Shown here: positions 1 to 64,000 of the stretch, piece by piece
Layout: every line of letters starts with the position of its first letter
Numbering within the stretch: the first letter of the stretch is position 1
Assembly: GCF_019633745.1 (NCBI RefSeq)
Contig: NZ_CP037968.1
Location: forward strand, 2,114,789-2,178,788
DNA length: 64,000 nt
Source of the DNA: Methanofollis formosanus
GTDB taxonomy: Archaea; Halobacteriota; Methanomicrobia; Methanomicrobiales; Methanofollaceae
Direction: 5' to 3'
Notes under the pieces: generated by a model
The model's input: only the letters and a program-made list of their open reading frames with translations
What the model was told of the DNA's origin: nothing
Database searches by the model: none
Program-made: the position numbers and the translations under genes

Positions 1-2229
1 GAAATGACTTCGGTAGGGCTGCCTGTACCGAAAGCATTCGTTGTGACCGCTCAGGCCTTCAGAAAATTCCTTGTAGAGACCGGGCTTGAGGATTCCATCT
101 TTACCCTCCTCTCAGACCTTGATGTCGACAACAACGAAGCGCTTGAAGAAGTCTCCCAGAGCGTCAAAGATCTTGTCCTTGGCGCGAAGATGCCCGAAGG
201 AATAAAAGAGGAAGTTCTTGCCGCCTATGCCTCGATGGGTGACGGAGAGATGGTGGTCGCCGTCCGTTCCAGTGCCACGGCCGAAGACCTCCCTGACGCC
301 AGCTTTGCCGGGCAGCAGGAGACCTACCTGAATATCAAGGGCGAGGCCGATGTGATCGAGGCCGTCCAGATGTGCTGGGCGTCCCTGTACGGTGCCCGTG
401 CCATATACTACCGGGCGAAACAGGGCTTCGACGACCGGACCGTCAACATCGCAGTCGTGGTCCAGCAGCTCATCGGCTCTGAAAAGTCTGGCGTGATGTT
501 CTCATCGCACCCGGTGAGCGGCGAACCCCTCACCATCATCGAGGGTTCCTGGGGACTTGGAGAGGCAGTGGTCTCCGGCAGCGTCTCACCCGACAAGTAT
601 GTCTACGACCGCCGGCTCAAGCGGGTCGTCGACCGCCTCATCTCAAACAAAGAATACATGATCGTCCCGGTCGGGGAGCACGGCACCGAACTGGTGGAGA
701 TCCCCAAGGACCGCCAGGACGAACCGGTCCTCACCGACACGGAGGTCGAGCGCCTCGCGGAGTTCGGCCGGATCTCCGAGGAGCACTACGGCGTCCCCCA
801 GGACCTCGAGTGGGGGACCGTCGGGGACACCATCTATATCCTCCAGTCCAGGCCGATCACCACCATCGGGGTGAACGCTCACAAGGCCGCGCCCGCCGCC
901 GCGCCGGCCGGCGAACTGGGTGCGATCATCCTGGAAGGCAACGGTGCCTCTCCGGGCGTGGCAAGCGGCCCGGTGATCATCGTCCACGACGTCAAGGACC
1001 TCGGCAAAGTCAGGGACGGCGACATCCTCGTGGCGAAGATGACGAACCCCGATATGGTTCCGGCGATGCGCAAGGTCTCCGGCATCGTCACCGATGAGGG
1101 CGGGATGACCTGCCACGCAGCGATCGTCTCGAGGGAACTCGGCACCCCGGCGGTCGTCGGGACGAAGACGGCCACAAAGACATTGAAGAACGGGCAGGTC
1201 GTCACCATCGACGGCGAGAAAGGCCTGGTCTTCGAAGGTGCGGCCGCAGTTCCGGCCGGCGCCCAGGCGGTGCCCGCAGCCCAGATGGTCGGTGCGGCCG
1301 TCGCGCAGGCCCCGATCATCACCGCCACGAGCATCAAGGTGAACGTCTCCATGCCCGAGGCCGCCACGCGGGCTGCAAATTCCGGTGCAGACGGCGTCGG
1401 ACTCCTGCGGATCGAACACCTCATCCTCGGCCTGAACAAGACCCCCGGCTGGTTCATCAAGAACGGCAAGGAAGAGGAGTTCATCTCCGAACTCTATACC
1501 GGGATCAAGACCGTCCTCGACGCCTTCCCGGGCAAGCCGGTCTGGGTCAGAACCCTCGACGCCCCCACCGACGAGTTCAGGAACATGCTCGGCGGCGAGG
1601 ACGAACCTGAGGAGCACAACCCGATGCTCGGCTGGCGCGGGATCCGCCGCGACCTCCAGAGCGAGGCCCAGTTCAGGATGCAGGTCGAGACCTTCAAGCG
1701 GCTCTGGGACCAGGGCTACGACAACCTGGGCCTGATGTTCCCACTCGTCTCCCACCCCGACCAGTTCGTCAGGGCGAAAGAGCTCCTCGCCGGCTGGGGC
1801 GTGGACGTCGACGCCGTCGACCTCGGCATCATGATCGAGATCCCGGCGTGCGCCATCCTCATCGAGGACTTCTGCAAGGCGGGCATCTCGTTTGCCTCCT
1901 TCGGGACCAACGACCTGATCCAGTACACCATCGCCATCGACCGGAACAACCAGCTGGTCACCCCCATGTACTGGCCCAAGCACCCGGCGGTGCTTAAGCT
2001 GATCCACGACGCCATCGCCGTCTGCCGTGAGTACGATGTGGAGTGCTCCATCTGCGGCCAGGCCGGTTCGGACCCCAAGATGGTCGAGTGGTTGATAAGA
2101 AACGGGATCACCAGCGTATCTGCAAACATCGATGCCGTCCCCAAGATCAGGGAGACGGCGGCACGGACAGAGAAGCGGATGATCCTCGACGCAGTGAGAT
2201 CCAGGAATGCAGAAGAACGGAATCTCTGA
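1..2229 (+). CDS. ppsA: Phosphoenolpyruvate synthase, 5' end outside window
   Basis: This is the gluconeogenic enzyme that makes PEP from pyruvate and ATP. An N-terminal ATP-grasp PPDK domain carries RSSATAEDLPDASFAGQ near residue 88. The swivelling phosphohistidine domain has GGMTCHAAIVS with the carrier His at about 371 (numbered from the first ATG). The C-terminal PEP/pyruvate TIM barrel carries SICGQAGS with catalytic Cys near 684. The frame is open from base 1 and reads E-M-T-S-V-G-L-P-V-P. Family members have about 25 residues before this (the GGKGASLGEM region), so the true start lies upstream. Ala/Pro-rich linkers join the domains near 291-305 and 412-438. The end overlaps mfnA by 23 bases. 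Confidence 0.96.
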   Translation, partial: EMTSVGLPVPKAFVVTAQAFRKFLVETGLEDSIFTLLSDLDVDNNEALEEVSQSVKDLVLGAKMPEGIKEEVLAAYASMGDGEMVVAVRSSATAEDLPDASFAGQQETYLNIKGEADVIEAVQMCWASLYGARAIYYRAKQGFDDRTVNIAVVVQQLIGSEKSGVMFSSHPVSGEPLTIIEGSWGLGEAVVSGSVSPDKYVYDRRLKRVVDRLISNKEYMIVPVGEHGTELVEIPKDRQDEPVLTDTEVERLAEFGRISEEHYGVPQDLEWGTVGDTIYILQSRPITTIGVNAHKAAPAAAPAGELGAIILEGNGASPGVASGPVIIVHDVKDLGKVRDGDILVAKMTNPDMVPAMRKVSGIVTDEGGMTCHAAIVSRELGTPAVVGTKTATKTLKNGQVVTIDGEKGLVFEGAAAVPAGAQAVPAAQMVGAAVAQAPIITATSIKVNVSMPEAATRAANSGADGVGLLRIEHLILGLNKTPGWFIKNGKEEEFISELYTGIKTVLDAFPGKPVWVRTLDAPTDEFRNMLGGEDEPEEHNPMLGWRGIRRDLQSEAQFRMQVETFKRLWDQGYDNLGLMFPLVSHPDQFVRAKELLAGWGVDVDAVDLGIMIEIPACAILIEDFCKAGISFASFGTNDLIQYTIAIDRNNQLVTPMYWPKHPAVLKLIHDAIAVCREYDVECSICGQAGSDPKMVEWLIRNGITSVSANIDAVPKIRETAARTEKRMILDAVRSRNAEERNL

Positions 2230-3310
2230 AGAGGAACTTTTTTCCTTCCTCTCTTTGAAGAAAGACGAGGATTCGAACTATCATCACGTGCTGAGTTCGA
2301 TGTGCACCATCCCCCACCCGATCGCGGTGCGGGCGCATCAGATGTTCGTCGAGGCAAACCTCGGCGACCCGGGTCTCTTCGTGGGGACGGCTTCGATCGA
2401 GGAACTCCTTATCGAACGGTTGGGCACGCTCTTCCACCACCCGGAGGCCGGCGGGTATGCCACCTCGGGCGGGACCGAGTCCAACCTCCAGGCGCTGCGG
2501 ATCTTTGCCAAGATGAAGGGTTCGAGGCGGCCGAACGTGGTGGTCCCCGAGTCCGCGCATTTTTCGTTCGAGAAGGCCTGCGATATTCTCTCGCTCGAGA
2601 TGCGGACCGTCCCGTCTGACGAGACCTTCAGGATGGGTGTCGACGCCCTCCAGGAACGGATGGACGAGAACACCTGCTGTGTCGTCGCCATCGCCGGAAC
2701 GACCGAGTACGGCGTCATCGACCCGATCAAAGCGGTCTCGGAGATCACCCACGATGCCGGTGTCCCCCTCCATGTGGACGCCGCCTTCGGCGGTCTGGTG
2801 ATACCCTTCCTTGACCCGGAGATCCCCTTCGACTTCGCCCTGCCCGGCGTCTCCTCCATTGCGGTGGATCCGCACAAGATGGGGATGAGCACCATCCCAT
2901 GCGGGAGTCTGCTGGTCCGCGAGCCCTCGTGGTTCGGCCTCCTCAATGTGGAGACCCCGTACCTGACGGTGAAGCAGGAGTGCACCCTGGCCGGGACCAG
3001 GTCCGGAGGTGCGGTCGTCAGTGCCTTTGCGGTCCTCGAATATCTGGGGATGAACGGGATGAAGGCGGTCGTCGAAGGATGCATGAAGAATACCCGCCGG
3101 TTGATCGAGGGGATGGAGACCTACGGCTACCGGCGTGCGGTCACGCCCGACCTGAACGTGGCGACCTTCGAGGCTGGCACCGGCACCGTCCCGCCCGGAT
3201 GGCGGGTCTCATGGACCAGGCGCGGCCACATGCGCACGGTCATGATGCCCCATGTGACCAGGGACGTGATCGAGGAGTTCTTACGAGAGATTGGTGAGAT
3301 GGATGCTTGA
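2207..3310 (+). CDS. mfnA: L-tyrosine/L-aspartate decarboxylase MfnA
   Basis: This is a PLP-dependent group II decarboxylase of 367 residues. In methanogens MfnA makes tyramine for methanofuran and can make beta-alanine for coenzyme A. The sequence shows [11 protein letters not shown], the HVDAAFGG Asp motif and the PLP-lysine motif VDPHKMGMS, with Lys near residue 224. The length matches archaeal MfnA. The ATG lies inside the end of ppsA, so the two genes are probably co-transcribed and translationally coupled. Confidence 0.95.
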
Positions 3311-3854
3311 ACGTCTGATTGAATCACTGGAAGCCGCGCCGATGGTGCAACGGGGAGACTACCACTACTTTATCCACCCGATCACCGACGGGGTCCCGCT
3401 TCTCGACCCGGCCCTGCTGCGCGATGTGGCGTGCGCGATGGTCACGGTCATGGACCTCCACGGCGTGGACAAGATCGTCACCGCCGAGGCGATGGGGATC
3501 CATATCGGGACCGCGCTCTCGCTGATGACCGACATCCCGTTGAACATCCTGCGCAAGCGTTCCTATTCCTTGCCCGGGGAGATTGCCGTCCATCAGTCGA
3601 CCGGGTACTCGACCGGACAGCTGTACCTGAACGGGATCGAGAAGGGAGACCGGGTGGTCGTGATCGACGACGTGATCTCCACCGGCGGGACGCTGAAGGC
3701 GGTGCTTGCCGCCCTCGAGAATGCAGGGGCCGAGATCGTCGATGTCTGCGTGGTGATCCAGCGCGGCGAGCCCGAGCTCGGACGGGCGTACACTCCCTTA
3801 GTCACGATTGATGTGGATGCCGACGGAGTCAGGGTCATTGATACCTGCCGCTGA
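3303..3854 (+). CDS. hpt: Hypoxanthine/guanine phosphoribosyltransferase (archaeal Hpt)
   Basis: This is a purine-salvage enzyme that transfers phosphoribose from PRPP to hypoxanthine or guanine. The PRPP-binding loop reads [13 protein letters not shown] and is preceded by the flexible-loop region KRSYSLPGE, as in archaeal Hpt/Apt-like proteins. I chose the ATG at 3303 because GGTGAG sits 5-10 bases upstream. In-frame TTG 3291 and GTG 3294 overlap that site. It overlaps the mfnA end by 8 bases. A purine-specific assignment rather than adenine is inferred from overall similarity. Confidence 0.88.
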
Positions 3855-4794
3855 ACTGGCGGACAGGGTGCGGGCGGCGGGAGCGCGGCGGATCGTCCTC
3901 CAGCTCCCGGACGGGCTGAAGCGCCGGGCCCCCGCTCTGGTCCGGGCGCTCGGAGCGGAAGGGATCGAGGTCGCGGCCGTCGCCGGCGATCCGTGTTATG
4001 GGGCCTGCGACCTGGCCCTGGACACCGTCGCCCTGACCGGGGCCGACCTCCTGGTCCATATCGGGCATGCGCCGGTCGAGGAGCGGGAGGGGGTGCTGTA
4101 CGAGTACCTCTCCTTCGACTTCGACCCCGCCGCGGTGGCAGCGGCCCTCCCCCTCCTCAACGGCACCGAGGTGGGCCTGGTCACCACCGTCCAGCACGTT
4201 CATCTTCTCAAGGAAGTCACGGAAGTCCTGGCCACACACGGGATCAGGGCCGAGGTCGGACCGGGCGATGGGCGGACCCCGCTCCCGGGCCAGGTGCTCG
4301 GGTGCAGTTATGCGAATGCCCGCGCCCTCTCGGCCCCAGAGATCCTGTATGTCGGGACCGGCGTCTTTCATGCCATCGGCGTCGCCCTTGCCACCGGCAA
4401 GCATGTCGTCGCTCTCGATCCGTACTCCGGCGAGGTGCGCGAGGTCTCGGGGGACGCCGACCGCCTGCTCCGCCGGCGCTTCGCCCTCATCGAGAAGGCG
4501 CGGTCGGCCGAATGCGTCGGGATCATCCTCTCCACCAAGAGCGGGCAGGCACGGCCCGCCCTCGCGGCGCGCCTGGCCGCGCTCTCCGAGAAGGCGGTGG
4601 TGATCACGATGCGCGAGGTCTCGGCGGCCGAGATGGTCAACTTCGGGTGCGGGGCCTACGTGAACACCGCCTGTCCCCGCCTGGCCTACGACGACCAGGT
4701 CCGCTTCCCGGTGCCGCTCCTCACCCCACAGGAGTTCGAGGTTCTGGTCGGGGTGCGGGCCTGGGAGGAGTACGAGGTCGACGAGATCGTGTGA
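3838..4794 (+). CDS. dph2: 2-(3-amino-3-carboxypropyl)histidine synthase (diphthamide biosynthesis Dph2)
   Basis: This is a radical-type iron-sulfur enzyme that transfers the aminocarboxypropyl group of SAM to the target histidine of elongation factor 2, the first step of diphthamide synthesis. The three cluster cysteines lie in CYGACD, LGCSYAN and NTACPR, one per domain, as in the archaeal homodimer. The C-terminus ends [16 protein letters not shown], typical for the family. The start is uncertain. TTG 3838 gives [11 protein letters not shown], which fits archaeal homologues and has GGAG 9 bases upstream. ATG 3817 would add seven residues. The gene overlaps the hpt end. Confidence 0.92.
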
Positions 4795-4893
4795 GGCGCC
4801 GGGGAGAGGTTCCCGGGTCTGTGACCCCGACCCTTCCCGCCTGCCCGGCCGTGTTTCGCAAGATTGATGAACTTTCACGGCGAGGCTGAATTT

Positions 4894-5286
4894 ATGTGGC
4901 CTCCAGGCGAGCGCGGCCTTCCTCTTCTCGGTCTGGCCGTCGTATTTTCCATCGTGCTTGTCGCTCTCCTCCTGTATCCGCACTATGGCGGGTACTACGT
5001 CGCCCACCCGGCCGAACCGGGGGCGGACAGTGCGGTCGTTCACCTCTCTGAGAACGACGTTCTCGCCTGTCCGGCACTGTACGACCTGGTGATAAAGGGT
5101 GAGAAAGTCCTCCGCCCTTCACCCTTCACCTATTCAGGAATCATGTGGTGGCATGAGAATCTGATGGAAGGATGGAGCCCTCGTCTCATCACCCGTCTCG
5201 AAGACCGTGCGCTCCTTGGAAAGATCTCTCCGACGTTTGTCGAGTATGAGGGTTCGTATTTCTCTGTCGCAGTCGTCAGGGGGTGA
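4894..5286 (+). CDS. Small single-pass membrane protein, unknown function
   Basis: This encodes about 130 residues. One hydrophobic segment at about residues 8-28 (LLGLAVVFSIVLVALLLYP) is followed by a soluble domain rich in aromatic residues (YGGYYVAHP, IMWWHENLMEGW), probably outside the membrane. ATG 4894 is preferred over upstream TTG/ATG codons because GGCGAGG lies about 8 bases before it. It sits 99 bases after dph2 and 60 bases before the methyltransferase on the same strand. I do not recognise a family. Confidence 0.7.
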   Translation: MWPPGERGLPLLGLAVVFSIVLVALLLYPHYGGYYVAHPAEPGADSAVVHLSENDVLACPALYDLVIKGEKVLRPSPFTYSGIMWWHENLMEGWSPRLITRLEDRALLGKISPTFVEYEGSYFSVAVVRG

Positions 5287-5346
5287 GGTGCCGAAGTATC
5301 CCCCGGCACCTTCATCCGCTCTCCTCGCCAACGCGTACTGCAGAAT

Positions 5347-5964
5347 ATGAGGCTGAAACACCTGGAGATGAAACTCCAGCGGCTGAAGGGTTTTCCCGCC
5401 CCGCGGCCGGTACTGGAGCAATACGCGACGCCCGCCGACGTCGCCGCCCGCCTCCTGTACCATGCCTCGACCGAGGGTGCGATCGGGGGCCGGCGGGTCC
5501 TCGACCTCGGGTGCGGGACCGGTGTCCTTGCCTGCGGTGCGGCCCTCCTCGGTGCCGGGGAGGTCGTCGGGATCGACCTGGACCTCGGGGCCCTGCAGGC
5601 CGCCCGGAGCAATGCGGATGACCTCGAGGTGGACCTTGACCTCGTCCGCGGCCAGGTCGGCACCACTTTTCCGATCCGTCCCGACACCTTCGAGACCGTC
5701 GTGATGAACCCTCCCTTTGGGGCGCAGAAGAAACATGCCGATAGGCCCTTCATCGACTGCGCTCTCATGGCGGCGCCGGTCGTCTATGGGATCTTCAATG
5801 CGGGCTCGCTGGACTTTGTCGAGAAGTACGTGGAAGGGCGGGGCGAGGTCACCGGAGCGGTCGAGGGCTCGTTCGCGATCCCGAGGACTTTTGCCTTCCA
5901 CCGGAAGGACCGGATGGAGATCCCGGTCGAGATCCTCAGGATCGAGAGGACTGAAGGATGCTGA
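5347..5964 (+). CDS. METTL5-type N6-adenine rRNA methyltransferase homologue
   Basis: This 205-residue class I SAM-dependent methyltransferase has motif [16 protein letters not shown] near residue 50, the acidic VVGIDLD of motif II and the N6-adenine catalytic motif [15 protein letters not shown] near 120. NPPF followed by GAQ and a conserved histidine is the signature of METTL5, which methylates one adenine of small-subunit rRNA in eukaryotes. An rRNA substrate in this archaeon is inferred. It overlaps the next gene by 7 bases. Confidence 0.88.
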
Positions 5965-7139
5965 AGGAACTCAGGTCGGTCCTCGCCCTCTCCTGGGGTC
6001 ACTTCGTCATCGACGTCTACTCGCCGGTCATCCCGGCGGTCCTCCCTCTGCTCATCGCGACGCACGGGTGGTCGTATGCCGTCGCCGGTCTCCTGGTCGC
6101 GGGGTTCAACATCACCTCCTCGTTCCTCCAGCCCTTTGTCGGGTGGCTTGCGGACCGGCGCGGCGTCGCCGTCCCCTTCCCGGTCCCCTTTCTCATCGCA
6201 TCAGTTTGTATTGGTGTCTTCGGGTTCATCGGGAGTTATCCGGTCCTGCTGCTCTGCGCCTGTCTTGCGGCCTTCGGCGCGGCGCTCTTCCATCCGTCGG
6301 CGATGGCGATGGTCAACCGCCTGACCAGGACGGAGAACCGCGGGCGGTTGACTTCGATCTTCGTCATCGGCGGTAACCTGGGCTTTGCCCTGGGGCCGGT
6401 TCTCGCAGGTCTGGCCGTCGGCGCCTTCGGTCTCCAGGGCCTCATCTTCCTTGCCGTACCCGGTCTCCTGATGGCGGGCCTCTTCAACTTCCTCCTGCCT
6501 GCCGAAGAGACCGGACCGATGAAGAGAACGGAAGAGGAAGCAGAGGCGGAGGGACCGGTCTCGTTCAGGCCGATCGCGATGGTCGTCGGCGTCGGGGCGT
6601 TGAGGTCGTGGGCGATCTTTGCCGCCGTCGCGTTCCTCCCGACCTATCTCCACACCGCCCTCGAGGTCGACCTGATCACCGCCAACACCCTCGTCTCCCT
6701 GATGCTCGTTGCCGGAGTCGTCGGGCAGTATGTCGGCGGCGCTCTCTCCGATACCTACGGGCGAAAAGAATACACCTTCCTCGGCCTCGCCGCGTCGGTC
6801 CCGCCCTTCGTGCTCTTCCTCACCACAGGTGGCCTTCTCTCTTATGCCGCCCTCCTCCTCTTCGGCTTCCTCCTCTGGTCCACCTTCTCCGTGACCGTGG
6901 CGATGGGCCAGGAAGTGATGCCGGGAAGGGCGGGCCTCGCCTCAGGACTGATGCTTGGCCTGGCCGTCGGGGCGGGAGGTCTGGGAGTGATCGTGAGCGG
7001 GGTGGTCGCCGACGCCTTCACCCTGAACACCGCTCTCGCCACCCTGCTCCTTCCCATCATTGCCGCCGCCCTCCTCACCCTCTTCGTCCCCTATCCGTGG
7101 GCCTCGTTCGGGCGGAGGGTGAGGTCGGGGGCGCGGTGA
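5958..7139 (+). CDS. MFS transporter, fosmidomycin-resistance (Fsr) type
   Basis: This 393-residue major facilitator protein has about 12 hydrophobic segments. The N-terminal [19 protein letters not shown] resembles the Fsr subfamily signature. The loop after helix 2 carries GWLADRRG and the one after helix 8 [11 protein letters not shown]. An acidic cytoplasmic loop (residues about 188-206) separates the two halves. The start overlaps the METTL5-like gene. Archaea use the mevalonate route and lack the fosmidomycin target, so the natural substrate is unknown. Confidence 0.85.
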
Positions 7140-7189
7140 CCTGGCTCTGATACTTTTTTTCGTGACCTCATGATCCGGTGCCGCCCTCC

Positions 7190-7447
7190 CCCTCCGATGG
7201 GAGAGTGTGAGAAGACGTGATGGAATGATCCGACGTGCCGCCCTCAATTGCAAAATCTACCTCGCCGTCTCGCGCCGGGGGGCCGTGCCCCCCGGACCCC
7301 CCACGGACGAAGATAGCCGAGGGGCGGCGGGTCAAGAGATCTCTGGTCGTTCCCCTATCACGAGGAGAAGGATCAAGGATCATCTCACACCCCGGAAACC
7401 AGCACTATGAAATTTTCATCCCGTATGCTTGAGGCGTGATCTCGCCT
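7190..7447 (-). repeat. Composite GC-hairpin repeat, copy A
   Basis: This fills the gap between the MFS gene and the thioredoxin reductase gene. Type I module at 7237-7328: left arm GCCGCCC 7237-7243, right arm GGGCGGC 7322-7328, inner perfect hairpin 7275-7295 (9-bp arms, 3-base loop). The leader module at 7409-7447 reads, on the minus strand, CATACGGGATGAAAATTTC. Its small hairpin is GAGGCG/CGCCTC (7430-7447). The leader lies directly downstream of the minus-strand gene that ends at 7462. No coding sequence is credible here. Confidence 0.8.
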
Positions 7448-7461
7448 CATGTCGAATTCTC

Positions 7462-7755
7462 TTAGTCCGCGTCTTTTTTGAAGAAAAGCCGGCAGTGGCA
7501 GTTGCCGTCCCCTTCGACCTCGTCGCGGTGATAGATGCAGGGGCAGATGATCTTTTTGTCCTCTTCGGCATCGCCGCTCCTGAGCCGGCAGGGACAATAC
7601 TGTTCCCCGAACCTGAGCGTGTTGCGCGCAAGCCCCTTGATCACGGTGCGCAGTTGTTTGTCGTCCGGGTTCAGGGTCCACCCGTTCTTCTGCGCATAAT
7701 CTTTTGCCCAGGTGAGGATCTGCTCTTCGAGTTCTTCCTGCGTCGGTTCAGTCAT
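7462..7755 (-). CDS. ftrB: Ferredoxin:thioredoxin reductase catalytic subunit
   Basis: This 97-residue protein carries the diagnostic cysteine pattern CPC, then CPC followed by H, then CHC (YCPCRLR, ICPCIYHRD, NCHCRLF). These hold the 4Fe-4S cluster and the redox-active disulfide of FTR. It would pass electrons from ferredoxin to a thioredoxin-like partner. No thioredoxin or variable-chain gene is adjacent. AAGGTGAT lies upstream of the ATG. Confidence 0.92.
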   Translation of the reverse strand: MTEPTQEELEEQILTWAKDYAQKNGWTLNPDDKQLRTVIKGLARNTLRFGEQYCPCRLRSGDAEEDKKIICPCIYHRDEVEGDGNCHCRLFFKKDAD

Positions 7756-7799
7756 ATCATCACCTTGTCGGTTCCGGGTTTTAGGTTTTCCCGGTGGTG

Positions 7800-8150
7800 T
7801 CGGAAACTTCTGGAGGGATCAGTCTGTCTGGGATATCTCCCTCGCCAGGAGGGGAGATCGCCCCGCCCCGGAATATGGCCATATTGCCATCCGTTTCAAG
7901 GACAGCGTCCCCGATCCGTGGCTGTATTGGGCTCCGTTTGGGGGCGGGCCAGAAGGACGTTCTTTCGTGTAACGCGGTGCGGAAACCGGGCCTCACCCGG
8001 CCCTCAGAGGGCCGGTATGATTGCGAGTAATGTTAACCCTCGTGGCCACCCGGTACGCCGGTGAAAAGGGTGGGAACGGAGCAAGGATCGGGGGCGAATT
8101 TCCGGGGGTCCGGCATTACCGCATGAAGGTTGTTTGTCGCCGATCTCTCA
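7800..8150. other. GC-rich intergenic stretch with stacked hairpins, no gene seen
   Basis: No credible ORF. The stretch differs from the repeat family on either side. It contains hairpins CCGGG/CCCGG (7986-8000), GGCCCTC/GAGGGCC with a one-base loop (7999-8013) and CCGG-TACG-CCGG (8050-8061). A 9-bp pairing joins 7852-7860 to 8141-8149 and closes about 300 bases. It also contains GTGTAAC, GGAAACC and GGAACGGAGCAA. This suggests a structured RNA, but I could not fit it to SRP or RNase P RNA; strand unknown. Confidence 0.35.
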
Positions 8151-8164
8151 GAGGGGTGGAAAGG

Positions 8165-8445
8165 TGTGATGATCAGAGTGCCGCCCTCATCGTAGAATCT
8201 TCACTGCCATCTCGCGCCGGGGGGGGGAGATTCGAAAATCAAAGATATTCTCAAGCTCCCTTCGGTCGCTCCCACCGGACCCCCCATGACGAAGATAGCC
8301 GGGTGGCTGCACCTGAGAGATGTTGTCCCGATGCCCTGTCGCAATTGATAAAGGATCGATTCCTCTACACCTCGAAACATTGCTCTGAACAATGTTCATG
8401 CAGGATGCTTGAGCCCGGGGTTCACGGCCGAATCTCCACGGCCCT
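8165..8445 (-). repeat. Composite GC-hairpin repeat, copy B (degenerate)
   Basis: Left arm GCCGCCC at 8180-8186 and decayed right arm GGGTGGC at 8301-8307. The central hairpin loop holds about 50 extra bases compared with other copies, so the module is about 128 bp. A leader remnant at 8397-8430 (minus strand: TTCGGCCGTGAACCCCGGGC, then CTCAAGCATCCTGCATGAA) lies next to the T-run downstream of purQ. Confidence 0.65.
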
Positions 8446-8450
8446 CGATC

Positions 8451-8457
8451 AAAAAAA
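8451..8457 (-). terminator. T-run downstream of purQ
   Basis: Seven consecutive T residues on the minus strand, 19 bases after the purQ stop. Archaeal RNA polymerase stops at T-runs without needing a hairpin. The repeat leader follows directly. Confidence 0.5.
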
Positions 8458-8476
8458 GTATTTCAGGATTTTTTGC

Positions 8477-9178
8477 TCACTCGCGCTCTTCGATGCTCTT
8501 GATCATCCCGAGGAAGACCTTCTTCCCGTCGGCCGATCCGAGCACCTCCTCTGAGGCCCGCTCCGGGTGGGGCATCATGCAGAGGACATTGCGGGCAGGC
8601 CCGCCGAGGACCCCGGTGATGTTTTCCGCGGCGCCGTTCGGGTTCACGGCCGGGGTCACCTCGCCCTGCTCGTCGCAGAAACGGAACGCCACTCTCTCCT
8701 CGGCGTTGAGCCTGGCGAGTTCTTCAGGTGAGGCGACGTACCGGCCTTCCTTGTGGGCGATCGGGATCCTGACCACCTCGCCCTTCTTGAAGAGACGGGT
8801 GAACGGCGAGGTGTTCTCCTCGACACGCAGGCAGACCGGTTTGCAGATGAAGGTCGGGCTGGCATTTATCGTGAAGATGCCCGGCACCATCCCGCTCTCC
8901 GCCCCGATCTGTGCGCCGTTGCAGATCCCGAGGACCAGTCCGCCGGCCTGCGCATGCCTGACCACCGCGTCCATGACCCCGGTCCGTGCGGCGATCGCCC
9001 CGGCCCTGAGATAGTCACCGTAGCTGAATCCGCCGGGGAGGACGATCGCGTCGTAGTCCTCTTTGAGTCCGTCCTTGTACCAGACAAGATCGCAGTCGAC
9101 CCCGCAGACCTCTGAGATGACGTACTGGACGTCGCGGTCGCAGTTGCTCCCCCCGAACTGGACCACCGCGAACTTCAT
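8477..9178 (-). CDS. purQ: Phosphoribosylformylglycinamidine synthase subunit PurQ
   Basis: This is the glutaminase subunit of FGAM synthase (de novo purine step 4), releasing ammonia for PurL. It has a class I amidotransferase fold, with LPGGFSYGDYLRAG near residue 47, the nucleophile Cys86 in LVLGICNGAQIG and the C-terminal MMPHPERA His/Glu. I chose ATG 9178 (MKFAVVQFGG), 233 residues, over an upstream in-frame extension. Its start overlaps the purS stop by 4 bases (ATGA). purL is not in the window. Confidence 0.96.
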   Translation of the reverse strand: MKFAVVQFGGSNCDRDVQYVISEVCGVDCDLVWYKDGLKEDYDAIVLPGGFSYGDYLRAGAIAARTGVMDAVVRHAQAGGLVLGICNGAQIGAESGMVPGIFTINASPTFICKPVCLRVEENTSPFTRLFKKGEVVRIPIAHKEGRYVASPEELARLNAEERVAFRFCDEQGEVTPAVNPNGAAENITGVLGGPARNVLCMMPHPERASEEVLGSADGKKVFLGMIKSIEERE

Positions 9179-9420
9179 GCCAGTACCTCGACCTCGTAGC
9201 GGTGGATGACCGGGTTGGCAAGGAGCCGTTCGCACATCTGCTCGACCTGCGCCTCTGCGGCCGCCCGGTCCTCCGCCTCCAGCGTGATGGTAAACACCCT
9301 GGCCGTGGAAAGTCCTTCGGTCGCAAACCCGATGTTGGCGAGGGCGTGCTGGATCGCACGCGCCTCGGGATCGAGCATCCCTTCCTTGAGTCCAATCGTA
9401 ACTTTTGCGGTGAATTTCAT
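9175..9420 (-). CDS. purS: Phosphoribosylformylglycinamidine synthase subunit PurS
   Basis: This small 81-residue subunit bridges PurQ and PurL in the archaeal/Gram-positive type FGAM synthase. The sequence MKFTAKVTIGLKEGMLDPEA with the later FTITLEAED strand matches the family in length and content. ATG 9420 is chosen, since the upstream in-frame extension does not look like PurS. It starts 4 bases after the purC stop. Confidence 0.93.
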   Translation of the reverse strand: MKFTAKVTIGLKEGMLDPEARAIQHALANIGFATEGLSTARVFTITLEAEDRAAAEAQVEQMCERLLANPVIHRYEVEVLA

Positions 9421-9424
9421 GCTT

Positions 9425-10135
9425 TTACTCCTCCCCTGCGAGTCTCTTTGCCACCTCGGCATAGGTGGTCATCACGTCGCCCTTGTCGAAGCGGTAGACG
9501 TCCTTGTCCATCGAGGCATGGGTCTGCTTGTCCCAGAGACGCATCGAGTCCATCGAGATCTCGTCTCCCAGCAGGATCTCGTCGCCGTGCCGACCGAACT
9601 CGAGTTTGAAGTCGACGAGGTCGAGCCCGATTGCATCGACCTTTCCCTTGAGCAGGTCGTTGATCTTCAGGGCCGTCTGTTTCACGGCCTCGATCTCCTC
9701 GGCCGTCATGAAGCCGAGCGCCACGATGATCTCGTCGTTGATCATCGGGTCGTGCCGCTCGTCGTCCTTGTAGTCCAGGACGATCACCGGCGGGTCGAGG
9801 GGTGTGCCCTCCTCGATGGGGTAGTTGCGGACCAGCGAACCGGCGGCGATGTTGCGGACGATCACCTCGACCGGGATCATCTCCAGCGGCCTGACGATCA
9901 TCGTCCGCTCGTCCTCCATCCTGACGAAGTGGCTCCTAACGCCGTTCTCCTCCAGGTACCTGAAGAGGTACGCCGAGACCTTCGCGTTGTAGACTCCCTT
10001 GGAAGAGAGTTCGTCTTTCTTTGCACCGTCAAAGGCGGTGATATCGTCCCTGAACTTCACGATCAGTTCGTCGGGGTTTTCAGAGCGGAAGATGGACTTC
10101 GCCTTTCCGCGGTAGATGGGTTCCTGTTCAGTCAC
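9425..10135 (-). CDS. purC: SAICAR synthetase PurC
   Basis: This enzyme joins CAIR to aspartate in purine synthesis. The 236-residue protein shows YRGKAKSIF at the N-terminus, DDITAFDGAKKDEL, EVIVRNIAAGSL, and DFKLEFGR followed by DEISMDSMRLWD. The start is GTG at 10135, overlapping the cofG stop (GTGA), with GAGAGGTC upstream as ribosome site. It lies in a cofG-purC-purS-purQ operon. Confidence 0.96.
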   Translation of the reverse strand: MTEQEPIYRGKAKSIFRSENPDELIVKFRDDITAFDGAKKDELSSKGVYNAKVSAYLFRYLEENGVRSHFVRMEDERTMIVRPLEMIPVEVIVRNIAAGSLVRNYPIEEGTPLDPPVIVLDYKDDERHDPMINDEIIVALGFMTAEEIEAVKQTALKINDLLKGKVDAIGLDLVDFKLEFGRHGDEILLGDEISMDSMRLWDKQTHASMDKDVYRFDKGDVMTTYAEVAKRLAGEE

Positions 10136-11115
10136 AATGACCTCTCCTCAATTTCTTTCTGGAGTCTGTGGATGAGAGGGGCGATGGTATCGGAGTACCA
10201 GCCCATCTCGATGAACCTCGGATAGATACAGAGCCGCTCGCGCAGGGCTGCATCCCCGACGATCTTTTTGAGCCCCTCGATCTGGGGCCAGGGGTGCTCG
10301 GGGTTGACGTAGTCGATAGTGAGCGGCGAGACCCCGCCGAGGTCGTCGACCCCACACCTGATGAGCCGCTCTGCATCGGCAAGGTTCGGGGGGATCTGGA
10401 CGGCAACTTCCCGGGGAAGGATCTCGCGGGCAAGGGAGATCGTCCCGGCCATCTCCTCGCTCGATGCCGGGGCGGCGTTCCCCATGTCCGTCCCCTCCTT
10501 CGGGCAGAAGTTCTGGATGATGACCTCCTGGATGTGCCCGTACCGTCTCTGCAGGTCGGCGATCACCTCGAGCGACTCCTCGCGGTCGGCCGGAGTCTCG
10601 CCGATCCCGATGAGCAGACCGGTGGTGAACGGGATCCTGAGCCTGCCCGCCTCCTCGATCATCTCGATCCGCACCGCCGGATCCTTGCCCGGCGAGTGGC
10701 GGTGGGCCGGGACATCCGCCGTCGTCTCAAGCATCAGTCCCATGCTCGCATTCACCTCCCTGAACCGTTCGAGTTCAGCGGCGGTGAGGATGCCCGCGTT
10801 GGTGTGCGGCAGGACGCCGGCCCTGATGGCATACAGGCAGAGGTCGTAACAATAGTCAAGAATATCGGCATAGCCGAGCGCGGCAAGGTGGTCAGAGAAG
10901 CCGGGCACCTCCCCGGGCCGTTCCCCGAAGGTGAAGAGGGCCTCCGTGCAGCCGAGGCGGGCGCCGGTGTCGATGGTCCGGTGCGCCTCGTCAGGCGGCA
11001 GCACGCACCCCGCCCCCGTAGCCTGCCTGAAGCAGCAATAGCCGCAGGCGTTCTGGCAGACGTGGGTGAGGGGAAGGAAGACGTTGCGTGAATAGGTGAT
11101 CACCTTGCGGTGCAT
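10132..11115 (-). CDS. cofG: FO synthase subunit 1 (7,8-didemethyl-8-hydroxy-5-deazariboflavin synthase CofG)
   Basis: This radical SAM enzyme works with CofH to build the deazaflavin FO of coenzyme F420. The cluster motif CxxxCxxC is C20, C24 and C27 in THVCQNACGYCCF. The 327-residue length and FTFGERPGEVPGF, FCPKEGTDMGN and AVQIPPNLAD fit CofG rather than CofH. ATG 11115 (MHRKVITYSRN) matches family N-termini. The partner cofH is not in the window. It heads the purine operon on the minus strand and is divergent from cofC. Confidence 0.95.
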   Translation of the reverse strand: MHRKVITYSRNVFLPLTHVCQNACGYCCFRQATGAGCVLPPDEAHRTIDTGARLGCTEALFTFGERPGEVPGFSDHLAALGYADILDYCYDLCLYAIRAGVLPHTNAGILTAAELERFREVNASMGLMLETTADVPAHRHSPGKDPAVRIEMIEEAGRLRIPFTTGLLIGIGETPADREESLEVIADLQRRYGHIQEVIIQNFCPKEGTDMGNAAPASSEEMAGTISLAREILPREVAVQIPPNLADAERLIRCGVDDLGGVSPLTIDYVNPEHPWPQIEGLKKIVGDAALRERLCIYPRFIEMGWYSDTIAPLIHRLQKEIEERSL

Positions 11116-11256
11116 GCAGGTACCATTTCCCTTCCACCTTCTTGTAACCTTCGCGATTGGGTGCCTGCCCATCGCGGAAGGGGTGAGAATGGCCCGGGTT
11201 TCTGGGTACTCCCGTTCCGATTGCTTTTTGCATCTATCTGGCCAACTCTCTCTGAA

Positions 11257-11901
11257 ATGGCCATAGACGCGATCATACCGTTCAAGCCGAAGAACCCCAA
11301 GACCCGCCTCTCCTGCATCCTGGAACAGGAGGAGCGGGAGGCGTTCGCACGCGCCATGCTCTCGGACGTCCTCGCCGCCGTCCGTGCTGCAGGCTGCGCC
11401 CCCACTCTTCTCAGCACCGGCCCCTTCGAGCACCCCGACGCCGCCGTCGTCGAGGACCCGGCGGGACTCAACGAGTCCCTCAACCGCGTCCTTGCCGCCG
11501 CGCACAATCCGGTCCTCATCATCATGGCAGACCTCCCTCTCGCCACCCCCGAGGCGGTCGCCCGGATGGTCGGCACCGATGCCTCGATGGCGATCGCCCC
11601 CGGCCTGGGCGGCGGGACCAACGCGATCTTCGTGAAAGAGCCTTCCCGGTACCATGTGGACTATTATGGCGCGAGTTTCTGCAAGCACATGGCGATCGCC
11701 GCGGAGGCAGGCCTCTCCTGCGAGGTCACCGACTCGTTCAGGCTTCACACCGACGTCGACGAAAAAGAAGATCTCGTCGAGGTCCTGATCCACGGGCAGG
11801 GTTCTGCCGCGTGCAGGTGCCTCGAGTCACTCGGGTTTGCCCTCTCCATCGAACGCGGCCGGGTCGGCGTGGAGCGCCGCACCCATAAAGAGACACTCTG
11901 A
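11257..11901 (+). CDS. cofC: 2-phospho-L-lactate guanylyltransferase CofC
   Basis: This 214-residue nucleotidyltransferase activates 2-phospholactate with GTP for F420 synthesis. The N-terminus MAIDAIIPFKPKNPKTRLSC carries the nucleotide-binding K-TRL motif, followed by VLIIMADLPLA and GLGGGTNAIFV. The ATG at 11257 fits family starts. The gene is divergent from cofG (141-base gap that must hold both promoters). It is convergent with cofE, and their 3' ends overlap by 75 bases. Confidence 0.94.
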   Translation: MAIDAIIPFKPKNPKTRLSCILEQEEREAFARAMLSDVLAAVRAAGCAPTLLSTGPFEHPDAAVVEDPAGLNESLNRVLAAAHNPVLIIMADLPLATPEAVARMVGTDASMAIAPGLGGGTNAIFVKEPSRYHVDYYGASFCKHMAIAAEAGLSCEVTDSFRLHTDVDEKEDLVEVLIHGQGSAACRCLESLGFALSIERGRVGVERRTHKETL

Positions 11902-12630
11902 CGCGTCGATCGTGGGGATCCCATATTCTTCGTTGAGTTCGATCCCCGTGCCGCGCACCAGCACGGCCGGGACGCACTCGTCCGCCTCGCCCATCAGGAG
12001 TTCGGCCGCCGAGGCCAGGCAGTCCCCGACGGCGCGCTTGGTCACCTCGAGTTCGCGGCCGAAGAGGTCGCGTCTGCCCGACTCGTCGACGACGGCCGAG
12101 AGCCCCGCGCATCCGATGGCGACGCCACTGCATCCGAGACGCATCGCATGGGTGCGCGAGTCGATGACGAGCACCCCGGTGTTCACGCCGAGTCGTGCGC
12201 GCACCGCCGCCCGCACCCGTCCGGCCGAGGCGTCGGGGTCTCGGGGGAGGGGGACGACCGTCCCGTCAGGGGCGTTCGAGTGATCCGCGCCGGCGTTCGG
12301 GAGGAGGGTGCCGTTCTTGAGCGTGAGCAAAAATCCGGGGATCCCGCCGACCACCCGGTCGCTCTCGCGGAGGACCACCTCGGTGATCGCCGGGTCGATG
12401 GCATAGCGCTCGGCAAGGCGACGCGCTTCGTCGGAGGGGACGACCTCGTCGAGACGGACTGTCCTCCCCTCGGCCGTCGCCACCGCGGACTCGGCGAGCA
12501 GGAGGATGTCGCCGTCTCTGATCCCTCCACACGCTGCGGCCTCTGCGGCCGCGACGACCTTCTCCGCGACGTCGTCGCCCTCCCGGATCAGTCCGGTCTC
12601 CAGGGCATAGACCGCATACCACCGGCTCAT
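11827..12630 (-). CDS. cofE: Coenzyme F420:L-glutamate ligase CofE
   Basis: This GTP-dependent ligase adds glutamates to F420-0. The 267-residue protein has DGDILLLAESAVATAEG, PNAGADHSNAPDG (metal/substrate loop) and LVIDSRTHAMRLGCSGVAIG. The start ATG 12630 overlaps the end of the dihydropteroate synthase gene, so it belongs to the glyA-folD-DHPS-cofE operon. Its last 75 bases are antisense to the end of cofC. Confidence 0.95.
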   Translation of the reverse strand: MSRWYAVYALETGLIREGDDVAEKVVAAAEAAACGGIRDGDILLLAESAVATAEGRTVRLDEVVPSDEARRLAERYAIDPAITEVVLRESDRVVGGIPGFLLTLKNGTLLPNAGADHSNAPDGTVVPLPRDPDASAGRVRAAVRARLGVNTGVLVIDSRTHAMRLGCSGVAIGCAGLSAVVDESGRRDLFGRELEVTKRAVGDCLASAAELLMGEADECVPAVLVRGTGIELNEEYGIPTIDASECLFMGAALHADPAAFDGEGKPE

Positions 12631-13436
12631 CCGTTCATCTCCATCTTCTCGACCACCAGGATCGTGTCTCTCGTCGCGGCCACGTCGTGCGCCCTCACCA
12701 TGTCGGCGTGCGGCAGGAGCCTGGCCGTGACCGCGAGGGTGGCGGCCAGACGCTCCTCTGAAGGTCGGCCGACGAGGTCGCCGAGGTAGGACTTTCTTGA
12801 GATGGCGATGAGGATCGGTCGGCCGAGTTCCTGAAATCGGTCGAAGTGGCGGCAGAGGTCCCAGTCGTCGTCGAAGGTCCGTTCAGCCGTCCAGTTCCCG
12901 ACGGCCGGGTCGAGGATGAGGTCGATGATCCCGGCACGCTCGGCCCGCGCGCTCACTTCTCTGAGGGCGTCGAGGGTCGCCTCCGTCCCGCGCGGGTCGC
13001 CGGGCCGGTGCAGGGCCGCCATCCCGATGACCGGGAGGCCGGAGTCGGCGGCGACGGTTGCGTACGCAGGGTCTGCAAGTCCGCCGATGTCGTTGATCAC
13101 ATGGACGTCGTGGCGGAGGCAGGCCTCCAGCACCCCGGGGTACATCGTGTCCACCGAGAGGGTGACCCCTGACCCGTCGAGGGCCGCGAGCGCGGCCGTG
13201 ATCCGGTCGACCTCTTCTCTGACGGTGATCGGGACCGAGTGCGGGGCCGTGGACCGCGCACCAAGGTCGATGAGGTCGGCACCGGCGTCGATCATCTGGA
13301 AGGCGCGTTCGCGCACCGTCGTTTCAGGTACATATGAACCGGAAAAAAAAGATTCGGGGCTGCAGTTGATCACGCCCATCAGGCGGACCGGTGCGCCGCC
13401 CCCGACCTGCATCCCGTTTATTGTGCAGGGTTGCAT
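12627..13436 (-). CDS. Dihydropteroate synthase-like protein
   Basis: This 269-residue pterin-binding TIM barrel opens with [14 protein letters not shown]. It has [44 protein letters not shown] and a late [13 protein letters not shown], all positions of the DHPS core. It would couple a pterin to an aminobenzoate-type acceptor. Whether that acceptor serves folate or methanopterin cannot be read from sequence; the neighbours folD and glyA favour a folate role. Both ends overlap neighbouring genes. Confidence 0.88.
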
Positions 13437-14263
13437 GACCTCGCCCGGGCCGCCTTGAGAGTATTCTCCATCAGGGTGGCGATGGTCATCGGCCCGACAC
13501 CGCCGGGTACCGGGGTGATGGCCGATGCCTTCCCGACCACCGAGTCAAAGTCCACATCTCCGCAGAGTTTGCCGTTCTCGTCGTGGTTGATCCCGACGTC
13601 GATGACCACGGCGCCCTCTTTGACCATCTCTCCGGTCACGAATCGTGCCTTGCCGATCCCTGAGACCAGGATGTCGGCCTGCTGCATGATCCGGGTGAGG
13701 TCGCGGGTCCTGGAGTGGCAGATCGTCACCGTTGCGTCGGCGTTGAGGAGCAGGGCGGCCATCGGCCGTCCGACATCCACACTCCGCCCCACCACGACGG
13801 CGTTCTTTCCGGCGATCTCGATCCCGTACTCGGCGAGCATCGTCATGATCCCCTGCGGGGTGCAGGGGACGAGTTCGGGATGGCCTGAATAAAGGCGGCC
13901 GATGCTGACCGGGTGGAACCCGTCCACGTCCTTTTCAGGGGAGACGGCGTCGATCACTGCCTGGGTGTCGACCTGCGGCGGGAGTGGAAGTTGCACCAGG
14001 ATCCCGGAGACGTCCGGGTCATCGTTGAGCTTCTGCACGGTCGCCAGCACCTCGGCCGTCGTCGCCTCGGCAGGGAGTTCTGCACGGACCGAGGTGATCC
14101 CGACCTTCTCGCAGGCCTTGTGCTTCATCCTGACGTACATCTGGGATGCGGGATCCTCCCCGACCAGCACGGTGGCGAGGGAGGGGTGGATGCCCGACTC
14201 CTCGATCTCTTCTTTGAGGAGGTTCAGCCTCTTCTCAGAGAGCGTCTTGCCATTGAGTATCAT
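13418..14263 (-). CDS. folD: Bifunctional methylenetetrahydrofolate dehydrogenase/cyclohydrolase FolD
   Basis: This enzyme interconverts methylene- and formyl-tetrahydrofolate. The 281-residue protein has [14 protein letters not shown] with the catalytic Lys near 47, [21 protein letters not shown], the NAD(P) loop [14 protein letters not shown] and the C-terminal [19 protein letters not shown]. The ATG overlaps the glyA stop by 4 bases. FolD is absent from many methanogens, so its presence suggests a separate folate C1 pool. Confidence 0.96.
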
Positions 14264-15504
14264 TCTGTTACCGCGTAGATGGCGAACTTGCTTGCGAGCG
14301 CTTCGACCTCGGTCCTCACCTCTGCGATCTTCTCCTTGTTCTCGATGTCGTTGAGGACGGTGGCGATGAAGTGCCCGATGGCTTTCATCTCTTCTTCTTT
14401 CATGCCCCGTGAGGTGACGGCCGGGGTGCCGATCCGCAGACCGCTCGTCACGAAGGGCGAGAGGGTCTCGCGCGGGATGGTGTTCTTGTTGACGGTGATC
14501 CCGGCGTCGTGGAGTGCGTTCTCGGCCTGAAGTCCGGTGAGTCCCTTGTCGGAGAGGTCGAGGAGCATCAGGTGGTTGTCGGTGCCGCCGGAGACCAGGC
14601 GGTAGCCTTCGCTGTCGAGAGTGGCGGCGAGGGTCTGTGCGTTGTTGACGACCTGTTTGCAGTAGTCCTTGTACGACTGCGACAGGGCTTCCTTGAAGCA
14701 GACCGCCTTGGCGGCGATGATGTGCATCAGCGGACCGCCCTGCAGACCGGGGAAGACCGCCTTGTTGATGGCCTGCCCGAACTCTTCACGGCACATGATC
14801 GCACCGCCGCGAGGACCGCGGAGAGTCTTGTGGGTGGTGGTGGTGGTGAAGGGGAGGACGTCGATCGGTGAGTTGTGGAGGCCGGTGGCGACGAGGCCCG
14901 CGATGTGGGCGATGTCGGCCACACAGGATGACCCGACATCTTCGGCGATCTCGCCGAAGGCCTTGAAGTCGATCTCGCGCGGGTAGGCCGAGGCGCCGCA
15001 GACGATCATCTGGGGTTTCTCTTTCCTGGCCATATCGGCGAGGGCCGCGTAGTCGATGACCTCGGTCTCATGGTCGACGCCGTACTGGACGACGTCGTAC
15101 ATCTTGCCTGAGAAACTCACCGGCGAACCGTGGGAGAGGTGGCCGCCCTCGGAGAGCTTCATGGACATGATCTTGTCGCCGTAGTTGATGGTAGAGAAGT
15201 AGACTGCCATGTTGGCGCCTGAACCCGAGTGGGGCTGTACGTTGGCGTACTCGGCACCGAAGAGTTTGCAGAGTCGGTCTTTTGCGAGGTTCTCGATGAT
15301 GTCGTAATACTCGCAACCCCCGTAGTAGCGCTTGCCAGGGTAGCCTTCTGCATATTTGTTGGTCAGGATCGAACCGGCGGTCTCGAGGACGGCCTTCGAG
15401 ACAACGTTCTCGGATGCGATCAGTTCGAGCCCGTTTGTCTGGCGCAGGCGCTCTTTCTCGATGAGCGCTGCGATTTCAGGATCGGTATTGGCAAGACTAG
15501 ACAT
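14260..15504 (-). CDS. glyA: Serine hydroxymethyltransferase
   Basis: This PLP enzyme converts serine to glycine and loads a C1 unit onto the pterin. The 414-residue protein has [20 protein letters not shown], the PLP-lysine motif [14 protein letters not shown] (Lys226) and a C-terminal [14 protein letters not shown] chose ATG 15504 ([12 protein letters not shown]) because the upstream extension is not SHMT-like. It leads an operon with folD, DHPS and cofE, which raises the question whether it uses tetrahydrofolate rather than methanopterin. Confidence 0.96.
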
Positions 15505-15744
15505 GTACAAGAAAGTTGTATTGCTAGGTATTATGTCTTCGTCCGGTTGCATCGGGGGATGTTTGAGGGCGGGAACAGGGGGCGGCCCGGCATCGGGGAG
15601 GTACGTCCCGGGGCTGTAGAAGTATCATGGTTGTCCTCGTTTGCATGGGTTTATCATGAGGTCATCCAGGTGCACTCTCCGGTCCAGCCCTCGTAAAGAA
15701 GGGCGACGACTGATGGTGGAGAGATCCCCCCCTCTTCGTCGTGC

Positions 15745-16180
15745 AAACAGGCTTTGTAGAATCAGGCATGAGCCGAGAGCATGCTTCAGGCATGCCACAT
15801 GAAACGTTTATCATGGAGCATATCTCCAAAGTAGCCGGGGCTCGATCAATCACGAGATCGAGATTCTTCTCAGCGATTGTTCCTCTGCCTCCGTCACTTT
15901 AATCACCATCCCGGGGATTCCGGGGGCGTTGCCGCCGATGTGATGAACGGAGGGAGACATGATGATCCGATGTGCCGCCCACAGAGAGAATAAAGCGTGT
16001 TTCCTTGCTCTCTCTCGCGCCGGGGGTTTCACCCCCGGACCCCCACGACGAAGATAGATGGGGGCGGCGATGGAGCACGATCCCCCCCAGATTCTCCTGT
16101 CTTGAATAGAGAGAGCAAACGACGAGAAATTTTCATCCCGTATGCTTGACCTCCCTGGGTTTGTGCTCGATACTGCACCG
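15745..16180. repeat. Composite GC-hairpin repeat, copy C (leader-II-I-inverted leader)
   Basis: Occupies most of the 923-base gap between divergent glyA and the smc operon. A plus-strand leader begins near 15750 (GGCTTTGTAGAATCAGGCAT). A type II module lies at about 15887-15956, and a type I module at 15974-16068 with hairpin 16020-16038. A leader in the opposite orientation lies at 16124-16180. The stretch 15825-16068 is closely similar to 63660-63929 (copy J). 15505-15744 holds nothing I recognise. Confidence 0.75.
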
Positions 16181-16328
16181 TCCTGGATTGGGACGGGGGG
16201 CAGAGAGGGGATTATGAAGAGAATGGTATCGTTCCCGACGCCTTCTTCATGCGCGGCGAGTGGGGGCTCTCTTTCAGGTGTGTTCCTGGGGTGCAACTCG
16301 ATCGGGTATCAGGATTGATCTGCAAAGG

Positions 16329-16342
16329 GCCGGTTTATCTCT
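16329..16342 (+). promoter_or_regulatory. Probable promoter of the smc operon
   Basis: GGCCGGTTTATCTC resembles a BRE/TATA box. A start site about 25 bases on would give a leader of roughly 60 bases before ATG 16428. Confidence 0.45.
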
Positions 16343-16427
16343 TATCTCGCATTTGTTGCAGGAATGCCGGAGGATAAGAGCACAAGGATTATAGGTCAAT
16401 ACAATCATCATTATCTCGAGGGACAAT

Positions 16428-16994
16428 ATGCTCAAAAAAGATGCAAAAGTAAAATTTCTTGAGCATCAACTTGAAGAGAGGGAGCGGGAGATAGTATCCA
16501 TGCAGGGCGCGGAGAAGACTTTTGTCAACCAGGAAGACGAGCGGATCTACCGGCTCGAGCAGCGTGTGAGGGATCTTGAAGCCCTGGTCAAGGGGTTGAC
16601 CGAGGAGGTGCTGGACCTCAAGACCATCACAATGAAACTCTATCGGGCCTATGAGACGAAGGCCGCCGAGAAGCCCAGGCCCAGGGTTATGGTGGAGGAA
16701 CAGCCCGAGGAGAAGAAGGTGCAGCCTGCACCGGCCCCGGTACCGGTGCAGCCACCGGTGAAAGAGAGGCCCGCGGTCCGCGAAGAGGACGAGGGCGATC
16801 TGGACCTGATCATGCAGACAGACGGCACTCTCAAGCGTGAACGGCGGCATGGTTCGGACTATATCATCGCCCCCACGCGCTACCAGGCCCCCCCGAGCCT
16901 CATCGGTGGACGGAAGGGGGAGACATCCCGCAAGTCCGGCAGAAAGGGCGGGGACATCATCTTCGCTGAAGAAGACGACTCCATCACCAAATAA
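16428..16994 (+). CDS. Coiled-coil protein encoded directly upstream of smc
   Basis: This encodes 188 residues. Residues 5-75 are a strongly charged heptad-like helix (LEHQLEEREREIVSMQG, IYRLEQRVRDLEALVKGL) predicted to form a coiled coil. Residues 80-125 are Pro/Ala/Glu-rich and probably disordered. The tail is basic (KGETSRKSGRKGG). No signal peptide or membrane segment. It lies 11 bases before smc and shares its transcript. I do not recognise a named family; a structural or accessory role with condensin is inferred only from position and shape. Confidence 0.8.
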   Translation: MLKKDAKVKFLEHQLEEREREIVSMQGAEKTFVNQEDERIYRLEQRVRDLEALVKGLTEEVLDLKTITMKLYRAYETKAAEKPRPRVMVEEQPEEKKVQPAPAPVPVQPPVKERPAVREEDEGDLDLIMQTDGTLKRERRHGSDYIIAPTRYQAPPSLIGGRKGETSRKSGRKGGDIIFAEEDDSITK

Positions 16995-17005
16995 GGGGCT
17001 GTCGG

Positions 17006-20000
17006 GTGTACATTACCGGGATTGAGATCGATAACTTCAAGTCTTTTGCAAAAAAGACCAGAATCCCTTTTTTAGAGGGGTTTTCTGTCATCTCCGGCCC
17101 GAACGGTTCTGGAAAAAGCAATATTATCGACAGTCTCCTCTTCGCCCTGGCCCTCTCCAACTCGCGCGGCCTGCGGGCCGAGAAACTGACCGACCTTATC
17201 AACCTCAATTCTGGCAAAAACACCGCCGAAGTTGCGATCACCTTCTCTGACGGGACCGAGATCAGGCGGCGGATCAAACGAACGGCGTCGAACTATTATT
17301 CATACAACTATCTCAACGGCAAACTCGTCAAGCAGAACGATATCGTCGACTTCCTCGCGAAGTTCGGGGTCAAACCCGAAGGATATAATGTGGTGATGCA
17401 GGGCGACATCACCAGGATCATGGAGATGAGCGACTTCGAGCGTCGCAAGATCATCGACGAGATCGCCGGTGTCGCGGAGTTCGAGGGGAAGAAGGTCCGC
17501 GCCCTCGACGAACTCGAGGTGGTGCGCGAGCGGATCGAGCGGGAAGAGGTGGTGCTCTTTGAGCTCAACGCGAGGCTCGAGGAACTGAAGCACGAGCGCG
17601 AGCAGGCACTGGCATATCGGCACTGGCAGGAAGAATTCGAGCACTTCAAGAGTTGCCGCGCCGCGGCGCAGCTGCGCGATATGGAGAAAGAGCACGCGTC
17701 CATTCTTTCAAAGACTGCGGAGGCCGAGACCGATCTTGAACGGGCGCTATCCGATCTCGGGATCGAGCAGAACGACCTTGAGTACCTGCGCGGCGACCTC
17801 AAAGAGGTCGATGCCGAGATCAATGAGAAGAGCGGGAGCGAGTACCTGAAGATGATCTCGGCCCTGGAAGGTGCCAGGGGCAGGATCAAGGTCGCGGAAG
17901 CGACGATCGTGCGGTTGAAGAAAGAGAAAGAGGGGAACCTCGAGGGGATCAACCGTGCGTTCCTTGACGAGAAGCGGGCTTCGGAACGGGTCCAGGAATG
18001 TACCACGCAGGTTCGGACCCTCTCGGTCGACCGGGCCAACCTCTCGATGGAACTCGCGGGGGTGCAGGCGTCGGTCGGGAACCTGGAGGCCGAGATCGCA
18101 CGCGGGGGGAAGGCGGCGGAAGACCTGAAGGAGCACCTCTTCTCGCTGATCCGCGAGGTCGAAGAGAAGAAGGGAACGCGCTCGGAGTATCTTCATCGGC
18201 AGGATCTCCTGATCGAGAAGAGCCGGATGCGGACGTCTGAGATCGAACGGCTCCAGGGTCGCCTTACCGAGGTGCGGTCAGGAGGCGAGAGTCTTGCTGC
18301 CGAGATCGAGAAGGCGCAGAAGGCGTCGGCCGACCTGGTGGAGAAGAAGGGTGCCCTTGACCGCGACCTCTCGAAGGCCGAGAGTGCCCTTTTTGCCAGG
18401 CGTTCGTCTCTGGAATGTATCCGCAAGGAGGTCCAGGATGCCGAGCGGGAGTTGATGCGGCTCGAGGCGCAGCAGCAGTCGCGCGGCGGGGTGGGGGGCC
18501 CCGCGCTCGAGGCGGTCCTCGGAATGGATGGGGTCTGTGGGACGGTGGCGCAGCTCGGCAGGACGCCGCCCGAGTATGCCACCGCGCTGGATGTTGCAGC
18601 CGGCGGGAAGCTGCGCTATGTCGTCGCCGAGAGCGACGGCGTGGCTTCGGAGGCGATCCGATACCTCAAGGAGCAGCGGCTCGGGCGGCTCACGTTCCTG
18701 CCGATGAACAAACTGAAAGGGCGAGAGTATCCTCCGGTGCGCGAGCCCGGCGTGATTGGGTATGCAAAGGATCTCCTCTCCTTCGACCCTGAGTATGACC
18801 TCGCCTTCCAACAGGTCTTTGGTTCGACCGTGGTCGTCGATACCCTGGAGAATGCTCGGCGGCTGATGGGCCGGTACCGGATGGTTACGCTGGAGGGCGA
18901 ACTGCTGGAGCGGTCCGGGGCCATGACCGGTGGGTACCTGAAGAAGAAGCAGCAGGGAGGGTTCGGCGCGGCGGTCGAGGACGAAATTGCACGGTTGTCG
19001 ATGTCTCTCGCGGAGAAACGGGAGGAGGCCACAGAGTTCGAGCGTTCGGTCGCCCGCCTCACCTCGGAAGCCGAGGACCTGCGGAAGCAGCGGTCCGGGA
19101 TCGAGCAGGAGGCGGCGCGGTATGCGATGGTCCTCGAGGAGTATGAGCGGCGGGCGGCCTCCAGGCAGGGCGATGAAGAGGAACTTGTCGCCTCGCTTGC
19201 CGCGCTCAGGGCCGAGGTGGAGGAGAGTGCCGGCGAACTTGCCTCAGTCGAGGCCGCGCTCGACGGCGTGGGGGACGACCTTGCCGCCCTCGACCGGCAG
19301 GTCGCGGCCCTCAAGCAGAGACTGGAGGACACCGAGATCCCCAGGCTCACCGAGGAGTTGGGGCAGAAGCGTCGTGAGTGCGAGGGGATCGAGCGCCGCC
19401 TCCGGAACAAGGAGGCCGATATCGCCGATGCCCAGCGCGAGCGGCAGTACTTCGAGCGGCGGGTGGAAGAACTCGCCGCCGAACGCGAGCGGCTTGCCGG
19501 GAAGAATGCCGGGATCGATGCCGAGGTCATGGGGGCGGAGGCGGAGATCGAATCGGCCCGGGCCGAGATCGCCGGGCTTGAGGAGCGGCAGAAGGCGTTC
19601 TCCGCCGAACTCGACGAACTGCGGAAAAAACGTGAAGAGGTTGCTGAAGCAATCGCCGGGGCCGAGAAGCGGTGTGCCGGGCTGAATGCAAAGGCCGACC
19701 GGATCCGTCTGCTGATCGTCTCCTACCAGGAGAAGGCCGCGGGGCTGGCGGCAGAGATCGAGGGGCTGCGCGAACAGGCGGGTGAAGGGACTGACCTCTC
19801 CCTCACCGAGATCGAGGACGGGATCGCTGAGGCGGAACGGAACCTGCGCGCGATCGGAGCGGTGAACATGCTGGCCATCGAGGAATATGGGCGGGTATGT
19901 GACCGTATCGAGGAGCGGACCGGGAAGAAGGATGTGCTCTCTGCGGAGAGGACGTCGATCCTCGAGCGGATCGAGCACTTCGATACCCTGAAGTACGACT

Positions 20001-20446
20001 CTTTCATGGAGGCCTTCAGGGCGATCGATGCGAACTTCCGGGAGGTCTTTGCCCGTCTGACGGCGGGAAGCGGCAACCTGAACCTTGAGAACGAGGAGGA
20101 TCCCTTCTCGGGGGGGCTGACGTTTGCGGTCCAGCCGCGCGGCAAGAAGGTCCAGCTCCTCTCCGCGCTTTCGGGGGGTGAGAAGTCGCTGACCACGCTG
20201 GCCTTCCTCTTCTCGATCCAGAAGTACATGCCTGCGCCGTTCTATGCCTTCGATGAGGTGGATATGTTCCTCGACGGGTCGAATGTCGAGCAGGTCGCCG
20301 CCATGATCAGGGAACTTTCCAGAAATGCCCAGTTCATCTCGGTCTCGCTGCGCAAGCCGATGATCGAGCGGGCAGACCGGATTATGGGTGTGACGATTCG
20401 CCCGGACAAGAGCACGCTGGTGACCGGTGTCGAGAACCATGCATGA
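17006..20446 (+). CDS. smc: Chromosome segregation protein SMC
   Basis: This is the condensin ATPase, 1146 residues. N-terminal Walker A GPNGSGKSN lies at 31-39. Long coiled-coil arms surround a hinge at about 500-625. The C-terminal half-head has signature LSGGEKSLTTLAF (near 1055) and Walker B YAFDEVDMFLDG (near 1080). The start is GTG 17006. It would load and extrude DNA with ScpA and ScpB, encoded directly after it with overlapping ends, forming a complete archaeal SMC-ScpAB operon. Confidence 0.97.
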   Translation: MYITGIEIDNFKSFAKKTRIPFLEGFSVISGPNGSGKSNIIDSLLFALALSNSRGLRAEKLTDLINLNSGKNTAEVAITFSDGTEIRRRIKRTASNYYSYNYLNGKLVKQNDIVDFLAKFGVKPEGYNVVMQGDITRIMEMSDFERRKIIDEIAGVAEFEGKKVRALDELEVVRERIEREEVVLFELNARLEELKHEREQALAYRHWQEEFEHFKSCRAAAQLRDMEKEHASILSKTAEAETDLERALSDLGIEQNDLEYLRGDLKEVDAEINEKSGSEYLKMISALEGARGRIKVAEATIVRLKKEKEGNLEGINRAFLDEKRASERVQECTTQVRTLSVDRANLSMELAGVQASVGNLEAEIARGGKAAEDLKEHLFSLIREVEEKKGTRSEYLHRQDLLIEKSRMRTSEIERLQGRLTEVRSGGESLAAEIEKAQKASADLVEKKGALDRDLSKAESALFARRSSLECIRKEVQDAERELMRLEAQQQSRGGVGGPALEAVLGMDGVCGTVAQLGRTPPEYATALDVAAGGKLRYVVAESDGVASEAIRYLKEQRLGRLTFLPMNKLKGREYPPVREPGVIGYAKDLLSFDPEYDLAFQQVFGSTVVVDTLENARRLMGRYRMVTLEGELLERSGAMTGGYLKKKQQGGFGAAVEDEIARLSMSLAEKREEATEFERSVARLTSEAEDLRKQRSGIEQEAARYAMVLEEYERRAASRQGDEEELVASLAALRAEVEESAGELASVEAALDGVGDDLAALDRQVAALKQRLEDTEIPRLTEELGQKRRECEGIERRLRNKEADIADAQRERQYFERRVEELAAERERLAGKNAGIDAEVMGAEAEIESARAEIAGLEERQKAFSAELDELRKKREEVAEAIAGAEKRCAGLNAKADRIRLLIVSYQEKAAGLAAEIEGLREQAGEGTDLSLTEIEDGIAEAERNLRAIGAVNMLAIEEYGRVCDRIEERTGKKDVLSAERTSILERIEHFDTLKYDSFMEAFRAIDANFREVFARLTAGSGNLNLENEEDPFSGGLTFAVQPRGKKVQLLSALSGGEKSLTTLAFLFSIQKYMPAPFYAFDEVDMFLDGSNVEQVAAMIRELSRNAQFISVSLRKPMIERADRIMGVTIRPDKSTLVTGVENHA

Positions 20447-21158
20447 GGAGCCTGTTGAGATCCTGGTCCAGCTCGCGGAGCGGGGCGAGATCGATCCCTG
20501 GAACATCGATATTGTCGATGTAACGGATCGCTTTCTCACCGAACTCGAGCGGCGCCGTGAACTCGACCTCAGGATCTCCGGACGCACCCTCTTTTTTGCG
20601 GCGACGCTGCTGCGGATGAAGTCCGAGTGCCTCACGGCAGACCCGTTTGAGGAACTGGATGAAGGGGAGGTTCTGGAAATCTCTGAGGATGACGAGGACG
20701 ACTTCGGGCTTGCCGATGAGGCCGAACCGATCGAGCGGCTTGAGCGGGAGATCCAGCGGCGGATCGGACGGAAAAAGGTACGGCGCAGGCCGGTCACGCT
20801 CTATGAACTGATCACGGAGTTGAAGGCCGCAGAGAAAGAGGAGCGTCGCCGCCATCGGAAGCGCGCGCAGCAGGAGGAGGAGCCTCCGATACGCGCGAGC
20901 GACGTGGTGGCGGTGGCCCATGATGAGGACTATAAGGGTGCGACTGAGGCCGTGCTCGGGTGTTATGACGTTCTCGCTCCTGAGGGAGAGACGGTGACGG
21001 TGCGTGCCCTCTGCATGTCTCTTGAGAGGGGAACGATAGAGGTCTATATCCCGCTCCTCTTCCTCGCGCTGGAAGGGGTTGTGGCACTCTGGCAGGAAGA
21101 ATACTTTGGCGATGTGTACGTGAGGAGGAATGCGAATGGACAGAGTGGCGATGCTTGA
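20439..21158 (+). CDS. scpA: Segregation and condensation protein A (kleisin)
   Basis: The kleisin links SMC heads. The 239-residue protein opens MHEEPVEILVQLAERGEIDPWNID, the typical N-terminal kleisin helix. A variable acidic linker (residues about 75-100) and the C-terminal winged helix (VTVRALCMSLERGTIEVYI, FLALEGVVALWQ) follow. I chose ATG 20439, which overlaps the smc stop by 8 bases; an in-frame GTG at 20427 is possible. Confidence 0.92.
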   Translation: MHEEPVEILVQLAERGEIDPWNIDIVDVTDRFLTELERRRELDLRISGRTLFFAATLLRMKSECLTADPFEELDEGEVLEISEDDEDDFGLADEAEPIERLEREIQRRIGRKKVRRRPVTLYELITELKAAEKEERRRHRKRAQQEEEPPIRASDVVAVAHDEDYKGATEAVLGCYDVLAPEGETVTVRALCMSLERGTIEVYIPLLFLALEGVVALWQEEYFGDVYVRRNANGQSGDA

Positions 21159-21618
21159 GGCCATCCTTTTTGTGGCCGATGCGCCGGTCGAGTACGGGGA
21201 CGTAGCAAAGATGCTCGGGGTGCGGCGCGAGGAAGTGTCTGCGCTTGCTTCAGAACTTCAAAAGCAGTGTGAGGGGCGCGCAGCTCCTCTTGAGGTTCTT
21301 GATTCGGGTGAAACAGTCTATATGGTTCTGAAAGAGGAATACAGCGAGTTTGTCTATCCTCTGATGCGCCCGGAGATCTCCCGGGCGGTTTTGCGCACGC
21401 TTTCGGTGATCGCATACCGACAACCGATTCTCCAGAGCGACCTCGTCGAGGTGCGCGGGAGCGGGGCGTATGCGCATGTGGAGGAGCTTCTGGAGCGGGG
21501 ACTGGTGGCGCGCCAGCGGAGCGGGCGGAGTTATGAGCTCCAGACGACCCCTGAATTCTCGCGTTATTTTAAAACGGCAGCACTCTCCGGGGTGCAAGAA
21601 CACCTGGACCTCAGGTAG
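21136..21618 (+). CDS. scpB: Segregation and condensation protein B
   Basis: This tandem winged-helix partner of the kleisin has 160 residues. It starts MDRVAMLEAILFVADAPVEY, with LRTLSVIAYRQPILQSDLVEVRG in the second winged helix, as in ScpB. ATG 21136 is preferred because GAGGAGG at 21121-21127 is then correctly spaced. ATG 21130 is too close. It overlaps the scpA end by 23 bases. Confidence 0.93.
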   Translation: MDRVAMLEAILFVADAPVEYGDVAKMLGVRREEVSALASELQKQCEGRAAPLEVLDSGETVYMVLKEEYSEFVYPLMRPEISRAVLRTLSVIAYRQPILQSDLVEVRGSGAYAHVEELLERGLVARQRSGRSYELQTTPEFSRYFKTAALSGVQEHLDLR

Positions 21619-21731
21619 GTATTTATGTCGGGCCTTACAACATTGTAAGGTCGTGTCTGAGACGGTTTCCAGAGAACCGCTCGTGTGGTAGTTCTCTGGG
21701 GATTATATTCTTGATTCTGGCCTCGGGCTGG

Positions 21732-21748
21732 AGTCGAAGGGTATATAT
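21732..21748 (+). promoter_or_regulatory. rRNA operon promoter P1
   Basis: GTCGAAGGGTATATAT: BRE-like purines followed by a TATA element at about 21741-21748. This is the most upstream of the tandem set before the 16S gene. A CAACATGATTG start-site-like motif lies about 25 bases on. Confidence 0.6.
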
Positions 21749-21832
21749 GCGTCGAAGATCAACATGATTGACGCACAAGGTGGCTCGGGCGGGTTGCAAC
21801 GCAATCGGTCCGAAATTGGTTCTTGTCTTCGG

Positions 21833-22034
21833 ATGATCTTCCTTTAACGCATCCCTCCGGGGGTGTGACTGCGAAGGTTTATATCTGAAAACGTCCAATA
21901 TTGTTACCTCACAAAGTGACTGGGGTTCGATGAATCCGGCGAGTTCGGAATCGAGCCTTGATGGAACCTGAGGCATCAGGTATGATCTTCCTTTAACGCA
22001 TCCCTCTGGGGGTGTGACTGCGAAGGTTTATATC
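21833..22034 (+). repeat. 53-bp direct repeat carrying promoters P2 and P3
   Basis: 21833-21885 and 21982-22034 are identical except for one C/T difference. Each spans ATGATCTTCC through the TATA box, offset 149 bp. This indicates that the promoter array grew by tandem duplication. Confidence 0.9.
21871..21905 (+). promoter_or_regulatory. rRNA operon promoter P2
   Basis: GCGAAGGTTTATAT at 21871-21884 is a strong archaeal BRE plus TATA. About 24 bases after the TATA is CCAATATTGTTA, a motif repeated at the same spacing after P3 and P4, which probably marks the start site. Confidence 0.75.
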
Positions 22035-22054
22035 CTGGATCGCCCAATACTGTT
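22020..22054 (+). promoter_or_regulatory. rRNA operon promoter P3
   Basis: GCGAAGGTTTATAT at 22020-22033, inside a near-perfect copy of the P2 region, followed by CCAATACTGTTA at the expected start position. Confidence 0.75.
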
Positions 22055-22091
22055 ATCTCTCAACGAGCAAACAATGTGGGAACTTCGTGGC

Positions 22092-22125
22092 AGAAAAGGT
22101 TTATATGCCATGACGTCCAATGTTG
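22092..22125 (+). promoter_or_regulatory. rRNA operon promoter P4
   Basis: AGAAAAGGTTTATAT at 22092-22106, followed by CCAATGTTGTTA. Same BRE/TATA and initiator pattern as P2 and P3. Confidence 0.72.
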
Positions 22126-22217
22126 TTAGCACGCAAGGTGACAGGCGCCGACGAATCCGGTCTCCCGGAATCGGCGTCGGGCAGTTCTGAGATGTTTTCT
22201 TTCTCCGCTTCGGCGGG

Positions 22218-22250
22218 GCGAAGGTTTATATTCTCAGAAGTGAAACATAA
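22218..22250 (+). promoter_or_regulatory. rRNA operon promoter P5
   Basis: GCGAAGGTTTATAT near 22218-22232. The downstream initiator motif is less like the others (AAACATAATATG). Confidence 0.7.
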
Positions 22251-22300
22251 TATGCCTCAAGGGTGACCTCGAGCCAAGTAATTGGTTCGAGACAGTGACT

Positions 22301-22335
22301 CCAAAGGTTTATAACCTCTGAAGTCTAATACTGTA
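22301..22335 (+). promoter_or_regulatory. rRNA operon promoter P6 (closest to 16S)
   Basis: CCAAAGGTTTATAAC at 22301-22315, followed by TCTAATACTGTATC. About 190 bases remain to the mature 16S end and contain the leader hairpin and processing stem. Confidence 0.72.
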
Positions 22336-22382
22336 TCCCCAAGAAGTCACTCGGGTGCGATAAAGTTCGCCCCTGACAAGGG

Positions 22383-22403
22383 ACACAGGGCTCGGTCCTG
22401 TGT
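22383..22403 (+). promoter_or_regulatory. Hairpin in the pre-16S leader
   Basis: Perfect 7-bp stem ACACAGG/CCTGTGT with a seven-base loop, between P6 and the 16S processing stem. A role in leader folding or antitermination is inferred only. Confidence 0.5.
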
Positions 22404-22452
22404 TTCGATGGAGAATCAAAATCACTGAAAATGGTCAGTGTTGGTTCTGACG

Positions 22453-22489
22453 TTGGCACTAGCAATGCGGAAATCTATCTAGCAACCGC
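22453..22489 (+). other. 16S precursor processing stem, 5' strand
   Basis: This pairs with 24006-24042. TTGGCACTAGCAA and CTATCTAGCAACCGC match the complement of the 3' strand on either side of an asymmetric centre (TGCGGAAATC against GACCGTAAAG). This is the bulge-helix-bulge arrangement cut by archaeal splicing endonuclease during rRNA maturation. Confidence 0.85.
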
Positions 22490-22523
22490 TAATCCCTTTA
22501 AGATATAAGTGTGCTTACTTCAA

Positions 22524-23990
<1,467 letters not shown>

Positions 23991-24005
23991 AACGAAATCG
24001 GGTTC

Positions 24006-24042
24006 GCGGTTGTTAGATAGACCGTAAAGTTGCTAGTGTCAA
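24006..24042 (+). other. 16S precursor processing stem, 3' strand
   Basis: Complement of 22453-22489, with the bulge-helix-bulge centre ACCGTAAAG. Ends 9 bases before tRNA-Ala. Confidence 0.85.
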
Positions 24043-24051
24043 GAAGGGAGC

Positions 24052-24123
24052 GGGCTCATAGATCAGTGGTAGATCGCCGCCTTTGCGAGGCGGAGGCCGA
24101 GGGTTCAAATCCCCCTGAGTCCA
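24052..24123 (+). tRNA. tRNA-Ala (TGC)
   Basis: Acceptor arms GGGCTCA and TGAGTCC pair fully. The anticodon loop TTTGCGA has anticodon TGC, closed by CCGCC/GGCGG. The T arm contains GGTTCAAAT. Discriminator A; no encoded CCA. It lies in the 16S-23S spacer as in many euryarchaea. Confidence 0.97.
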
Positions 24124-24196
24124 CTTTCAATGCACCTGGAGACGCAAGTCACCAGGGAAGGGCTGAAGGTCAAGCCAATGACCTGAAGAAGCCGTG

Positions 24197-24237
24197 TAAA
24201 GGGAATGCACATCGGGCGTCAAATGGGTTCAGCGGAA
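24197..24237 (+). other. 23S precursor processing stem, 5' strand
   Basis: Pairs with 27148-27188: AAGGGAATGCACATCGG and GGGTTCAGCGGAA match the complement, with a bulge-helix-bulge centre GCGTCAAAT against ACGAAATC. Confidence 0.82.
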
Positions 24238-24239
24238 CG

Positions 24240-27146
<2,907 letters not shown>

Positions 27147-27147
27147 C

Positions 27148-27188
27148 TTCCGTTGAACCCAGACGAAATCCGATGTGCATACCCTTAA
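27148..27188 (+). other. 23S precursor processing stem, 3' strand
   Basis: Complement of 24197-24237. The segment TGTGCATACCCTTA at 27174-27187 recurs exactly at 27675-27688 before the second 5S gene. Confidence 0.82.
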
Positions 27189-27227
27189 ATTCTATGATGT
27201 CTAACATCATAGAGAACTATCACGGCT

Positions 27228-27299
27228 GCCAAGGTGGCGGAGCGGCCACGCGGTTGACTGCAGATCAACTACACCCCGGTTCAAATCCGGGCCTTGGCT
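27228..27299 (+). tRNA. tRNA-Cys (GCA)
   Basis: Acceptor GCCAAGG pairs with CCTTGGC. Anticodon loop CTGCAGA with anticodon GCA, closed by GTTGA/TCAAC. T arm contains GGTTCAAAT. Discriminator T, as expected for cysteine. No encoded CCA. It sits between 23S and the first 5S gene. Confidence 0.97.
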
Positions 27300-27304
27300 T
27301 TGGG

Positions 27305-27427
27305 TGATAGCGGCCATAGCAACGGGGAAACACCTGGACTCTTTCCGAACCCAGCAGTTAAGCCCGTTAACGTATTGCCCTGTACTGAGTTGCGCGAGCA
27401 CTTGGGAACGGTAGTGAGCTGCTATCC
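27305..27427 (+). rRNA. rrf: 5S ribosomal RNA, first copy
   Basis: Terminal arms GATAGC and GCTATC pair. Internal CCGAACCCAGCAGTTAAGCC and TGGGAACGG are 5S landmarks. It lies 5 bases after tRNA-Cys. T-rich sequence follows at 27428-27480 and may end the main transcript. Confidence 0.96.
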
Positions 27428-27715
27428 CCTTCCTTATTATTAGACTGTTATTCTTTGAGTTTATTTATTCTGTGTTTTACTGAGCTTGCTTCAGCATAGA
27501 TTCTCTGTCGCTGAAATAATGTCTTTCTCTTTCACGTAATGAGCCGTCCTGGGGTTATCCTGCAGGAAGATCGATTCATTGAGAGTTCAGTTGCCATCAC
27601 TCGTTTTGTTTGATATATTTCTTCCCCGGTGTGATCCCAGGATTTCAGGTTTCAGATCTGAATGGACGGGCCGGTGTGCATACCCTTATATCTCATTGAG
27701 GCTGACTATTATAGC
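27428..27715 (+). promoter_or_regulatory. Spacer between the 5S copies with a probable second promoter
   Basis: An AT-rich 288-base spacer with no gene. CCTTATATC at about 27684-27692 is a TATA-like element about 27 bases before the second 5S, so that copy could be transcribed separately. TGTGCATACCCTTA (27675-27688) repeats sequence found after 23S. Confidence 0.5.
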
Positions 27716-27838
27716 GTATAGCGGCCAGAGCAGCGGGGAAACACCTGGACTCTTTCCGAACCCAGCAGTTAAGCCCGTTAACGTATTGCCCTGTACTGAG
27801 TTGCGCGAGCACTTGGGAACGGCAGTGCGCTGCTATTC
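27716..27838 (+). rRNA. rrf: 5S ribosomal RNA, second copy
   Basis: Aligns with the first 5S at a constant offset of 411 bases with only a few substitutions (e.g. CATAGCAAC to CAGAGCAGC, GGTAGTGAG to GGCAGTGCG). The changes are mostly in stems and the terminal stem remains, so it looks functional. Confidence 0.95.
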
Positions 27839-27910
27839 ATCCCTTATGCAATGGTATAGTTCTATTTTTGGGTATATTTCTTCAATTTATGATTGTTTTG
27901 TGCCGTTCTC

Positions 27911-27928
27911 TCCGAAATGATATATAAC
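27911..27928 (+). promoter_or_regulatory. Promoter of ppcA
   Basis: TCCGAAATGATATATAAC: BRE-like CGAAA followed by TATATAA. The predicted start near 27947 gives a leader of about 45 bases before ATG 27992. Confidence 0.65.
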
Positions 27929-27991
27929 TTCATCTTCATAGTGTAGATATTGGGATCATTCTGATATCTCGGTCCCCATGGAGCATTTGCC

Positions 27992-29458
27992 ATGAATGAT
28001 ATCCCGGATATCCCGAAGTGTATGAGTACACAACATCCTGACAATGTTCACATTCCGTTTTTCGCCGAGAATGCGCAACTTGGTGGAGAAGATGAAGTCA
28101 GGGAGGCCTACTATGCTTACTCCCATCTTGGGTGCAGGGAGCAGATGTGGGACTGTGAAGGAAAAGAAGTCGACAACTTCGTCGTCAAGAAACTCCTCTC
28201 CAGGTATGGTTCATATTTTGATGAACATCCCCTCGGAAAAGACGTCTTTCTGACGCTCAGGGTACCGAACCCTGAGGTGGAGAAGGCGGAGGCGAAGGTC
28301 CTTCTTGAGACCCTGGAGAGTATCCCGCGCTCCTATGATGTTGCCCATCTCTTCTCAGGGAACACGATCCCTCCGATCTTCCAGGTCATCCTCCCGATGG
28401 CGTCATCGTACCCTGCCATCGATAACATCTATCAGTATTACCGCGACTTTGTGGTCGGTCAGCAATACAAACGGCTCGGTGGACGCGAGAAAACAATTGC
28501 CGATTGGATCGGGCGGTTTTACCCGGAAAAGATCGACGTGATCCCGCTCTTTGAAGACCAACCGAGCATGCTCAATGCCGCCGGCATTGTCGGTCGTTAC
28601 ATGGAGGACAAAGACCTCGCCTACCAGCGGGTCTTCCTCGCGCGTTCGGACCCGGCGATGAACTACGGGATGGTGGGTGCGATTCTCCTCAACAAAGTTG
28701 CGCTCTTCCGCCTTCATATCCTGGCCGAGGAGACGGGCGTCCCGGTCTATCCGATCATCGGTGTCGGGTCCGCCCCGTTCAGGGGAAATCTCGGTCCCGA
28801 AACCGTGGATCGATGTACCGCCGAGTACCCGAGTGTTCATACTTTCACAGTCCAGTCGGCATTCAAGTACGACTATCCCCAGGACACGGTCCGCCGTGCG
28901 GTGGCAACCCTCGAGGCGCGCGAGGTCGCGACCCCGATGGAGATCAGAGAAGAAGAAGTGCTCCCGGTGGTCGGGAAGTGCACGGCGCGGTACATGGAAA
29001 GCGTCACTGCGCTTTCCGACCTCATCAACCGGGTCGCCGCCTTTGGACCCAGTCGGAGAATGCGCAAACTCCATATCGGGCTCTTTGGCTACTCCCGGAG
29101 CATGGGCGGGGTCACCCTTCCCAGGGCGATCGCCTTCACCTCGGCGCTGTACTCGATCGGTCTTCCCCCCGAACTTCTCGGCCTCGACGCCCTTGCGTCC
29201 GACGACATCGAGTTCCTGCGCGAGGTCTATGTGAACTTCGACGCTGATCTGGTCGACGCAGTGCGGTACTTCGATCCCGAGTCCGAGTATGTCCCGACAT
29301 CCCTGACGAAGATGGTCTGCGACCTCGTCGACGTCGAACCTGACCCGGAGCACCTCGAGTGCGCGGCCGAGGTCCGCCTGGCCCTGAAGGAAGGTCGGAC
29401 TGCGGATGTCAGGTCCGGGATCTTGAGGGCGGCGAACATCAGGCATTTCCTGGGATGA
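27992..29458 (+). CDS. ppcA: Archaeal-type phosphoenolpyruvate carboxylase
   Basis: This is the anaplerotic enzyme that makes oxaloacetate from PEP and bicarbonate. The 488-residue protein is the short archaeal form, far shorter than bacterial PEPC. It opens IPKCMSTQHPDNVHIPFF and contains HLFSGNTIPPIFQVILPM, PLFEDQPSMLNAAG, GVGSAPFRGNL and GLFGYSRSMGGV. It is monocistronic. Together with ppsA in this window it places control of the PEP node here. Confidence 0.97.
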   Translation: MNDIPDIPKCMSTQHPDNVHIPFFAENAQLGGEDEVREAYYAYSHLGCREQMWDCEGKEVDNFVVKKLLSRYGSYFDEHPLGKDVFLTLRVPNPEVEKAEAKVLLETLESIPRSYDVAHLFSGNTIPPIFQVILPMASSYPAIDNIYQYYRDFVVGQQYKRLGGREKTIADWIGRFYPEKIDVIPLFEDQPSMLNAAGIVGRYMEDKDLAYQRVFLARSDPAMNYGMVGAILLNKVALFRLHILAEETGVPVYPIIGVGSAPFRGNLGPETVDRCTAEYPSVHTFTVQSAFKYDYPQDTVRRAVATLEAREVATPMEIREEEVLPVVGKCTARYMESVTALSDLINRVAAFGPSRRMRKLHIGLFGYSRSMGGVTLPRAIAFTSALYSIGLPPELLGLDALASDDIEFLREVYVNFDADLVDAVRYFDPESEYVPTSLTKMVCDLVDVEPDPEHLECAAEVRLALKEGRTADVRSGILRAANIRHFLG

Positions 29459-29479
29459 AAAAATGGCTCTAAAGAAATC

Positions 29480-29684
29480 ATCTTGATCGTTCTCTTCTCC
29501 GGGGGACTTGCCGCCCCCCGAAACCCCCACGACGAGGATGAGCGGGGGGCGGCGATGGAACAAGATCGCCGCCGGTTTTTTGGTCTTGAAAATGAGAGAT
29601 CAAGCGACAAGAAATTTTCATCGCGTATGCTTGAGCCCAAGGATCGTGCCTGATTCTACAGGGCCCAAAAAATCTTTTTTTTTT
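29480..29684 (-). repeat. Composite GC-hairpin repeat, copy D (truncated)
   Basis: Contains the hairpin at 29499-29520 and right arm GGGCGGC 29547-29553, but the left arm is missing. The leader module at 29600-29668 has CAAGCGACAAGAAATTTTCA and ends in GATTCTACAGGGCCCAAAAAA. A run of ten T residues (29675-29684, plus strand) follows. Confidence 0.7.
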
Positions 29685-29776
29685 GGTGAGGAAAGACCTG
29701 AGGATAGGTGTCTCTGTGGGAGTCAGGCGGGTGCGTCCCGGTGCGAGTGGGCGGGAAGGTGGGATGGTCAGAATGT

Positions 29777-29800
29777 GCCGCCTTCATTGCAGAATTTCAA
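29777..29800 (-). repeat. Fragment of type I module (copy E)
   Basis: Only one end of the module is present: GCCGCCTTCATTGCAGAATT, which matches the outer arm and adjacent bases of complete copies. Confidence 0.45.
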
Positions 29801-29829
29801 CCGGGAAGGCGGTTGAATCATACCTGACC

Positions 29830-30147
29830 TTATAGATCAGACTGTTTTCGATCCCCACTGGCGGATGGATCCTGTGGGATGCAGGCCTCATCCATCTCGT
29901 CTTGAGGATCAGAAGAGTACTCGACATCTGCTCTCGCCAGTTGCTCCGGGGTGAACGCATAGATAGAGGTGCGCTCTCCCTCGGGGCCGGCCCTGGTGGA
30001 ATATTCTCCCTCAAAGATGGCTTCGGATGGATCTTCCTCGCTATATTCATCGTCTACTCTGTACATCTTTGCTATCGTGAGATAGGACGTGGGCTGGTCG
30101 ACCCTCTTCAGGGGAGATAAGGTCCCGGTCTCAAGCGACATTTTCAT
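29830..30147 (-). CDS. Doubtful small acidic protein
   Basis: An open frame of 105 codons, acidic in the middle (RVDDEYSEEDPSEAIFEGEYS), no recognised domain. Its first codons lie inside a leader module of the repeat family. No clear ribosome site precedes that ATG or the internal one at 30066. It may be an eroded gene or chance. Kept because composition over residues 28-95 is more protein-like than other frames here. Confidence 0.3.
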   Translation of the reverse strand: MKMSLETGTLSPLKRVDQPTSYLTIAKMYRVDDEYSEEDPSEAIFEGEYSTRAGPEGERTSIYAFTPEQLARADVEYSSDPQDEMDEACIPQDPSASGDRKQSDL

Positions 30148-30270
30148 CCGGTATGCATCATGAAGTGTGCTTTTCTCGACGTATGCCTTTTTCTACACAA
30201 CCATAAGGCCCGGCCTTGTAAAATCAGGCATGACCCCTGGTTCATGTCTGATTCTCCAGAGCCGAAAAAA
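30120..30270 (-). repeat. Leader-type repeat with long inverted repeat (copy E')
   Basis: 30131-30158 carries CAAGCGACATTTTCATCC. 30212-30235 and 30239-30263 form an imperfect inverted repeat of about 24 bp with a 3-base loop, both arms being versions of the leader GGCTCTGTAGAATCGGGCAT. The T-run 30265-30270 (minus strand) may end transcription of the gene ending at 30294. No type I module is present. Confidence 0.65.
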
Positions 30271-30293
30271 TAGGTTCCTGGCTCTGGAACTCT

Positions 30294-31595
30294 CTAGTCC
30301 TTTTTCTTCAGGCCGATGACGACCACAGCGAACATGGCCCCGAAAATGGCCATGACCGGGATCGGCGTCCCTGCCTGCGTCTGCGTCGTTTCCGGACGTT
30401 GCATAAGTGTGCCGTTGACCGTCACCGTCGTTCCGGCCAGAACGCGGAAATCTCCGGTCCAGGGCTCATAGCCCTCGAGTTCGAGCGTGACGGTGTGGTT
30501 GCCGGGCTCGAGGTCGGGGACGGTGACCGGCGTCTTGCCGACGAGGAGGTTGTCCATATAGACTGCGGCGCCTGGAGGATTGGAGGAGACGGTCATGGCA
30601 CCCGTCGCCGGCGTGGGTTCTGCCGTGGTGAGCGGCGGCGGGACGGCCGTCGGTGTCTCCTGCGGTTCTGCGAGGGAGAGCGTATAGGCTCGCACCATGT
30701 GGTCACCGCTACCGGTCACCAGCGTGAGGCCGTCGGCGGTGAGGGCAACACCCCTGACCGCCGTTCCGGTCTCTTCGGACAGGATGCTCTCACCGTTCCG
30801 GTCAAGGATCGAGAATGTTCTGTCAAGCGAACCGGCTGCGACACTCCGGGCGTCTTCGGTCATGGAGACCGACGTGACCGATCCGCCGGCCCGAAACTCC
30901 CATATTTTTTCGCCGTCGACGGAGAAGAGATATGCCCGACCCTCAGAGGTGCCTGCAACGATATACTGGCTATCGGGGGAACACGAGACCCCCAGCACAT
31001 CACTGAAGACCGGGGTGGACCAGAGAAGTTTTCCCGAGGCGTTGAAGAGATAGAGCTGTTCGTCGGTCGACCCTGCGGCGACCAGCGATCCGTCTGGAGT
31101 GACGGCCGTGGCGAGGACGTCGGATCCGACATAATATTTCCAGAGGACCTCTCCATCTCCGTCCAGGAGGTAGACCCGGTCGTCCGACCCTCCGGCGGCC
31201 ACATATGCCCCGCCGTCGGCGACCGCGACGGCAAACCCTCTTCCCGGCAGGAGATAACTCCAGCGCCTCTCGCCGTTGATCTCATAGAGATAGACATGGT
31301 TGTCGGAGGAGGCCGCGCCCACCGCGCTCCCGTTCGGTGCGACCGAGACGCTGTTCACGTTCGCCTGTGCCTTCTTCTCCCAGAGCACCGCTCCATCGCG
31401 TCCAAGGAGCGTGACCTTCCCATCGTCTCCCCCTGCCGCCACCGCCGTGCCGTCGGCAGAGACCGAGACCCCGCGCACCGTTGCACCGGTCTCGTAGGTC
31501 CAGTCAAGGGAGGCCTCTTCTGCGACCACTATGCCGCAGAGGAGAGAGAGGGCAACGGCCAGGACGACCGTCGCCCATGCTTTGTTCTGTGTCAT
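30294..31595 (-). CDS. Secreted beta-propeller (PQQ/WD40-like) protein with PEGA domain and C-terminal anchor
   Basis: This 433-residue protein has a signal peptide at 1-25 (ATVVLAVALSLLCGIVVAEE). About seven propeller blades span 27-320, repeating VxVSxDGxxVAAGxxDxxVYLLDxxGxxLW. A Pro/Thr linker follows at about 322-345. A PEGA domain (residues about 346-402) has VSSNPPGAAVYMDN and LEPGNHTVTLELEGYEPW. A C-terminal transmembrane helix is capped by KKKD. It is probably cell-surface anchored; ligand unknown. It lies 26 bases after the smaller surface-protein gene. Confidence 0.85.
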   Translation of the reverse strand: MTQNKAWATVVLAVALSLLCGIVVAEEASLDWTYETGATVRGVSVSADGTAVAAGGDDGKVTLLGRDGAVLWEKKAQANVNSVSVAPNGSAVGAASSDNHVYLYEINGERRWSYLLPGRGFAVAVADGGAYVAAGGSDDRVYLLDGDGEVLWKYYVGSDVLATAVTPDGSLVAAGSTDEQLYLFNASGKLLWSTPVFSDVLGVSCSPDSQYIVAGTSEGRAYLFSVDGEKIWEFRAGGSVTSVSMTEDARSVAAGSLDRTFSILDRNGESILSEETGTAVRGVALTADGLTLVTGSGDHMVRAYTLSLAEPQETPTAVPPPLTTAEPTPATGAMTVSSNPPGAAVYMDNLLVGKTPVTVPDLEPGNHTVTLELEGYEPWTGDFRVLAGTTVTVNGTLMQRPETTQTQAGTPIPVMAIFGAMFAVVVIGLKKKD

Positions 31596-31621
31596 GAGGG
31601 GGGATCTCTCGGTCCTTCTAT

Positions 31622-32167
31622 TTATCTCCGGCGGATGAAGAGCATCGCACCGATCAGTCCGAGTGCCGCTGCGGCTCCACTGACCGACGCCTCGGTCGGC
31701 GTCGTCGTCGGGGCGGTCGGTGAGGTGACCGGGGTCTCAGGTACCGATGTCGTGGGGGTGACCGTCCCGGTCACCTCCTCCTCTGCGGTGACGGTAAAGG
31801 TGGTGCTTGCCTGTGCATCCCCCTCCACCCATTCGACGGTGATGGTGTACTCATCAGGCGGGAGATCGGCATCGGTCGTGAGCTCCCAGGTGTTCAGCGG
31901 CTCTCCCGCCTCGACGATCGCCGTCCCGCTCACCCCATAGAACGGCGCCTCGGTATCTTTAGCCGTCGGCTCGAAGGCCGAAGAGGTCACTTCGACCTGC
32001 AGCGTATTTCCCGGGGCGATGTTTGTCGTCCCGGTGATCGTCAGGCTTCCCGGCGCGTCGGCCTCGACCGCGTCGATATTGATCATCTCTGTCGTCTCAG
32101 CCCCTGCTCCTCCGGCGAGGAGGAGGACGACCAGGGCGACCACGAGGTAGGATACAGGGCGCACCAT
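31622..32167 (-). CDS. Small secreted, membrane-anchored surface protein
   Basis: This 181-residue protein has a signal peptide at 1-24 (SYLVVALVVLLLAGGAGAET). An Ig-like beta domain (SLTITGTTNIAPGNTLQVEV, LPPDEYTITVEWVEGDA) precedes a Thr/Pro-rich stalk likely to be glycosylated. A C-terminal helix ends FIRRR. This plan is common among methanogen S-layer-associated proteins. ATG 32167 is chosen; the TATA about 26 bases upstream predicts an almost leaderless mRNA. Confidence 0.8.
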   Translation of the reverse strand: MVRPVSYLVVALVVLLLAGGAGAETTEMINIDAVEADAPGSLTITGTTNIAPGNTLQVEVTSSAFEPTAKDTEAPFYGVSGTAIVEAGEPLNTWELTTDADLPPDEYTITVEWVEGDAQASTTFTVTAEEEVTGTVTPTTSVPETPVTSPTAPTTTPTEASVSGAAAALGLIGAMLFIRRR

Positions 32168-32187
32168 GAGTGGGGGTGATGGGAGTG

Positions 32188-32202
32188 GTGATATAAGAAG
32201 GT
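32188..32202 (-). promoter_or_regulatory. Promoter of the surface-protein operon
   Basis: On the minus strand ACCTTCTTATATCAC contains TTATAT, centred about 26 bases before ATG 32167. The start site should fall at or next to the start codon. Confidence 0.6.
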
Positions 32203-32264
32203 AGGGGAGCGCGGGAACCTGCCTCAGACCGACTGCATGGGACAGCTTTGTTGAGCTCAAATGT

Positions 32265-32450
32265 CTCGTCGCTTGGTCTCTCTTTTTTTAAGACTGAAGA
32301 ACTGGCGGTAAAAATTTTGCGATTGTGGGCGGCGATGGAACACAATCCCCATCGGTTCTCCTGTCTTGAAGAGAGCGATCAAGCGACGAGAAATTTTTAT
32401 CGCGTATGCTTGAAACGCAGGTTCATACCCTATTCTAAAAAGCAAAAAAA
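32265..32450 (-). repeat. Composite repeat, copy F (no GC hairpin)
   Basis: Right arm GGGCGGC (32327-32333), the CTGTCTTGAAGAGAGCGATC segment, the leader CAAGCGACGAGAAATTTTTA and TTCTAAAAAGC are present. The GC-rich hairpin has been replaced by AT-rich sequence. Confidence 0.6.
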
Positions 32451-32514
32451 AAAAGGGCTCTGTAGAAAACATCCTCTTTTCATCACCTCAACCCCCTTGT
32501 GACCTTCATCCATC

Positions 32515-32582
32515 GCCTTCCCTCATGCTTGCGCGGGGGCTTTGCCCCCGGACTCCCAGGATGAAGATTGGGGCGGAAAGCG
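32515..32582 (+). repeat. Type II hairpin module (copy G1)
   Basis: Left arm GCCTTCCC 32515-32522, perfect hairpin CGGGGGC/GCCCCCG at 32534-32550 and ATGAAGATTGGGGCGG. The right arm is decayed. Same module as 56160-56229. Confidence 0.6.
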
Positions 32583-32687
32583 GAGCAATGACCATGAAAG
32601 AGGGGTTGCAGTCTCCCGCCTCTCTTCGTGCGGGGGGTTCTGGGGGCGGCACGCCCCCCGTCGAAGAGAACCATCAAGACGATTTAC

Positions 32688-33009
32688 CATGAAAATGATC
32701 CAGACGATCCTCTCTTCAGGTTTGCATGAGCGTTTGAACTTTTCATATCACGTTGAAGCCGATACGCAGAGGATAGAGAATCTCTCTGATGGATCGGCCG
32801 CCCGTAATCGTCAAATCTTTCCCGCAATCTCGCGCCGGGGGCTCTGCCCCCGGCCCCCCACGACGAGGATAGCCGGGGCGGCGATGAAACTAGATCTTCC
32901 AAAGATCCTGTCGCGAGGATTGGGTTCCCGCCCACACGCCGTAGCGCAGCTCAGAAAATTTTCATCCCGTATGCTTGAGCCCGAGGCTCATGCCCGATTC
33001 TACAAAGCC
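32688..33009 (-). repeat. Composite GC-hairpin repeat, copy G (leader, type I and tail)
   Basis: Read on the minus strand: leader 33009-32950 (small hairpin GAGCC/GGCTC), type I module 32797-32882 with hairpin 32835-32853, then a tail 32796-32688. The tail (CTCTGCGTATCGGC ... GGATCATTTTCATGGT) matches the tail of copy H. It lies immediately downstream of gltX. Confidence 0.8.
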
Positions 33010-33022
33010 AAAAAAAGAAAAA
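33010..33022 (-). terminator. T-runs downstream of gltX
   Basis: On the minus strand TTTTTCTTTTTTT lies 12 bases after the gltX stop, a likely archaeal terminator for the whole ribosomal-isoprenoid operon. The repeat leader begins right after it. Confidence 0.65.
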
Positions 33023-33034
33023 CGCAGATCCCGC

Positions 33035-34717
33035 TCAGCGGTGAGCGAAGAACGCGACGACCCGGCCGTCCTCGACCCGGTCGATCCTGGCAAAGCCCAC
33101 CCGCTCGAACTGGACCGTCCCGCCGACGTGCTCTGTCACCTCGGGCTCGCAGACCCCGGCGATATCGCCCTCAGGCGTGCGGAGGGTGCACGGGATCCCG
33201 TATTCCGCCGGCAGCCACTGGATGATCGGGGCCTTCGCCTCGCGGGCCGCCGCGAGGTCGTCGCCGGCATAGGCCGCCTGCCCTTCTCCTTTCAGTTCGA
33301 TGTTGAAGAGGTCTTTGAGGCGGACCATCCCCGCCCCCTCCACTTCGGCCGCCGGGAGGACGACCGCACTGGTGAAGGCGAGTTCGCGCACGCCTCTCTT
33401 CTCGTCGCCGGGGTAAAGCGGCACCCGTGCCCTCTGTTCGGGCGCCCCCTCCACCTCGTAGCGTACGGGGTTCGGGACAAAGAAGAACCGGTCCGAAGTC
33501 TCGTCGATGACCGCCTTGTTCTGGGCATACAGGTTCTCCCACGAGAACGAGATGTCCGTGTCGCCGGTCCCGAGATCGACCATCGCCCGGCGCACCGCTT
33601 CGGGCTGGATCCCCCGGCGTGCGATCGCCCGCAGGGTCCCCAGGTGGACGTCGTCCCACCCGGTGTACGTGCCCTCGTCGATCCCCTGGTGCATTGAGGA
33701 GGTCGAAAGGACCAGCCCCTCGATGGACATCCGCCCATAATGACGGTATACCGGCGGCTTCCACCCGAAGTAGTCGAAGATATAGCGCTGCCGTCTGGTG
33801 TTGGCGATATGGTCCTTGCCCCTGATCACATGGGTGATCCCGAGGAGATGGTCGTCGACCACCACCGAGAAATTCATCAGCGGGTAGACCTTCGCCTCGA
33901 TCCGCGGGTGTGCTGGCGAATCGACGATCCTGAAGATGGAGAAGTCCCGGATCGCCGGGTCAGGGTGTTCCAGATCAGTCTTCACCCGTACCGTCACCTG
34001 CCCCTCGGCAAACCCGCCCGAGAGCATCTGCTCCCAGAGCTCCAGGTTCTCCTCCACCGTATGGGCCCGGCACGGGCAAGCCTTCTTTGCCAGTTTCAAT
34101 TCCCTGAACCGCCCCGCGTCGCAGGTGCAGACATAGGCCCCGCCGATCTCGATGAGCTTCCTGCACAGGTCATAGTAGATATCCATCCGGTCGGACTGGT
34201 AGACGATATCGGTCACCCCGAGTCCCATCCACTCGATATCCTCCTGGACCATCCGGTAGGCGTCAGGGTCCACCCGGCGCGGGTCGGTATCTTCGATCCG
34301 CAGGACATACCGCCCGCCGTACCGCTTCACATAGGCGTCGTTGAGAAACGCCGCGCGGGCGTGGCCCAGATGGAGCGGGCCTGAGGGGTTCGGGGCGAAC
34401 CGCATCACCACGCCGTCCTCGGCCTCTTCCAGGGGGGGAAGTTCTTTTTTGGTCTCCTTCTTCTTCCCGGCGTCCATCTCGTCGACGACCTCGGGGGCGA
34501 GTTCGGCAAGCTTCGCCTTCCATGCCTCCGGCGCCATCGTCGCCACCTCGGCCAGCACCTCCTCGAGGGCGGCCGGGAGTTCTTTTGCGTGCGGCCTGAG
34601 TTCGGGGTGGGTACCGAGCACCTTGCCCATCACCGCCTTTGCCCTGGGAACGCTGCCGTGCTTTGCCGCGTTCTCGAGCGCGTAGATGTAGAGGATCCGT
34701 CTGAGCGCCGCGTCCAT
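33035..34717 (-). CDS. gltX: Glutamyl-tRNA synthetase (archaeal type)
   Basis: This class I aminoacyl-tRNA synthetase has 560 residues. An archaeal N-terminal extension (1-100) precedes the HIGH-type motif PNPSGPLHLGHAR at 109-121. LRIEDTDPRR and the KMSKS variant LSTSSM near 337 follow. The C-terminal beta-barrel anticodon-binding domains are present. As in other archaea it probably charges both tRNA-Glu and tRNA-Gln. ATG 34717 starts 1 base after the idsA stop. It is the last gene of the operon. Confidence 0.96.
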   Translation of the reverse strand: MDAALRRILYIYALENAAKHGSVPRAKAVMGKVLGTHPELRPHAKELPAALEEVLAEVATMAPEAWKAKLAELAPEVVDEMDAGKKKETKKELPPLEEAEDGVVMRFAPNPSGPLHLGHARAAFLNDAYVKRYGGRYVLRIEDTDPRRVDPDAYRMVQEDIEWMGLGVTDIVYQSDRMDIYYDLCRKLIEIGGAYVCTCDAGRFRELKLAKKACPCRAHTVEENLELWEQMLSGGFAEGQVTVRVKTDLEHPDPAIRDFSIFRIVDSPAHPRIEAKVYPLMNFSVVVDDHLLGITHVIRGKDHIANTRRQRYIFDYFGWKPPVYRHYGRMSIEGLVLSTSSMHQGIDEGTYTGWDDVHLGTLRAIARRGIQPEAVRRAMVDLGTGDTDISFSWENLYAQNKAVIDETSDRFFFVPNPVRYEVEGAPEQRARVPLYPGDEKRGVRELAFTSAVVLPAAEVEGAGMVRLKDLFNIELKGEGQAAYAGDDLAAAREAKAPIIQWLPAEYGIPCTLRTPEGDIAGVCEPEVTEHVGGTVQFERVGFARIDRVEDGRVVAFFAHR

Positions 34718-34718
34718 C

Positions 34719-35693
34719 TTAGAAGCTCCTGCTGATGAAGAACTCCACGAGGTCGTCCAGGTGCTGGCGTTCCGTGCACTCGGGCAGGACCGAGAGGGCG
34801 CGCCTGGCCGTCGCCACTTTTTCTTCTGCGATCTCGCGGACCGCGTCGACCACACCGGCCTCTTCCAGTTCGGCGATCGCCCGGTCCAGTTCCTCGGGGG
34901 TGAGGTCGGACCGGCGGTACTGAGCGAGATCAAGCCCCTTCTCCCGAGCCGTGATCGCGATGAGCGTCTGCTTCCCCTCGCGCAGGTCTGAACCGCGGTC
35001 CTTCCCGCTCTTCTCGGGAGGTGCGAGGAGGTCGATGAGGTCGTCCTGGATCTGGAAGGCGATCCCGGCGTTCATCCCGTACTGGTAGAGAGCATCGACC
35101 TGGACAGCGTTCCCTCCGGCCAGAATCCCGCCGATGGCCGCCGAAGCCGCATACAGCGCTCCGGTCTTCTTCCCGGCCATCTCGATATATTCAAAGCCCT
35201 CGATCTCCCGTTCGGCCGTCTCGAAGGCCATATCCTGGTGTTGCCCCTCACAGATCTCGGCGCATGTCCGTGCCAGCATCGCCACCGCCTTCACCCGCGC
35301 CCGGTCGTCGGCGATCGCGTGGGTGATGAACTCGAAGGCCTTTGCATAGAGGACATCGCCTGCCAGAATGGCCGTCGGCTCGTCCCATTTCACGTGGACC
35401 GTCGGGGCACCTCGCCGCGTCGCGTCCCCGTCCATGATATCGTCATGGATGAGGGTGAAGGTGTGCGTCATCTCCAGGGCGACCGCTGCGTGCATCAGGT
35501 CGTCGGAGGATCCGGGGCGCACCGACTCGGCCGAGAGAAGGAGCACCGCCGGCCGCAGGCGTTTCCCGCCTGCGAGGAGCAGATGCGCACTTGCCTTAAA
35601 GAGTTCACCAAAGGCGTCACCGAAATACCGATCGAGCATCAAGTCGACCTGCTCGGCGGTTCTCTCCAGATAATCTTTGAGATCTTCGCTCAT
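34719..35693 (-). CDS. idsA: Geranylgeranyl/farnesyl diphosphate synthase
   Basis: This trans-prenyltransferase makes chains for archaeal ether lipids. The 324-residue protein has GGKRLRP, the first Asp-rich motif DDIMD at 84-88 and the second DDLID near 214. A phenylalanine five residues before the first motif fits a C20 product limit known from archaeal enzymes. ATG 35693 is chosen. It follows fni and rnj in the mevalonate part of the operon. Confidence 0.95.
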   Translation of the reverse strand: MSEDLKDYLERTAEQVDLMLDRYFGDAFGELFKASAHLLLAGGKRLRPAVLLLSAESVRPGSSDDLMHAAVALEMTHTFTLIHDDIMDGDATRRGAPTVHVKWDEPTAILAGDVLYAKAFEFITHAIADDRARVKAVAMLARTCAEICEGQHQDMAFETAEREIEGFEYIEMAGKKTGALYAASAAIGGILAGGNAVQVDALYQYGMNAGIAFQIQDDLIDLLAPPEKSGKDRGSDLREGKQTLIAITAREKGLDLAQYRRSDLTPEELDRAIAELEEAGVVDAVREIAEEKVATARRALSVLPECTERQHLDDLVEFFISRSF

Positions 35694-35710
35694 ACGAACC
35701 AGTTCTTCTC

Positions 35711-37048
35711 TTATTTGATCAACACTCTCTGCCCGTTTCTCAGGATATGGATGTCGTTGTTCAGGGTGTAACCGCACCCCTCCGCGAACCTCAGGTACCC
35801 GCCGGTCATATCGATGTCCCCGTGGGAGGGGATGATGTGTTGCGGGTTGAGGAGGTGGATCAGTTCATAGTGGTCTTCCCGGTAGGCGTGCCCGCTCACA
35901 TGGAGGTCATCGAAGATCCGTGCCCCCTGCATCCGCAGGAGCGTCTCGACCAGATGGCGCTGCCCATAGTTCATCGGGTTCGGGATGACCTTCGCCGAGA
36001 AGAGCACCTTGTCTCCCTTGGACATCTTGAACGGCGTGTCGCCGTGGGCCATCCTGGTCAGGATCGCCCCGGGCTCGCCCTGGTGGCCGGTGACGATCGG
36101 GACATACTTGTCCTTCCCGTTCTTCATGATCTGGCGGAATGTCCGGTCGACCGTCCGCCGGTTTCCGAAGACCGAGAGGTTCTTGGGGAAGGCGACGAGT
36201 TTGAGCTGCTCCGCCGTCGTCGAGTAGCGCTCCATCGACCGACCGAGAAGGACCGGCTTTCTCCCGATCTCATACGCACATTCGGCGATGGTCTTGATCC
36301 TTGAGATATGGGACGAGAAGGTCGAGACAATGATCGCACTCTTGTCGTCCTCGTAACTGGTCATCGTGTCCCTGACCAGTTCTTTTGCGATTCGCTCGCT
36401 CGGCGCCCGCCCTTTCCGGTCGATGTTGGTGGACTCCACCACGAGGGCGACGACGCCCTCCTTCCCGATCTGGCGCAGCCGCGCGAAGTCGGGCGGGTCG
36501 CCGAGCACCGGCGTCCGGTCGAGTTTGAAGTCGTTGGCGTACACCACCGCCCCGCGCTTGGTGTGGAGCACCGCCATCACCGTGTCGATGATCGAGTGCT
36601 GCATCCGCACAAACTCGAGGGTGAGGTTCTGGGAGATGCGGTACCGGTTGCCTGACCGCAGCACCTGGAGTTTGTTGTTCACCCCGAACTTCTGTTCGCC
36701 CTGGATCTGCTGCTTGATCAGTTCGATGGTATACGGCGTCCCGATGATGGGAGCATTGTATCGGTGGGCGAGTTTGGGGATCGCACCGATATGGTCCAGG
36801 TGACCGTGCGTACACACGATCGCTTTCACCGTCCCCTCGACGGTGTTCATCATGGTGTCGTCAGGGATGGCCTTCATCTCGATCAGGTCCAGGGAATGCA
36901 TGTTTTCGAGTTCTGCATCCTCGTGGATCATGATCTGGTCGAGCCGCAGCCCCATATCGAAGACGACGATCTCCTTTCCGCAGCGGACGGCGGTCATGTT
37001 TCGGCCGACTTCGTTATAGCCGCCCACTGCAACGATCTCAATATCCAT
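35711..37048 (-). CDS. rnj: Archaeal RNase J family ribonuclease
   Basis: This 445-residue metallo-beta-lactamase/beta-CASP nuclease has HGHLDHIGA (81-89) binding two zincs, YANDFKLDRTP, STFSSHISRI in the beta-CASP domain and a final IPSHGDIDMTGGY. It is expected to be a 5'-3' exoribonuclease in RNA turnover. It sits between fni and idsA, a placement conserved in many euryarchaea. Confidence 0.93.
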   Translation of the reverse strand: MDIEIVAVGGYNEVGRNMTAVRCGKEIVVFDMGLRLDQIMIHEDAELENMHSLDLIEMKAIPDDTMMNTVEGTVKAIVCTHGHLDHIGAIPKLAHRYNAPIIGTPYTIELIKQQIQGEQKFGVNNKLQVLRSGNRYRISQNLTLEFVRMQHSIIDTVMAVLHTKRGAVVYANDFKLDRTPVLGDPPDFARLRQIGKEGVVALVVESTNIDRKGRAPSERIAKELVRDTMTSYEDDKSAIIVSTFSSHISRIKTIAECAYEIGRKPVLLGRSMERYSTTAEQLKLVAFPKNLSVFGNRRTVDRTFRQIMKNGKDKYVPIVTGHQGEPGAILTRMAHGDTPFKMSKGDKVLFSAKVIPNPMNYGQRHLVETLLRMQGARIFDDLHVSGHAYREDHYELIHLLNPQHIIPSHGDIDMTGGYLRFAEGCGYTLNNDIHILRNGQRVLIK

Positions 37049-37067
37049 TTTCTTTCTCCTTGTGTCT

Positions 37068-38102
37068 TTATTCACAGAGCATCTGCCTGGTCGTCCCGGT
37101 GATATAGGTCCGCACCTGTGCAAGGTCCCGGACACTGCCCGAGCCGGTCAGAAACATTGCGACCCGCAGTTCCCGGAGGAACGCCCTGACTGTCTGTTCA
37201 AGCGCGTCTTCGCTCTCCATTGCCGGTTTGAGGAGGGGGAGGGCCATGCCCCCGAGGTCTGCACCGAGCGCGAGGGCCCTGGCGATATCGATCCCGCTTC
37301 TCACGCCGCCGGTGGCGATCACCGGCCCGCTGCCGGCCACCTCGCAGAGGCTTACCACGGTCGGGATTCCCCATCCGAGGAAACGCTGGCCGAGAGCCTT
37401 CAGTGCTTCGTCCCCGCCGGTCCGCTCCACTTCGACCGCCGCCCACGAGGTGCCGCCCGCACCGCCGAGGTCGATCGCCGCCGCGCCCGCACCCCAGATG
37501 AGACGTGCGGTCTCCGCCGTGATCCCGGCTCCGGTCTCCTTGAGGATCACCGGGGTCCTGAAGTCCCTGCAGAGGTCTGCGATCGCGGCAAGGCACCCGC
37601 GGGCATCGTGGTCGCCTTCGGGCTGGGTCGCTTCCTGGAGGAAGTTGAGGTGGATACAGAGGGCGTCCGCCTCGATCATCTCGACCGCCCGCTCGGCCCA
37701 TTCGGCGCCGTGGTCGCGGAGCTGCACCGCCCCCAGGTTGGCGCAGAGGAAGGCGTGCGGCGCCTCGTCTCTGACCACCGTGAAACTCTCCTCGAGTTCG
37801 GGGTGTTCGAGGGCGGCCCGCTGGGAACCGACCCCCATCCCGAGTCTGAACTCCTCGGCAACCCGTGCAAGTCGCCGGTTCACCTCGGTGGTCGCCGGGT
37901 GGCCACCGGTCATGGCGGCGATAAAGAGCGGGGAGCCAAGCTCTGCTCCCAGGAAACGCGTCTGCAGTCTGATCCCCTCAAGGTCGAGTTCGGGGAGGGC
38001 CGCGTGCGCGAGCCTGACGTCCTCGAACCCGGCTCTTCCTGCCTCGACCTGTGTGTTGCAGCAGATCTGGAGGTGGTCGAGTTTGCGGGAGGGTGTCTGC
38101 AT
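37068..38102 (-). CDS. fni: Type 2 isopentenyl-diphosphate delta-isomerase
   Basis: This FMN-dependent isomerase interconverts IPP and DMAPP. The 344-residue TIM barrel begins SRKLDHLQIC, then has LFIAAMTGGHP, GMGVGSQRAAL, CIHLNFLQEATQPEGD and a phosphate-binding VIATGGVRSGIDIARAL. ATG 38102 (MQTPSRKLDHL) is chosen over a long upstream extension. It follows ipk after 62 bases. Confidence 0.95.
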   Translation of the reverse strand: MQTPSRKLDHLQICCNTQVEAGRAGFEDVRLAHAALPELDLEGIRLQTRFLGAELGSPLFIAAMTGGHPATTEVNRRLARVAEEFRLGMGVGSQRAALEHPELEESFTVVRDEAPHAFLCANLGAVQLRDHGAEWAERAVEMIEADALCIHLNFLQEATQPEGDHDARGCLAAIADLCRDFRTPVILKETGAGITAETARLIWGAGAAAIDLGGAGGTSWAAVEVERTGGDEALKALGQRFLGWGIPTVVSLCEVAGSGPVIATGGVRSGIDIARALALGADLGGMALPLLKPAMESEDALEQTVRAFLRELRVAMFLTGSGSVRDLAQVRTYITGTTRQMLCE

Positions 38103-38164
38103 ATCTTTTCTGATCTCAATCCCTCCGAAATGTATCTGGGTGTGCCTGCCGTACTCTCTGGCTC

Positions 38165-38920
38165 TCACCTTCTGACTATCGTTCCGCCGTGATCTTTTTC
38201 GTCGAGGAAGTCCTCGATCCGGGATATATGGAATATATGCGACTCCACTCCCGCGTCGGCAAGTGCGAGCAGTTCGGTGATCTTCCCTTTCATGCCGCCG
38301 GTGACGTCGGTGTTCCCTGAACACCCGATAGACAGACGTCCGACTGTGTCCCTTGTGATCTCCGGTACGACCGCTCCCTCGTCGAGGACGCCCGGGACGT
38401 CGGTTGCAAGCCCGACCCGTCCCGCCTCGAGCGCGATGGCGAGGTACCGGATGATCTGGTCACCTGAAATGATACAGGCACCGCGGCGTGCGTCCATCAC
38501 CACGTCCCCATGAAGGACCGGGGTGATGCCCAGCCGCACCAGTTGAGCTATAGGTATGCACTCACAGGATATGAGTTGTCCGCTCTGGGCACGGCACGCG
38601 GCGAGGGGGTGGACACCGATCGCGTCCACGCCGTGTGCACGCAGTGCCGCCACCACCGCCCGGTTGAGCCCGGCGACCGCCTCGTGGGTGACGGCGATCC
38701 CTGCTTTGTTCGCAGGGCCGACGCCGTCCTGGATGTGGTACTCCTTCGCCTCCGGGTGCCCGCAGGACCCCGCACCATGGACCAGGACCAGCCGGAGATC
38801 GGGCCTGGCCGCGATCACTCCGGCGAGCGTCGCTAGGCGCGCATACTCGACGCCCCCGGTGCCGGCCTTGTCGGTGACGATGCTCCCGCCGAGTTTGAGC
38901 AGTGTGATTCTGTTATCCAT
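38165..38920 (-). CDS. Isopentenyl phosphate kinase
   Basis: This amino-acid-kinase-fold enzyme of 251 residues makes IPP from isopentenyl phosphate, the last step of the archaeal alternative mevalonate route. It has LLKLGGSIVTDK at the N-terminus, LVLVHGAGSCGHPEA with the substrate-selecting His, and GCSGNTDVTGGMKGKI. ATG 38920 overlaps the mvk stop by 8 bases. Confidence 0.94.
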   Translation of the reverse strand: MDNRITLLKLGGSIVTDKAGTGGVEYARLATLAGVIAARPDLRLVLVHGAGSCGHPEAKEYHIQDGVGPANKAGIAVTHEAVAGLNRAVVAALRAHGVDAIGVHPLAACRAQSGQLISCECIPIAQLVRLGITPVLHGDVVMDARRGACIISGDQIIRYLAIALEAGRVGLATDVPGVLDEGAVVPEITRDTVGRLSIGCSGNTDVTGGMKGKITELLALADAGVESHIFHISRIEDFLDEKDHGGTIVRR

Positions 38921-39782
38921 CTTTCTCTTTGCGTATGCCTTTGGTGTCGATTGTCGTGATGATCGAACGTGCCCCCATCGCATCAATCGCACCTGCAACT
39001 CTGCTCTTCGCGTGTTTTGGACAGAGCGCAACCATACACCCGCCGCCACCGGCCCCGGTCAACTTTGCGCCGAAGGCCCCGGCCGCCCTGGAAGAGAGCA
39101 CGAGTTTGGAGAGCACCGGATGGCCGACGCCGAGGGCCTCGAGGAGGGCGTGGTTGATGTCCATGCACTTGCCGAGCTGTTGCGGTTTGTTCATCGACTT
39201 GATCGCCTGCGTCGTCACCGCGCCGATGGCGTCCAGGATGGGGTCCACGATCTCGGGGTTGTGCTGCCGTTCCTTTGCCACATGCTCCACCATCTTCGCG
39301 GTTGAATGAGAGATCTGGGAGTTTCCGATGACCAGGTGGAGGTTTTGTGGTGGCAGGCGACGTTTCGAGTCTCCGGTGATCAGGACGATCCCGCCGAAGG
39401 TCGTGACATAGGTGTCGGTCGGGCTCGCCCGCCCCTTCTGGACCTTCTTCTCGATGGCAAAGGCGCGGCGTGCAATCTCTTCTTTTGAAAAATTGAGTCC
39501 GAACTCATCTGAGATCGCGGCGAGGGTCGCGGTGGTCACGGCGGCCGACGATCCCAGGCCCGAAGACGAGGGGATCTGGGACCTGATGTACACGCTCCCC
39601 TTCACGCCGGTCGACCTGAAACACTCCTCGATATAGGGTGAACGCACCCGCGGGGGATGACGGTGCTTCCTGACCGTCACGGTGACCCGGGGCTTGATGG
39701 CCATTGCCACCCCCGGTTTCCCGTAGACGACGGCATGCTCGCCAAAAAGGAAGACCTTGCCGGGTGCGCTCCAGGTAGCCAC
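38913..39782 (-). CDS. mvk: Mevalonate kinase
   Basis: This GHMP kinase of 289 residues opens SAPGKVFLFGEHAVVYGKPG. The ATP loop is PSSSGLGSSAAVT, and the C-terminal motif KLTGAGGGGCMVAL closes the active site. The start is GTG 39782, one base after the MEMO-family stop. It phosphorylates mevalonate for lipid synthesis. Confidence 0.96.
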   Translation of the reverse strand: MATWSAPGKVFLFGEHAVVYGKPGVAMAIKPRVTVTVRKHRHPPRVRSPYIEECFRSTGVKGSVYIRSQIPSSSGLGSSAAVTTATLAAISDEFGLNFSKEEIARRAFAIEKKVQKGRASPTDTYVTTFGGIVLITGDSKRRLPPQNLHLVIGNSQISHSTAKMVEHVAKERQHNPEIVDPILDAIGAVTTQAIKSMNKPQQLGKCMDINHALLEALGVGHPVLSKLVLSSRAAGAFGAKLTGAGGGGCMVALCPKHAKSRVAGAIDAMGARSIITTIDTKGIRKEKDG

Positions 39783-39783
39783 G

Positions 39784-40575
39784 CTACACCGCCGCTACCG
39801 CCGCGTACCCGACGACGATCGGATCTCCGGTAATGTTTCCGCTCGTGGTATAAGAGAGCAGTTTTCCTCTGGTCGCACCCAGGGCTCTGGCCGCAAGGAC
39901 CATCGTTGCGATCGGTCCGTACCCGCAGGCGCTGACGTTCAGGAATTTGATCCGCCGGTAAAACTCGGGGACGTCCAGACTCTCCAGCGCCTCGATCGCC
40001 TGCAGGTCCACGTGCCTGGCAAGGTCCTGGGGGACATAGTGCGAGAAGTCACTCGATGCCACGACCCGCACCTCCCGTCCGGTCTCCTGAACGGCGCGCA
40101 CGATCGCCGACGCCAGCGCCTTGGCGCTCTCCATGCTCTGGTCTCCCATCATGATGGGAGCGATCCGTGCCCGTGGGAAGCGGTACTTGATGAAGGGCAC
40201 CTGCACCTCGATCGAGTGTTCGCCGGCATGGGCCCGCTCGTCCACCGGCACCCCGATCGCCTCGACGAGCTCGGTGTCGGTATCGACGATCCCGAGAGGG
40301 GTCTCCCAGGGAAGTTTCGAGGCACAGGTCATGAATCCTTCATGACTCGGGCCGATGACGATAAATGTCCCGTCAAAAGAGGATGAAATGGCGGCGAATG
40401 CTCGGGCCGCCACGGCCCCTGAATAGGGGTAGCCTGCGTGGGGGGAGACGATGCCGGAGGCATCGGGCATGTCGGGTTCTCCGGCCTCCTGGAAGACCAT
40501 CCCGAGGAACTGCTCAAGGTGAGCCGGGTCGCCCGGGTAATACATGCCAGAGACGCTGCATTTTCTCGTCTCCAT
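39784..40575 (-). CDS. MEMO1-family protein (AmmeMemoRadiSam protein B type)
   Basis: This 263-residue protein resembles extradiol dioxygenases. Candidate metal ligands are His in SPHAGYPYSG, GEHSIEVQVPF and the later SDFSHYV. The C-terminal NVSACGYGP matches archaeal MEMO proteins. The biochemical role in archaea is unknown. It sits between rpsB and mvk in an operon otherwise devoted to translation and isoprenoids. ATG 40575 is chosen. Confidence 0.9.
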   Translation of the reverse strand: METRKCSVSGMYYPGDPAHLEQFLGMVFQEAGEPDMPDASGIVSPHAGYPYSGAVAARAFAAISSSFDGTFIVIGPSHEGFMTCASKLPWETPLGIVDTDTELVEAIGVPVDERAHAGEHSIEVQVPFIKYRFPRARIAPIMMGDQSMESAKALASAIVRAVQETGREVRVVASSDFSHYVPQDLARHVDLQAIEALESLDVPEFYRRIKFLNVSACGYGPIATMVLAARALGATRGKLLSYTTSGNITGDPIVVGYAAVAAV

Positions 40576-40588
40576 CCATGCCCCCTCC

Positions 40589-41200
40589 TTACAGCTCGGT
40601 CTCGAAGTCCTCGGGAGTAAGGGAGGTGGAAACACCGCGGATCCTGAGCATCTCCTTGGTGAGCAGGTAGTAGATGAGCGAGAGTGCCTTTCTCCCTTTG
40701 TTGTTCGTCGGGATGACCAGATCGAGGTACTTCGTCATGTTGTTGGTGTCGCAGAGCCCGACAACCGGAAGCCCGTTCTGGATTGCTTCCTTGACAGCCT
40801 GGACATCGCCCATCGGGTCGGTGACCACGACGACGTCGGGCTCGATGTAGCCCCTGAAGTTCGGGTTGGTCAGGGTTCCCGGGATGTACCGGCCGATGGC
40901 CGACGTCCCGCCGATGCTCTCGGCGAACTTCCGCGCCGGGTACTGGGCGTACTGTCTCGAGGCCACGACCAGGATCTTCGGGGCGTCGTACTGCGAAAGG
41001 AACTTTGCTGCGGTCTTGATCCTCTCGTCGGTCGACCTGATGTCAAGGATATACAGTCCATCCCCGCGCACGCGGTAGATGAACTTCTTCATGTCCTGGC
41101 TCTTCTGCTGCGTGCCGATGTGGACGCCCGCGGCGAGGTAGTCTTCCACCGGCGCGAGGGGCTCGTCCAGCACGATCTCCATCTCATTTGCTTCAGCCAT
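40589..41200 (-). CDS. rpsB: 30S ribosomal protein uS2
   Basis: 203 residues. Contains [20 protein letters not shown]-like [25 protein letters not shown] and [10 protein letters not shown], all archaeal uS2 signatures. It starts 2 bases after the enolase stop in the ribosomal-isoprenoid operon. Confidence 0.97.
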
Positions 41201-41202
41201 AT

Positions 41203-42390
41203 TTAGATCAGCTCCTCAATGCGTAACAGTTCATTCAGTTTTGCTATCCGCTCGCCGCCTACGACCCCGCACTTGAGGAAGATACACTCGAACGCGGTGG
41301 CGAGATGGGCGATGGTCTCGTCAGTTGTTTCACCTGAGCGGTGGCTCATCACCGTCTCCATACCATGGGTATGGGCGAGGTGCACCGCTTCGTACGTGTC
41401 GGTCAGGGTCCCGATCTGGTTGGGTTTGATGAGCACACAGTTGGACGCCTCGGTCTCGATGCCTCTGGTGATCCGCTCGGTGTTGGTGACATAGAGGTCG
41501 TCGCCACAGATGAGGCACCGGTCCCCGACCTGGCTGGTGAGCTCGGCAAAGCCCTCGAAGTCCTCCTCCTGGAGGGGGTCTTCGACATAGACCAGGTTGT
41601 ACCGGTCGACCAGGTCGGCAATATAGGCTATCTGGTCTTCCGTCGACCGCTTTGCGTCCTTGTATGTGTAGGTCTCGCCGTCCCAGAGTTCCGAGGCCGC
41701 AACATCGACACCCATGCTGATCGCAAAGTTCAGTTCGTCGGAGACCGCACCCACGGCTTCCTGAAGCAGTTCGAATGCCTCGATGTCCTGGATCCTGGGT
41801 GCCCATGCCCCTTCGTCGCCCTTGCCGCAGCCCTTGCCGGCTGCGACCAGGAGCTCTTTCACCTTCTTGTGCACCGCGGCATTGGCGAAGACCGCCTCGT
41901 CCGCACAGGACGCACCGGTCGGTACGATCAGGAACTCCTGGATGTCGGTGGCATTGGCCGCGTGTGCCCCGCCGCCGATGACATTGCCCAGGGGCAGGGG
42001 TGTCTTCTGGGCGAAGGCCCCGCCGAGGTACCTGAAGAGGTCGGCCCCGATTGCATCTGCTGCAGCCTTGGCAGAGGCCAGGGAGAGTGCAACCGCGACG
42101 TTCGCACCGATGTTCGAGAAGTCGGGCGTCCCGTCGATCTCATGGAGAATGGCGTCGAAGCCCGCCTGATCGGCGGCGTCTCTGCCGACGAGTTCGGGCA
42201 GGAGGTGCTCGCGTGCTGCTGCGATCGCCTCGCGGGGCGGCCGCACCTTTGCTTCCCAGGTGCCGGTCGACGCCCCGCTCGGCGCTGCCGCCCGGCCAAA
42301 ACCAAACGCAGTGTAGATCTCCGCCTCAACGGTCGGGTTGCCCCGACTGTCCTGGATCGTCCTCAGTACAATTTTCTCAATCTCAGTCAT
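41203..42390 (-). CDS. eno: Enolase
   Basis: This enzyme interconverts 2-phosphoglycerate and PEP. The 395-residue protein has [22 protein letters not shown], the metal ligands in [10 protein letters not shown] and CGDDLYVTN, and [17 protein letters not shown] near the end. At 395 residues it is slightly shorter than typical enolase. It starts 4 bases after rpoK. With ppsA and ppcA it is the third PEP-node enzyme in the window. Confidence 0.97.
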
Positions 42391-42394
42391 CAGA

Positions 42395-42565
42395 TCACGC
42401 CTTTCTCTTTACGGTAATAGGGATCCGATCGTTCTCGAATTCTTCGAGTGCGATGCTGAGGGGATCGACACTGGTGGTTTGAATCAGGACTGGGGCACCC
42501 ATGGAGACCTGGAGCGCTCGTGCTCCAATAATCCGTGCTTTTTCATAGCGAGTATATGGGTCCAT
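42395..42565 (-). CDS. rpoK: RNA polymerase subunit K (Rpo6)
   Basis: This 56-residue archaeal homologue of Rpb6/omega reads [20 protein letters not shown], then SMGAPVLIQ, with a C-terminal IPITVKRKA. These match the conserved fold that latches the polymerase beta-prime-like subunit. A GAGGGTGA site lies just upstream; ATG 42568 is an alternative start one codon earlier. It lies between tRNA-Pro and eno. Confidence 0.94.
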
Positions 42566-42594
42566 CATTCACCCTCAAAACTCATAATAGATAA

Positions 42595-42669
42595 TGGGGT
42601 CGCTGAGATTCGAACTCAGGTCACAGCGTCCCGAACGCCATAGGATAGTCCAGGCTACCCCACGACCCC
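42595..42669 (-). tRNA. tRNA-Pro (CGG)
   Basis: On the minus strand the acceptor arms GGGGTCG and CGACCCC pair. The anticodon loop TTCGGGA gives anticodon CGG. The T arm contains AGTTCGAAT. Discriminator A, no encoded CCA. It is embedded in the ribosomal operon directly after rpoN. Confidence 0.94.
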
Positions 42670-42858
42670 TCACTGGTACGGATTGATGTCCTCCACAATC
42701 TCTTTGTGAGTGAGCAGCATCCGTCTGCAGCAGTACCGCTTCAAACCGAGATCATCGAGGATCTCTTTGGGATCCTCGCCTGCCTCCCGTCGCTGTTTGA
42801 ATTCTTCCCATGCGGGGGAGATCACCTTGCCGCATGTTACGCAACGTACCGGGATCAT
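42670..42858 (-). CDS. rpoN: RNA polymerase subunit N (Rpo10)
   Basis: This 62-residue zinc-binding subunit opens [20 protein letters not shown]. The two cysteine pairs CVTC and CCRR ([11 protein letters not shown]) define Rpb10/RpoN. The gene ends where tRNA-Pro begins. ATG 42858 is chosen; an upstream in-frame extension is not part of the family. Confidence 0.96.
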
Positions 42859-42889
42859 ATCTCGATTACCTCCATTTCTTTTGTCCAGC

Positions 42890-43291
42890 TTAACGATAAG
42901 ACTTTTGGAACTTTGCCCGTGCTCCACGACCGTGCGGCTTCTTTGCTTCCTTCTGGCGTGAATCGTTGACCAGGAGGGTGCGGTCGTAGGTGACGAAGAT
43001 GTCTTTGATCTTCGGGTCGTTGTGCCACTTGACGATGCCGCGGGCGAGTGCGGTCCTGACTGCCTCGGCCTGGCCCATGAACCCGCCGCCGTTGACTTCG
43101 ATCGTCACGTCGATGTCCTCGATTGCGTTCGGTGCGAGGAAGAGAGGCTCGGAGATCTTCATGCGGGCCAGTTCGGTCCCGTAGATCTCGAGGGGCACGG
43201 CGTTGATCCGAACCCGGCCCTTTCCTTCCTTGAGGGTTGCCCGTGCGATCGCGGTCTTCCTTTTTCCACTCGTGTTAATGACCTTTACCAT
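42890..43291 (-). CDS. rpsI: 30S ribosomal protein uS9
   Basis: 133 residues. N-terminal [19 protein letters not shown], central [21 protein letters not shown] and the basic [17 protein letters not shown] tail that reaches the P-site tRNA. Standard place between rplM and rpoN. Confidence 0.97.
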
Positions 43292-43303
43292 CTCTCCATC
43301 ACC

Positions 43304-43726
43304 TCAGAACTTGGAACCAAGGATCTTGCTGATCTCGCCGAGCGTGACATACTTCGGGTTGTTCAGCCGCTCGATCCCTGCGGTCTCGATGGTCTCGAAT
43401 TCCTTGCCCTGGAACTGGGCCGGCACGCCGGTGTAGACCATGATATTCTTCAGGGCATCGGCGCCGCGCTGGCGCTTGTACGGGAGCATGCCGCGAATGG
43501 TCCGCTTCATAATGAGGTCGGGACGCCGCGGGAAGAACGGGCCGCCTTCGACTGAGCCGCGCTGGTGCTTCTGCTCGTAGTTGGCCAGCACCATGGCACG
43601 CTTGCCTGAGACGATCGCCTTCTCGGCGTTCACGATCACGAACTCTTCGCCCTGAAGTGAGCGCTTTGCGACGTTGCTCGCAAGTCGTCCGAGCAGGTTT
43701 CCTTCTGCGTCGATAATCGTCACCAT
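43304..43726 (-). CDS. rplM: 50S ribosomal protein uL13
   Basis: 140 residues. Contains [31 protein letters not shown] and [20 protein letters not shown] 43726 has GAGGTGA six bases upstream. An in-frame GTG at 43735 falls within that site and is not used. Confidence 0.97.
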
Positions 43727-43731
43727 TGCTC

Positions 43732-44100
43732 TCACCTCAGAATCCTCACGCCAGAGCCCTTCGGGTTTGCCTGGATCAGTTCTTCGATGGTCATGCAGCT
43801 GCCGTCAAGGCCGGTGATCTTGCTGACCGCCGACTCGGAGAAGGTCAGCGCTGCGACCGATACTTTCTGGTTGAGCACGCCGCTCCCGAGCACCTTGCCG
43901 GGCACCAGGATCGTCTCGCCGTCCTGGGCGTACCGATTGATCTTTCCGATGTTCACCTCAGCGTAGTTTCTGCTGGGTGACTCCAGATTTTGTGCGATGG
44001 CCCGCCAGACCTTCGCGTCGTTCTCGCGCGCGGTATCTTTGAGCGTCGCGATGAGGTGCGTCAGGCGCGGGTTCGTCTTCTGGTTAGTCCTCTTTGCCAT
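43732..44100 (-). CDS. rpl18e: 50S ribosomal protein eL18
   Basis: 122 residues. Opens [20 protein letters not shown] and contains [10 protein letters not shown] and [11 protein letters not shown], as in archaeal L18e. It begins directly after the rpoD stop. Confidence 0.96.
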
Positions 44101-44925
44101 CTAATTCACTCCGGCTATCTCACTCAATGTATCTGAGAGATCCGTCGACTGATTCCTGATGAATTCCAGTCCTTTTTCGATTATTGTCAGAACAGGTATG
44201 GACCCGTCGCTTTCCACGACAAAGATGAACCGTGAGCTGTCTGCGGTGACCGTGACTGCGGGCTCTTCGCCGATGCCGGTGGTCAGGCAGGCTTTCTCGC
44301 AGAGTCTGCAGAGCGAGCACTCCTCAAGTTTGCCTTCGACCACGCCCATCGTCCGGCCCTTCAGTTCGAGTACCCCGCGTGGGCACTCGTCGATGCACAT
44401 GCCGCACCCGTCGCAGTTCTCAGAGACGGTGATGACCGGGTACTCTTTGTACCCGCAGGCATTGGTCGGCTGCCACTTGGCGTGGTGCTTCCCGATGCCC
44501 AGGACGGCGCGAGCCTCAAGGACGACCTTCTGCCCCTCGAAGAGTTTGACGATGGGGATGTCATCATGGACCAGTTTGGTGTCCGGGTCGTCTGAGATGA
44601 GGTCGCTGGAGAGGACGGTCCTGGGTCCCTCGACGCTCATGGTGAAGTTCACCATGCAGAGGGGGCACCCTTCGCCGCCGCAGGAACATTCGCTCTGGAG
44701 AACAAAACGGGACAGGTCAGTCTTTATCGGGATTAATCCGAGCCTGTGTGCCAGAATCTCATCGAAGAGTACGCTGGAGTTATCATAGATCCTGATATCT
44801 TCGATGGCGAGCGTCGGCACCTCACCGATCATGGCACGGCGCAGGGCATTGGCGAACGCTGGGGTGGCGTCGCTCAACACAAAGCGAGCGGCGTCATCAT
44901 CAATTCTGGCAAATTCGATCTGCAT
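44101..44925 (-). CDS. rpoD: RNA polymerase subunit D (Rpo3) with iron-sulfur domain
   Basis: This 274-residue assembly-platform subunit corresponds to bacterial alpha and Rpb3. The N-terminal dimerisation part has NALRRAMIGEVPTLAIEDI. An insert holds two complete 4Fe-4S motifs, CDGCGMCIDECP and CSLCRLCEKAC, as in methanogen subunits. An extra CSCGGEGCPLC lies near residue 80. The start overlaps the rpsK stop by one base. Confidence 0.96.
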   Translation of the reverse strand: MQIEFARIDDDAARFVLSDATPAFANALRRAMIGEVPTLAIEDIRIYDNSSVLFDEILAHRLGLIPIKTDLSRFVLQSECSCGGEGCPLCMVNFTMSVEGPRTVLSSDLISDDPDTKLVHDDIPIVKLFEGQKVVLEARAVLGIGKHHAKWQPTNACGYKEYPVITVSENCDGCGMCIDECPRGVLELKGRTMGVVEGKLEECSLCRLCEKACLTTGIGEEPAVTVTADSSRFIFVVESDGSIPVLTIIEKGLEFIRNQSTDLSDTLSEIAGVN

Positions 44926-45320
44926 CAGACTCTCCTTCCGCGTCTCCCACCCTTTTGACGGATCGAATCGTGCGGGACCGGGGTTACGTCCTCGATCTTA
45001 CCGATACGCATGCCTGCACGGGCAAGTGCTCTGATGGCTGCCTGGGCGCCTGGCCCGGGGCTGCGCTGCTTGCCCTGGCCCGGAGCGCGGACTTTCACAT
45101 GGAGCCCGATGATGCCCTTTTCCTTCATGGTGTTGGCAACGTTGTTGGCCATCTGCATTGCCGCATAGGGCGAGCTCTCGTTGCGGTCCTGCTTGACGAC
45201 CATCCCACCGCTGCTCTTGGTGATGGTCTCCGCACCGGAGAGGTCGGTGACCGTGATGATGGTGTTGTTGAACGAGGCGAAGATGTGTGCGACACCCCAT
45301 TTTTCCTTCTCGTTTGCCAT
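44925..45320 (-). CDS. rpsK: 30S ribosomal protein uS11
   Basis: 131 residues. [29 protein letters not shown] and the C-terminal [15 protein letters not shown] are archaeal uS11 landmarks. Follows rpsD after 2 bases. Confidence 0.97.
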
Positions 45321-45322
45321 GA

Positions 45323-45862
45323 TTACCTCCCGCTGATCCTGGAGCGCTCAGCGTGCGACTCGGTGGCGAGCGGAGAGTGCCCGTAATATTCGACCTGGCC
45401 TTCCTGTTCCCTGGGAACCATGTAGCCGGGGATGGTGACCTTGCGACCGCCGATGGCGATGTGGCCGTGAGTGATGAACTGGCGGGCTTGTTTGGGTGAA
45501 CGGGCGAGCCCCTTCCTGTAGACGATGGTCTGCAGTCGGCGCTCGAGTTCCTGCTCGGTCTTGAGGGCGAGGACGTCGTCGATGTCGGCCTCGCTGCCGA
45601 CCATGCCGTAGCGCTCGAGACGGTTGAGGAGCTGCTGCTTCTTGGTCTCGGCCCGTGCGGGGTCGGTGCCCGCGGATTCGAGGGCGAGGATTTCACGAGT
45701 GGCCTTGCGGTACTTGCGCAGGGCGCTCTGGGCCTTCCAGAGTTCCTTCTTGTTCCTGAGGCCGTACTCGATGACGATCTTCACTTCCTCCTCGATGCGG
45801 GTCTTCTCGAACCGGCGCTTCGGGGTGGAGTAGGTCTTATGATTCTTGCCTGGATATCCCAT
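45323..45862 (-). CDS. rpsD: 30S ribosomal protein uS4
   Basis: 179 residues. N-terminal [20 protein letters not shown] and the S4 RNA-binding segment [20 protein letters not shown] identify the archaeal protein, which nucleates small-subunit assembly. Confidence 0.97.
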
Positions 45863-45878
45863 CTTTCTGCCTCCTCAC

Positions 45879-46331
45879 TCAGGCCTTCTTTCTTCTCACA
45901 CCGACGGTCGTGCCAGTCCTGCCGGTGGACTTGGTGCGCTGGCCGCGGACCTTCTGGCCGGTCTCGTGGCGGATCCCGCGGTAACTGCGGACCTTGCGCA
46001 TCGTGTTGATGTCCTCTTCCAGGGTGAGCGAAACTTCGCTGGCCATGAGGTGCCTGGGCTTGCCGGAAAGGACGTCGATGGGACGGTTCAGCATCCAGGT
46101 AGGGACGCTTGACGTGTAGTTGTCAACTGCGGTACGGATCCGTTCGATCTCGTCGTCACCCATCTTGCCGAGGATCGCACGCGGGTTGATCTCGGCCTGC
46201 TGCGTGATGATCTTTGCAGCGTGCCGCCCGATCCCTTTGATCCCGGTGAGGGCGATGAGCGCCATCTTCGTGCCGTCCAGGTCGGTGTCTCTGACCCGGA
46301 CGAAGTACTTGATTTCTTCTTCTTGATCCAT
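45879..46331 (-). CDS. rpsM: 30S ribosomal protein uS13
   Basis: 150 residues. Contains [33 protein letters not shown] and the basic [20 protein letters not shown] tail. First protein gene of the operon, after tRNA-Ser. Confidence 0.97.
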
Positions 46332-46359
46332 CTGATCGCCTCGTCAGATCTGGTCAAAG

Positions 46360-46444
46360 CGCTGAGGGAGGGATTTGAACCCTCGAGTCCCAGGGGGACA
46401 CAGGTTTAGCAAACCTGCGCCATACCAGGCTTGGCTACCTCAAC
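46360..46444 (-). tRNA. tRNA-Ser (GCT)
   Basis: 85 bases with a long variable arm. Acceptor GTTGAGG pairs with CCTCAGC. Anticodon loop TTGCTAA gives GCT, closed by CAGGT/ACCTG. T arm GGTTCAAAT. Discriminator G, normal for serine. Heads the ribosomal operon on the minus strand. Confidence 0.96.
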
Positions 46445-46540
46445 ATTCGAATTGCGCATCCTTGGATACTCGCAACGCAGAGCGCTGCTCCATGAATGGT
46501 GTTCAGTAGTATTCGTTTGAATTCTTAATAATGGTTGTGG

Positions 46541-47515
46541 TTAGCCCTGGCCCGGGCGGGCCCGTACAAGCCCGCTCCCGAGGAGGGCCGATGTGACGAT
46601 CGGCAGGGCGATGGTGGCGTCGCAGAAGCACTGGACGCTTCTGGTCTCAGGAGACTCTTTTCCCCACGAGATCGCCTCTTCAAAGGTACACCCGGAGAGT
46701 CCGCCCCAGTGGGGGGCGTCGGAGGTGTACTGGACGGCATAAGCATGGCCGCCGAGTTCGTTGTCGTGCATCGAAGCGATCACCTGAGTCTGCTGGATGA
46801 AGTTCTTCGGGACGCCGCCGCCGACATAGACGACGCCGGTTTTTCGGGCGCCCTCGACGATCGCCGTCAGTTCGTCGGCGTCGGCGATCTGGTCGATCGC
46901 GACCTCCGCCCCCCGTCGGCGGGCGACGGTGAGGGCGATGCCGAGCGACGAGTCGCAGAGGGCCGGGACAAAGATCGGGACGCCGGCCTGCACAGCGGTG
47001 GCGGTGAACGACCTGCCGTCGGGTGCGAGATCGGTGATATGTCCGGCAAGGCGACGGATGAAATCTGCCGAGGAGGCGTGGTAGGGGGCGAGGCTCTCGG
47101 CGAAGGCGGCGACGCGGAAGTCCACGCTTCTGAATTCGGTCTCATACGCAAAGACGTCGTAGATCCGGTCGATCCCCTTGTCGTACAGGGCCGCGTCGTC
47201 GACGCAGTGGTGGCCCAGATAGTGATGGATACTGAGGTGCTCGGCGATGTCGTGGAAGATGTTTGCGCCGGTGGAGACGATGGCGTCGACGTATCGGTGG
47301 GCGATCAGTTCGATGAGACATTCCTGCATACCGGCCGGGACCATGGCCCCGGAGAGACCGAGGATGATGGTGCAGTCAGGGTCCTGGATCATCTCTGACC
47401 AGACTCTGGCCGATTCTCCCAGTTTCCTGCCCTGGAACCCGGTCATACTCATGGCGCGTACGAGTGATGGAACGTCGCTGTTCGGGCGGACCGGTTGGCG
47501 TGGGTTGAGTTCCAT
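46541..47515 (-). CDS. dys: Deoxyhypusine synthase
   Basis: This NAD-dependent enzyme moves the aminobutyl group of spermidine to a lysine of initiation factor aIF5A. The 324-residue protein has IILGLSGAMVPAGM, AIVSTGANIFHD and the catalytic lysine motif VVYVGGGVPKNFIQQ (Lys237). It is separate from the ribosomal operon by 96 bases containing AT-rich sequence. Confidence 0.94.
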   Translation of the reverse strand: MELNPRQPVRPNSDVPSLVRAMSMTGFQGRKLGESARVWSEMIQDPDCTIILGLSGAMVPAGMQECLIELIAHRYVDAIVSTGANIFHDIAEHLSIHHYLGHHCVDDAALYDKGIDRIYDVFAYETEFRSVDFRVAAFAESLAPYHASSADFIRRLAGHITDLAPDGRSFTATAVQAGVPIFVPALCDSSLGIALTVARRRGAEVAIDQIADADELTAIVEGARKTGVVYVGGGVPKNFIQQTQVIASMHDNELGGHAYAVQYTSDAPHWGGLSGCTFEEAISWGKESPETRSVQCFCDATIALPIVTSALLGSGLVRARPGQG

Positions 47516-47640
47516 GGCTCTTCTCCTGAAATATACTCGTAGGAAGAAGTGAAGAACACATTGATCTGTTCCTGGCGGGCGGGGCGTCAGGAGAGTACCT
47601 TATAGGGGTCGTGTCGGGTTTTTCTCTGACTGTTGTGGGG

Positions 47641-47966
47641 TTGGTTTTGTAGAATCACTCATGAAACGAAAGCACGCCTCAAACATACGGGATGAAAATT
47701 TCTCGTCGCTTGCGGTCTCATTTCAAGACCGAAGAATCGGTGGAGACCTCACTCAATTGCCGCCCCCGCATATCCTCGTCGTGGGGGGTTCCGGGGGGTT
47801 TCCCCCGGCGCGAGACGGCGGGGAAGATTCGACGATTGGGGGCGGCCGATATCTCTGAGGAAGTTTCTCTCCTCTGTGTATCGGCCTCAATGGGATTTGA
47901 TGGGTTCAAACTCTCATAAAAATCCGAAGAGATGATATTCAGGATCATTTTCATAGTGTCGAATAG
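47641..47966 (+). repeat. Composite GC-hairpin repeat, copy H (leader, type I and tail)
   Basis: Leader 47647-47720 (TTTTGTAGAATCACTCATG, CATACGGGATGAAAATTTC). Type I module 47759-47846 with 9-bp outer arms GCCGCCCCC/GGGGGCGGC and hairpin 47791-47808. Tail 47847-47966 matching copy G. It fills the gap between dys and the Rhs island; 47967-48030 has no feature I recognise. Confidence 0.82.
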
Positions 47967-48030
47967 GGAGAGCAAGTTGCCTGACCCTCCCCTTCTAAGA
48001 ACCGTACGTGAATCTTTCTAAAGAATTAAT

Positions 48031-49379
48031 TTTTTTAGTTCCTCTTCATTGAATCCGTTCGATAAACCAATCACTTTCCGCCGTTTGCAATGTGTTCCAG
48101 GGTGCTATCAACGCCTATTCCCAGGCCGTTATTAATTATGTTTCCGAAAAGACGTCGTTGCATTTCTTTCTGCATTTGTCTTCCGGTCAGTGCCGTGATT
48201 AAGGATTTTGGATTTCTTCCCACGTTTGGAGAAAATATTTTCTTTCCCACTCCTCCTGAAATCGCGCCACCTCCGGTAGAAACTGCAAGACCTTCCCAGG
48301 AGAATTCTTCCGTACTTCCTGGAACTCCTATTGAAGAAAGCTTGTTTTGTGTATAAGTATCAACACCATACTCAACTGCTCCCCATGCAGCACCAACAGC
48401 AACGGGGTTTAATGATCCCGCTGCGAGTGCAGCCGCCGATCCCCCGGCAAATCCTCCTGCTGTCCGACCTGCTAATGTGCACCAACTAAAAGTGTTTTCA
48501 CCTGTTGCCGCATAGGTCCCGATCACCTCTCCTATATACCATGCATCGTTAACAGCAGCGCCGGCAGCACCCGGGACCCACCAGACCACTTTCCCGCTCG
48601 GATCCGTAAACCGGACAGGATTATTGTGAACGTACGTGTACCTGTTCAGGCTCGGGGGGACGGAAGCAAACCCGGTGAAAGGATCCTTTGAAATAAACCG
48701 CCCGGTTTCCGGATCATAATACCGTGCCCTGAGATAGATCAGTCCGGTTTCAGGATCCATCTGTTCCCCGGTGAAAAGGAAGTCGTTATCCTCCTGACCG
48801 GTTATCAGATCCGGCTTGCCGAAGGCATCGTAAGAATACGTATTTACGGTGATTCCGCCACTGTCACTCAGGCTGCGTACGCTTCCCAGCCCGTCGTACT
48901 GGTAATAGATCTGTTCTCCCGACGAATTGGTCATGGAGATACGTTGCAGGCCATATAAGGAAAGAGATGTACCCTGTCCATTAGATTCGGTAAGAACCTG
49001 TGGCAGGCCGCCATTGACATCCCATACATACTGGTTACTTTCTGTTGTATTCCCGCTGGTTACGGATTTGCCGACACGGTTGCCATCTCCGTCATATGCA
49101 AAGGTAAGTGAGGTACTTCCCGGCAATGATACGCCGGTCAGTCTGCCGGCAGCATCATACCCATACGACGTTGTCCCATTGGCTTCATTCTTTTCAATAC
49201 GGTTGCCGTTGTTGTCATAGGTGTAGGTGGTCCCGCCGGCACTCAGCAACCGGTCACCTGCATCGTACGTGTAGGAAATTGTCGAGCTCGCGTTACCAGC
49301 ATTCGTGGCCATGTTCAGGCGGTTGCCCATGGGATCGTACGTGTAGGCCACCGTTGTACCCGGGTACGTCACCGTGTGC
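48031..49379 (-). repeat. Direct repeat R, downstream copy (Rhs 3' end)
   Basis: Aligns with 50138-51486 at a constant offset of 2107 bases with no net insertion or deletion. The duplicated block covers the end of the Rhs gene and about 40 bases after its stop. Scattered substitutions show the copies have diverged. Confidence 0.92.
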
Positions 49380-49405
49380 GAATGGCGGAAAAAAGGATAC
49401 GTCAT
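48071..49405 (-). CDS. Orphan Rhs/YD-repeat C-terminal fragment
   Basis: This 444-residue protein equals the last third of the neighbouring Rhs protein. It has YD repeats (TYTYDNNGNRIEKNE), the Rhs core FTGEQMDPETGLIYLRARYY, then the same Gly/Ala-rich C-terminal domain ending STLEHIANGGK. Homology starts at HTVTYPG; the first nine residues are new. Its ATG overlaps the stop of the membrane-protein gene by 4 bases, so it could be translated by coupling, but it lacks a signal peptide. It may be expressed or a recombination relic. Confidence 0.75.
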   Translation of the reverse strand: MTYPFFRHSHTVTYPGTTVAYTYDPMGNRLNMATNAGNASSTISYTYDAGDRLLSAGGTTYTYDNNGNRIEKNEANGTTSYGYDAAGRLTGVSLPGSTSLTFAYDGDGNRVGKSVTSGNTTESNQYVWDVNGGLPQVLTESNGQGTSLSLYGLQRISMTNSSGEQIYYQYDGLGSVRSLSDSGGITVNTYSYDAFGKPDLITGQEDNDFLFTGEQMDPETGLIYLRARYYDPETGRFISKDPFTGFASVPPSLNRYTYVHNNPVRFTDPSGKVVWWVPGAAGAAVNDAWYIGEVIGTYAATGENTFSWCTLAGRTAGGFAGGSAAALAAGSLNPVAVGAAWGAVEYGVDTYTQNKLSSIGVPGSTEEFSWEGLAVSTGGGAISGGVGKKIFSPNVGRNPKSLITALTGRQMQKEMQRRLFGNIINNGLGIGVDSTLEHIANGGK

Positions 49406-50106
49406 TCCAATTTTACCTTATCCCCCAGTTTTTCCCTGAACCGCAAATAGATCTTTGCGACTATGTCGCTATTATAAAACGTAAGGATATTTATCTTCTT
49501 TTTTCCATTCATAACTATCTCAAGCCTATATCTGCGGAATTCTTCACCTACTTTTCCTTTCGGAGCAGGTTTCACTGCTATGATATCCGTATATTTTATC
49601 ACGGTTTTCCAGTCAATACGAAAAAAGTAAAACAGAAATGATTTAATCTGCACTGAATCCTCTTTAAAGATGAAAACAGGCGTTATGTACCACATCAAGA
49701 TAAAAATTGTAATCACTACAAATGAGCAACTAGTATGATTGAAATCCACTTCATTTTTAATCAAGGAATAGATGATATCAAATGCAGGACTGAATGTAAA
49801 TATCATAAAAAATATTAATACTCCAATTGTTGGCTTGAAAAGCGATTGTCGGGTATCTTCCTGATCGGCCTCCTTGATCTCTTCTTCCTTCATCTCCTGT
49901 GCCAGTGATTTTTGATAGATTTGATAAATAATTGTTATAACAATATACGTTAAAATTCCCACGCCCGCAATACGTTGAAATAATCTGATTGTTTCAATAA
50001 GACCCGGGTCTTGTATGCCGATAACCGATGCCCAGGGAATAGCAAAAAGGACAAAAGCGCAGAGAATCAACAATACGTAACGTACGATTTCCTTTCTCTC
50101 CATCAT
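49402..50106 (-). CDS. AT-rich four-helix membrane protein between Rhs repeats
   Basis: This 234-residue protein has four hydrophobic segments: residues about 8-30 (LLILCAFVLFAIPWASVI), 44-62 (GVGILTYIVITIIYQIY), 92-112 and 124-146. It ends in a soluble domain of about 85 residues that resembles a bacterial PH-type beta fold. ATG 50106 has GAGGTG 9 bases upstream. Base composition is far more AT-rich than the neighbours, indicating transfer. Placement directly after rhs is where immunity genes usually lie, but I recognise no immunity family. Confidence 0.65.
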   Translation of the reverse strand: MMERKEIVRYVLLILCAFVLFAIPWASVIGIQDPGLIETIRLFQRIAGVGILTYIVITIIYQIYQKSLAQEMKEEEIKEADQEDTRQSLFKPTIGVLIFFMIFTFSPAFDIIYSLIKNEVDFNHTSCSFVVITIFILMWYITPVFIFKEDSVQIKSFLFYFFRIDWKTVIKYTDIIAVKPAPKGKVGEEFRRYRLEIVMNGKKKINILTFYNSDIVAKIYLRFREKLGDKVKLE

Positions 50107-50137
50107 CTTTGACAACACCTCATAAAAATTCTATTGA

Positions 50138-51486
50138 GTTTTTAGTCCCTCTTCATTGAATCCGTTCGATAACCCGATCACTTTCCACCGTTTGCAATGT
50201 GTTCCAGGGTGCTATCAACGCCTATTCCTAGGCCGGCATTAACGATGTTTCCAAAGCGACTTTTTTGTATTTCCTTCTGCATTTGTCTTCCGGTCAGTGC
50301 TGGGATTAAGGATTTTGGATTTCTTCCCACGTTTGGAGAAAATATTTTCTTTCCCACTCCTCCTGAAATCGCACCACCACCGGTAGAAACTGCAAGACCT
50401 TCCCAGGAGAATTCTTCCGTACTTCCTGGAACTCCTATTGAAGAAAGCTTGTTTTGTGTATAAGTATCAACACCATACTCAACTGCACCCCATGCAGCAC
50501 CAACAGCAACGGGGTTTAATGATCCCGCTGCGAGTGCAGCCGCCGATCCCCCGGCAAATCCACCCGCTGTACGACCTGCTAATGTGCACCAACTAAACGT
50601 GTTTTCACCAGTTGCTGCATAGGTTCCGATCACCCCCCCTATATACCATGCATCGTTAACAGCAGCGCCGGCAACACCCGGGACCCACCAGACCACTTTT
50701 CCGCTCGGATCCGTAAACCGGACAGGATTATTGTGAACGTACGTGTACCTGTTCAGGCTCGCGGGGACTGAAGCAAACCCGGTGAACGGATCCTTTGAAA
50801 TAAACCGCCCGGTTTCCGGATCATAATACCGTGCCCTGAGATAGATCAATCCGGTTTCAGGATCCATCTGTTCGCCGGTGAACAGGAAATCGTTATCCAC
50901 CGGATCGGTTGTAAGATCCGGTTCGCCAAAGGCATCGTACGAATACGAATTTACGGTGGATCCACTGCTGTCACTCAGATCGCGTACGCTTACCAGCCCA
51001 TCGTACTGATAATAGATCTGTCCTCCCGGAGGATCAGTCGTGGAGATCCGTTGCAGGCCATACAGGGAAAGAGATGTACCCTGTCCATCGGTTTCGGTAA
51101 GAACCTGTGGCAGGCCAGCGCTGACGTCCCATACATACTGGTTACTTTCTGTTGTATTCCCGCTGGTGACGGTTTTGCTGAGACGGTTGCCATCTCCGTC
51201 GTATGCAAAGGTAAGTGAGGTACTTCCCGGCACTGATACGCTGGCCAGTCTGCCGGCAGCATCATACCCATACGACGTTGTCCCATTGGCTTCATTCTTT
51301 TCAATACGGTTGCCGTTGTTGTCATAGGTGTAGGTGGTCCCGCCGGCACTCAGCAACCGGTCACCTGCATCGTACGTGTAGGAAATTGTCGAGCTCGCGT
51401 TACCGGCATTTGTGGCCATACTCAGGCGGTTGCCCATGGGATCGTACGTGTAGGTCACTGTTGTACCGGGGTACGTCACCGTGTGC
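50138..51486 (-). repeat. Direct repeat R, copy inside the full-length Rhs gene
   Basis: Partner of 48031-49379. The unique spacer between the two copies, 49380-50137, holds the membrane-protein gene and almost nothing else. Confidence 0.92.
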
Positions 51487-54400
51487 AGGCGGTTCAGTAC
51501 ATCATACTCGTATGCGGTAGTCAGGGATGAGTTGTCCGGCCCGGTTTCCGTGACCTGCAGGCGGTTCCCGACGGCATCCAGCGTATACGCGTACCCGGAG
51601 ACTACACTCGCTCCATCCTTATTGACCAGGTTAATCAAACGGTTGCCGTTATCATACGTGTATCCCGTCTCTCTCCCGTTGGGATACATCATGTTCACCA
51701 CATTGTCGTTCGCATCGTAACCATAACTGGTCGTGTTGCCGGTCCAGTCGGTCACGCCACTCAGCCTGTCAACGTTATCATATGCGTACGAAACCGTCCT
51801 GCCATCGGGATACGTCATCCCGATCCGGTTGCCGACAGGGTCATAGCCGTATTCCACAAGCTGACCGCCGGGACCGGTAACGCCTGTCAGCCGGTTGAGC
51901 TCGTCATATGCGTAACGCGTCGTCCCGGAACTGTCAGTCATCGCCAGCCGGTTCCCGACAGCGTCATAGGTATAACGAACCGTTGTCAGGTCGTGGTACG
52001 TTATTCCGGTGAGCCGGTTTAACGAATCATACGTGAGGTGGGTTGTGTCTCCATTATTGTCCGTGGAACTGATCGTATTGCCGGCTGCATCGTAGTTGTA
52101 ATTCGTGATATGTCCCAGGGGATCAGTAACGGCGGTCAGGCGGTGCACGGGATCATACGTGTATTGCGTGGTGTGGCCGTTCGCGTCGTTCATCGAAACG
52201 AGGTTATCCACGGAGTCATAGGTGTAACTCACCGTCCCGCTCAGGGGATCGGTGACTTCAGTGAGATGGTTGAGGGGATCATAGGTGTAACGTGTCGTGC
52301 TCCCCATGGCATCGGTAGAGCTGATCCGGTTCCCGACACCATCATAGCTAGAGGTCGCGCTATGGCCTAATGGATCGGTAATACTGAGAAGCCGGTCGAG
52401 TGCATCGTAACTGAACGAACTGGTCTTGCCTCTGGCATCGGTTGCACCAACCTGGCGCCCGACAAGATCATAGGAGAATGTTTCTGTATTCCCAACGGCA
52501 TCGGTGATGTCAATCGGATTGCCATAGGTGTCATAGGTATGGGTGGTACCATGCCCGTTGGCATCCTGGGCATTTATCACCTGTCCGTACTGGTCATACG
52601 TAAAAGTCGTAACAGATCCCAACGCATCGGTAATCTGAACGGGATTGTTGTTTGCGTCGTAGTCGAATGTTTCCTGGCGCCCCAATGCATCCGTGCTGCT
52701 CAGGAGGTTATTCTTTGAATCGTAGGTATGGGTGGAGCTGTGACCTGATGGATCGGTAACCTGGATGATGTTCCCGTTCGCATCATAGGAGGATGTAGTG
52801 GTATGGCCATTCGCATCGGTTGCGCTGATCCTGTTTCCGTTCCCGTCATATGCGTAAGAAATGATATTGCCCAGTGCATCAGTCTCATTGAGCTCCCAGA
52901 AGAGGTCGTTATAGGTGTACAGGGTACTCCTTCCTAACGGGTCGGTTTCGGTCGTTATCCGGTTCTTTGTATCATAACTGAACGTGGTTGCCGCATCCAG
53001 AGCATTGCTCTGGCTGACAACGCGCCCATTGCCATCATACGTATTGGTCACGATCTGGATTTCTCTGGGATTTGTTATTGAGGTCAGCCAGTGGTTCTCA
53101 TCGTACGTATAATCGAAATTTCCGCCATCAGGATTGGTATACCGGACCAGATTATCATCCGCATCATAGGTATACCTCAAAATCCTGCCTATGGGATCGG
53201 TGATTGAAATGATCCGTCCTGCTGCATCATAGGTGAAGGTCAGTTCTCTCCCGGAGGGATCTGTCACCTGAGTGAGATTATTGCCGGTATACGTAAGATT
53301 TATTTGATTCCCATTGGTATCCGCGATATTGATCAGCTGACCTGTCGGGGTAAAGAGATACGTTATGTGATCTTTTCGTTCAAGAGTGTAGGAACCATCT
53401 GCATTCCTGGTCAATATATCGAAGATTCCCGGGGGTGGAGAATAGGTGCCGTTGGAACTGGCATTATACACATCCGTGCGACTGTCTTCCCTGATCACCA
53501 GTATATCTTCACTGCCGTTGATTCCTGCCAGTTTCACGTTGTAATTAAATGTCCAACCGGAACCGAATGGCCCGCTCAGGGGATTCAGAGAATTGTAAGA
53601 ACGGGTAATTGCCAGGGGTAGTCCACGCCCCTCAATGAAGAGATCCTGATACTGGTAAACATAATTCCCGGTTGCGAGATTTACCGGCTCAAAGGAATAA
53701 GCGACATATGGGTTGGATCCTGGAGTGCCGGAAGTGCTCATATTCAGTAAACACGACTCAGTAAGATTTTCGAATATTGGTAATATTGACGATTGATTCT
53801 GCAGGTCGGCAATATACTCTTCCCAGGCGGAGTTACCTATAACATACGTATACGTCCCGGAAGATACCGTATTACCAATCTCGAACTTGCAGAAGTAACT
53901 ATACAAGCCAAAACCGTCATCATAAAGTTCAAGCGGAATAGATCGCCCACCAATAGGCAAACCATCGCCTATCAGATACTTGCCCTGAGGAGGTCCATTG
54001 GGATGACCGGCATCGATGAACCATCCACCGTTAAGTGAATAATGAGTCTCATCATACCACAGTTGACCTGTACCAGCAGCCGTAAACGCATCGTACCACG
54101 CCTGCAACTGCACAGAATTCTGATGAACAACAAAGGGATCCAGATCATACACCGCTACCAACCAATCAACAAACTCAGAATATGGCATAGAGTCACTGGT
54201 CTCCGAATACGCCGCCCACTCCACCATACTCTGACCACCCAGCCCTGAAGGACCGTACACCCAACCATCGTCAGTGAGATACGGGTTGATCCCAGAATCA
54301 ACGTTAACAGCCACCATAGAGTGTTGAACAGTAAACTTGTTGTAATAACCTGGAGCCGGGACAGTATAGTAAGTGGCGCCCTTATCAGGATCATAAATAA

Positions 54401-54551
54401 GACTCTCGTGGTCCCAAAAGGAAACAGCAGAAACAGGAGTAATCGCCAGAAGAAGTGCTATAAGAAGCGTTGTTGCAATTGTGGCGTAGTGATCGAGCAT
54501 AAGGGCCCGCGGGGCATCCTCCCCCCTGGCCCTATCTGACCCCTCAATCAT
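50178..54551 (-). CDS. Large secreted Rhs/YD-repeat protein
   Basis: About 1457 residues. A signal-peptide-like helix (HYATIATTLLIALLLAITPVS) lies near residues 20-42. A unique N-terminal domain is followed by a DUF6531-like segment (PVNLATGNYVYQYQDLFI, GLPLAITRSYNSL). About 35 YD repeats follow, then the Rhs core FTGEQMDPETGLIYLRARYY ending FTDPSGK. A Gly/Ala-rich C-terminal domain of about 170 residues completes it. Such shells normally encapsulate a C-terminal toxin; no catalytic motif is visible here. The start is uncertain: ATG 54551 has GTGAGG upstream and overlaps the previous gene, while ATG 54500 would give a more typical signal peptide. Confidence 0.85.
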   Translation of the reverse strand: MIEGSDRARGEDAPRALMLDHYATIATTLLIALLLAITPVSAVSFWDHESLIYDPDKGATYYTVPAPGYYNKFTVQHSMVAVNVDSGINPYLTDDGWVYGPSGLGGQSMVEWAAYSETSDSMPYSEFVDWLVAVYDLDPFVVHQNSVQLQAWYDAFTAAGTGQLWYDETHYSLNGGWFIDAGHPNGPPQGKYLIGDGLPIGGRSIPLELYDDGFGLYSYFCKFEIGNTVSSGTYTYVIGNSAWEEYIADLQNQSSILPIFENLTESCLLNMSTSGTPGSNPYVAYSFEPVNLATGNYVYQYQDLFIEGRGLPLAITRSYNSLNPLSGPFGSGWTFNYNVKLAGINGSEDILVIREDSRTDVYNASSNGTYSPPPGIFDILTRNADGSYTLERKDHITYLFTPTGQLINIADTNGNQINLTYTGNNLTQVTDPSGRELTFTYDAAGRIISITDPIGRILRYTYDADDNLVRYTNPDGGNFDYTYDENHWLTSITNPREIQIVTNTYDGNGRVVSQSNALDAATTFSYDTKNRITTETDPLGRSTLYTYNDLFWELNETDALGNIISYAYDGNGNRISATDANGHTTTSSYDANGNIIQVTDPSGHSSTHTYDSKNNLLSSTDALGRQETFDYDANNNPVQITDALGSVTTFTYDQYGQVINAQDANGHGTTHTYDTYGNPIDITDAVGNTETFSYDLVGRQVGATDARGKTSSFSYDALDRLLSITDPLGHSATSSYDGVGNRISSTDAMGSTTRYTYDPLNHLTEVTDPLSGTVSYTYDSVDNLVSMNDANGHTTQYTYDPVHRLTAVTDPLGHITNYNYDAAGNTISSTDNNGDTTHLTYDSLNRLTGITYHDLTTVRYTYDAVGNRLAMTDSSGTTRYAYDELNRLTGVTGPGGQLVEYGYDPVGNRIGMTYPDGRTVSYAYDNVDRLSGVTDWTGNTTSYGYDANDNVVNMMYPNGRETGYTYDNGNRLINLVNKDGASVVSGYAYTLDAVGNRLQVTETGPDNSSLTTAYEYDVLNRLHTVTYPGTTVTYTYDPMGNRLSMATNAGNASSTISYTYDAGDRLLSAGGTTYTYDNNGNRIEKNEANGTTSYGYDAAGRLASVSVPGSTSLTFAYDGDGNRLSKTVTSGNTTESNQYVWDVSAGLPQVLTETDGQGTSLSLYGLQRISTTDPPGGQIYYQYDGLVSVRDLSDSSGSTVNSYSYDAFGEPDLTTDPVDNDFLFTGEQMDPETGLIYLRARYYDPETGRFISKDPFTGFASVPASLNRYTYVHNNPVRFTDPSGKVVWWVPGVAGAAVNDAWYIGGVIGTYAATGENTFSWCTLAGRTAGGFAGGSAAALAAGSLNPVAVGAAWGAVEYGVDTYTQNKLSSIGVPGSTEEFSWEGLAVSTGGGAISGGVGKKIFSPNVGRNPKSLIPALTGRQMQKEIQKSRFGNIVNAGLGIGVDSTLEHIANGGK

Positions 54552-55071
54552 CGCCCTCACACTCCTCATCGTTCTGGTCACGCAGTATTGCAATCCTACG
54601 CTGCACCTTAGGCGATGCTAGGATCTCAGATGGCGATGCACGTTGTTGCCAGGTCAGTTTTCCCGTCGCCTTCTCGGTGGCGAGTGCACAGCGCGCCGGC
54701 AGCGATACAGGGCACCCCTCCTTCCCTATAATATCGGACGGGACCCGGAAATTCAAGGTGCTACCCATAATGGGATAAGGCCTGGTAGTAAGGGATATGA
54801 CCACATCAGTGGCATGTTTGAATTCATCGATCGAGTCCCCCGTTGGACGAGTCCCTCGAAGACGTATGTCGGTTGAAGGTATCGTTGTCTTCCTGAGATC
54901 GGCACTGAAAAGACGTTGGTGATTGCAACAAGGATACTCTTCACAGTTAGAAACGTGGGTTTCCTCCTGTAGATCATTATCGTAGGTCACGAACTGCCCG
55001 ATCTGCGGGCAGCTTCCTGCCGCTCCCGCTGGCAGGATGGGTGGCAGTGCCGGCAACATTGCTTTTTTCAT
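54544..55071 (-). CDS. Small exported protein upstream of rhs, unknown
   Basis: 175 residues. MKKAMLPALPPILPAGAAGSC resembles a short export signal with a cysteine, followed by two more cysteine-containing stretches (VSNCEEYPCCNHQRLF) and an acidic end (NDEECEGDD). A strong GGAGGAAG ribosome site lies 6 bases before ATG 55071, and its stop overlaps the rhs start, so the two genes form an operon. No family recognised; a chaperone or secretion helper for the Rhs protein is only a guess. Confidence 0.6.
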   Translation of the reverse strand: MKKAMLPALPPILPAGAAGSCPQIGQFVTYDNDLQEETHVSNCEEYPCCNHQRLFSADLRKTTIPSTDIRLRGTRPTGDSIDEFKHATDVVISLTTRPYPIMGSTLNFRVPSDIIGKEGCPVSLPARCALATEKATGKLTWQQRASPSEILASPKVQRRIAILRDQNDEECEGDD

Positions 55072-55114
55072 TATGTACTTCCTCCAATTTTTTGCTGATC
55101 TGGCATGCGAATCC

Positions 55115-55131
55115 GAACGGACTGTCCGTTC
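55115..55131 (-). promoter_or_regulatory. Perfect palindrome upstream of the Rhs operon
   Basis: GAACGGACTGTCCGTTC, two 8-base arms around one base, 44 bases before ATG 55071. It could be a repressor site or an mRNA hairpin. The AT-rich stretch at 55215-55250 upstream may hold the promoter. Confidence 0.5.
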
Positions 55132-55249
55132 TGGCATTATGGTGCGGGATAACTGTCTGGGGGCTGATAATCGCCTCCGGTGTATGATGCCGTGGCGGAC
55201 TCGTCAACAATTTGTTTTGTTATATCTCAAATTAATTTAATTTTACGAT

Positions 55250-55700
55250 CTGTGAAGGCGTCGCCTCACGACCGTTGGTGTAAAAGTGTCGTCCGCGACA
55301 TGACCGCTCATCCGGAACGGACCGCCCGACCCCCCTTTATAGCGAGCTCATCCCATAATTCACTGGACCATCATGGTGCATGCCGGGTGATCAGGCCAAA
55401 GAATGAGGACTCAGAGCGTTCATGCCCGGGAGAATCATCTTGAACGCCTCAATTCAGCGGGAGTAACCGTTCAACGGCATCGCCCATCTTGCGGAGTTCC
55501 GGATCAAATCAAAACGGCCGGTACGAGACCTCGCAGCCCGGGAACATCACTCCGGCGACGGGGTGGCGGCGCCCTCCGTTTCAAAATCAGCGTATTACCG
55601 AGTATCACTCTGAGTTCAAAGAGGTACGGAGTGTACGCATGGTTGATTTCCTTTTAACAGAATTGACGCCCTCCTCTTCATATGAGAGAAAGGTGTTTTC
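55250..55700. other. Intergenic stretch without recognised feature
   Basis: About 450 bases between the Rhs operon and the repeat cluster. I see no credible gene, tRNA or family repeat. It contains CGGAACGGACCGCC near 55315, which shares the GAACGGAC half-site of the palindrome at 55115. Confidence 0.4.
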
Positions 55701-55729
55701 TCAAAGGTGCATCATCGGAAAAAACAGTT

Positions 55730-55950
55730 TTTTGGGCTCTGTAGAATCGGGCATGAACCTTGGGCTCAAGTATATGGGATGAAAAATTTCTCGTCGCTTC
55801 ATCGCCGCCCCCCTATCCTCGTCGTGGGGGGTCCGGGGGCAGAGCCCCCGGCGCGAGACGGCAGGGAAGTTTCTGCAATTGAGGGCGGCACGTCTGATCA
55901 TCACGCCTTCTCACACCATACGCGCCGGATCTCCGGGACGATTTTCATGG
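55730..55950 (+). repeat. Composite GC-hairpin repeat, copy I1
   Basis: Starts with TTTTTTGGGCTCTGTAGAAT. Leader to 55795 (small hairpin region GAACCTTGGGCTC, then GGGATGAAAAATTTC). Type I module 55804-55889 with hairpin 55833-55851. Linker ACGTCTGATCATCACG and a decayed type II remnant (CCTTCTCACACC) follow. Confidence 0.82.
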
Positions 55951-55954
55951 TAAT

Positions 55955-56229
55955 TTTTCATGAACCCCAGGTTCAAGCATACGTGATGAAAATTTCTCGT
56001 CGCTTGATCGCTCTCTTTTCAAGACAGGAGAACCCGTGGAAACCTCACCCCATCGCCGCCCCCACCTATCTTCTGTCCGAGGGGGTCCGGGGGGCGCGGC
56101 CCCCCGGCGCGAGATGGCAGGGAAGATTCTATGATCGGGGCGGCACGTCGGATCATCACGCCTTCCCACATCTTCACGCCGGGGGCTCTGCCCCCGGAAC
56201 CCCCGGGATTGCGATTGGGCCGGGAAGGC
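55955..56229 (+). repeat. Composite GC-hairpin repeat, copy I2 (leader, type I, type II)
   Basis: Leader 55955-56035 with small hairpin TGAACC/GGTTCA and CATACGTGATGAAAATTTC. Type I module 56055-56144 with hairpin 56087-56107. 15-base linker CACGTCGGATCATCA. Complete type II module 56160-56229 with arms GCCTTCCC/GGGAAGGC and hairpin 56179-56197. This is the best complete example of the composite element. A partial tail (TCTCTGCGTATCG) follows to 56285. Confidence 0.85.
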
Positions 56230-56394
56230 AGAAGACAGAATCATTCAGAGGGTGTATTTCTTCTCTGCGTATCGTCCTTGAGGGATCCTGAAGAGGGTAA
56301 GTCATCATCCAGACGTGGAAAGCCGATCATCGGGATCATATTTCCATGAAAACCCCATTGAAATCAGAAATAGAATTCAATGTGTAGGTTTTCA

Positions 56395-56692
56395 TCGGTT
56401 CAGCATGGGGCTCTTGCCTCATGCATATGGGATGAAAATTTCCTGGTGGTCTCTGGTGGGTGGATTCTTGTTCCCTCTTCGGAGCATGAACCACATGGGA
56501 CCGCCACTTCATTGCCGCCCCTCGGCTATCCTCGTCGTGGGGGGTCCGGGGGGTGCAGCCCCCCGGCGCGAGATGACAGGAAAGATTCTGCAATTGGGGG
56601 CGGCACACCTGATCATTCCACCATGCCTTCCCAAACCTCGGTGCCGGGGCGCCGTCCCCGAAACCCCGGGATGAAGATTGAGGCGGGAAGGC
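56395..56692 (+). repeat. Composite GC-hairpin repeat, copy I3/I4
   Basis: Leader 56400-56445 (CATATGGGATGAAAATTTC). Type I module 56514-56604 with hairpin 56546-56566. Type II module 56625-56692 (arms GCCTTCCC/GGGAAGGC, hairpin near 56644-56660). Between leader and module I the usual connecting segment is replaced by unrelated sequence. Confidence 0.8.
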
Positions 56693-56790
56693 GGAAGAGA
56701 GTTCTGTCAGCCAGGTTGCTCTCCTGTGCCGACCTTTCGTTCTTGATGCCTCATAAAGTTACGAAAAAAAAGGGTACAATTATTGTTTTC

Positions 56791-57579
56791 TCAGAGCGCC
56801 CGGATCAGCGACGAACGAGTGACGACGCCGGCGACCCGGTTGTTCCCGTCGGAGATGACCACCGAACTGATCTTCTTCTTGAGCATCAGGTCGATGATCG
56901 CAGAGAGCGACTGCTCTGAGCCGACCGAGATGAGGGGTGCGGACATGATGTCGCGGACCAGGAGGTTCCGGATCCGGTGGTCCTGATATTTCCCCTCGAC
57001 GAGCTGACGGAAAGCCTGCATCGACCTGGCCACATCGGTCTCGGTGACGATCCCGATCGGGTCGCCGTTCTCGTCGGAGACGATGAACCTGGAGAGTCCC
57101 TCGTCCACCATCCGGCGGCGGAGATGGACGACCCGCTCCTCGGCGTTGATGGAGAAGACCGGTTCGGTCACCTCCTTGAGAGAAGTCGAGGGCTGGAGAA
57201 CCCGCAGGAGATCGCCGTAACTCACCTGGCCGATGAGTTTGTGGTCGCTATCGAAGACCACCACGATCTTTGCGTGCTGCAGGAGGGCGGGGAGGACTTC
57301 GATGCCCTGGTCCGGGTAGGCGGCAGTGTACTCGACTGAAACGGTGTTTGCGACGTGGATCTTGGTGGGTGAAATGTCGGAGTTCCGTTTCTTCCCGAGT
57401 TTGTCGGCGATCGCCTCCCGTGAGATGATGCCGATCACCGACCCGTTGTCGGTGACGATGAGGGGGTCGACATTCTCGTCCAGCATCTTTTCGAGAGCAT
57501 CGGTGATGGGTGCGGACTTGGCGATGGTGACTGGTTTGGTCATCACGTCCTTGATGTAGATGTACATGTCTTCGCTCAT
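56791..57579 (-). CDS. Four-CBS-domain protein (fifth in operon)
   Basis: 262 residues forming two Bateman modules. Repeats read KDVMTKPVTIAKSAPITDALEK, then three further units, each ending in a GIIS/GQVS/GIVT/GVVT strand such as DPIGIVTETDVARSM. CBS pairs usually bind adenosine nucleotides or SAM and act as sensors. No enzyme or membrane domain is attached. ATG overlaps the previous stop by 4 bases. Confidence 0.93.
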   Translation of the reverse strand: MSEDMYIYIKDVMTKPVTIAKSAPITDALEKMLDENVDPLIVTDNGSVIGIISREAIADKLGKKRNSDISPTKIHVANTVSVEYTAAYPDQGIEVLPALLQHAKIVVVFDSDHKLIGQVSYGDLLRVLQPSTSLKEVTEPVFSINAEERVVHLRRRMVDEGLSRFIVSDENGDPIGIVTETDVARSMQAFRQLVEGKYQDHRIRNLLVRDIMSAPLISVGSEQSLSAIIDLMLKKKISSVVISDGNNRVAGVVTRSSLIRAL

Positions 57580-58415
57580 TTTGCCACTTCCTGTAAGATA
57601 TTGTCCCGTTTCACGATACCGAGGATTTCGTTTCCTCGAGTAATGACCACGCTGTTGATGCGGTGGTCGACCATCATTTGCACCGCCTCGGCGGCGGTGG
57701 TCTCGGGGGGAGCGGTCAGGACCGGGTGGGTCATGAAGTCCTCCGCGATTGCCGAGACTTCAGCTACATACCTGAATGCCTTTCTTCCACCAGATGCTTC
57801 TTTCCTCAGCATTTTTATATCTTTTTCGGGTATGCCCCCGGACTCGTTCGCGTATTCGAAGAATGCGAGGTTGGTTTCGGTGATGATACCCGCGAGGGTT
57901 CCGTTGTTGTTGATAACAACCAGTTTTTCATCCCGCTCTGAGAGGAGGTCGATGATGTGGTCGAGGGAGTGATAACGGTTCACGATCACGGCCTCCTCCA
58001 TCAGACCGGTGACCGGCACGCTGAGGGTGCCCGCCGCCTCCGACCTGAGGACATCTGCCTTGGTAACGATACCGAGGAGTTCTCCCTCTTTGACCACCGG
58101 CAGGCCGCTGACCATCCGGTCGATCATGATGGCGGCGACGTCCCGGATCCCGGTCTCCGGCCCGATGGTCATGGGCTCGTGGGTCATCAGAATGGAGACC
58201 GGGATGCGGTCGATCGGCCTTCTCCGCCAGACCGGTTCGGTCTGACGGAGGCGATGGCCAAGATCCTTTTTGGTGATGATCCCCACGATGTGGTCCCCTT
58301 CCATGACCGGAAGGCGAGAGATCTTGTGTTTGATCATCAGGTTTCTCGCATACGCGGCCGTGTCATCTGGCGCGACCACTCTGACCGGTGATGACATCAC
58401 CTCCTCCGCCTTCAT
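57576..58415 (-). CDS. Four-CBS-domain protein (fourth in operon)
   Basis: 279 residues, four CBS units (AEEVMSSPVRVVAPDDTAAYA; SILMTHEPMTIGPETGIRDV; a central LMEEAVIVNRYHSLDHI; AEDFMTHPVLTAPPETTAAE). A longer helical linker (residues about 200-225, GIPEKDIKMLRKEASGG) separates the third and fourth. ATG 58415 has AGGAG 8 bases upstream; GTG 58424 overlaps the previous stop and is an alternative. Confidence 0.92.
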   Translation of the reverse strand: MKAEEVMSSPVRVVAPDDTAAYARNLMIKHKISRLPVMEGDHIVGIITKKDLGHRLRQTEPVWRRRPIDRIPVSILMTHEPMTIGPETGIRDVAAIMIDRMVSGLPVVKEGELLGIVTKADVLRSEAAGTLSVPVTGLMEEAVIVNRYHSLDHIIDLLSERDEKLVVINNNGTLAGIITETNLAFFEYANESGGIPEKDIKMLRKEASGGRKAFRYVAEVSAIAEDFMTHPVLTAPPETTAAEAVQMMVDHRINSVVITRGNEILGIVKRDNILQEVAK

Positions 58416-58420
58416 CTCAT

Positions 58421-59362
58421 TCACTCCTGGGAAAACGCTTTTACCAGATCAAATTCGGTAATCAGGCCGATCAGTTTCCCGTCTTCGATGACCGGGAGTG
58501 CACCGACCTTTTTCTGCAGCATCTTCAGTGCCGCATCATTGATGTTGGTCTCAGGGACCGTGGTGTACAGGTCGCCTGAGACGAGCGTGCGAACCGGCAG
58601 GGCCATCACTTCACCCACGTCGCCGGTGGAGAGTCTGTTGAAAATCTCGCCGTTCCCGAGATATTTCATGATGTCCGATGCCGTAACAATCCCGAAAAGG
58701 ACGTCGTCGGAGACGATGGGAAGACGCCTGAACCCGTGTGCGATCATCTCCCTGGTGACGGTACCGATGGGTGTGTCGGGACCGGTGACCCGCAGGCCGG
58801 CGCTCATCACCTCTTCGACCACGACGTCGGTCTCCTCGGTGGCGAGTGCCTTCATGACATCGCGCTCGGTGACGATCCCGACGACAACCTCCTCGTCGTT
58901 CACGATCGGCAGACCACCGATCTTCTGAGTGACGATCGTCTCGGTGACCTCGGCGACCGAGGCCGAGTCCGGGATGGTCCTGACCCGCTGGGTCATGATC
59001 GACCGGACGCTCTCGTTGATCGCGGCGATGAGGTTACCGTGGTGTTTGACCCGCACGAGGTTGTAGTGGTCTCCTCCGCCGAGGAGGTCGATGATGTCCC
59101 GTGCGGTGACGATCCCGCGCAGACGGTGGGTTCCGGCGTCGGTGATCGGAAGCCTGCGGAACCCGTAACTTGTCATCATCTCGACGGCATCGATGATGCG
59201 GGTGGTTGGTGGGGCCGAGATCACATCTCTGGTCGCGACGCCCATCACTTCTCCATCGGTCTCAAAGACGCGAGACTTGAAATCGATCGGGCCGCGGTCC
59301 AGTTTTCCGGGCATTTTCAAGAGTTTGTCGCCCTGCTTTGTGTTCTGCCAGTTCTGGTGCAT
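58421..59362 (-). CDS. Four-CBS-domain protein (third in operon)
   Basis: 313 residues. An N-terminal extension of about 40 residues (NWQNTKQGDKLLKMPGKLDR) is followed by four CBS units with GIVTARDIIDLL, GIVTERDVMKAL, GIVTASDIMKYL and GLITEFDLVKAF. A T/D pair in each site is the usual ribose-binding pattern of nucleotide-binding CBS domains. AAGGA lies 8 bases before the ATG. Confidence 0.93.
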   Translation of the reverse strand: MHQNWQNTKQGDKLLKMPGKLDRGPIDFKSRVFETDGEVMGVATRDVISAPPTTRIIDAVEMMTSYGFRRLPITDAGTHRLRGIVTARDIIDLLGGGDHYNLVRVKHHGNLIAAINESVRSIMTQRVRTIPDSASVAEVTETIVTQKIGGLPIVNDEEVVVGIVTERDVMKALATEETDVVVEEVMSAGLRVTGPDTPIGTVTREMIAHGFRRLPIVSDDVLFGIVTASDIMKYLGNGEIFNRLSTGDVGEVMALPVRTLVSGDLYTTVPETNINDAALKMLQKKVGALPVIEDGKLIGLITEFDLVKAFSQE

Positions 59363-59366
59363 AGCA

Positions 59367-60125
59367 TCATTCCTTCACGTTGAGCCCTTTCAATACGCCA
59401 TGCCTGTCGATCATCCCGACAAGGTTTTTGCCGTCCATGACCGGCATCTGCGATAGATCGTGCTCGACCATGCGCTCTGCTGCTGCTCTGATCTGCTCTG
59501 CAATGTCGATCGTGATGGGCGGCGTCACCATGACGCTCTCGACCGGCACCTTCCCCCCCCGTTCAAGGCTTTTTCGTACCCTGCCGTTATTTAAGATGTC
59601 CCTCCTCGAGATGATCCCGGTGAGGGTATTGTTCTTCATCACTGCGAAGGCGGTGATGTTTCTGTCGAGCATCTGTGCATAGACCCTGCCGACGGTTTCC
59701 GAGGCCTCGCAGACCGGCGGGGGTCGGAGCATATAGTCTCCGATCTCGCCGCGGAGGTTCTCACGCGTGCAGAGAACCGGAAAGATCTCTGAGAGCATCA
59801 CACTTCCCAGCACGTTCCGATCATCGTCTACGACGGTGGCAGTGTCGGTCCCGTTCTCCCGGATCGCCTGGGCGACCCGGATGAGAGGCAGGTCGGATGG
59901 GACCGTGGTCCCTTCGCGGACAAAACCCTCGATGAGCACATCGGACTTTGTCTCGGTGATCTTCAGCACATCGGTGATGTCGATATACCCGACATAACGC
60001 CCTCTGGCATTGGTGATCGGGATCTCACGGAAGATATCGTCGCGCAGCACCTGGCGTGCCCTGGTCATGGGGTCGCCTGTGGTGAGGACCGGGGTCTTCA
60101 CCATCATATCTTCAGCCACCTTCAT
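59367..60125 (-). CDS. Four-CBS-domain protein (second in operon)
   Basis: 252 residues. CBS units: VAEDMMVKTPVLTTGDPMTR, EGFVREGTTVPSDLPLIRV, IGDYMLRPPPVCEASETVGR and VESVMVTPPITIDIAEQIRA. GGAGGAG lies 8 bases before ATG 60125, which overlaps the first gene's stop by 4 bases. Confidence 0.93.
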   Translation of the reverse strand: MKVAEDMMVKTPVLTTGDPMTRARQVLRDDIFREIPITNARGRYVGYIDITDVLKITETKSDVLIEGFVREGTTVPSDLPLIRVAQAIRENGTDTATVVDDDRNVLGSVMLSEIFPVLCTRENLRGEIGDYMLRPPPVCEASETVGRVYAQMLDRNITAFAVMKNNTLTGIISRRDILNNGRVRKSLERGGKVPVESVMVTPPITIDIAEQIRAAAERMVEHDLSQMPVMDGKNLVGMIDRHGVLKGLNVKE

Positions 60126-60685
60126 CTCAAGCGCTCCTCCTCCCGACAGTCTTCACACAGCAGCATTGAGTCCACCTGTATAAGGTTGTCGCTCATTTGC
60201 CCGCACCGGTCGCAGACGCCCATGGCAAAGTTCTCGTCGCGGTTGATGACGATCAGGTCGGACATCACCTCGTTGAGTTCGTTTGCAACGGAAAGCAGGT
60301 CCCTGACCGTGACGATCCCGGTCACTTTCCCGTCTTCGACCACCGGCAGTCTTCTCACCCGGTGCTGAATCATCATCTGTGCAGCTTCCCCAACCGTTTG
60401 TCTGGTCTCGATAGTGATCAGAGGCGTGCTCATGATCTCCTTGACATACACTGAACTGGGTTTGAGATCCTTTGCGACGACCTTGCAGTTGATGTCCTGC
60501 TCGGTGACGATTCCGGTGGGAATGTTCCCTGAAAGAACGATGCAACTCCCGACCTCATCACGGCACATGTGGGCTGCGGCTTTTGCGACCGTTGCCTCAG
60601 CCTCGATGGTGGTGGGGTTGACCCTCATTATTTCCTTCAGTGGAACTCTTGTTTCAAGGTACATCGTGTCTCGTCCATTTGACAT
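60122..60685 (-). CDS. Two-CBS-domain protein with C-terminal zinc ribbon (first in operon)
   Basis: 187 residues. One Bateman module (residues 14-125, GIVTEQDINCKVV and GIVTVRDLLSVA) precedes a C-terminal CxxC pair ribbon, CDRCG ... LCEDCREEE. It differs from the other four in having only two CBS units and a metal-binding tail. GGGGTGA lies 5 bases before ATG 60685. Confidence 0.93.
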   Translation of the reverse strand: MSNGRDTMYLETRVPLKEIMRVNPTTIEAEATVAKAAAHMCRDEVGSCIVLSGNIPTGIVTEQDINCKVVAKDLKPSSVYVKEIMSTPLITIETRQTVGEAAQMMIQHRVRRLPVVEDGKVTGIVTVRDLLSVANELNEVMSDLIVINRDENFAMGVCDRCGQMSDNLIQVDSMLLCEDCREEERLR

Positions 60686-60749
60686 GAGTTCACCCCGAGG
60701 GTCGCTGTTCTCTGGATAATTCCAGACAAAACACTACTATGAGATTCCC

Positions 60750-60762
60750 CTATAAAAGAATA
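60750..60762 (-). promoter_or_regulatory. Promoter of the CBS operon
   Basis: On the minus strand ATTCTTTTATAGG contains TTTTATAG. The predicted start near 60728 gives a leader of about 40 bases before ATG 60685. Confidence 0.55.
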
Positions 60763-60824
60763 CTGGAGGATATTTCGGAAATCGTGTTCGTATGCTCCTC
60801 GGTGATATCTTCGCCAATATAGGG

Positions 60825-60838
60825 TATTATTTATACCG
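60825..60838 (+). promoter_or_regulatory. Promoter of the Era-like GTPase operon
   Basis: TATTATTTATACCG contains TTTATAC. The predicted start is about 60860, 33 bases before ATG 60893. It is about 70 bases from the divergent CBS promoter, so both operons could share regulation. Confidence 0.55.
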
Positions 60839-60892
60839 AGGTGAGCAATCTTCTAATGAATAGATGGTAATTTTTGTATAGGGGATGGAGTA

Positions 60893-61534
60893 ATGAATTT
60901 TCTGTTTCGGGCAAAAGCGAAGGCATCTAAATTCTTCCGGACGTTCTTCGGAAAGAAACACTCACGGATCGGGATTTATGGCCCTCCCAACGCAGGGAAG
61001 ACCACGCTTGCCAATAGAATCGTGAGAGACTGGAGCGGCGACGCGGTCGGGCCGGTGAGCGAGATACCCCACGAGACCCGGCGGGCCCGTCGCAAAGAGG
61101 ACATCACGATCACCGGGACGAACGGGAGTTCAATCTCAATCGATATCGTCGATACCCCCGGCGTGACGACCAAGATCGACTATCATGAGTTCCTGGAGTA
61201 TGGCCTGGAGAAGGACGAGGCGGTCAGGCGGGCCAGGGAAGCGACCGAAGGTGTCGCTGAGGCGATGCACTGGCTCCGCGGCGATCTCGACGGCGTCATC
61301 TATATGCTCGACTCCACGCAGGATCCCTTCATGCAGGTGAACATCATGATGATCGGGATCGTCGAGAGCAGGAAACTCCCGGTCGTGATCGTCGCCAACA
61401 AGATCGATCTCCCGGACGCTGCGCCGCAACGGATCAGGTCCGCCTTCCCCCAGCACCCGGTGGTGCAGATCTCAGGGATGGAGGGGAAGAATGTCGAATC
61501 GCTCTATGAAACGATGACTCAGGTCTTCGGGTGA
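60893..61534 (+). CDS. Era-like small GTPase, ArvA/OapA family
   Basis: 213 residues. The N-terminal 22 residues (FLFRAKAKASKFFRTFFGKK) form a basic amphipathic helix suited to membrane binding. G motifs: G1 GPPNAGKTT at 30-38, G3 VDTPG near 82, G4 NKIDLP near 170, G5 SGMEGKN. Homologues in Haloferax were reported (from memory) to drive extracellular vesicle formation together with the two genes that follow here. The role in this organism is inferred. Confidence 0.85.
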   Translation: MNFLFRAKAKASKFFRTFFGKKHSRIGIYGPPNAGKTTLANRIVRDWSGDAVGPVSEIPHETRRARRKEDITITGTNGSSISIDIVDTPGVTTKIDYHEFLEYGLEKDEAVRRAREATEGVAEAMHWLRGDLDGVIYMLDSTQDPFMQVNIMMIGIVESRKLPVVIVANKIDLPDAAPQRIRSAFPQHPVVQISGMEGKNVESLYETMTQVFG

Positions 61535-61539
61535 TTCAG

Positions 61540-61914
61540 ATGATCCAGGGAGTCCAGATCGATTTTGTCTCTGCGGATAGAATGGAGAGATTGGGGGTGA
61601 TGGAGAAGATCAGGCTGATCCTCGACAATGTCAGGGCCGGCCGGATCGTCGTGCTCGAGCGCGGGCTTGCCCCTGAGGAGCAGAGCAAGCTTATCGAAGT
61701 GACGATGATGGAGATCAGTCCCGGTGGTTTTGCAGGGATAGAAATCGAGACCTATCCGGCGAAGGATGGGGGCGAAGGGTTCGGAGGCTTTTTATCCAGG
61801 TTTGTAGGGAGGAAACCTGAAGAGTCCAGGCTCACGGTGATCGGGCCGGCAAACCAGCTCAAAACCTTGAAAAAGGACGAGGGCCTGATCAGTGCATGGG
61901 TCTCCTCACGGTGA
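61540..61914 (+). CDS. DUF2073 protein, OapB/ArvB family
   Basis: 124 residues. MIQGVQIDFVSADRMERLGVME, VLERGLAPEEQSKLIEVTMM, and a Gly-rich loop (GGEGFGGFLSRFVG) are typical of DUF2073, always found beside the Era-like GTPase. ATG 61540 has GGTGA correctly spaced; GTG 61531 overlaps the GTPase stop. The biochemical function is unknown; a partner of the GTPase is inferred. Confidence 0.85.
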   Translation: MIQGVQIDFVSADRMERLGVMEKIRLILDNVRAGRIVVLERGLAPEEQSKLIEVTMMEISPGGFAGIEIETYPAKDGGEGFGGFLSRFVGRKPEESRLTVIGPANQLKTLKKDEGLISAWVSSR

Positions 61915-61920
61915 GGTGAA

Positions 61921-62313
61921 ATGCCACATAAGTGTACCAGGTGCGGACGGGAATTTGAAGACGGTTCGACCGAGATCCTGAAGGGCTGTCCCAGTTGTGG
62001 AGGCAAGAAGTTCCTCTATGTCAGGGATGAGCGACGGCACGATGATGTGCTGGAGGAGAAGTCGGTCGAAGAGATCGCCGAAGAAACCGGTGAAGAGGCG
62101 CTTGAGGTCAGGGACGAGGCGCCCGGGCCGGTAGACTGTTATGAGCGCGTCGAGTCGATCCGTATCGTCGGCCCTGGGTCTTATGAACTGAATATCGAGA
62201 AACTCGCCCAGAGCGATGATATGGTGGTCGGTCTGGGGAATGAAGGGAAGTACATGGTCGATATCCTCTCTATGGGTCGAGAGCGTCGGAAACGACGTTT
62301 TTGGAAGGACTAA
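61921..62313 (+). CDS. Zinc-ribbon protein, OapC/ArvC family
   Basis: 130 residues. N-terminal zinc ribbon CTRCG ... GCPSCGGKKF (residues 5-28), an acidic middle (EEIAEETGEEALEVRDEAPG), and a C-terminal beta domain (ESIRIVGPGSYELNIEKLA) ending in the basic RERRKRRFWKD. Third member of the GTPase trio, 6 bases after the second. Confidence 0.85.
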   Translation: MPHKCTRCGREFEDGSTEILKGCPSCGGKKFLYVRDERRHDDVLEEKSVEEIAEETGEEALEVRDEAPGPVDCYERVESIRIVGPGSYELNIEKLAQSDDMVVGLGNEGKYMVDILSMGRERRKRRFWKD

Positions 62314-62335
62314 CCATCTTTCCGATTGTCTATAT

Positions 62336-62376
62336 CTTTTTATATCATCGGGGGTATAGGATCTTGTGCTATACCC
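62336..62376 (+). promoter_or_regulatory. Promoter and 8-bp inverted repeat before kamA-like gene
   Basis: CTTTTTATATC at about 62336-62346 is a TATA element. Just downstream, GGGTATAG (62352-62359) and CTATACCC (62369-62376) form a perfect inverted repeat with 9-base spacing that covers the predicted start site. It looks like a repressor operator, or a hairpin at the mRNA 5' end. Confidence 0.6.
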
Positions 62377-62487
62377 GGACGGCATGAGTATGGGGGTGCT
62401 CTATGCTGTCCGAGCCCGGTTTTTTGAGTGAAATGTACCTTTCCTGGCTGGTCCAGGACAGATCCGGGTAAACGGAGGTGAATGGAG

Positions 62488-63609
62488 ATGAAACCACGAT
62501 ACCTGACACGAGTTGACCAGATCGATGCCCTGAATGTTGAAGAAAAGACCCGCCTCAAGAAGGTCGAAGATACGTTTGCCTTCCGCTCAAACGAATATTA
62601 TCTCTCTCTCATCGACTGGGATGACCCGGTGGATCCGATCCGGAGGATCGCGGTTCCCGACCCGATGGAGCTGGATGATCGGGGCGTCCTCGACCCTTCG
62701 CAGGAGAAGAATTACACGGTGGCCAGGGGACTCCAGCATAAGTACCGGGAGACAGCCCTGCTCCTGGTCTCGGATGTCTGTGGGTCGTTCTGTCGATTTT
62801 GCTTCAGAAAACGGTTGTTCATCGAGAGGGGCGCCGAGGTGACGCGGGACGTGACCGAGGAACTTGCCTATATCAGGGACCATCCTGAGGTCACGAACGT
62901 CCTCCTGACCGGAGGAGACCCGCTGATCATGTCCACGTCGAAGCTCGAACCGATCGTGCGCGCGGTGCGGGCGATCGAGCATGTGAAGATCATCAGAATC
63001 GGGTCCAAGATGCCGGCCTTCAATCCGTTCAGGATCACGGAGGACCCTGCGTTGCTGGAGATGATCCGGCGTTACTCGACACCGGAGAAGCGGATTTATA
63101 TCATGGCCCAGTTCAACCACCCGCGTGAGCTCACCACCCAGGCGGTGGAAGCGCTCTCTCTTCTGATGGAGGCCGGGGCGGTGGTGGTGAACCAGACGCC
63201 TCTGTTGCGCGGGGTCAACGACGACCCGGAGGTGCTCGCGAAATTGTTCAAAAAACTTTCGTTCATCGGGGTGCCGCCGTACTATGTCTTCCAGTGCCGT
63301 CCGACGCGAGGGAACGGGATGTTTCAGGTCCCGATCGAGGAGACCTATGAGATCTTTGAGGAAGCAAAGGCACAGGTCTCGGGGCTTGCAAAGCGGGCGA
63401 AGCTGGTGATGTCCCATATGAGCGGGAAGATCGAGATTGCGGGTCTGACCGACGAGTGTGTGTATTTCAAGTATCATCAGGCGGCCGACCCGGCAAATAT
63501 CGGGCGGTTCATGGCGTTCAAGCGCAATCCGGCCGCACTCTGGTTCGATGACTACACCGAACCGGTGAAGGAGCGTGTCGATCTGCCGGGACTGACCTGT
63601 CCGATCTGA
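62488..63609 (+). CDS. KamA-family radical SAM protein (lysine 2,3-aminomutase-like)
   Basis: 373 residues. The cluster motif CxxxCxxC is C98, C102 and C105 in CGSFCRFCFRKR. LLTGGDPLIMS, QFNHPRELT and FQCRPTRGNGMFQVP follow family order. It is PLP- and SAM-dependent in the family. True AblA needs the acetyltransferase AblB to make the osmolyte acetyl-beta-lysine; no ablB is in view and the protein is shorter than AblA, so the substrate is uncertain. ATG 62488 has GGAGGTGA 6 bases upstream. Confidence 0.85.
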   Translation: MKPRYLTRVDQIDALNVEEKTRLKKVEDTFAFRSNEYYLSLIDWDDPVDPIRRIAVPDPMELDDRGVLDPSQEKNYTVARGLQHKYRETALLLVSDVCGSFCRFCFRKRLFIERGAEVTRDVTEELAYIRDHPEVTNVLLTGGDPLIMSTSKLEPIVRAVRAIEHVKIIRIGSKMPAFNPFRITEDPALLEMIRRYSTPEKRIYIMAQFNHPRELTTQAVEALSLLMEAGAVVVNQTPLLRGVNDDPEVLAKLFKKLSFIGVPPYYVFQCRPTRGNGMFQVPIEETYEIFEEAKAQVSGLAKRAKLVMSHMSGKIEIAGLTDECVYFKYHQAADPANIGRFMAFKRNPAALWFDDYTEPVKERVDLPGLTCPI

Positions 63610-63617
63610 TCGTTCTC

Positions 63618-63623
63618 TTTTTT
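63618..63623 (+). terminator. T-run downstream of kamA-like gene
   Basis: Six T residues, 8 bases after the stop, running directly into a repeat leader (GGGCTTTGTAGAATTGGGCA). Confidence 0.5.
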
Positions 63624-63929
63624 GGGCTTTGTAGAATTGGGCATGAGGCGTCCTTTCGCCTCAAGAGCGATTACCATGAGCATATCCCAAATGTATCCGG
63701 GGCTCGATCGATCGAGAGATCGAGACTCTTCTCAGCCATTATTCCTCTGCCTTCCTCGCTTCAATCACAATCCCGGGGATTCCTGGGGCGCTGCCCCCAT
63801 TGTGATGAATGGAGGAAGGCATGATGATCGATCTGCCGCCCACAGAGAGATAAAGAGTGTTTCCTTGCTCTCTCGCGCCGGGGGGAGACCCGCCGGGTCC
63901 CCCCACGACGAAGATAGGGACGGGGCGGC
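63618..63929. repeat. Composite GC-hairpin repeat, copy J (leader, inverted II, inverted I)
   Basis: Plus-strand leader 63618-63665 with small hairpin GAGGCG/CGCCTC. Type II module 63749-63820 in opposite orientation with 9-bp arms GCCTTCCTC/GAGGAAGGC. Type I module 63835-63929, also inverted, with a decayed inner hairpin. Same order and similar sequence as copy C. Bases 63930-64000 show no further feature. Confidence 0.78.
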
Positions 63930-64000
63930 AGCAATCTCTTGAACGAAGCCGTACTTCAGAAAAATCTTCAGGTCACATAGCAAGGCCGGAGAGTTTTGGA

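Follow-up and report, generated by a model that had tools for sequence, protein, structure and literature searches.

A probable Rhs toxin/immunity locus with a dissociated tip in the archaeon Methanofollis formosanus

In the classic cases of tip displacement at rhs loci, the full-length gene keeps a tip of one type and the displaced tip belongs to another. The rhs genes of the Enterobacteriaceae have GC-poor regions behind them in which core and tip fragments are found, and both loop-out and the integration of circles through core homology have been proposed for these loci (Jackson et al. 2009, PMC2935791). In Salmonella Typhimurium, rhs-main and the orphan have 522 bp at 95% identity in common (Koskiniemi et al. 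2014, PMC3967940). Toxins that depolarise membranes and carry a glycine zipper are known from the TspA/TsaI and EsxX/ExiCD pairs, in which the immunity proteins are polytopic membrane proteins (PMC7456083, PMC12744356, PMC9484751). For archaea, the survey by Zhang et al. (2012, PMC3482391) describes polymorphic toxin loci of Methanosarcina acetivorans that have RHS repeats and contain toxin and immunity cassettes, and it calls classical polymorphic toxin loci rare in this domain.

The locus analysed here lies in a window, by which we mean the whole 64,000-nucleotide stretch of Methanofollis formosanus DNA that was analysed, from a genome that consists of one 2.97 Mb contig. Three genes on the minus strand follow one another in the order rhs-main, membrane-protein gene and truncated rhs (Table 1). 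A sequence-only reading of the window had described direct repeats of 1349 bases at a constant offset of 2107 without net indels, and this is borne out: in an ungapped comparison 1254 of the 1349 positions agree (93.0%), and BLAST returns the same pair as 1348 bp with 94 mismatches and 0 gaps (E=0). Identity between the copies drops sharply to chance level beyond both ends of the repeat, which reaches some 40 bases beyond the rhs stop codon and into the intergenic leader ahead of the membrane gene, and the comparison supports the earlier view of a duplicated rhs 3' end. Differences between the copies are clustered, with some 50-base blocks at 80% identity and others at 100%, so these are not clean duplicates of recent date. 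As had also been reported, the spacer (49380-50137) holds a single AT-rich gene; its extent was then given as 49402-50106, which corresponds to an ATG start, and reaches 50118 with the GTG start that we use. The GC contrast with the surroundings holds as well, since the membrane gene has 36% GC, rhs about 50% and the window 59%.

Table 1. Positions of the features of the M. formosanus rhs locus within the window.
Feature	Position	Strand	Basis
Species-specific island, flanked by the deoxyhypusine synthase gene and the CBS-domain gene cluster	47654..56765	.	homology break vs G001
5'-truncated group II intron end (half of domain V, domain VI)	47958..48018	-	similarity to full-length relative
Direct repeat copy 2	48031..49379	-	93.0% to copy 1, no indels
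Truncated downstream rhs (dissociated/orphan tip), 444 codons	48071..49405	-	ORF list, repeat comparison
Membrane-protein gene, presumed cognate immunity gene	49402..50118	-	hydropathy; alignment A1; 3' of homologous tips in G111/G158
Direct repeat copy 1 (3' end of rhs-main plus 40 bases)	50138..51486	-	same comparison
rhs-main tip, 181 aa from the VRFTDPSG motif, presumed toxin domain	50178..50723	-	alignment A2
rhs-main, full-length, 1471 codons	50178..54593	-	complete ORF; Pfam/NCBIfam domains

We consider it probable that we are dealing with an archaeal Rhs polymorphic toxin/immunity locus that was acquired horizontally and has one dissociated tip. We infer that rhs-main would encode a large, probably exported YD-repeat protein whose tip is probably a toxic, membrane-permeabilising glycine-zipper domain acting on competing cells, and that the gene directly behind it would confer immunity as the cognate membrane protein. 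The truncated rhs would then be an older or allelic tip. It may have been displaced downstream by a core-tip-immunity module that entered the rhs core through recombination, or it may be what remains after a module of this kind was duplicated in tandem. The immunity gene that went with it would have been lost, with an intron scar now in its place. The repeats may provide the homology for tip exchange, and a loop-out of the tip and gene that lie between them is possible too. Displacement and tandem duplication are both candidate routes to this arrangement, and displacement is not an established one.

The domain content of rhs-main is that of an Rhs polymorphic toxin: DUF6531, about 22 RHS/YD repeats and an Rhs-associated core domain stand ahead of the C-terminal tip (Pfam RHS_repeat 1.4e-141, DUF6531 1.9e-19; NCBIfam Rhs_assc_core 7.7e-25). 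By hydropathy, the N-terminus has a hydrophobic, signal-like segment at residues 33-51; the true start may lie further in, and a Met at residue 32 precedes the segment. An ORF of 197 codons upstream of rhs-main (54544-55137, minus strand) overlaps its first codons, has no Pfam match and may not be a real gene. In both rhs-main and the truncated copy the tip comprises 181 residues from VRFTDPSG on and is rich in Gly and Ala. A glycine zipper, GxxxGxxxG (G50, G54 and G58), is invariant in all four tips of alignment A2, a motif that is also frequent by chance in Gly/Ala-rich sequence. Tip hydropathy is moderate only, with a 19-residue maximum of 1.0-1.5, under the usual 1.6. Neither Pfam nor a PDB sequence search with the tip profile gave a match to the tip, no known toxin family matched it, and its structure model is uninformative (mean pLDDT 30). 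Within the core lineage of rhs-main there is one tip family in four copies, of which the one in G158 diverges over the last ~40 aa; other Rhs proteins of the order have tips quite unlike it, most of them with another small gene behind. One complete archaeal genome of this latter kind, G194, has ten Rhs cores within ~66 kb (C1:56726-123000), with differing tips among those read, in an apparent large polymorphic toxin array.

The presumed immunity protein has 238 aa from its GTG start (an alternative ATG start lies at 50106), with four hydrophobic segments by hydropathy and then a putative PH-like domain at the C-terminus; its structure model is middling (mean pLDDT 66) and the PH-like Foldseek matches are weak. 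Family searches gave nothing above a cut-off and no known immunity family. The nearest approach was DUF443 (PF04276), which reached 17.0 bits against a cut-off of 26.2 in one of six homologues. No relative was found on viral contigs. Across the five genomes that carry the family, GC content is 35-43%; AT-richness is thus a property of the gene family and not a mark of separate insertion, and we reject a recent insertion of an AT-rich gene since the family is AT-rich in every host.

Which gene belongs to which part of the locus is best seen from relatives. In a survey of 232 genomes of the order, the tip occurs in three and the membrane gene in five, and the tip genomes are nested within the five; the chance of all three falling there is about 5e-6. 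In each of the three, the membrane gene lies directly 3' of the rhs tip in the same order, and among the 232 there is no genome with the rhs tip that does not also have the membrane gene. The earlier suggestion of an accessory or immunity gene is strengthened by this linkage. A phylum-wide search yielded no convincing tip or partner outside the order. Two of the tip genomes, G111 and G158, belong to two other genera, and in both the membrane gene follows a single rhs tip with no second repeat, so we take the membrane gene to belong to the rhs tip and the second repeat to be the added part. In G111, rhs and the membrane gene align to the window as one block at ~85% DNA identity, with the tip and membrane gene the best conserved parts; the block ends just behind the membrane gene, where there is no second rhs end. 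A decayed second copy stands behind the G111 membrane gene.

The other two genomes, G112 and G159, have tandem membrane genes without rhs, the second gene being broken in G159. Such toxin-less tandem copies are what one would expect if these are immunity genes. In G112, a 44-base scrap of rhs core (E=6e-9) lies some 20 bases past the second membrane gene; it is the only strong rhs match in 19 kb, and the order of gene and then rhs fragment is that of M. formosanus. This second gene has no stop and runs on into the rhs core relic (contig JAFGKW010000045.1, L017 9874-9938). Gene linkage, the toxin-less tandem copies and the fit of the membrane topology together suggest that tip and partner may be a membrane-acting toxin and its membrane immunity protein.

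How the second tip came to lie downstream is less clear-cut. The two tips belong to the same family and are 95% identical in amino acid sequence, rather than being of different types, although the copy 2 tip differs in its last 35 residues; because they are of the same type, tandem duplication is nearly as likely as displacement. A simple duplication would have copied the rhs 3' end and the membrane gene once, with no incoming tip and with an illegitimate junction 22 bases behind the membrane-gene stop; the second membrane gene would have been lost later through intron insertion or deletion, and the locus would otherwise be the same toxin/immunity pair. The shared tip family, the uniform register without indels and the homology that runs 40 bases past the rhs stop into the membrane-gene leader are all consistent with it. 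The copies are 7% different, however, and their differences are clustered, each copy matching G111 in different blocks; moreover, another species has an rhs scrap behind the gene, which suggests that the process is a recurring one. On balance we regard a single tandem duplication as plausible, if somewhat doubtful.

The block pattern was examined post hoc: sites at which the copies differ are grouped according to the copy that G111 matches, with modest p-values (0.008 in a runs test, 0.011 for the longest block). The block-wise switching leans toward recombination between the tips. It is a speculative step further, and one that we think unlikely to be right, that the two near-identical tips are a true exchange pair, in which crossover or gene conversion yields tip variants or an altered tip/immunity state. 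If true, this would be a live archaeal counterpart of the orphan-Rhs recombination in evolved Salmonella, and the exchange would use a previously undescribed membrane toxin/immunity family.

The truncated rhs has the structure of a dissociated tip. It is an intact ORF that holds only the 3' third of rhs (the last repeats, the core domain and the tip), is 5'-truncated with its beginning inside the core, and stands behind an intact rhs. Its ATG overlaps the membrane-gene stop (ATGA). Comparison with rhs-main gives dN/dS of 0.24 (NG86) or 0.38 (YN00), and the truncated copy is, judging by this synonymous excess, either not freely decaying or held similar by gene conversion. A relaxed tblastn search behind copy 2 found no remnant of a second membrane gene. 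Where that gene would be expected, directly behind copy 2, lies instead a 61-base group II intron end, 94% identical to 391120-391183 of the same genome (G000). This relative has a full domain V and matches Rfam Intron_gpII at 60.3 bits (gathering 40), and related intron ends occur in 16 of the 232 genomes. The intron end in the window is itself too short for Rfam, and a search of 47000-57000 gave only a spurious microRNA match. It marks a rearrangement behind copy 2.

On a bleaker account, an old rhs locus with its pseudogene copy is decaying, no part of it is functional and the membrane gene is a passenger. Copy 2 has neither the rhs start region nor a signal peptide, and the intron scar and dispersed repeats around it are in keeping with decay. 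However, all three ORFs are intact, the synonymous excess between the copies runs the other way, and it is the tip and membrane gene that are best conserved relative to G111; we therefore think it improbable that the locus is a mere remnant.

The sister genomes lack the island. DNA homology with the closest sister, G001, breaks off after 47653 and is picked up again from 56766, and 376 bp separate these points in the sister; the 9.1 kb island is missing there as a whole and its flanking genes are adjacent. None of the eleven further genomes of the genus has rhs or the membrane gene; sisters with independent downstream Rhs genes, named earlier as an observation that would tell against a duplicated end, are accordingly not seen. 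The deoxyhypusine synthase gene adjoins the CBS-domain cluster in six of seven sisters examined. In the seventh, G011, the flanks are separated by ~3 kb of ORFs that by eye look transposase-like, of the IS200/IS605 and IS5 types (L077 10440-13525), and the site may therefore be prone to insertion, possibly a hotspot. The window also contains a dispersed intergenic repeat, GC-rich, partly hairpin-forming and in copies ~75-90% identical, at 7237-8323, 16013-16149, 29514-29635, 32743-32885, 47679-47900, 55801-56144, 56505-56604 and 63871-63930; copies flank the rhs island.

The sequence-only reading had instead proposed that the membrane gene is a cassette held between the repeats and that recombination between them makes a reversible gain/loss switch, excising the gene and leaving an intact rhs. 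The in-register 1349 bp at 93% would be enough for recombination, as Salmonella rhs recombines over 522 bp at 95% (PMC3967940), and since both copies are open and share one register, any crossover within the repeat would keep one reading frame; an open rhs would indeed remain, but one tip would go together with the gene, which was said to be all that is removed. As the primary account we reject the cassette as very unlikely: the gene is the regular neighbour of a single tip without repeats in G111 and G158, the comparison with sisters finds the locus absent but as an entire island and not as the membrane gene alone, and a neutral switch is improbable because excision would strip the tip of its only presumed partner, none of the 232 genomes is found in that second state, and there is neither a recombinase (none noticed by eye in the island ORF list) nor an inverted repeat of at least 30 bases in 40000-56000.

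We thus return to a toxin/immunity locus with one dissociated tip as the preferred reading. To our knowledge, contact- or secretion-based antagonism is poorly documented in archaea. The locus offers a concrete candidate toxin/immunity pair in methanogens, along with an orphan tip and, in relatives, presumed immunity genes that occur without the toxin, and with such a candidate pair competition between methanogens becomes directly testable. The mechanism itself is already known from bacteria.

Among described systems, the dissociated tips of the Enterobacteriaceae (PMC2935791) are alike in having a full-length rhs, an AT-rich small gene and a downstream core and tip fragment, with core homology that forms direct repeats permitting loop-out. 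Unlike those loci, that of M. formosanus has an archaeal host, tips of the same type and a downstream tip without a gene of its own. The Salmonella rhs-CT-orphan (PMC3967940) is likewise a fragment without export signal that has a near-identical core in common with rhs-main, and there too the immunity gene of rhs-main would be lost by a crossover. The orphan encodes another toxin and comes with an immunity gene for it, whereas the M. formosanus copy has neither. The orphan also has no translation start, in contrast to the ATG of the archaeal fragment.

For the presumed mode of action, Pseudomonas Tse5/Tsi5 (PMC9637101, PMC10684867) may be an analogue, with an Rhs protein whose C-terminus acts on membranes and an adjacent gene for an integral-membrane immunity protein; Tse5 is delivered by type VI secretion and has a PAAR-like domain, whereas the archaeal Rhs begins with a signal-like hydrophobic segment. 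By analogy with TspA/TsaI and EsxX/ExiCD of Staphylococcus, a glycine-zipper tip would face a polytopic membrane partner, and the Staphylococcus immunity genes likewise occur in tandem strings or without toxin (PMC7456083, PMC12744356, PMC9484751). TspA and EsxX are delivered by type VII secretion, and the one archaeal homologue that resembles DUF443 scores under the Pfam cut-off. Old partner genes behind a current effector-immunity pair recall the immunity arrays of Vibrio cholerae (Kirchberger et al. 2017, PMC5361080), whose proteins are unrelated and whose delivery is by type VI secretion. Neither this tip/partner family nor its occurrence in Methanomicrobiales is among the Methanosarcina acetivorans-type loci in the available portion of PMC3482391. 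Bacteria are well known to have such arrangements of toxin, immunity gene and leftover tip, for which there is little documentation from archaea, and what M. formosanus has is a known kind of locus, a candidate case of C-terminal displacement, in an unusual host.

Follow-up and report, generated by a model that had tools for sequence, protein, structure and literature searches.

CBS-domain gene array of Methanofollis formosanus as a probable ribosome-hibernation cluster with a zinc-ribbon partner

The array and its surroundings

A 64,000-nucleotide window of the Methanofollis formosanus genome holds five open reading frames, designated g1 to g5, that lie end to end on the minus strand from position 60685 down to 56791 (Table 1). 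There is a 4-nt overlap (ATGA) at g1/g2 and at g4/g5, and 4 nt separate g2 from g3, which bears out the initial annotation of five consecutive genes with overlaps or gaps of a few bases. The start of g4 as listed, a GTG, gives a 4-nt overlap with g3; read by eye, the ATG at 58415, preceded by AGGAGTGA, is the likelier start. The TATA-like element ahead of g1 is identical in three of four aligned Methanofollis-type sequences, the exception, L001, carrying a single change. A sigma-70 scan was set aside as uninformative for an archaeon.

Table 1. Features of the array region, in coordinates of the window
Feature	Position	Strand	Description
g1	60122..60685	-	187 aa; CBS pair, then C-terminal CxxC-CxxC zinc ribbon; first gene of the array
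g2	59367..60125	-	252 aa; four CBS units; ortholog of PDB 9znf chain 4 (SriA by chain order); CM-5 by cluster order
g3	58421..59362	-	313 aa; four CBS units; ortholog of 9znf chain 5 (SriB by chain order) and MJ1225; CM-4 by cluster order
g4	57576..58424	-	282 aa from GTG, 279 from ATG at 58415; four CBS units; ortholog of 9zni chain 6 (SriC); CM-1 by cluster order
g5	56791..57579	-	262 aa; four CBS units; ortholog of 9zng/9zni chain 7 (SriD); CM-2 by cluster order
g1 zinc-ribbon cysteines C158, C161, C177, C180	60146..60214	-	invariant in 33/33 aligned orthologs
g3 N-terminal tail, residues 1-36, DRGPIDFKSR motif	59255..59362	-	predicted disordered
TATA-like promoter element before g1, ATTCTTTTATAGGGGA on minus strand	60746..60761	-	conserved in Methanofollis-type sequences
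8-T run directly after g5	56764..56771	-	candidate transcription end, from sequence reading
Divergent operon: small GTPase (ArvA-like), OapB/ArvB, OapC/ArvC	60893..62313	+	outside the array

The CBS units of g1 to g5 number 2, 4, 4, 4 and 4, in agreement with the 18 first proposed. PF00571 is the sole Pfam family matched in all five products, where 16 stretches pass individually. A whole-genome scan with this model (E <= 1e-3) recovers 17 of the 18 units, CBS2 of g5 being the one missed, and thereby 15 of the 16 in g2 to g5, each of which is one chain with four units; these 17 are part of 49 CBS matches in the entire 2.97 Mb genome. All four units are visible in the model of g3. Pfam matches include no enzyme, kinase or channel among the five genes, and the only zinc ribbon is that of g1, both as initially described. 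In ortholog alignments A1 to A5 (33, 33, 25, 24 and 27 sequences), the [T/S]xxD nucleotide motif is present in at least 85% of sequences for 10 of the 18 units and is lost in 8. The motif-intact sites are all four in g3, both in g1, and one or two in each other protein, a pattern that makes a nucleotide-sensor role plausible for part of the array.

Relationship to ribosome-bound and other CBS proteins

A sequence search of the PDB matches g2 to 9znf_4 (E 3.6e-24), g3 to 9znf_5 (E 3.6e-80), g4 to 9zni_6 (E 2.7e-58), and g5 to both 9zni_7 (E 2.9e-33) and 9zng_7 (E 3.2e-33). By their titles, which together with the chain sequences are our evidence on these structures, the three cryo-EM entries show the Methanosarcina acetivorans 70S ribosome with SriA and SriB (9znf), SriD (9zng), and SriC and SriD (9zni). 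The four chain segments are matched exactly by four consecutive ORFs in the Methanosarcina genome G346 (5.75 Mb), which follow the order g2-g3-g4-g5 and have a g1 ortholog just upstream. G346 has the same four genes in the same order, with the same upstream neighbor, as Methanofollis. The G346 ORFs, however, stand some 260 to 430 nt apart, whereas those of Methanofollis overlap or nearly so, and identity of the Methanofollis array to a close relative (L078) is about 27-45%. In phylogenetic trees g2, g4 and g5 each form a single clade (100/99), as does g3 together with MJ1225 (100/100). By sequence comparison and tree, g2, g3, g4 and g5 are the one-to-one Methanofollis-type orthologs of SriA, SriB, SriC and SriD. 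The Sri entries name pairs, not one five-subunit complex.

Our literature search, limited in coverage, returned no relevant paper on SriA to SriD. Passages of Madru et al. 2026 (PMC13324472) describe a CM-5/4/1/2 cluster in methanogens, likely encoding ribosome-hibernation factors, and report CM-1 and CM-4 in dormant M. acetivorans ribosomes. From gene order, loss pattern and these passages we infer that g2 corresponds to CM-5, g3 to CM-4, g4 to CM-1 and g5 to CM-2; the CM order, on this text-based mapping, fits the G346 array and the complete arrays counted below. The CM families of that cluster, as described there, are four-CBS proteins, to which the Methanofollis array adds the CBS-pair protein g1. 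The initial statement that no function had been assigned to such an array was overtaken in 2026 by 9znf, 9zng, 9zni and the passages cited.

HibA of the Thermococcales resembles the Sri-type proteins in that its CBS module serves ribosome hibernation, but it has a C-terminal HPF/RaiA domain that g1 to g5 lack; searches found neither this domain nor HibA, the alternative factor, elsewhere in the Methanofollis genome. The HibA profile used was built from the C-terminal region in 12 HibA loci because PF02482 proved too weak a detector (18/246). Outside families f9 and f14, HibA turns up in none of the 111 genomes that carry g3; the exceptions are f14, where all four genomes have HibA and the full array, and f9, where 42 of 43 have HibA and g3. 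The distributions of HibA and the array are complementary, though exclusion is not strict. As to the closest array member, the best tree lacks a grouping of g2 with HibA (p-AU 0.44) and contains one of g4 with HibA, at a support of just 65/80; the AU test rejects no topology. Dri of Pyrobaculum calidifontis (9e6q, 9e7f) also places CBS discs on the ribosome and shares the fold of g3 (Z 23.2 and 23.5), but with two CBS modules in one chain rather than in separate genes. Elsewhere, the consulted text of PMC12607858 refers to a CBS protein of haloarchaea that carries a hibernation-factor domain, and that of PMC12605026, on a PurH-aEF2 50S dimer in M. acetivorans, does not contain the term "CBS".

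Gene order and module losses

The gene-neighborhood survey recommended at the outset shows that 139 of the order's 150 genomes have g3. Across the phylum, 125 loci from 122 genomes were compared, and 78 of them hold the complete array with its gene order unchanged. Layout and tail counts set aside 30 short loci (L005-L034), L004, L121, L080, L174 and the HibA loci L155-L166, and the 125-locus survey also sets aside three named loci, L001-L003; in all locus counts, g2, g4 or g5 scored as absent is absent from the fetched stretch, not from the genome. All five f8/g67 loci, drawn from genomes where g1 was matched and g3 was not, have g1, g4 and g5 without g2 and g3; three loci have g2 and g3 by themselves; and the layout g1-g2-g3 occurs in f7, f18 and part of f16. 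In these loci g2+g3 and g4+g5 appear and disappear as units that correspond to the cryo-EM pairs, a pattern of which we found no earlier report. A natural g3-g4 fusion is seen in L103 and L104.

All 98 loci that contain g2 encode the N-terminal tail of g3, against 4 of the 30 that lack g2. The comparison comes down to three or four independent contrasts on supported branches, about two in the same direction and none in the opposite one (p 0.5). The tail may tend to accompany g2, a lead that is not significant. On the other side of the array, the divergent ArvA/OapB/OapC operon adjoins g1 in every one of the 47 loci from the order. A replication-origin link through OapB and OapC was dropped, since the nearest of four Orc1/Cdc6 genes over the cut-off lies about 250 kb off and the homologous operon is named ArvABC, a vesicle-formation operon, in the text of PMC10927574 consulted.

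Role of the array and its fifth gene

The array is very probably the methanogen CBS-module ribosome-hibernation cluster, extended by a CBS-zinc-ribbon partner, g1. Because g2 to g5 are counterparts of ribosome-bound proteins in a related methanogen, the most likely task of the array is to park ribosomes at times of low energy. We infer for Methanofollis that, under energy or nutrient shortage, four-CBS discs would dock on 70S ribosomes standing idle, as either the g2+g3 or the g4+g5 pair, and that the docked pairs would occupy functional sites, holding the ribosome inactive and protecting it. AMP, ADP or ATP in the intact CBS sites would most likely tune loading or release, a step weakened by HibA, which in the passages of PMC13324472 binds AMP while neither AMP nor ATP clearly changes its ribosome binding. 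The multi-subunit nucleotide sensor first envisaged thus survives as joint function, through conserved order and ancient paralogs, and as sensing by some members; it missed the ribosome as target, and the evidence points to pairs, not a five-subunit complex. A CBS array of previously unassigned function would become a testable energy-to-translation switch in methanogens.

An alternative is an adenylate sensor, similar to AMPK gamma, that the five proteins would form free in the cytosol to regulate an enzyme encoded elsewhere, with ribosome contact only secondary. MJ1225 (3kh5, 3lfz), deposited as a putative archaeal gamma-AMPK homolog, is an ortholog of g3 (E 5.5e-60; structural Z 35.7 over 277 residues, rmsd 2.0), with an alignment that begins past the g3 tail, residue 40 of g3 pairing with residue 6 of MJ1225, and every CBS unit of g3 and g1 keeps its motif. 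The array, however, brings no kinase or other enzyme, orthologs of four of its five proteins are in ribosome structures, and the motif losses touch nearly half of its units, so we consider this reading unlikely. Under the hibernation reading, MJ1225, an old orphan structure, gains a likely role through its orthology to g3. Another view would leave ribosome hibernation in the Methanofollis lineage to a single pair, or to just g3 and g5, the other genes being kept for a different task. It draws on 11 of 47 Methanomicrobiales loci that have just g1, g3 and g5, and on others that lose g2 or g4 singly; such retention of one member per pair is a poor fit to strict pairs. Yet all five genes are intact in the window, in same-genus loci L035 and L036, and in named Methanofollis loci L001 and L002, and we regard this view as very unlikely. 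It is also very unlikely that the array members regulate transcription in the manner of HhpR, which in Pyrococcus is a stand-alone regulator made of a CBS module: HhpR falls in family CM-3 of these modules and its NCBIfam model matches the array weakly, best in g3 (69.4 bits), but the NF053603 scores of 27-69 bits fall far under the 520-bit cut-off, g2 to g5 have orthologs on ribosomes, and the passages of PMC13324472 keep CM-3 apart from CM-1/2/4/5. A recent duplication in place, with no function shared among the copies, was the refutation offered initially. It has in its favor the single domain family common to all five proteins, and it is rejected, because the paralogs are ancient (19-34% mutual identity), sort one to one into five ortholog groups that wide score gaps separate, and keep their orientation and relative order across the phylum, in loci of 20 families.

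With g2 to g5 of a recently known kind, g1 stands apart in a well-conserved array, and the analysis isolates a widespread fifth gene, two pairs evolving as units, and CBS sites that may still be nucleotide-competent. The most widespread array member, g1 has both of its adenylate motifs intact and its four cysteines conserved, which marks a real zinc ribbon with a predicted metal site. PDB matches, including the ribosome structures that hold g2 to g5 orthologs, contain no g1 ortholog; the literature search, of the same limited coverage, returned nothing on a CBS-zinc-ribbon protein of this type in ribosome hibernation; and the main text of PMC13324472, as consulted, lacks the word "zinc" and does not treat a g1-like CBS-pair protein. 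Within the hibernation cluster g1 would most likely work alongside the pairs, regulating them or serving as an adaptor that reads adenylates, and not as a ribosome plug. More specifically, and tentatively, g1 might be an unreported fifth hibernation component that reads AMP/ATP through its two intact CBS sites and whose ribbon recruits, loads or releases the retained pair, in which case the whole array would work as one energy sensor that operates two plugs, either of which could fill the ribosome. The domain order of g1, with the CxxC-CxxC ribbon after the CBS pair, is that of Ta0289 (1pvm, 2qh1), which has CBS units and a rubredoxin-like ribbon; by sequence (E 2.7e-9) and Foldseek (E 1.6e-12) scores the two are similar but not orthologous.

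Composition and conservation of the array

The initial annotation described five nearly gapless CBS genes whose products carry nothing else apart from a zinc ribbon on the first. All five open reading frames were found at the coordinates given there, on the minus strand, CBS is the sole Pfam family in their products, and 17 of the 18 units ascribed to the array were recovered by a CBS scan (E <= 1e-3) of the 2.97 Mb genome, which gave 49 matches in total. Among named relatives, Methanofollis records are the nearest, which makes the source a Methanofollis-type member of Methanomicrobiales. We designate the genes, in transcript order, g1, a CBS pair with a C-terminal ribbon, and g2 to g5, with four CBS units each. 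The ribbon cysteines are unchanged in 33/33 aligned g1 orthologs, and the predicted g1 fold, CBS pair plus ribbon, resembles the structure Ta0289.

Features of the array and its surroundings (positions in the window)
Feature	Position	Strand	Description
CBS array, g1-g5	56791-60685	minus	
Divergent operon	60893-62313		small GTPase, OapB, OapC
Inverted pair	60746-60761 / 60870-60885		16 nt, 88% complementary; near starts of g1 and divergent GTPase gene
G+C-rich repeats	55811-56701		several copies (families D3, D5, D8, D12), immediately downstream of array
ORF	50178-54593	minus	1471 residues; product presumably an RHS/YD-repeat protein

Within Methanomicrobiales, g3 occurs in 139 of 150 genomes and 35 of 35 genera, almost always in single copy. 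We fetched the surroundings of g3 at 125 loci in 122 genomes, and this gene-neighbourhood survey, of the kind proposed initially, found g1-g5 complete and in order at 78 loci, 29 of 47 within the order and 49 of 78 outside it. The reduced sets were g1-g3 (14 loci), g1-g3-g5 (11), g1-g2-g3 (9), g1-g2-g3-g5 (4), g1-g3-g4-g5 (4), g2-g3 (3), g3-g5 (1), and g2-g3-g4-g5 (1). Recent local duplication is excluded as the origin of the array, since the paralogs in the window share only 19-34% identity with one another and their orthologs fall into cleanly distinct groups.

Two of the nine g1-g2-g3 loci (L103 and L104, genomes G337 and G224) hold a natural g3-g4 fusion, a single ORF of about 630 residues with two modules per protein, as in Dri, the CBS ribosome factor of Pyrobaculum calidifontis; both genomes carry a second, complete array elsewhere (L094, L114).

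Ribosome-bound orthologs

A sequence search of solved structures matched chains 4, 5, 6, and 7 of PDB entries 9znf, 9zng, and 9zni to g2, g3, g4, and g5, one each, and returned no g1 ortholog among its matches. By their titles, obtained when the g3 model was searched against known folds, these entries (released 2026-01-28) are Methanosarcina acetivorans 70S ribosome complexes with SriA and SriB (9znf), SriD (9zng), and SriC and SriD (9zni). SriD is therefore chain 7, which leaves chain 6 as SriC by elimination; chain order would make chain 4 SriA and chain 5 SriB. A literature search for SriA-SriD found no paper. Among 30 genomes of one Methanosarcina-type genus, the 9znf_5 segment matched at 100% in one (G346; 5.75 Mb, one contig), where four successive ORFs, in the order g2-g3-g4-g5 and directly preceded by a g1 ortholog, contain stretches identical to the four chain segments. 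The array is most likely a conserved ribosome-hibernation cluster, a kind of cluster known since 2026, with g1 as a possible component.

Madru et al. 2026 (PMC13324472) divide CBS modules into families CM-1 to CM-6 and describe a CM-5/4/1/2 gene cluster in methanogens. They report (citing Nissley 2025) CM-1 and CM-4 proteins in dormant M. acetivorans ribosomes, term the role of CM-2 unresolved, and state that some methanogens have lost CM-1 and CM-5, a loss published for gut species; the word "zinc" is absent from the main text. Transferred to g2-g5, the published order would make g2 CM-5, g3 CM-4, g4 CM-1, and g5 CM-2. This mapping agrees with the reported loss because some loci of families f2 and f6 lack both g2 and g4. 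Both are missing at 9 of 13 f2 loci (L037, L042, L045, L054, L072, L170-L173), including some in genomes of about 3.2 Mb.

Pairing and gene loss

The entry titles pair SriA with SriB and SriC with SriD, and genome content agrees with these pairs. Three f8 genomes of genus g67 (G331, G340, G343; L111, L120, L135) hold g2 and g3 apart from the other members; five further g67 genomes (L178-L182), in which g3 was not found, have g1, g4, and g5 at the locus; and f7, f18, and part of f16 have g1-g2-g3 without g4 and g5. A strict pair rule is contradicted by the many Methanomicrobiales that retain g3 and g5, one from each pair.

Residues 1-35 of g3 form a tail that is predicted to be disordered but contains a DRGPxxFKSR-like motif conserved among orthologs. 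Loci with g2 have this tail in 98/98 cases and loci without g2 in 4/30, which only suggests that it functions together with g2, because independent contrasts number 3-4 in all (about 2 in the same direction, 0 opposite; p 0.5).

Solitary g1, without any of g2-g5, was seen at 10/10 loci read in f10 (L183-L188, L190, L191) and f23 (L189, L195); a Rad51/RadA-type gene adjoins it at both loci with neighbours checked (L185, L189). At L125 and L126 two complete g1 copies are fused in tandem (about 421 residues), and some f6 genomes of genus g16 lack g1 and retain g3 and g5.

Nucleotide binding, HibA, and the adjoining operon

Nucleotide-binding CBS units bear a [T/S]xxD motif. For 10 of the 18 units, 85% or more of the orthologs aligned retain it: both in g1, all four in g3, CBS1 and CBS2 of g4, and CBS3 of g2 and of g5. 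The genome-wide search covered g1 and g3, the most widespread of the genes searched, with g1 profile matches in 193 of 246 phylum genomes and g3 in 158 (E <= 1e-35). The ortholog of g3 among solved structures is MJ1225, which was deposited under the label of a putative gamma-AMPK from archaea. According to PMC13324472, the CBS module of HibA, an alternative hibernation factor, bound AMP (Kd 12 uM), and ribosome binding by HibA showed no clear change with nucleotides. Nucleotide control of the array proteins is thus at most plausible.

The published exclusion pattern between array and HibA recurs with exceptions; being lineage-clustered, this recurrence does not count as independent statistical evidence. 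Against the reported mutual exclusion, four f14 genomes (G157, G166, G175, G181) have the complete five-gene array and HibA together.

The GTPase-OapB-OapC operon adjoins the CBS array in 47/47 loci of the order and 16/78 outside, and matches the haloarchaeal vesicle-formation operon ArvABC described in PMC10927574.
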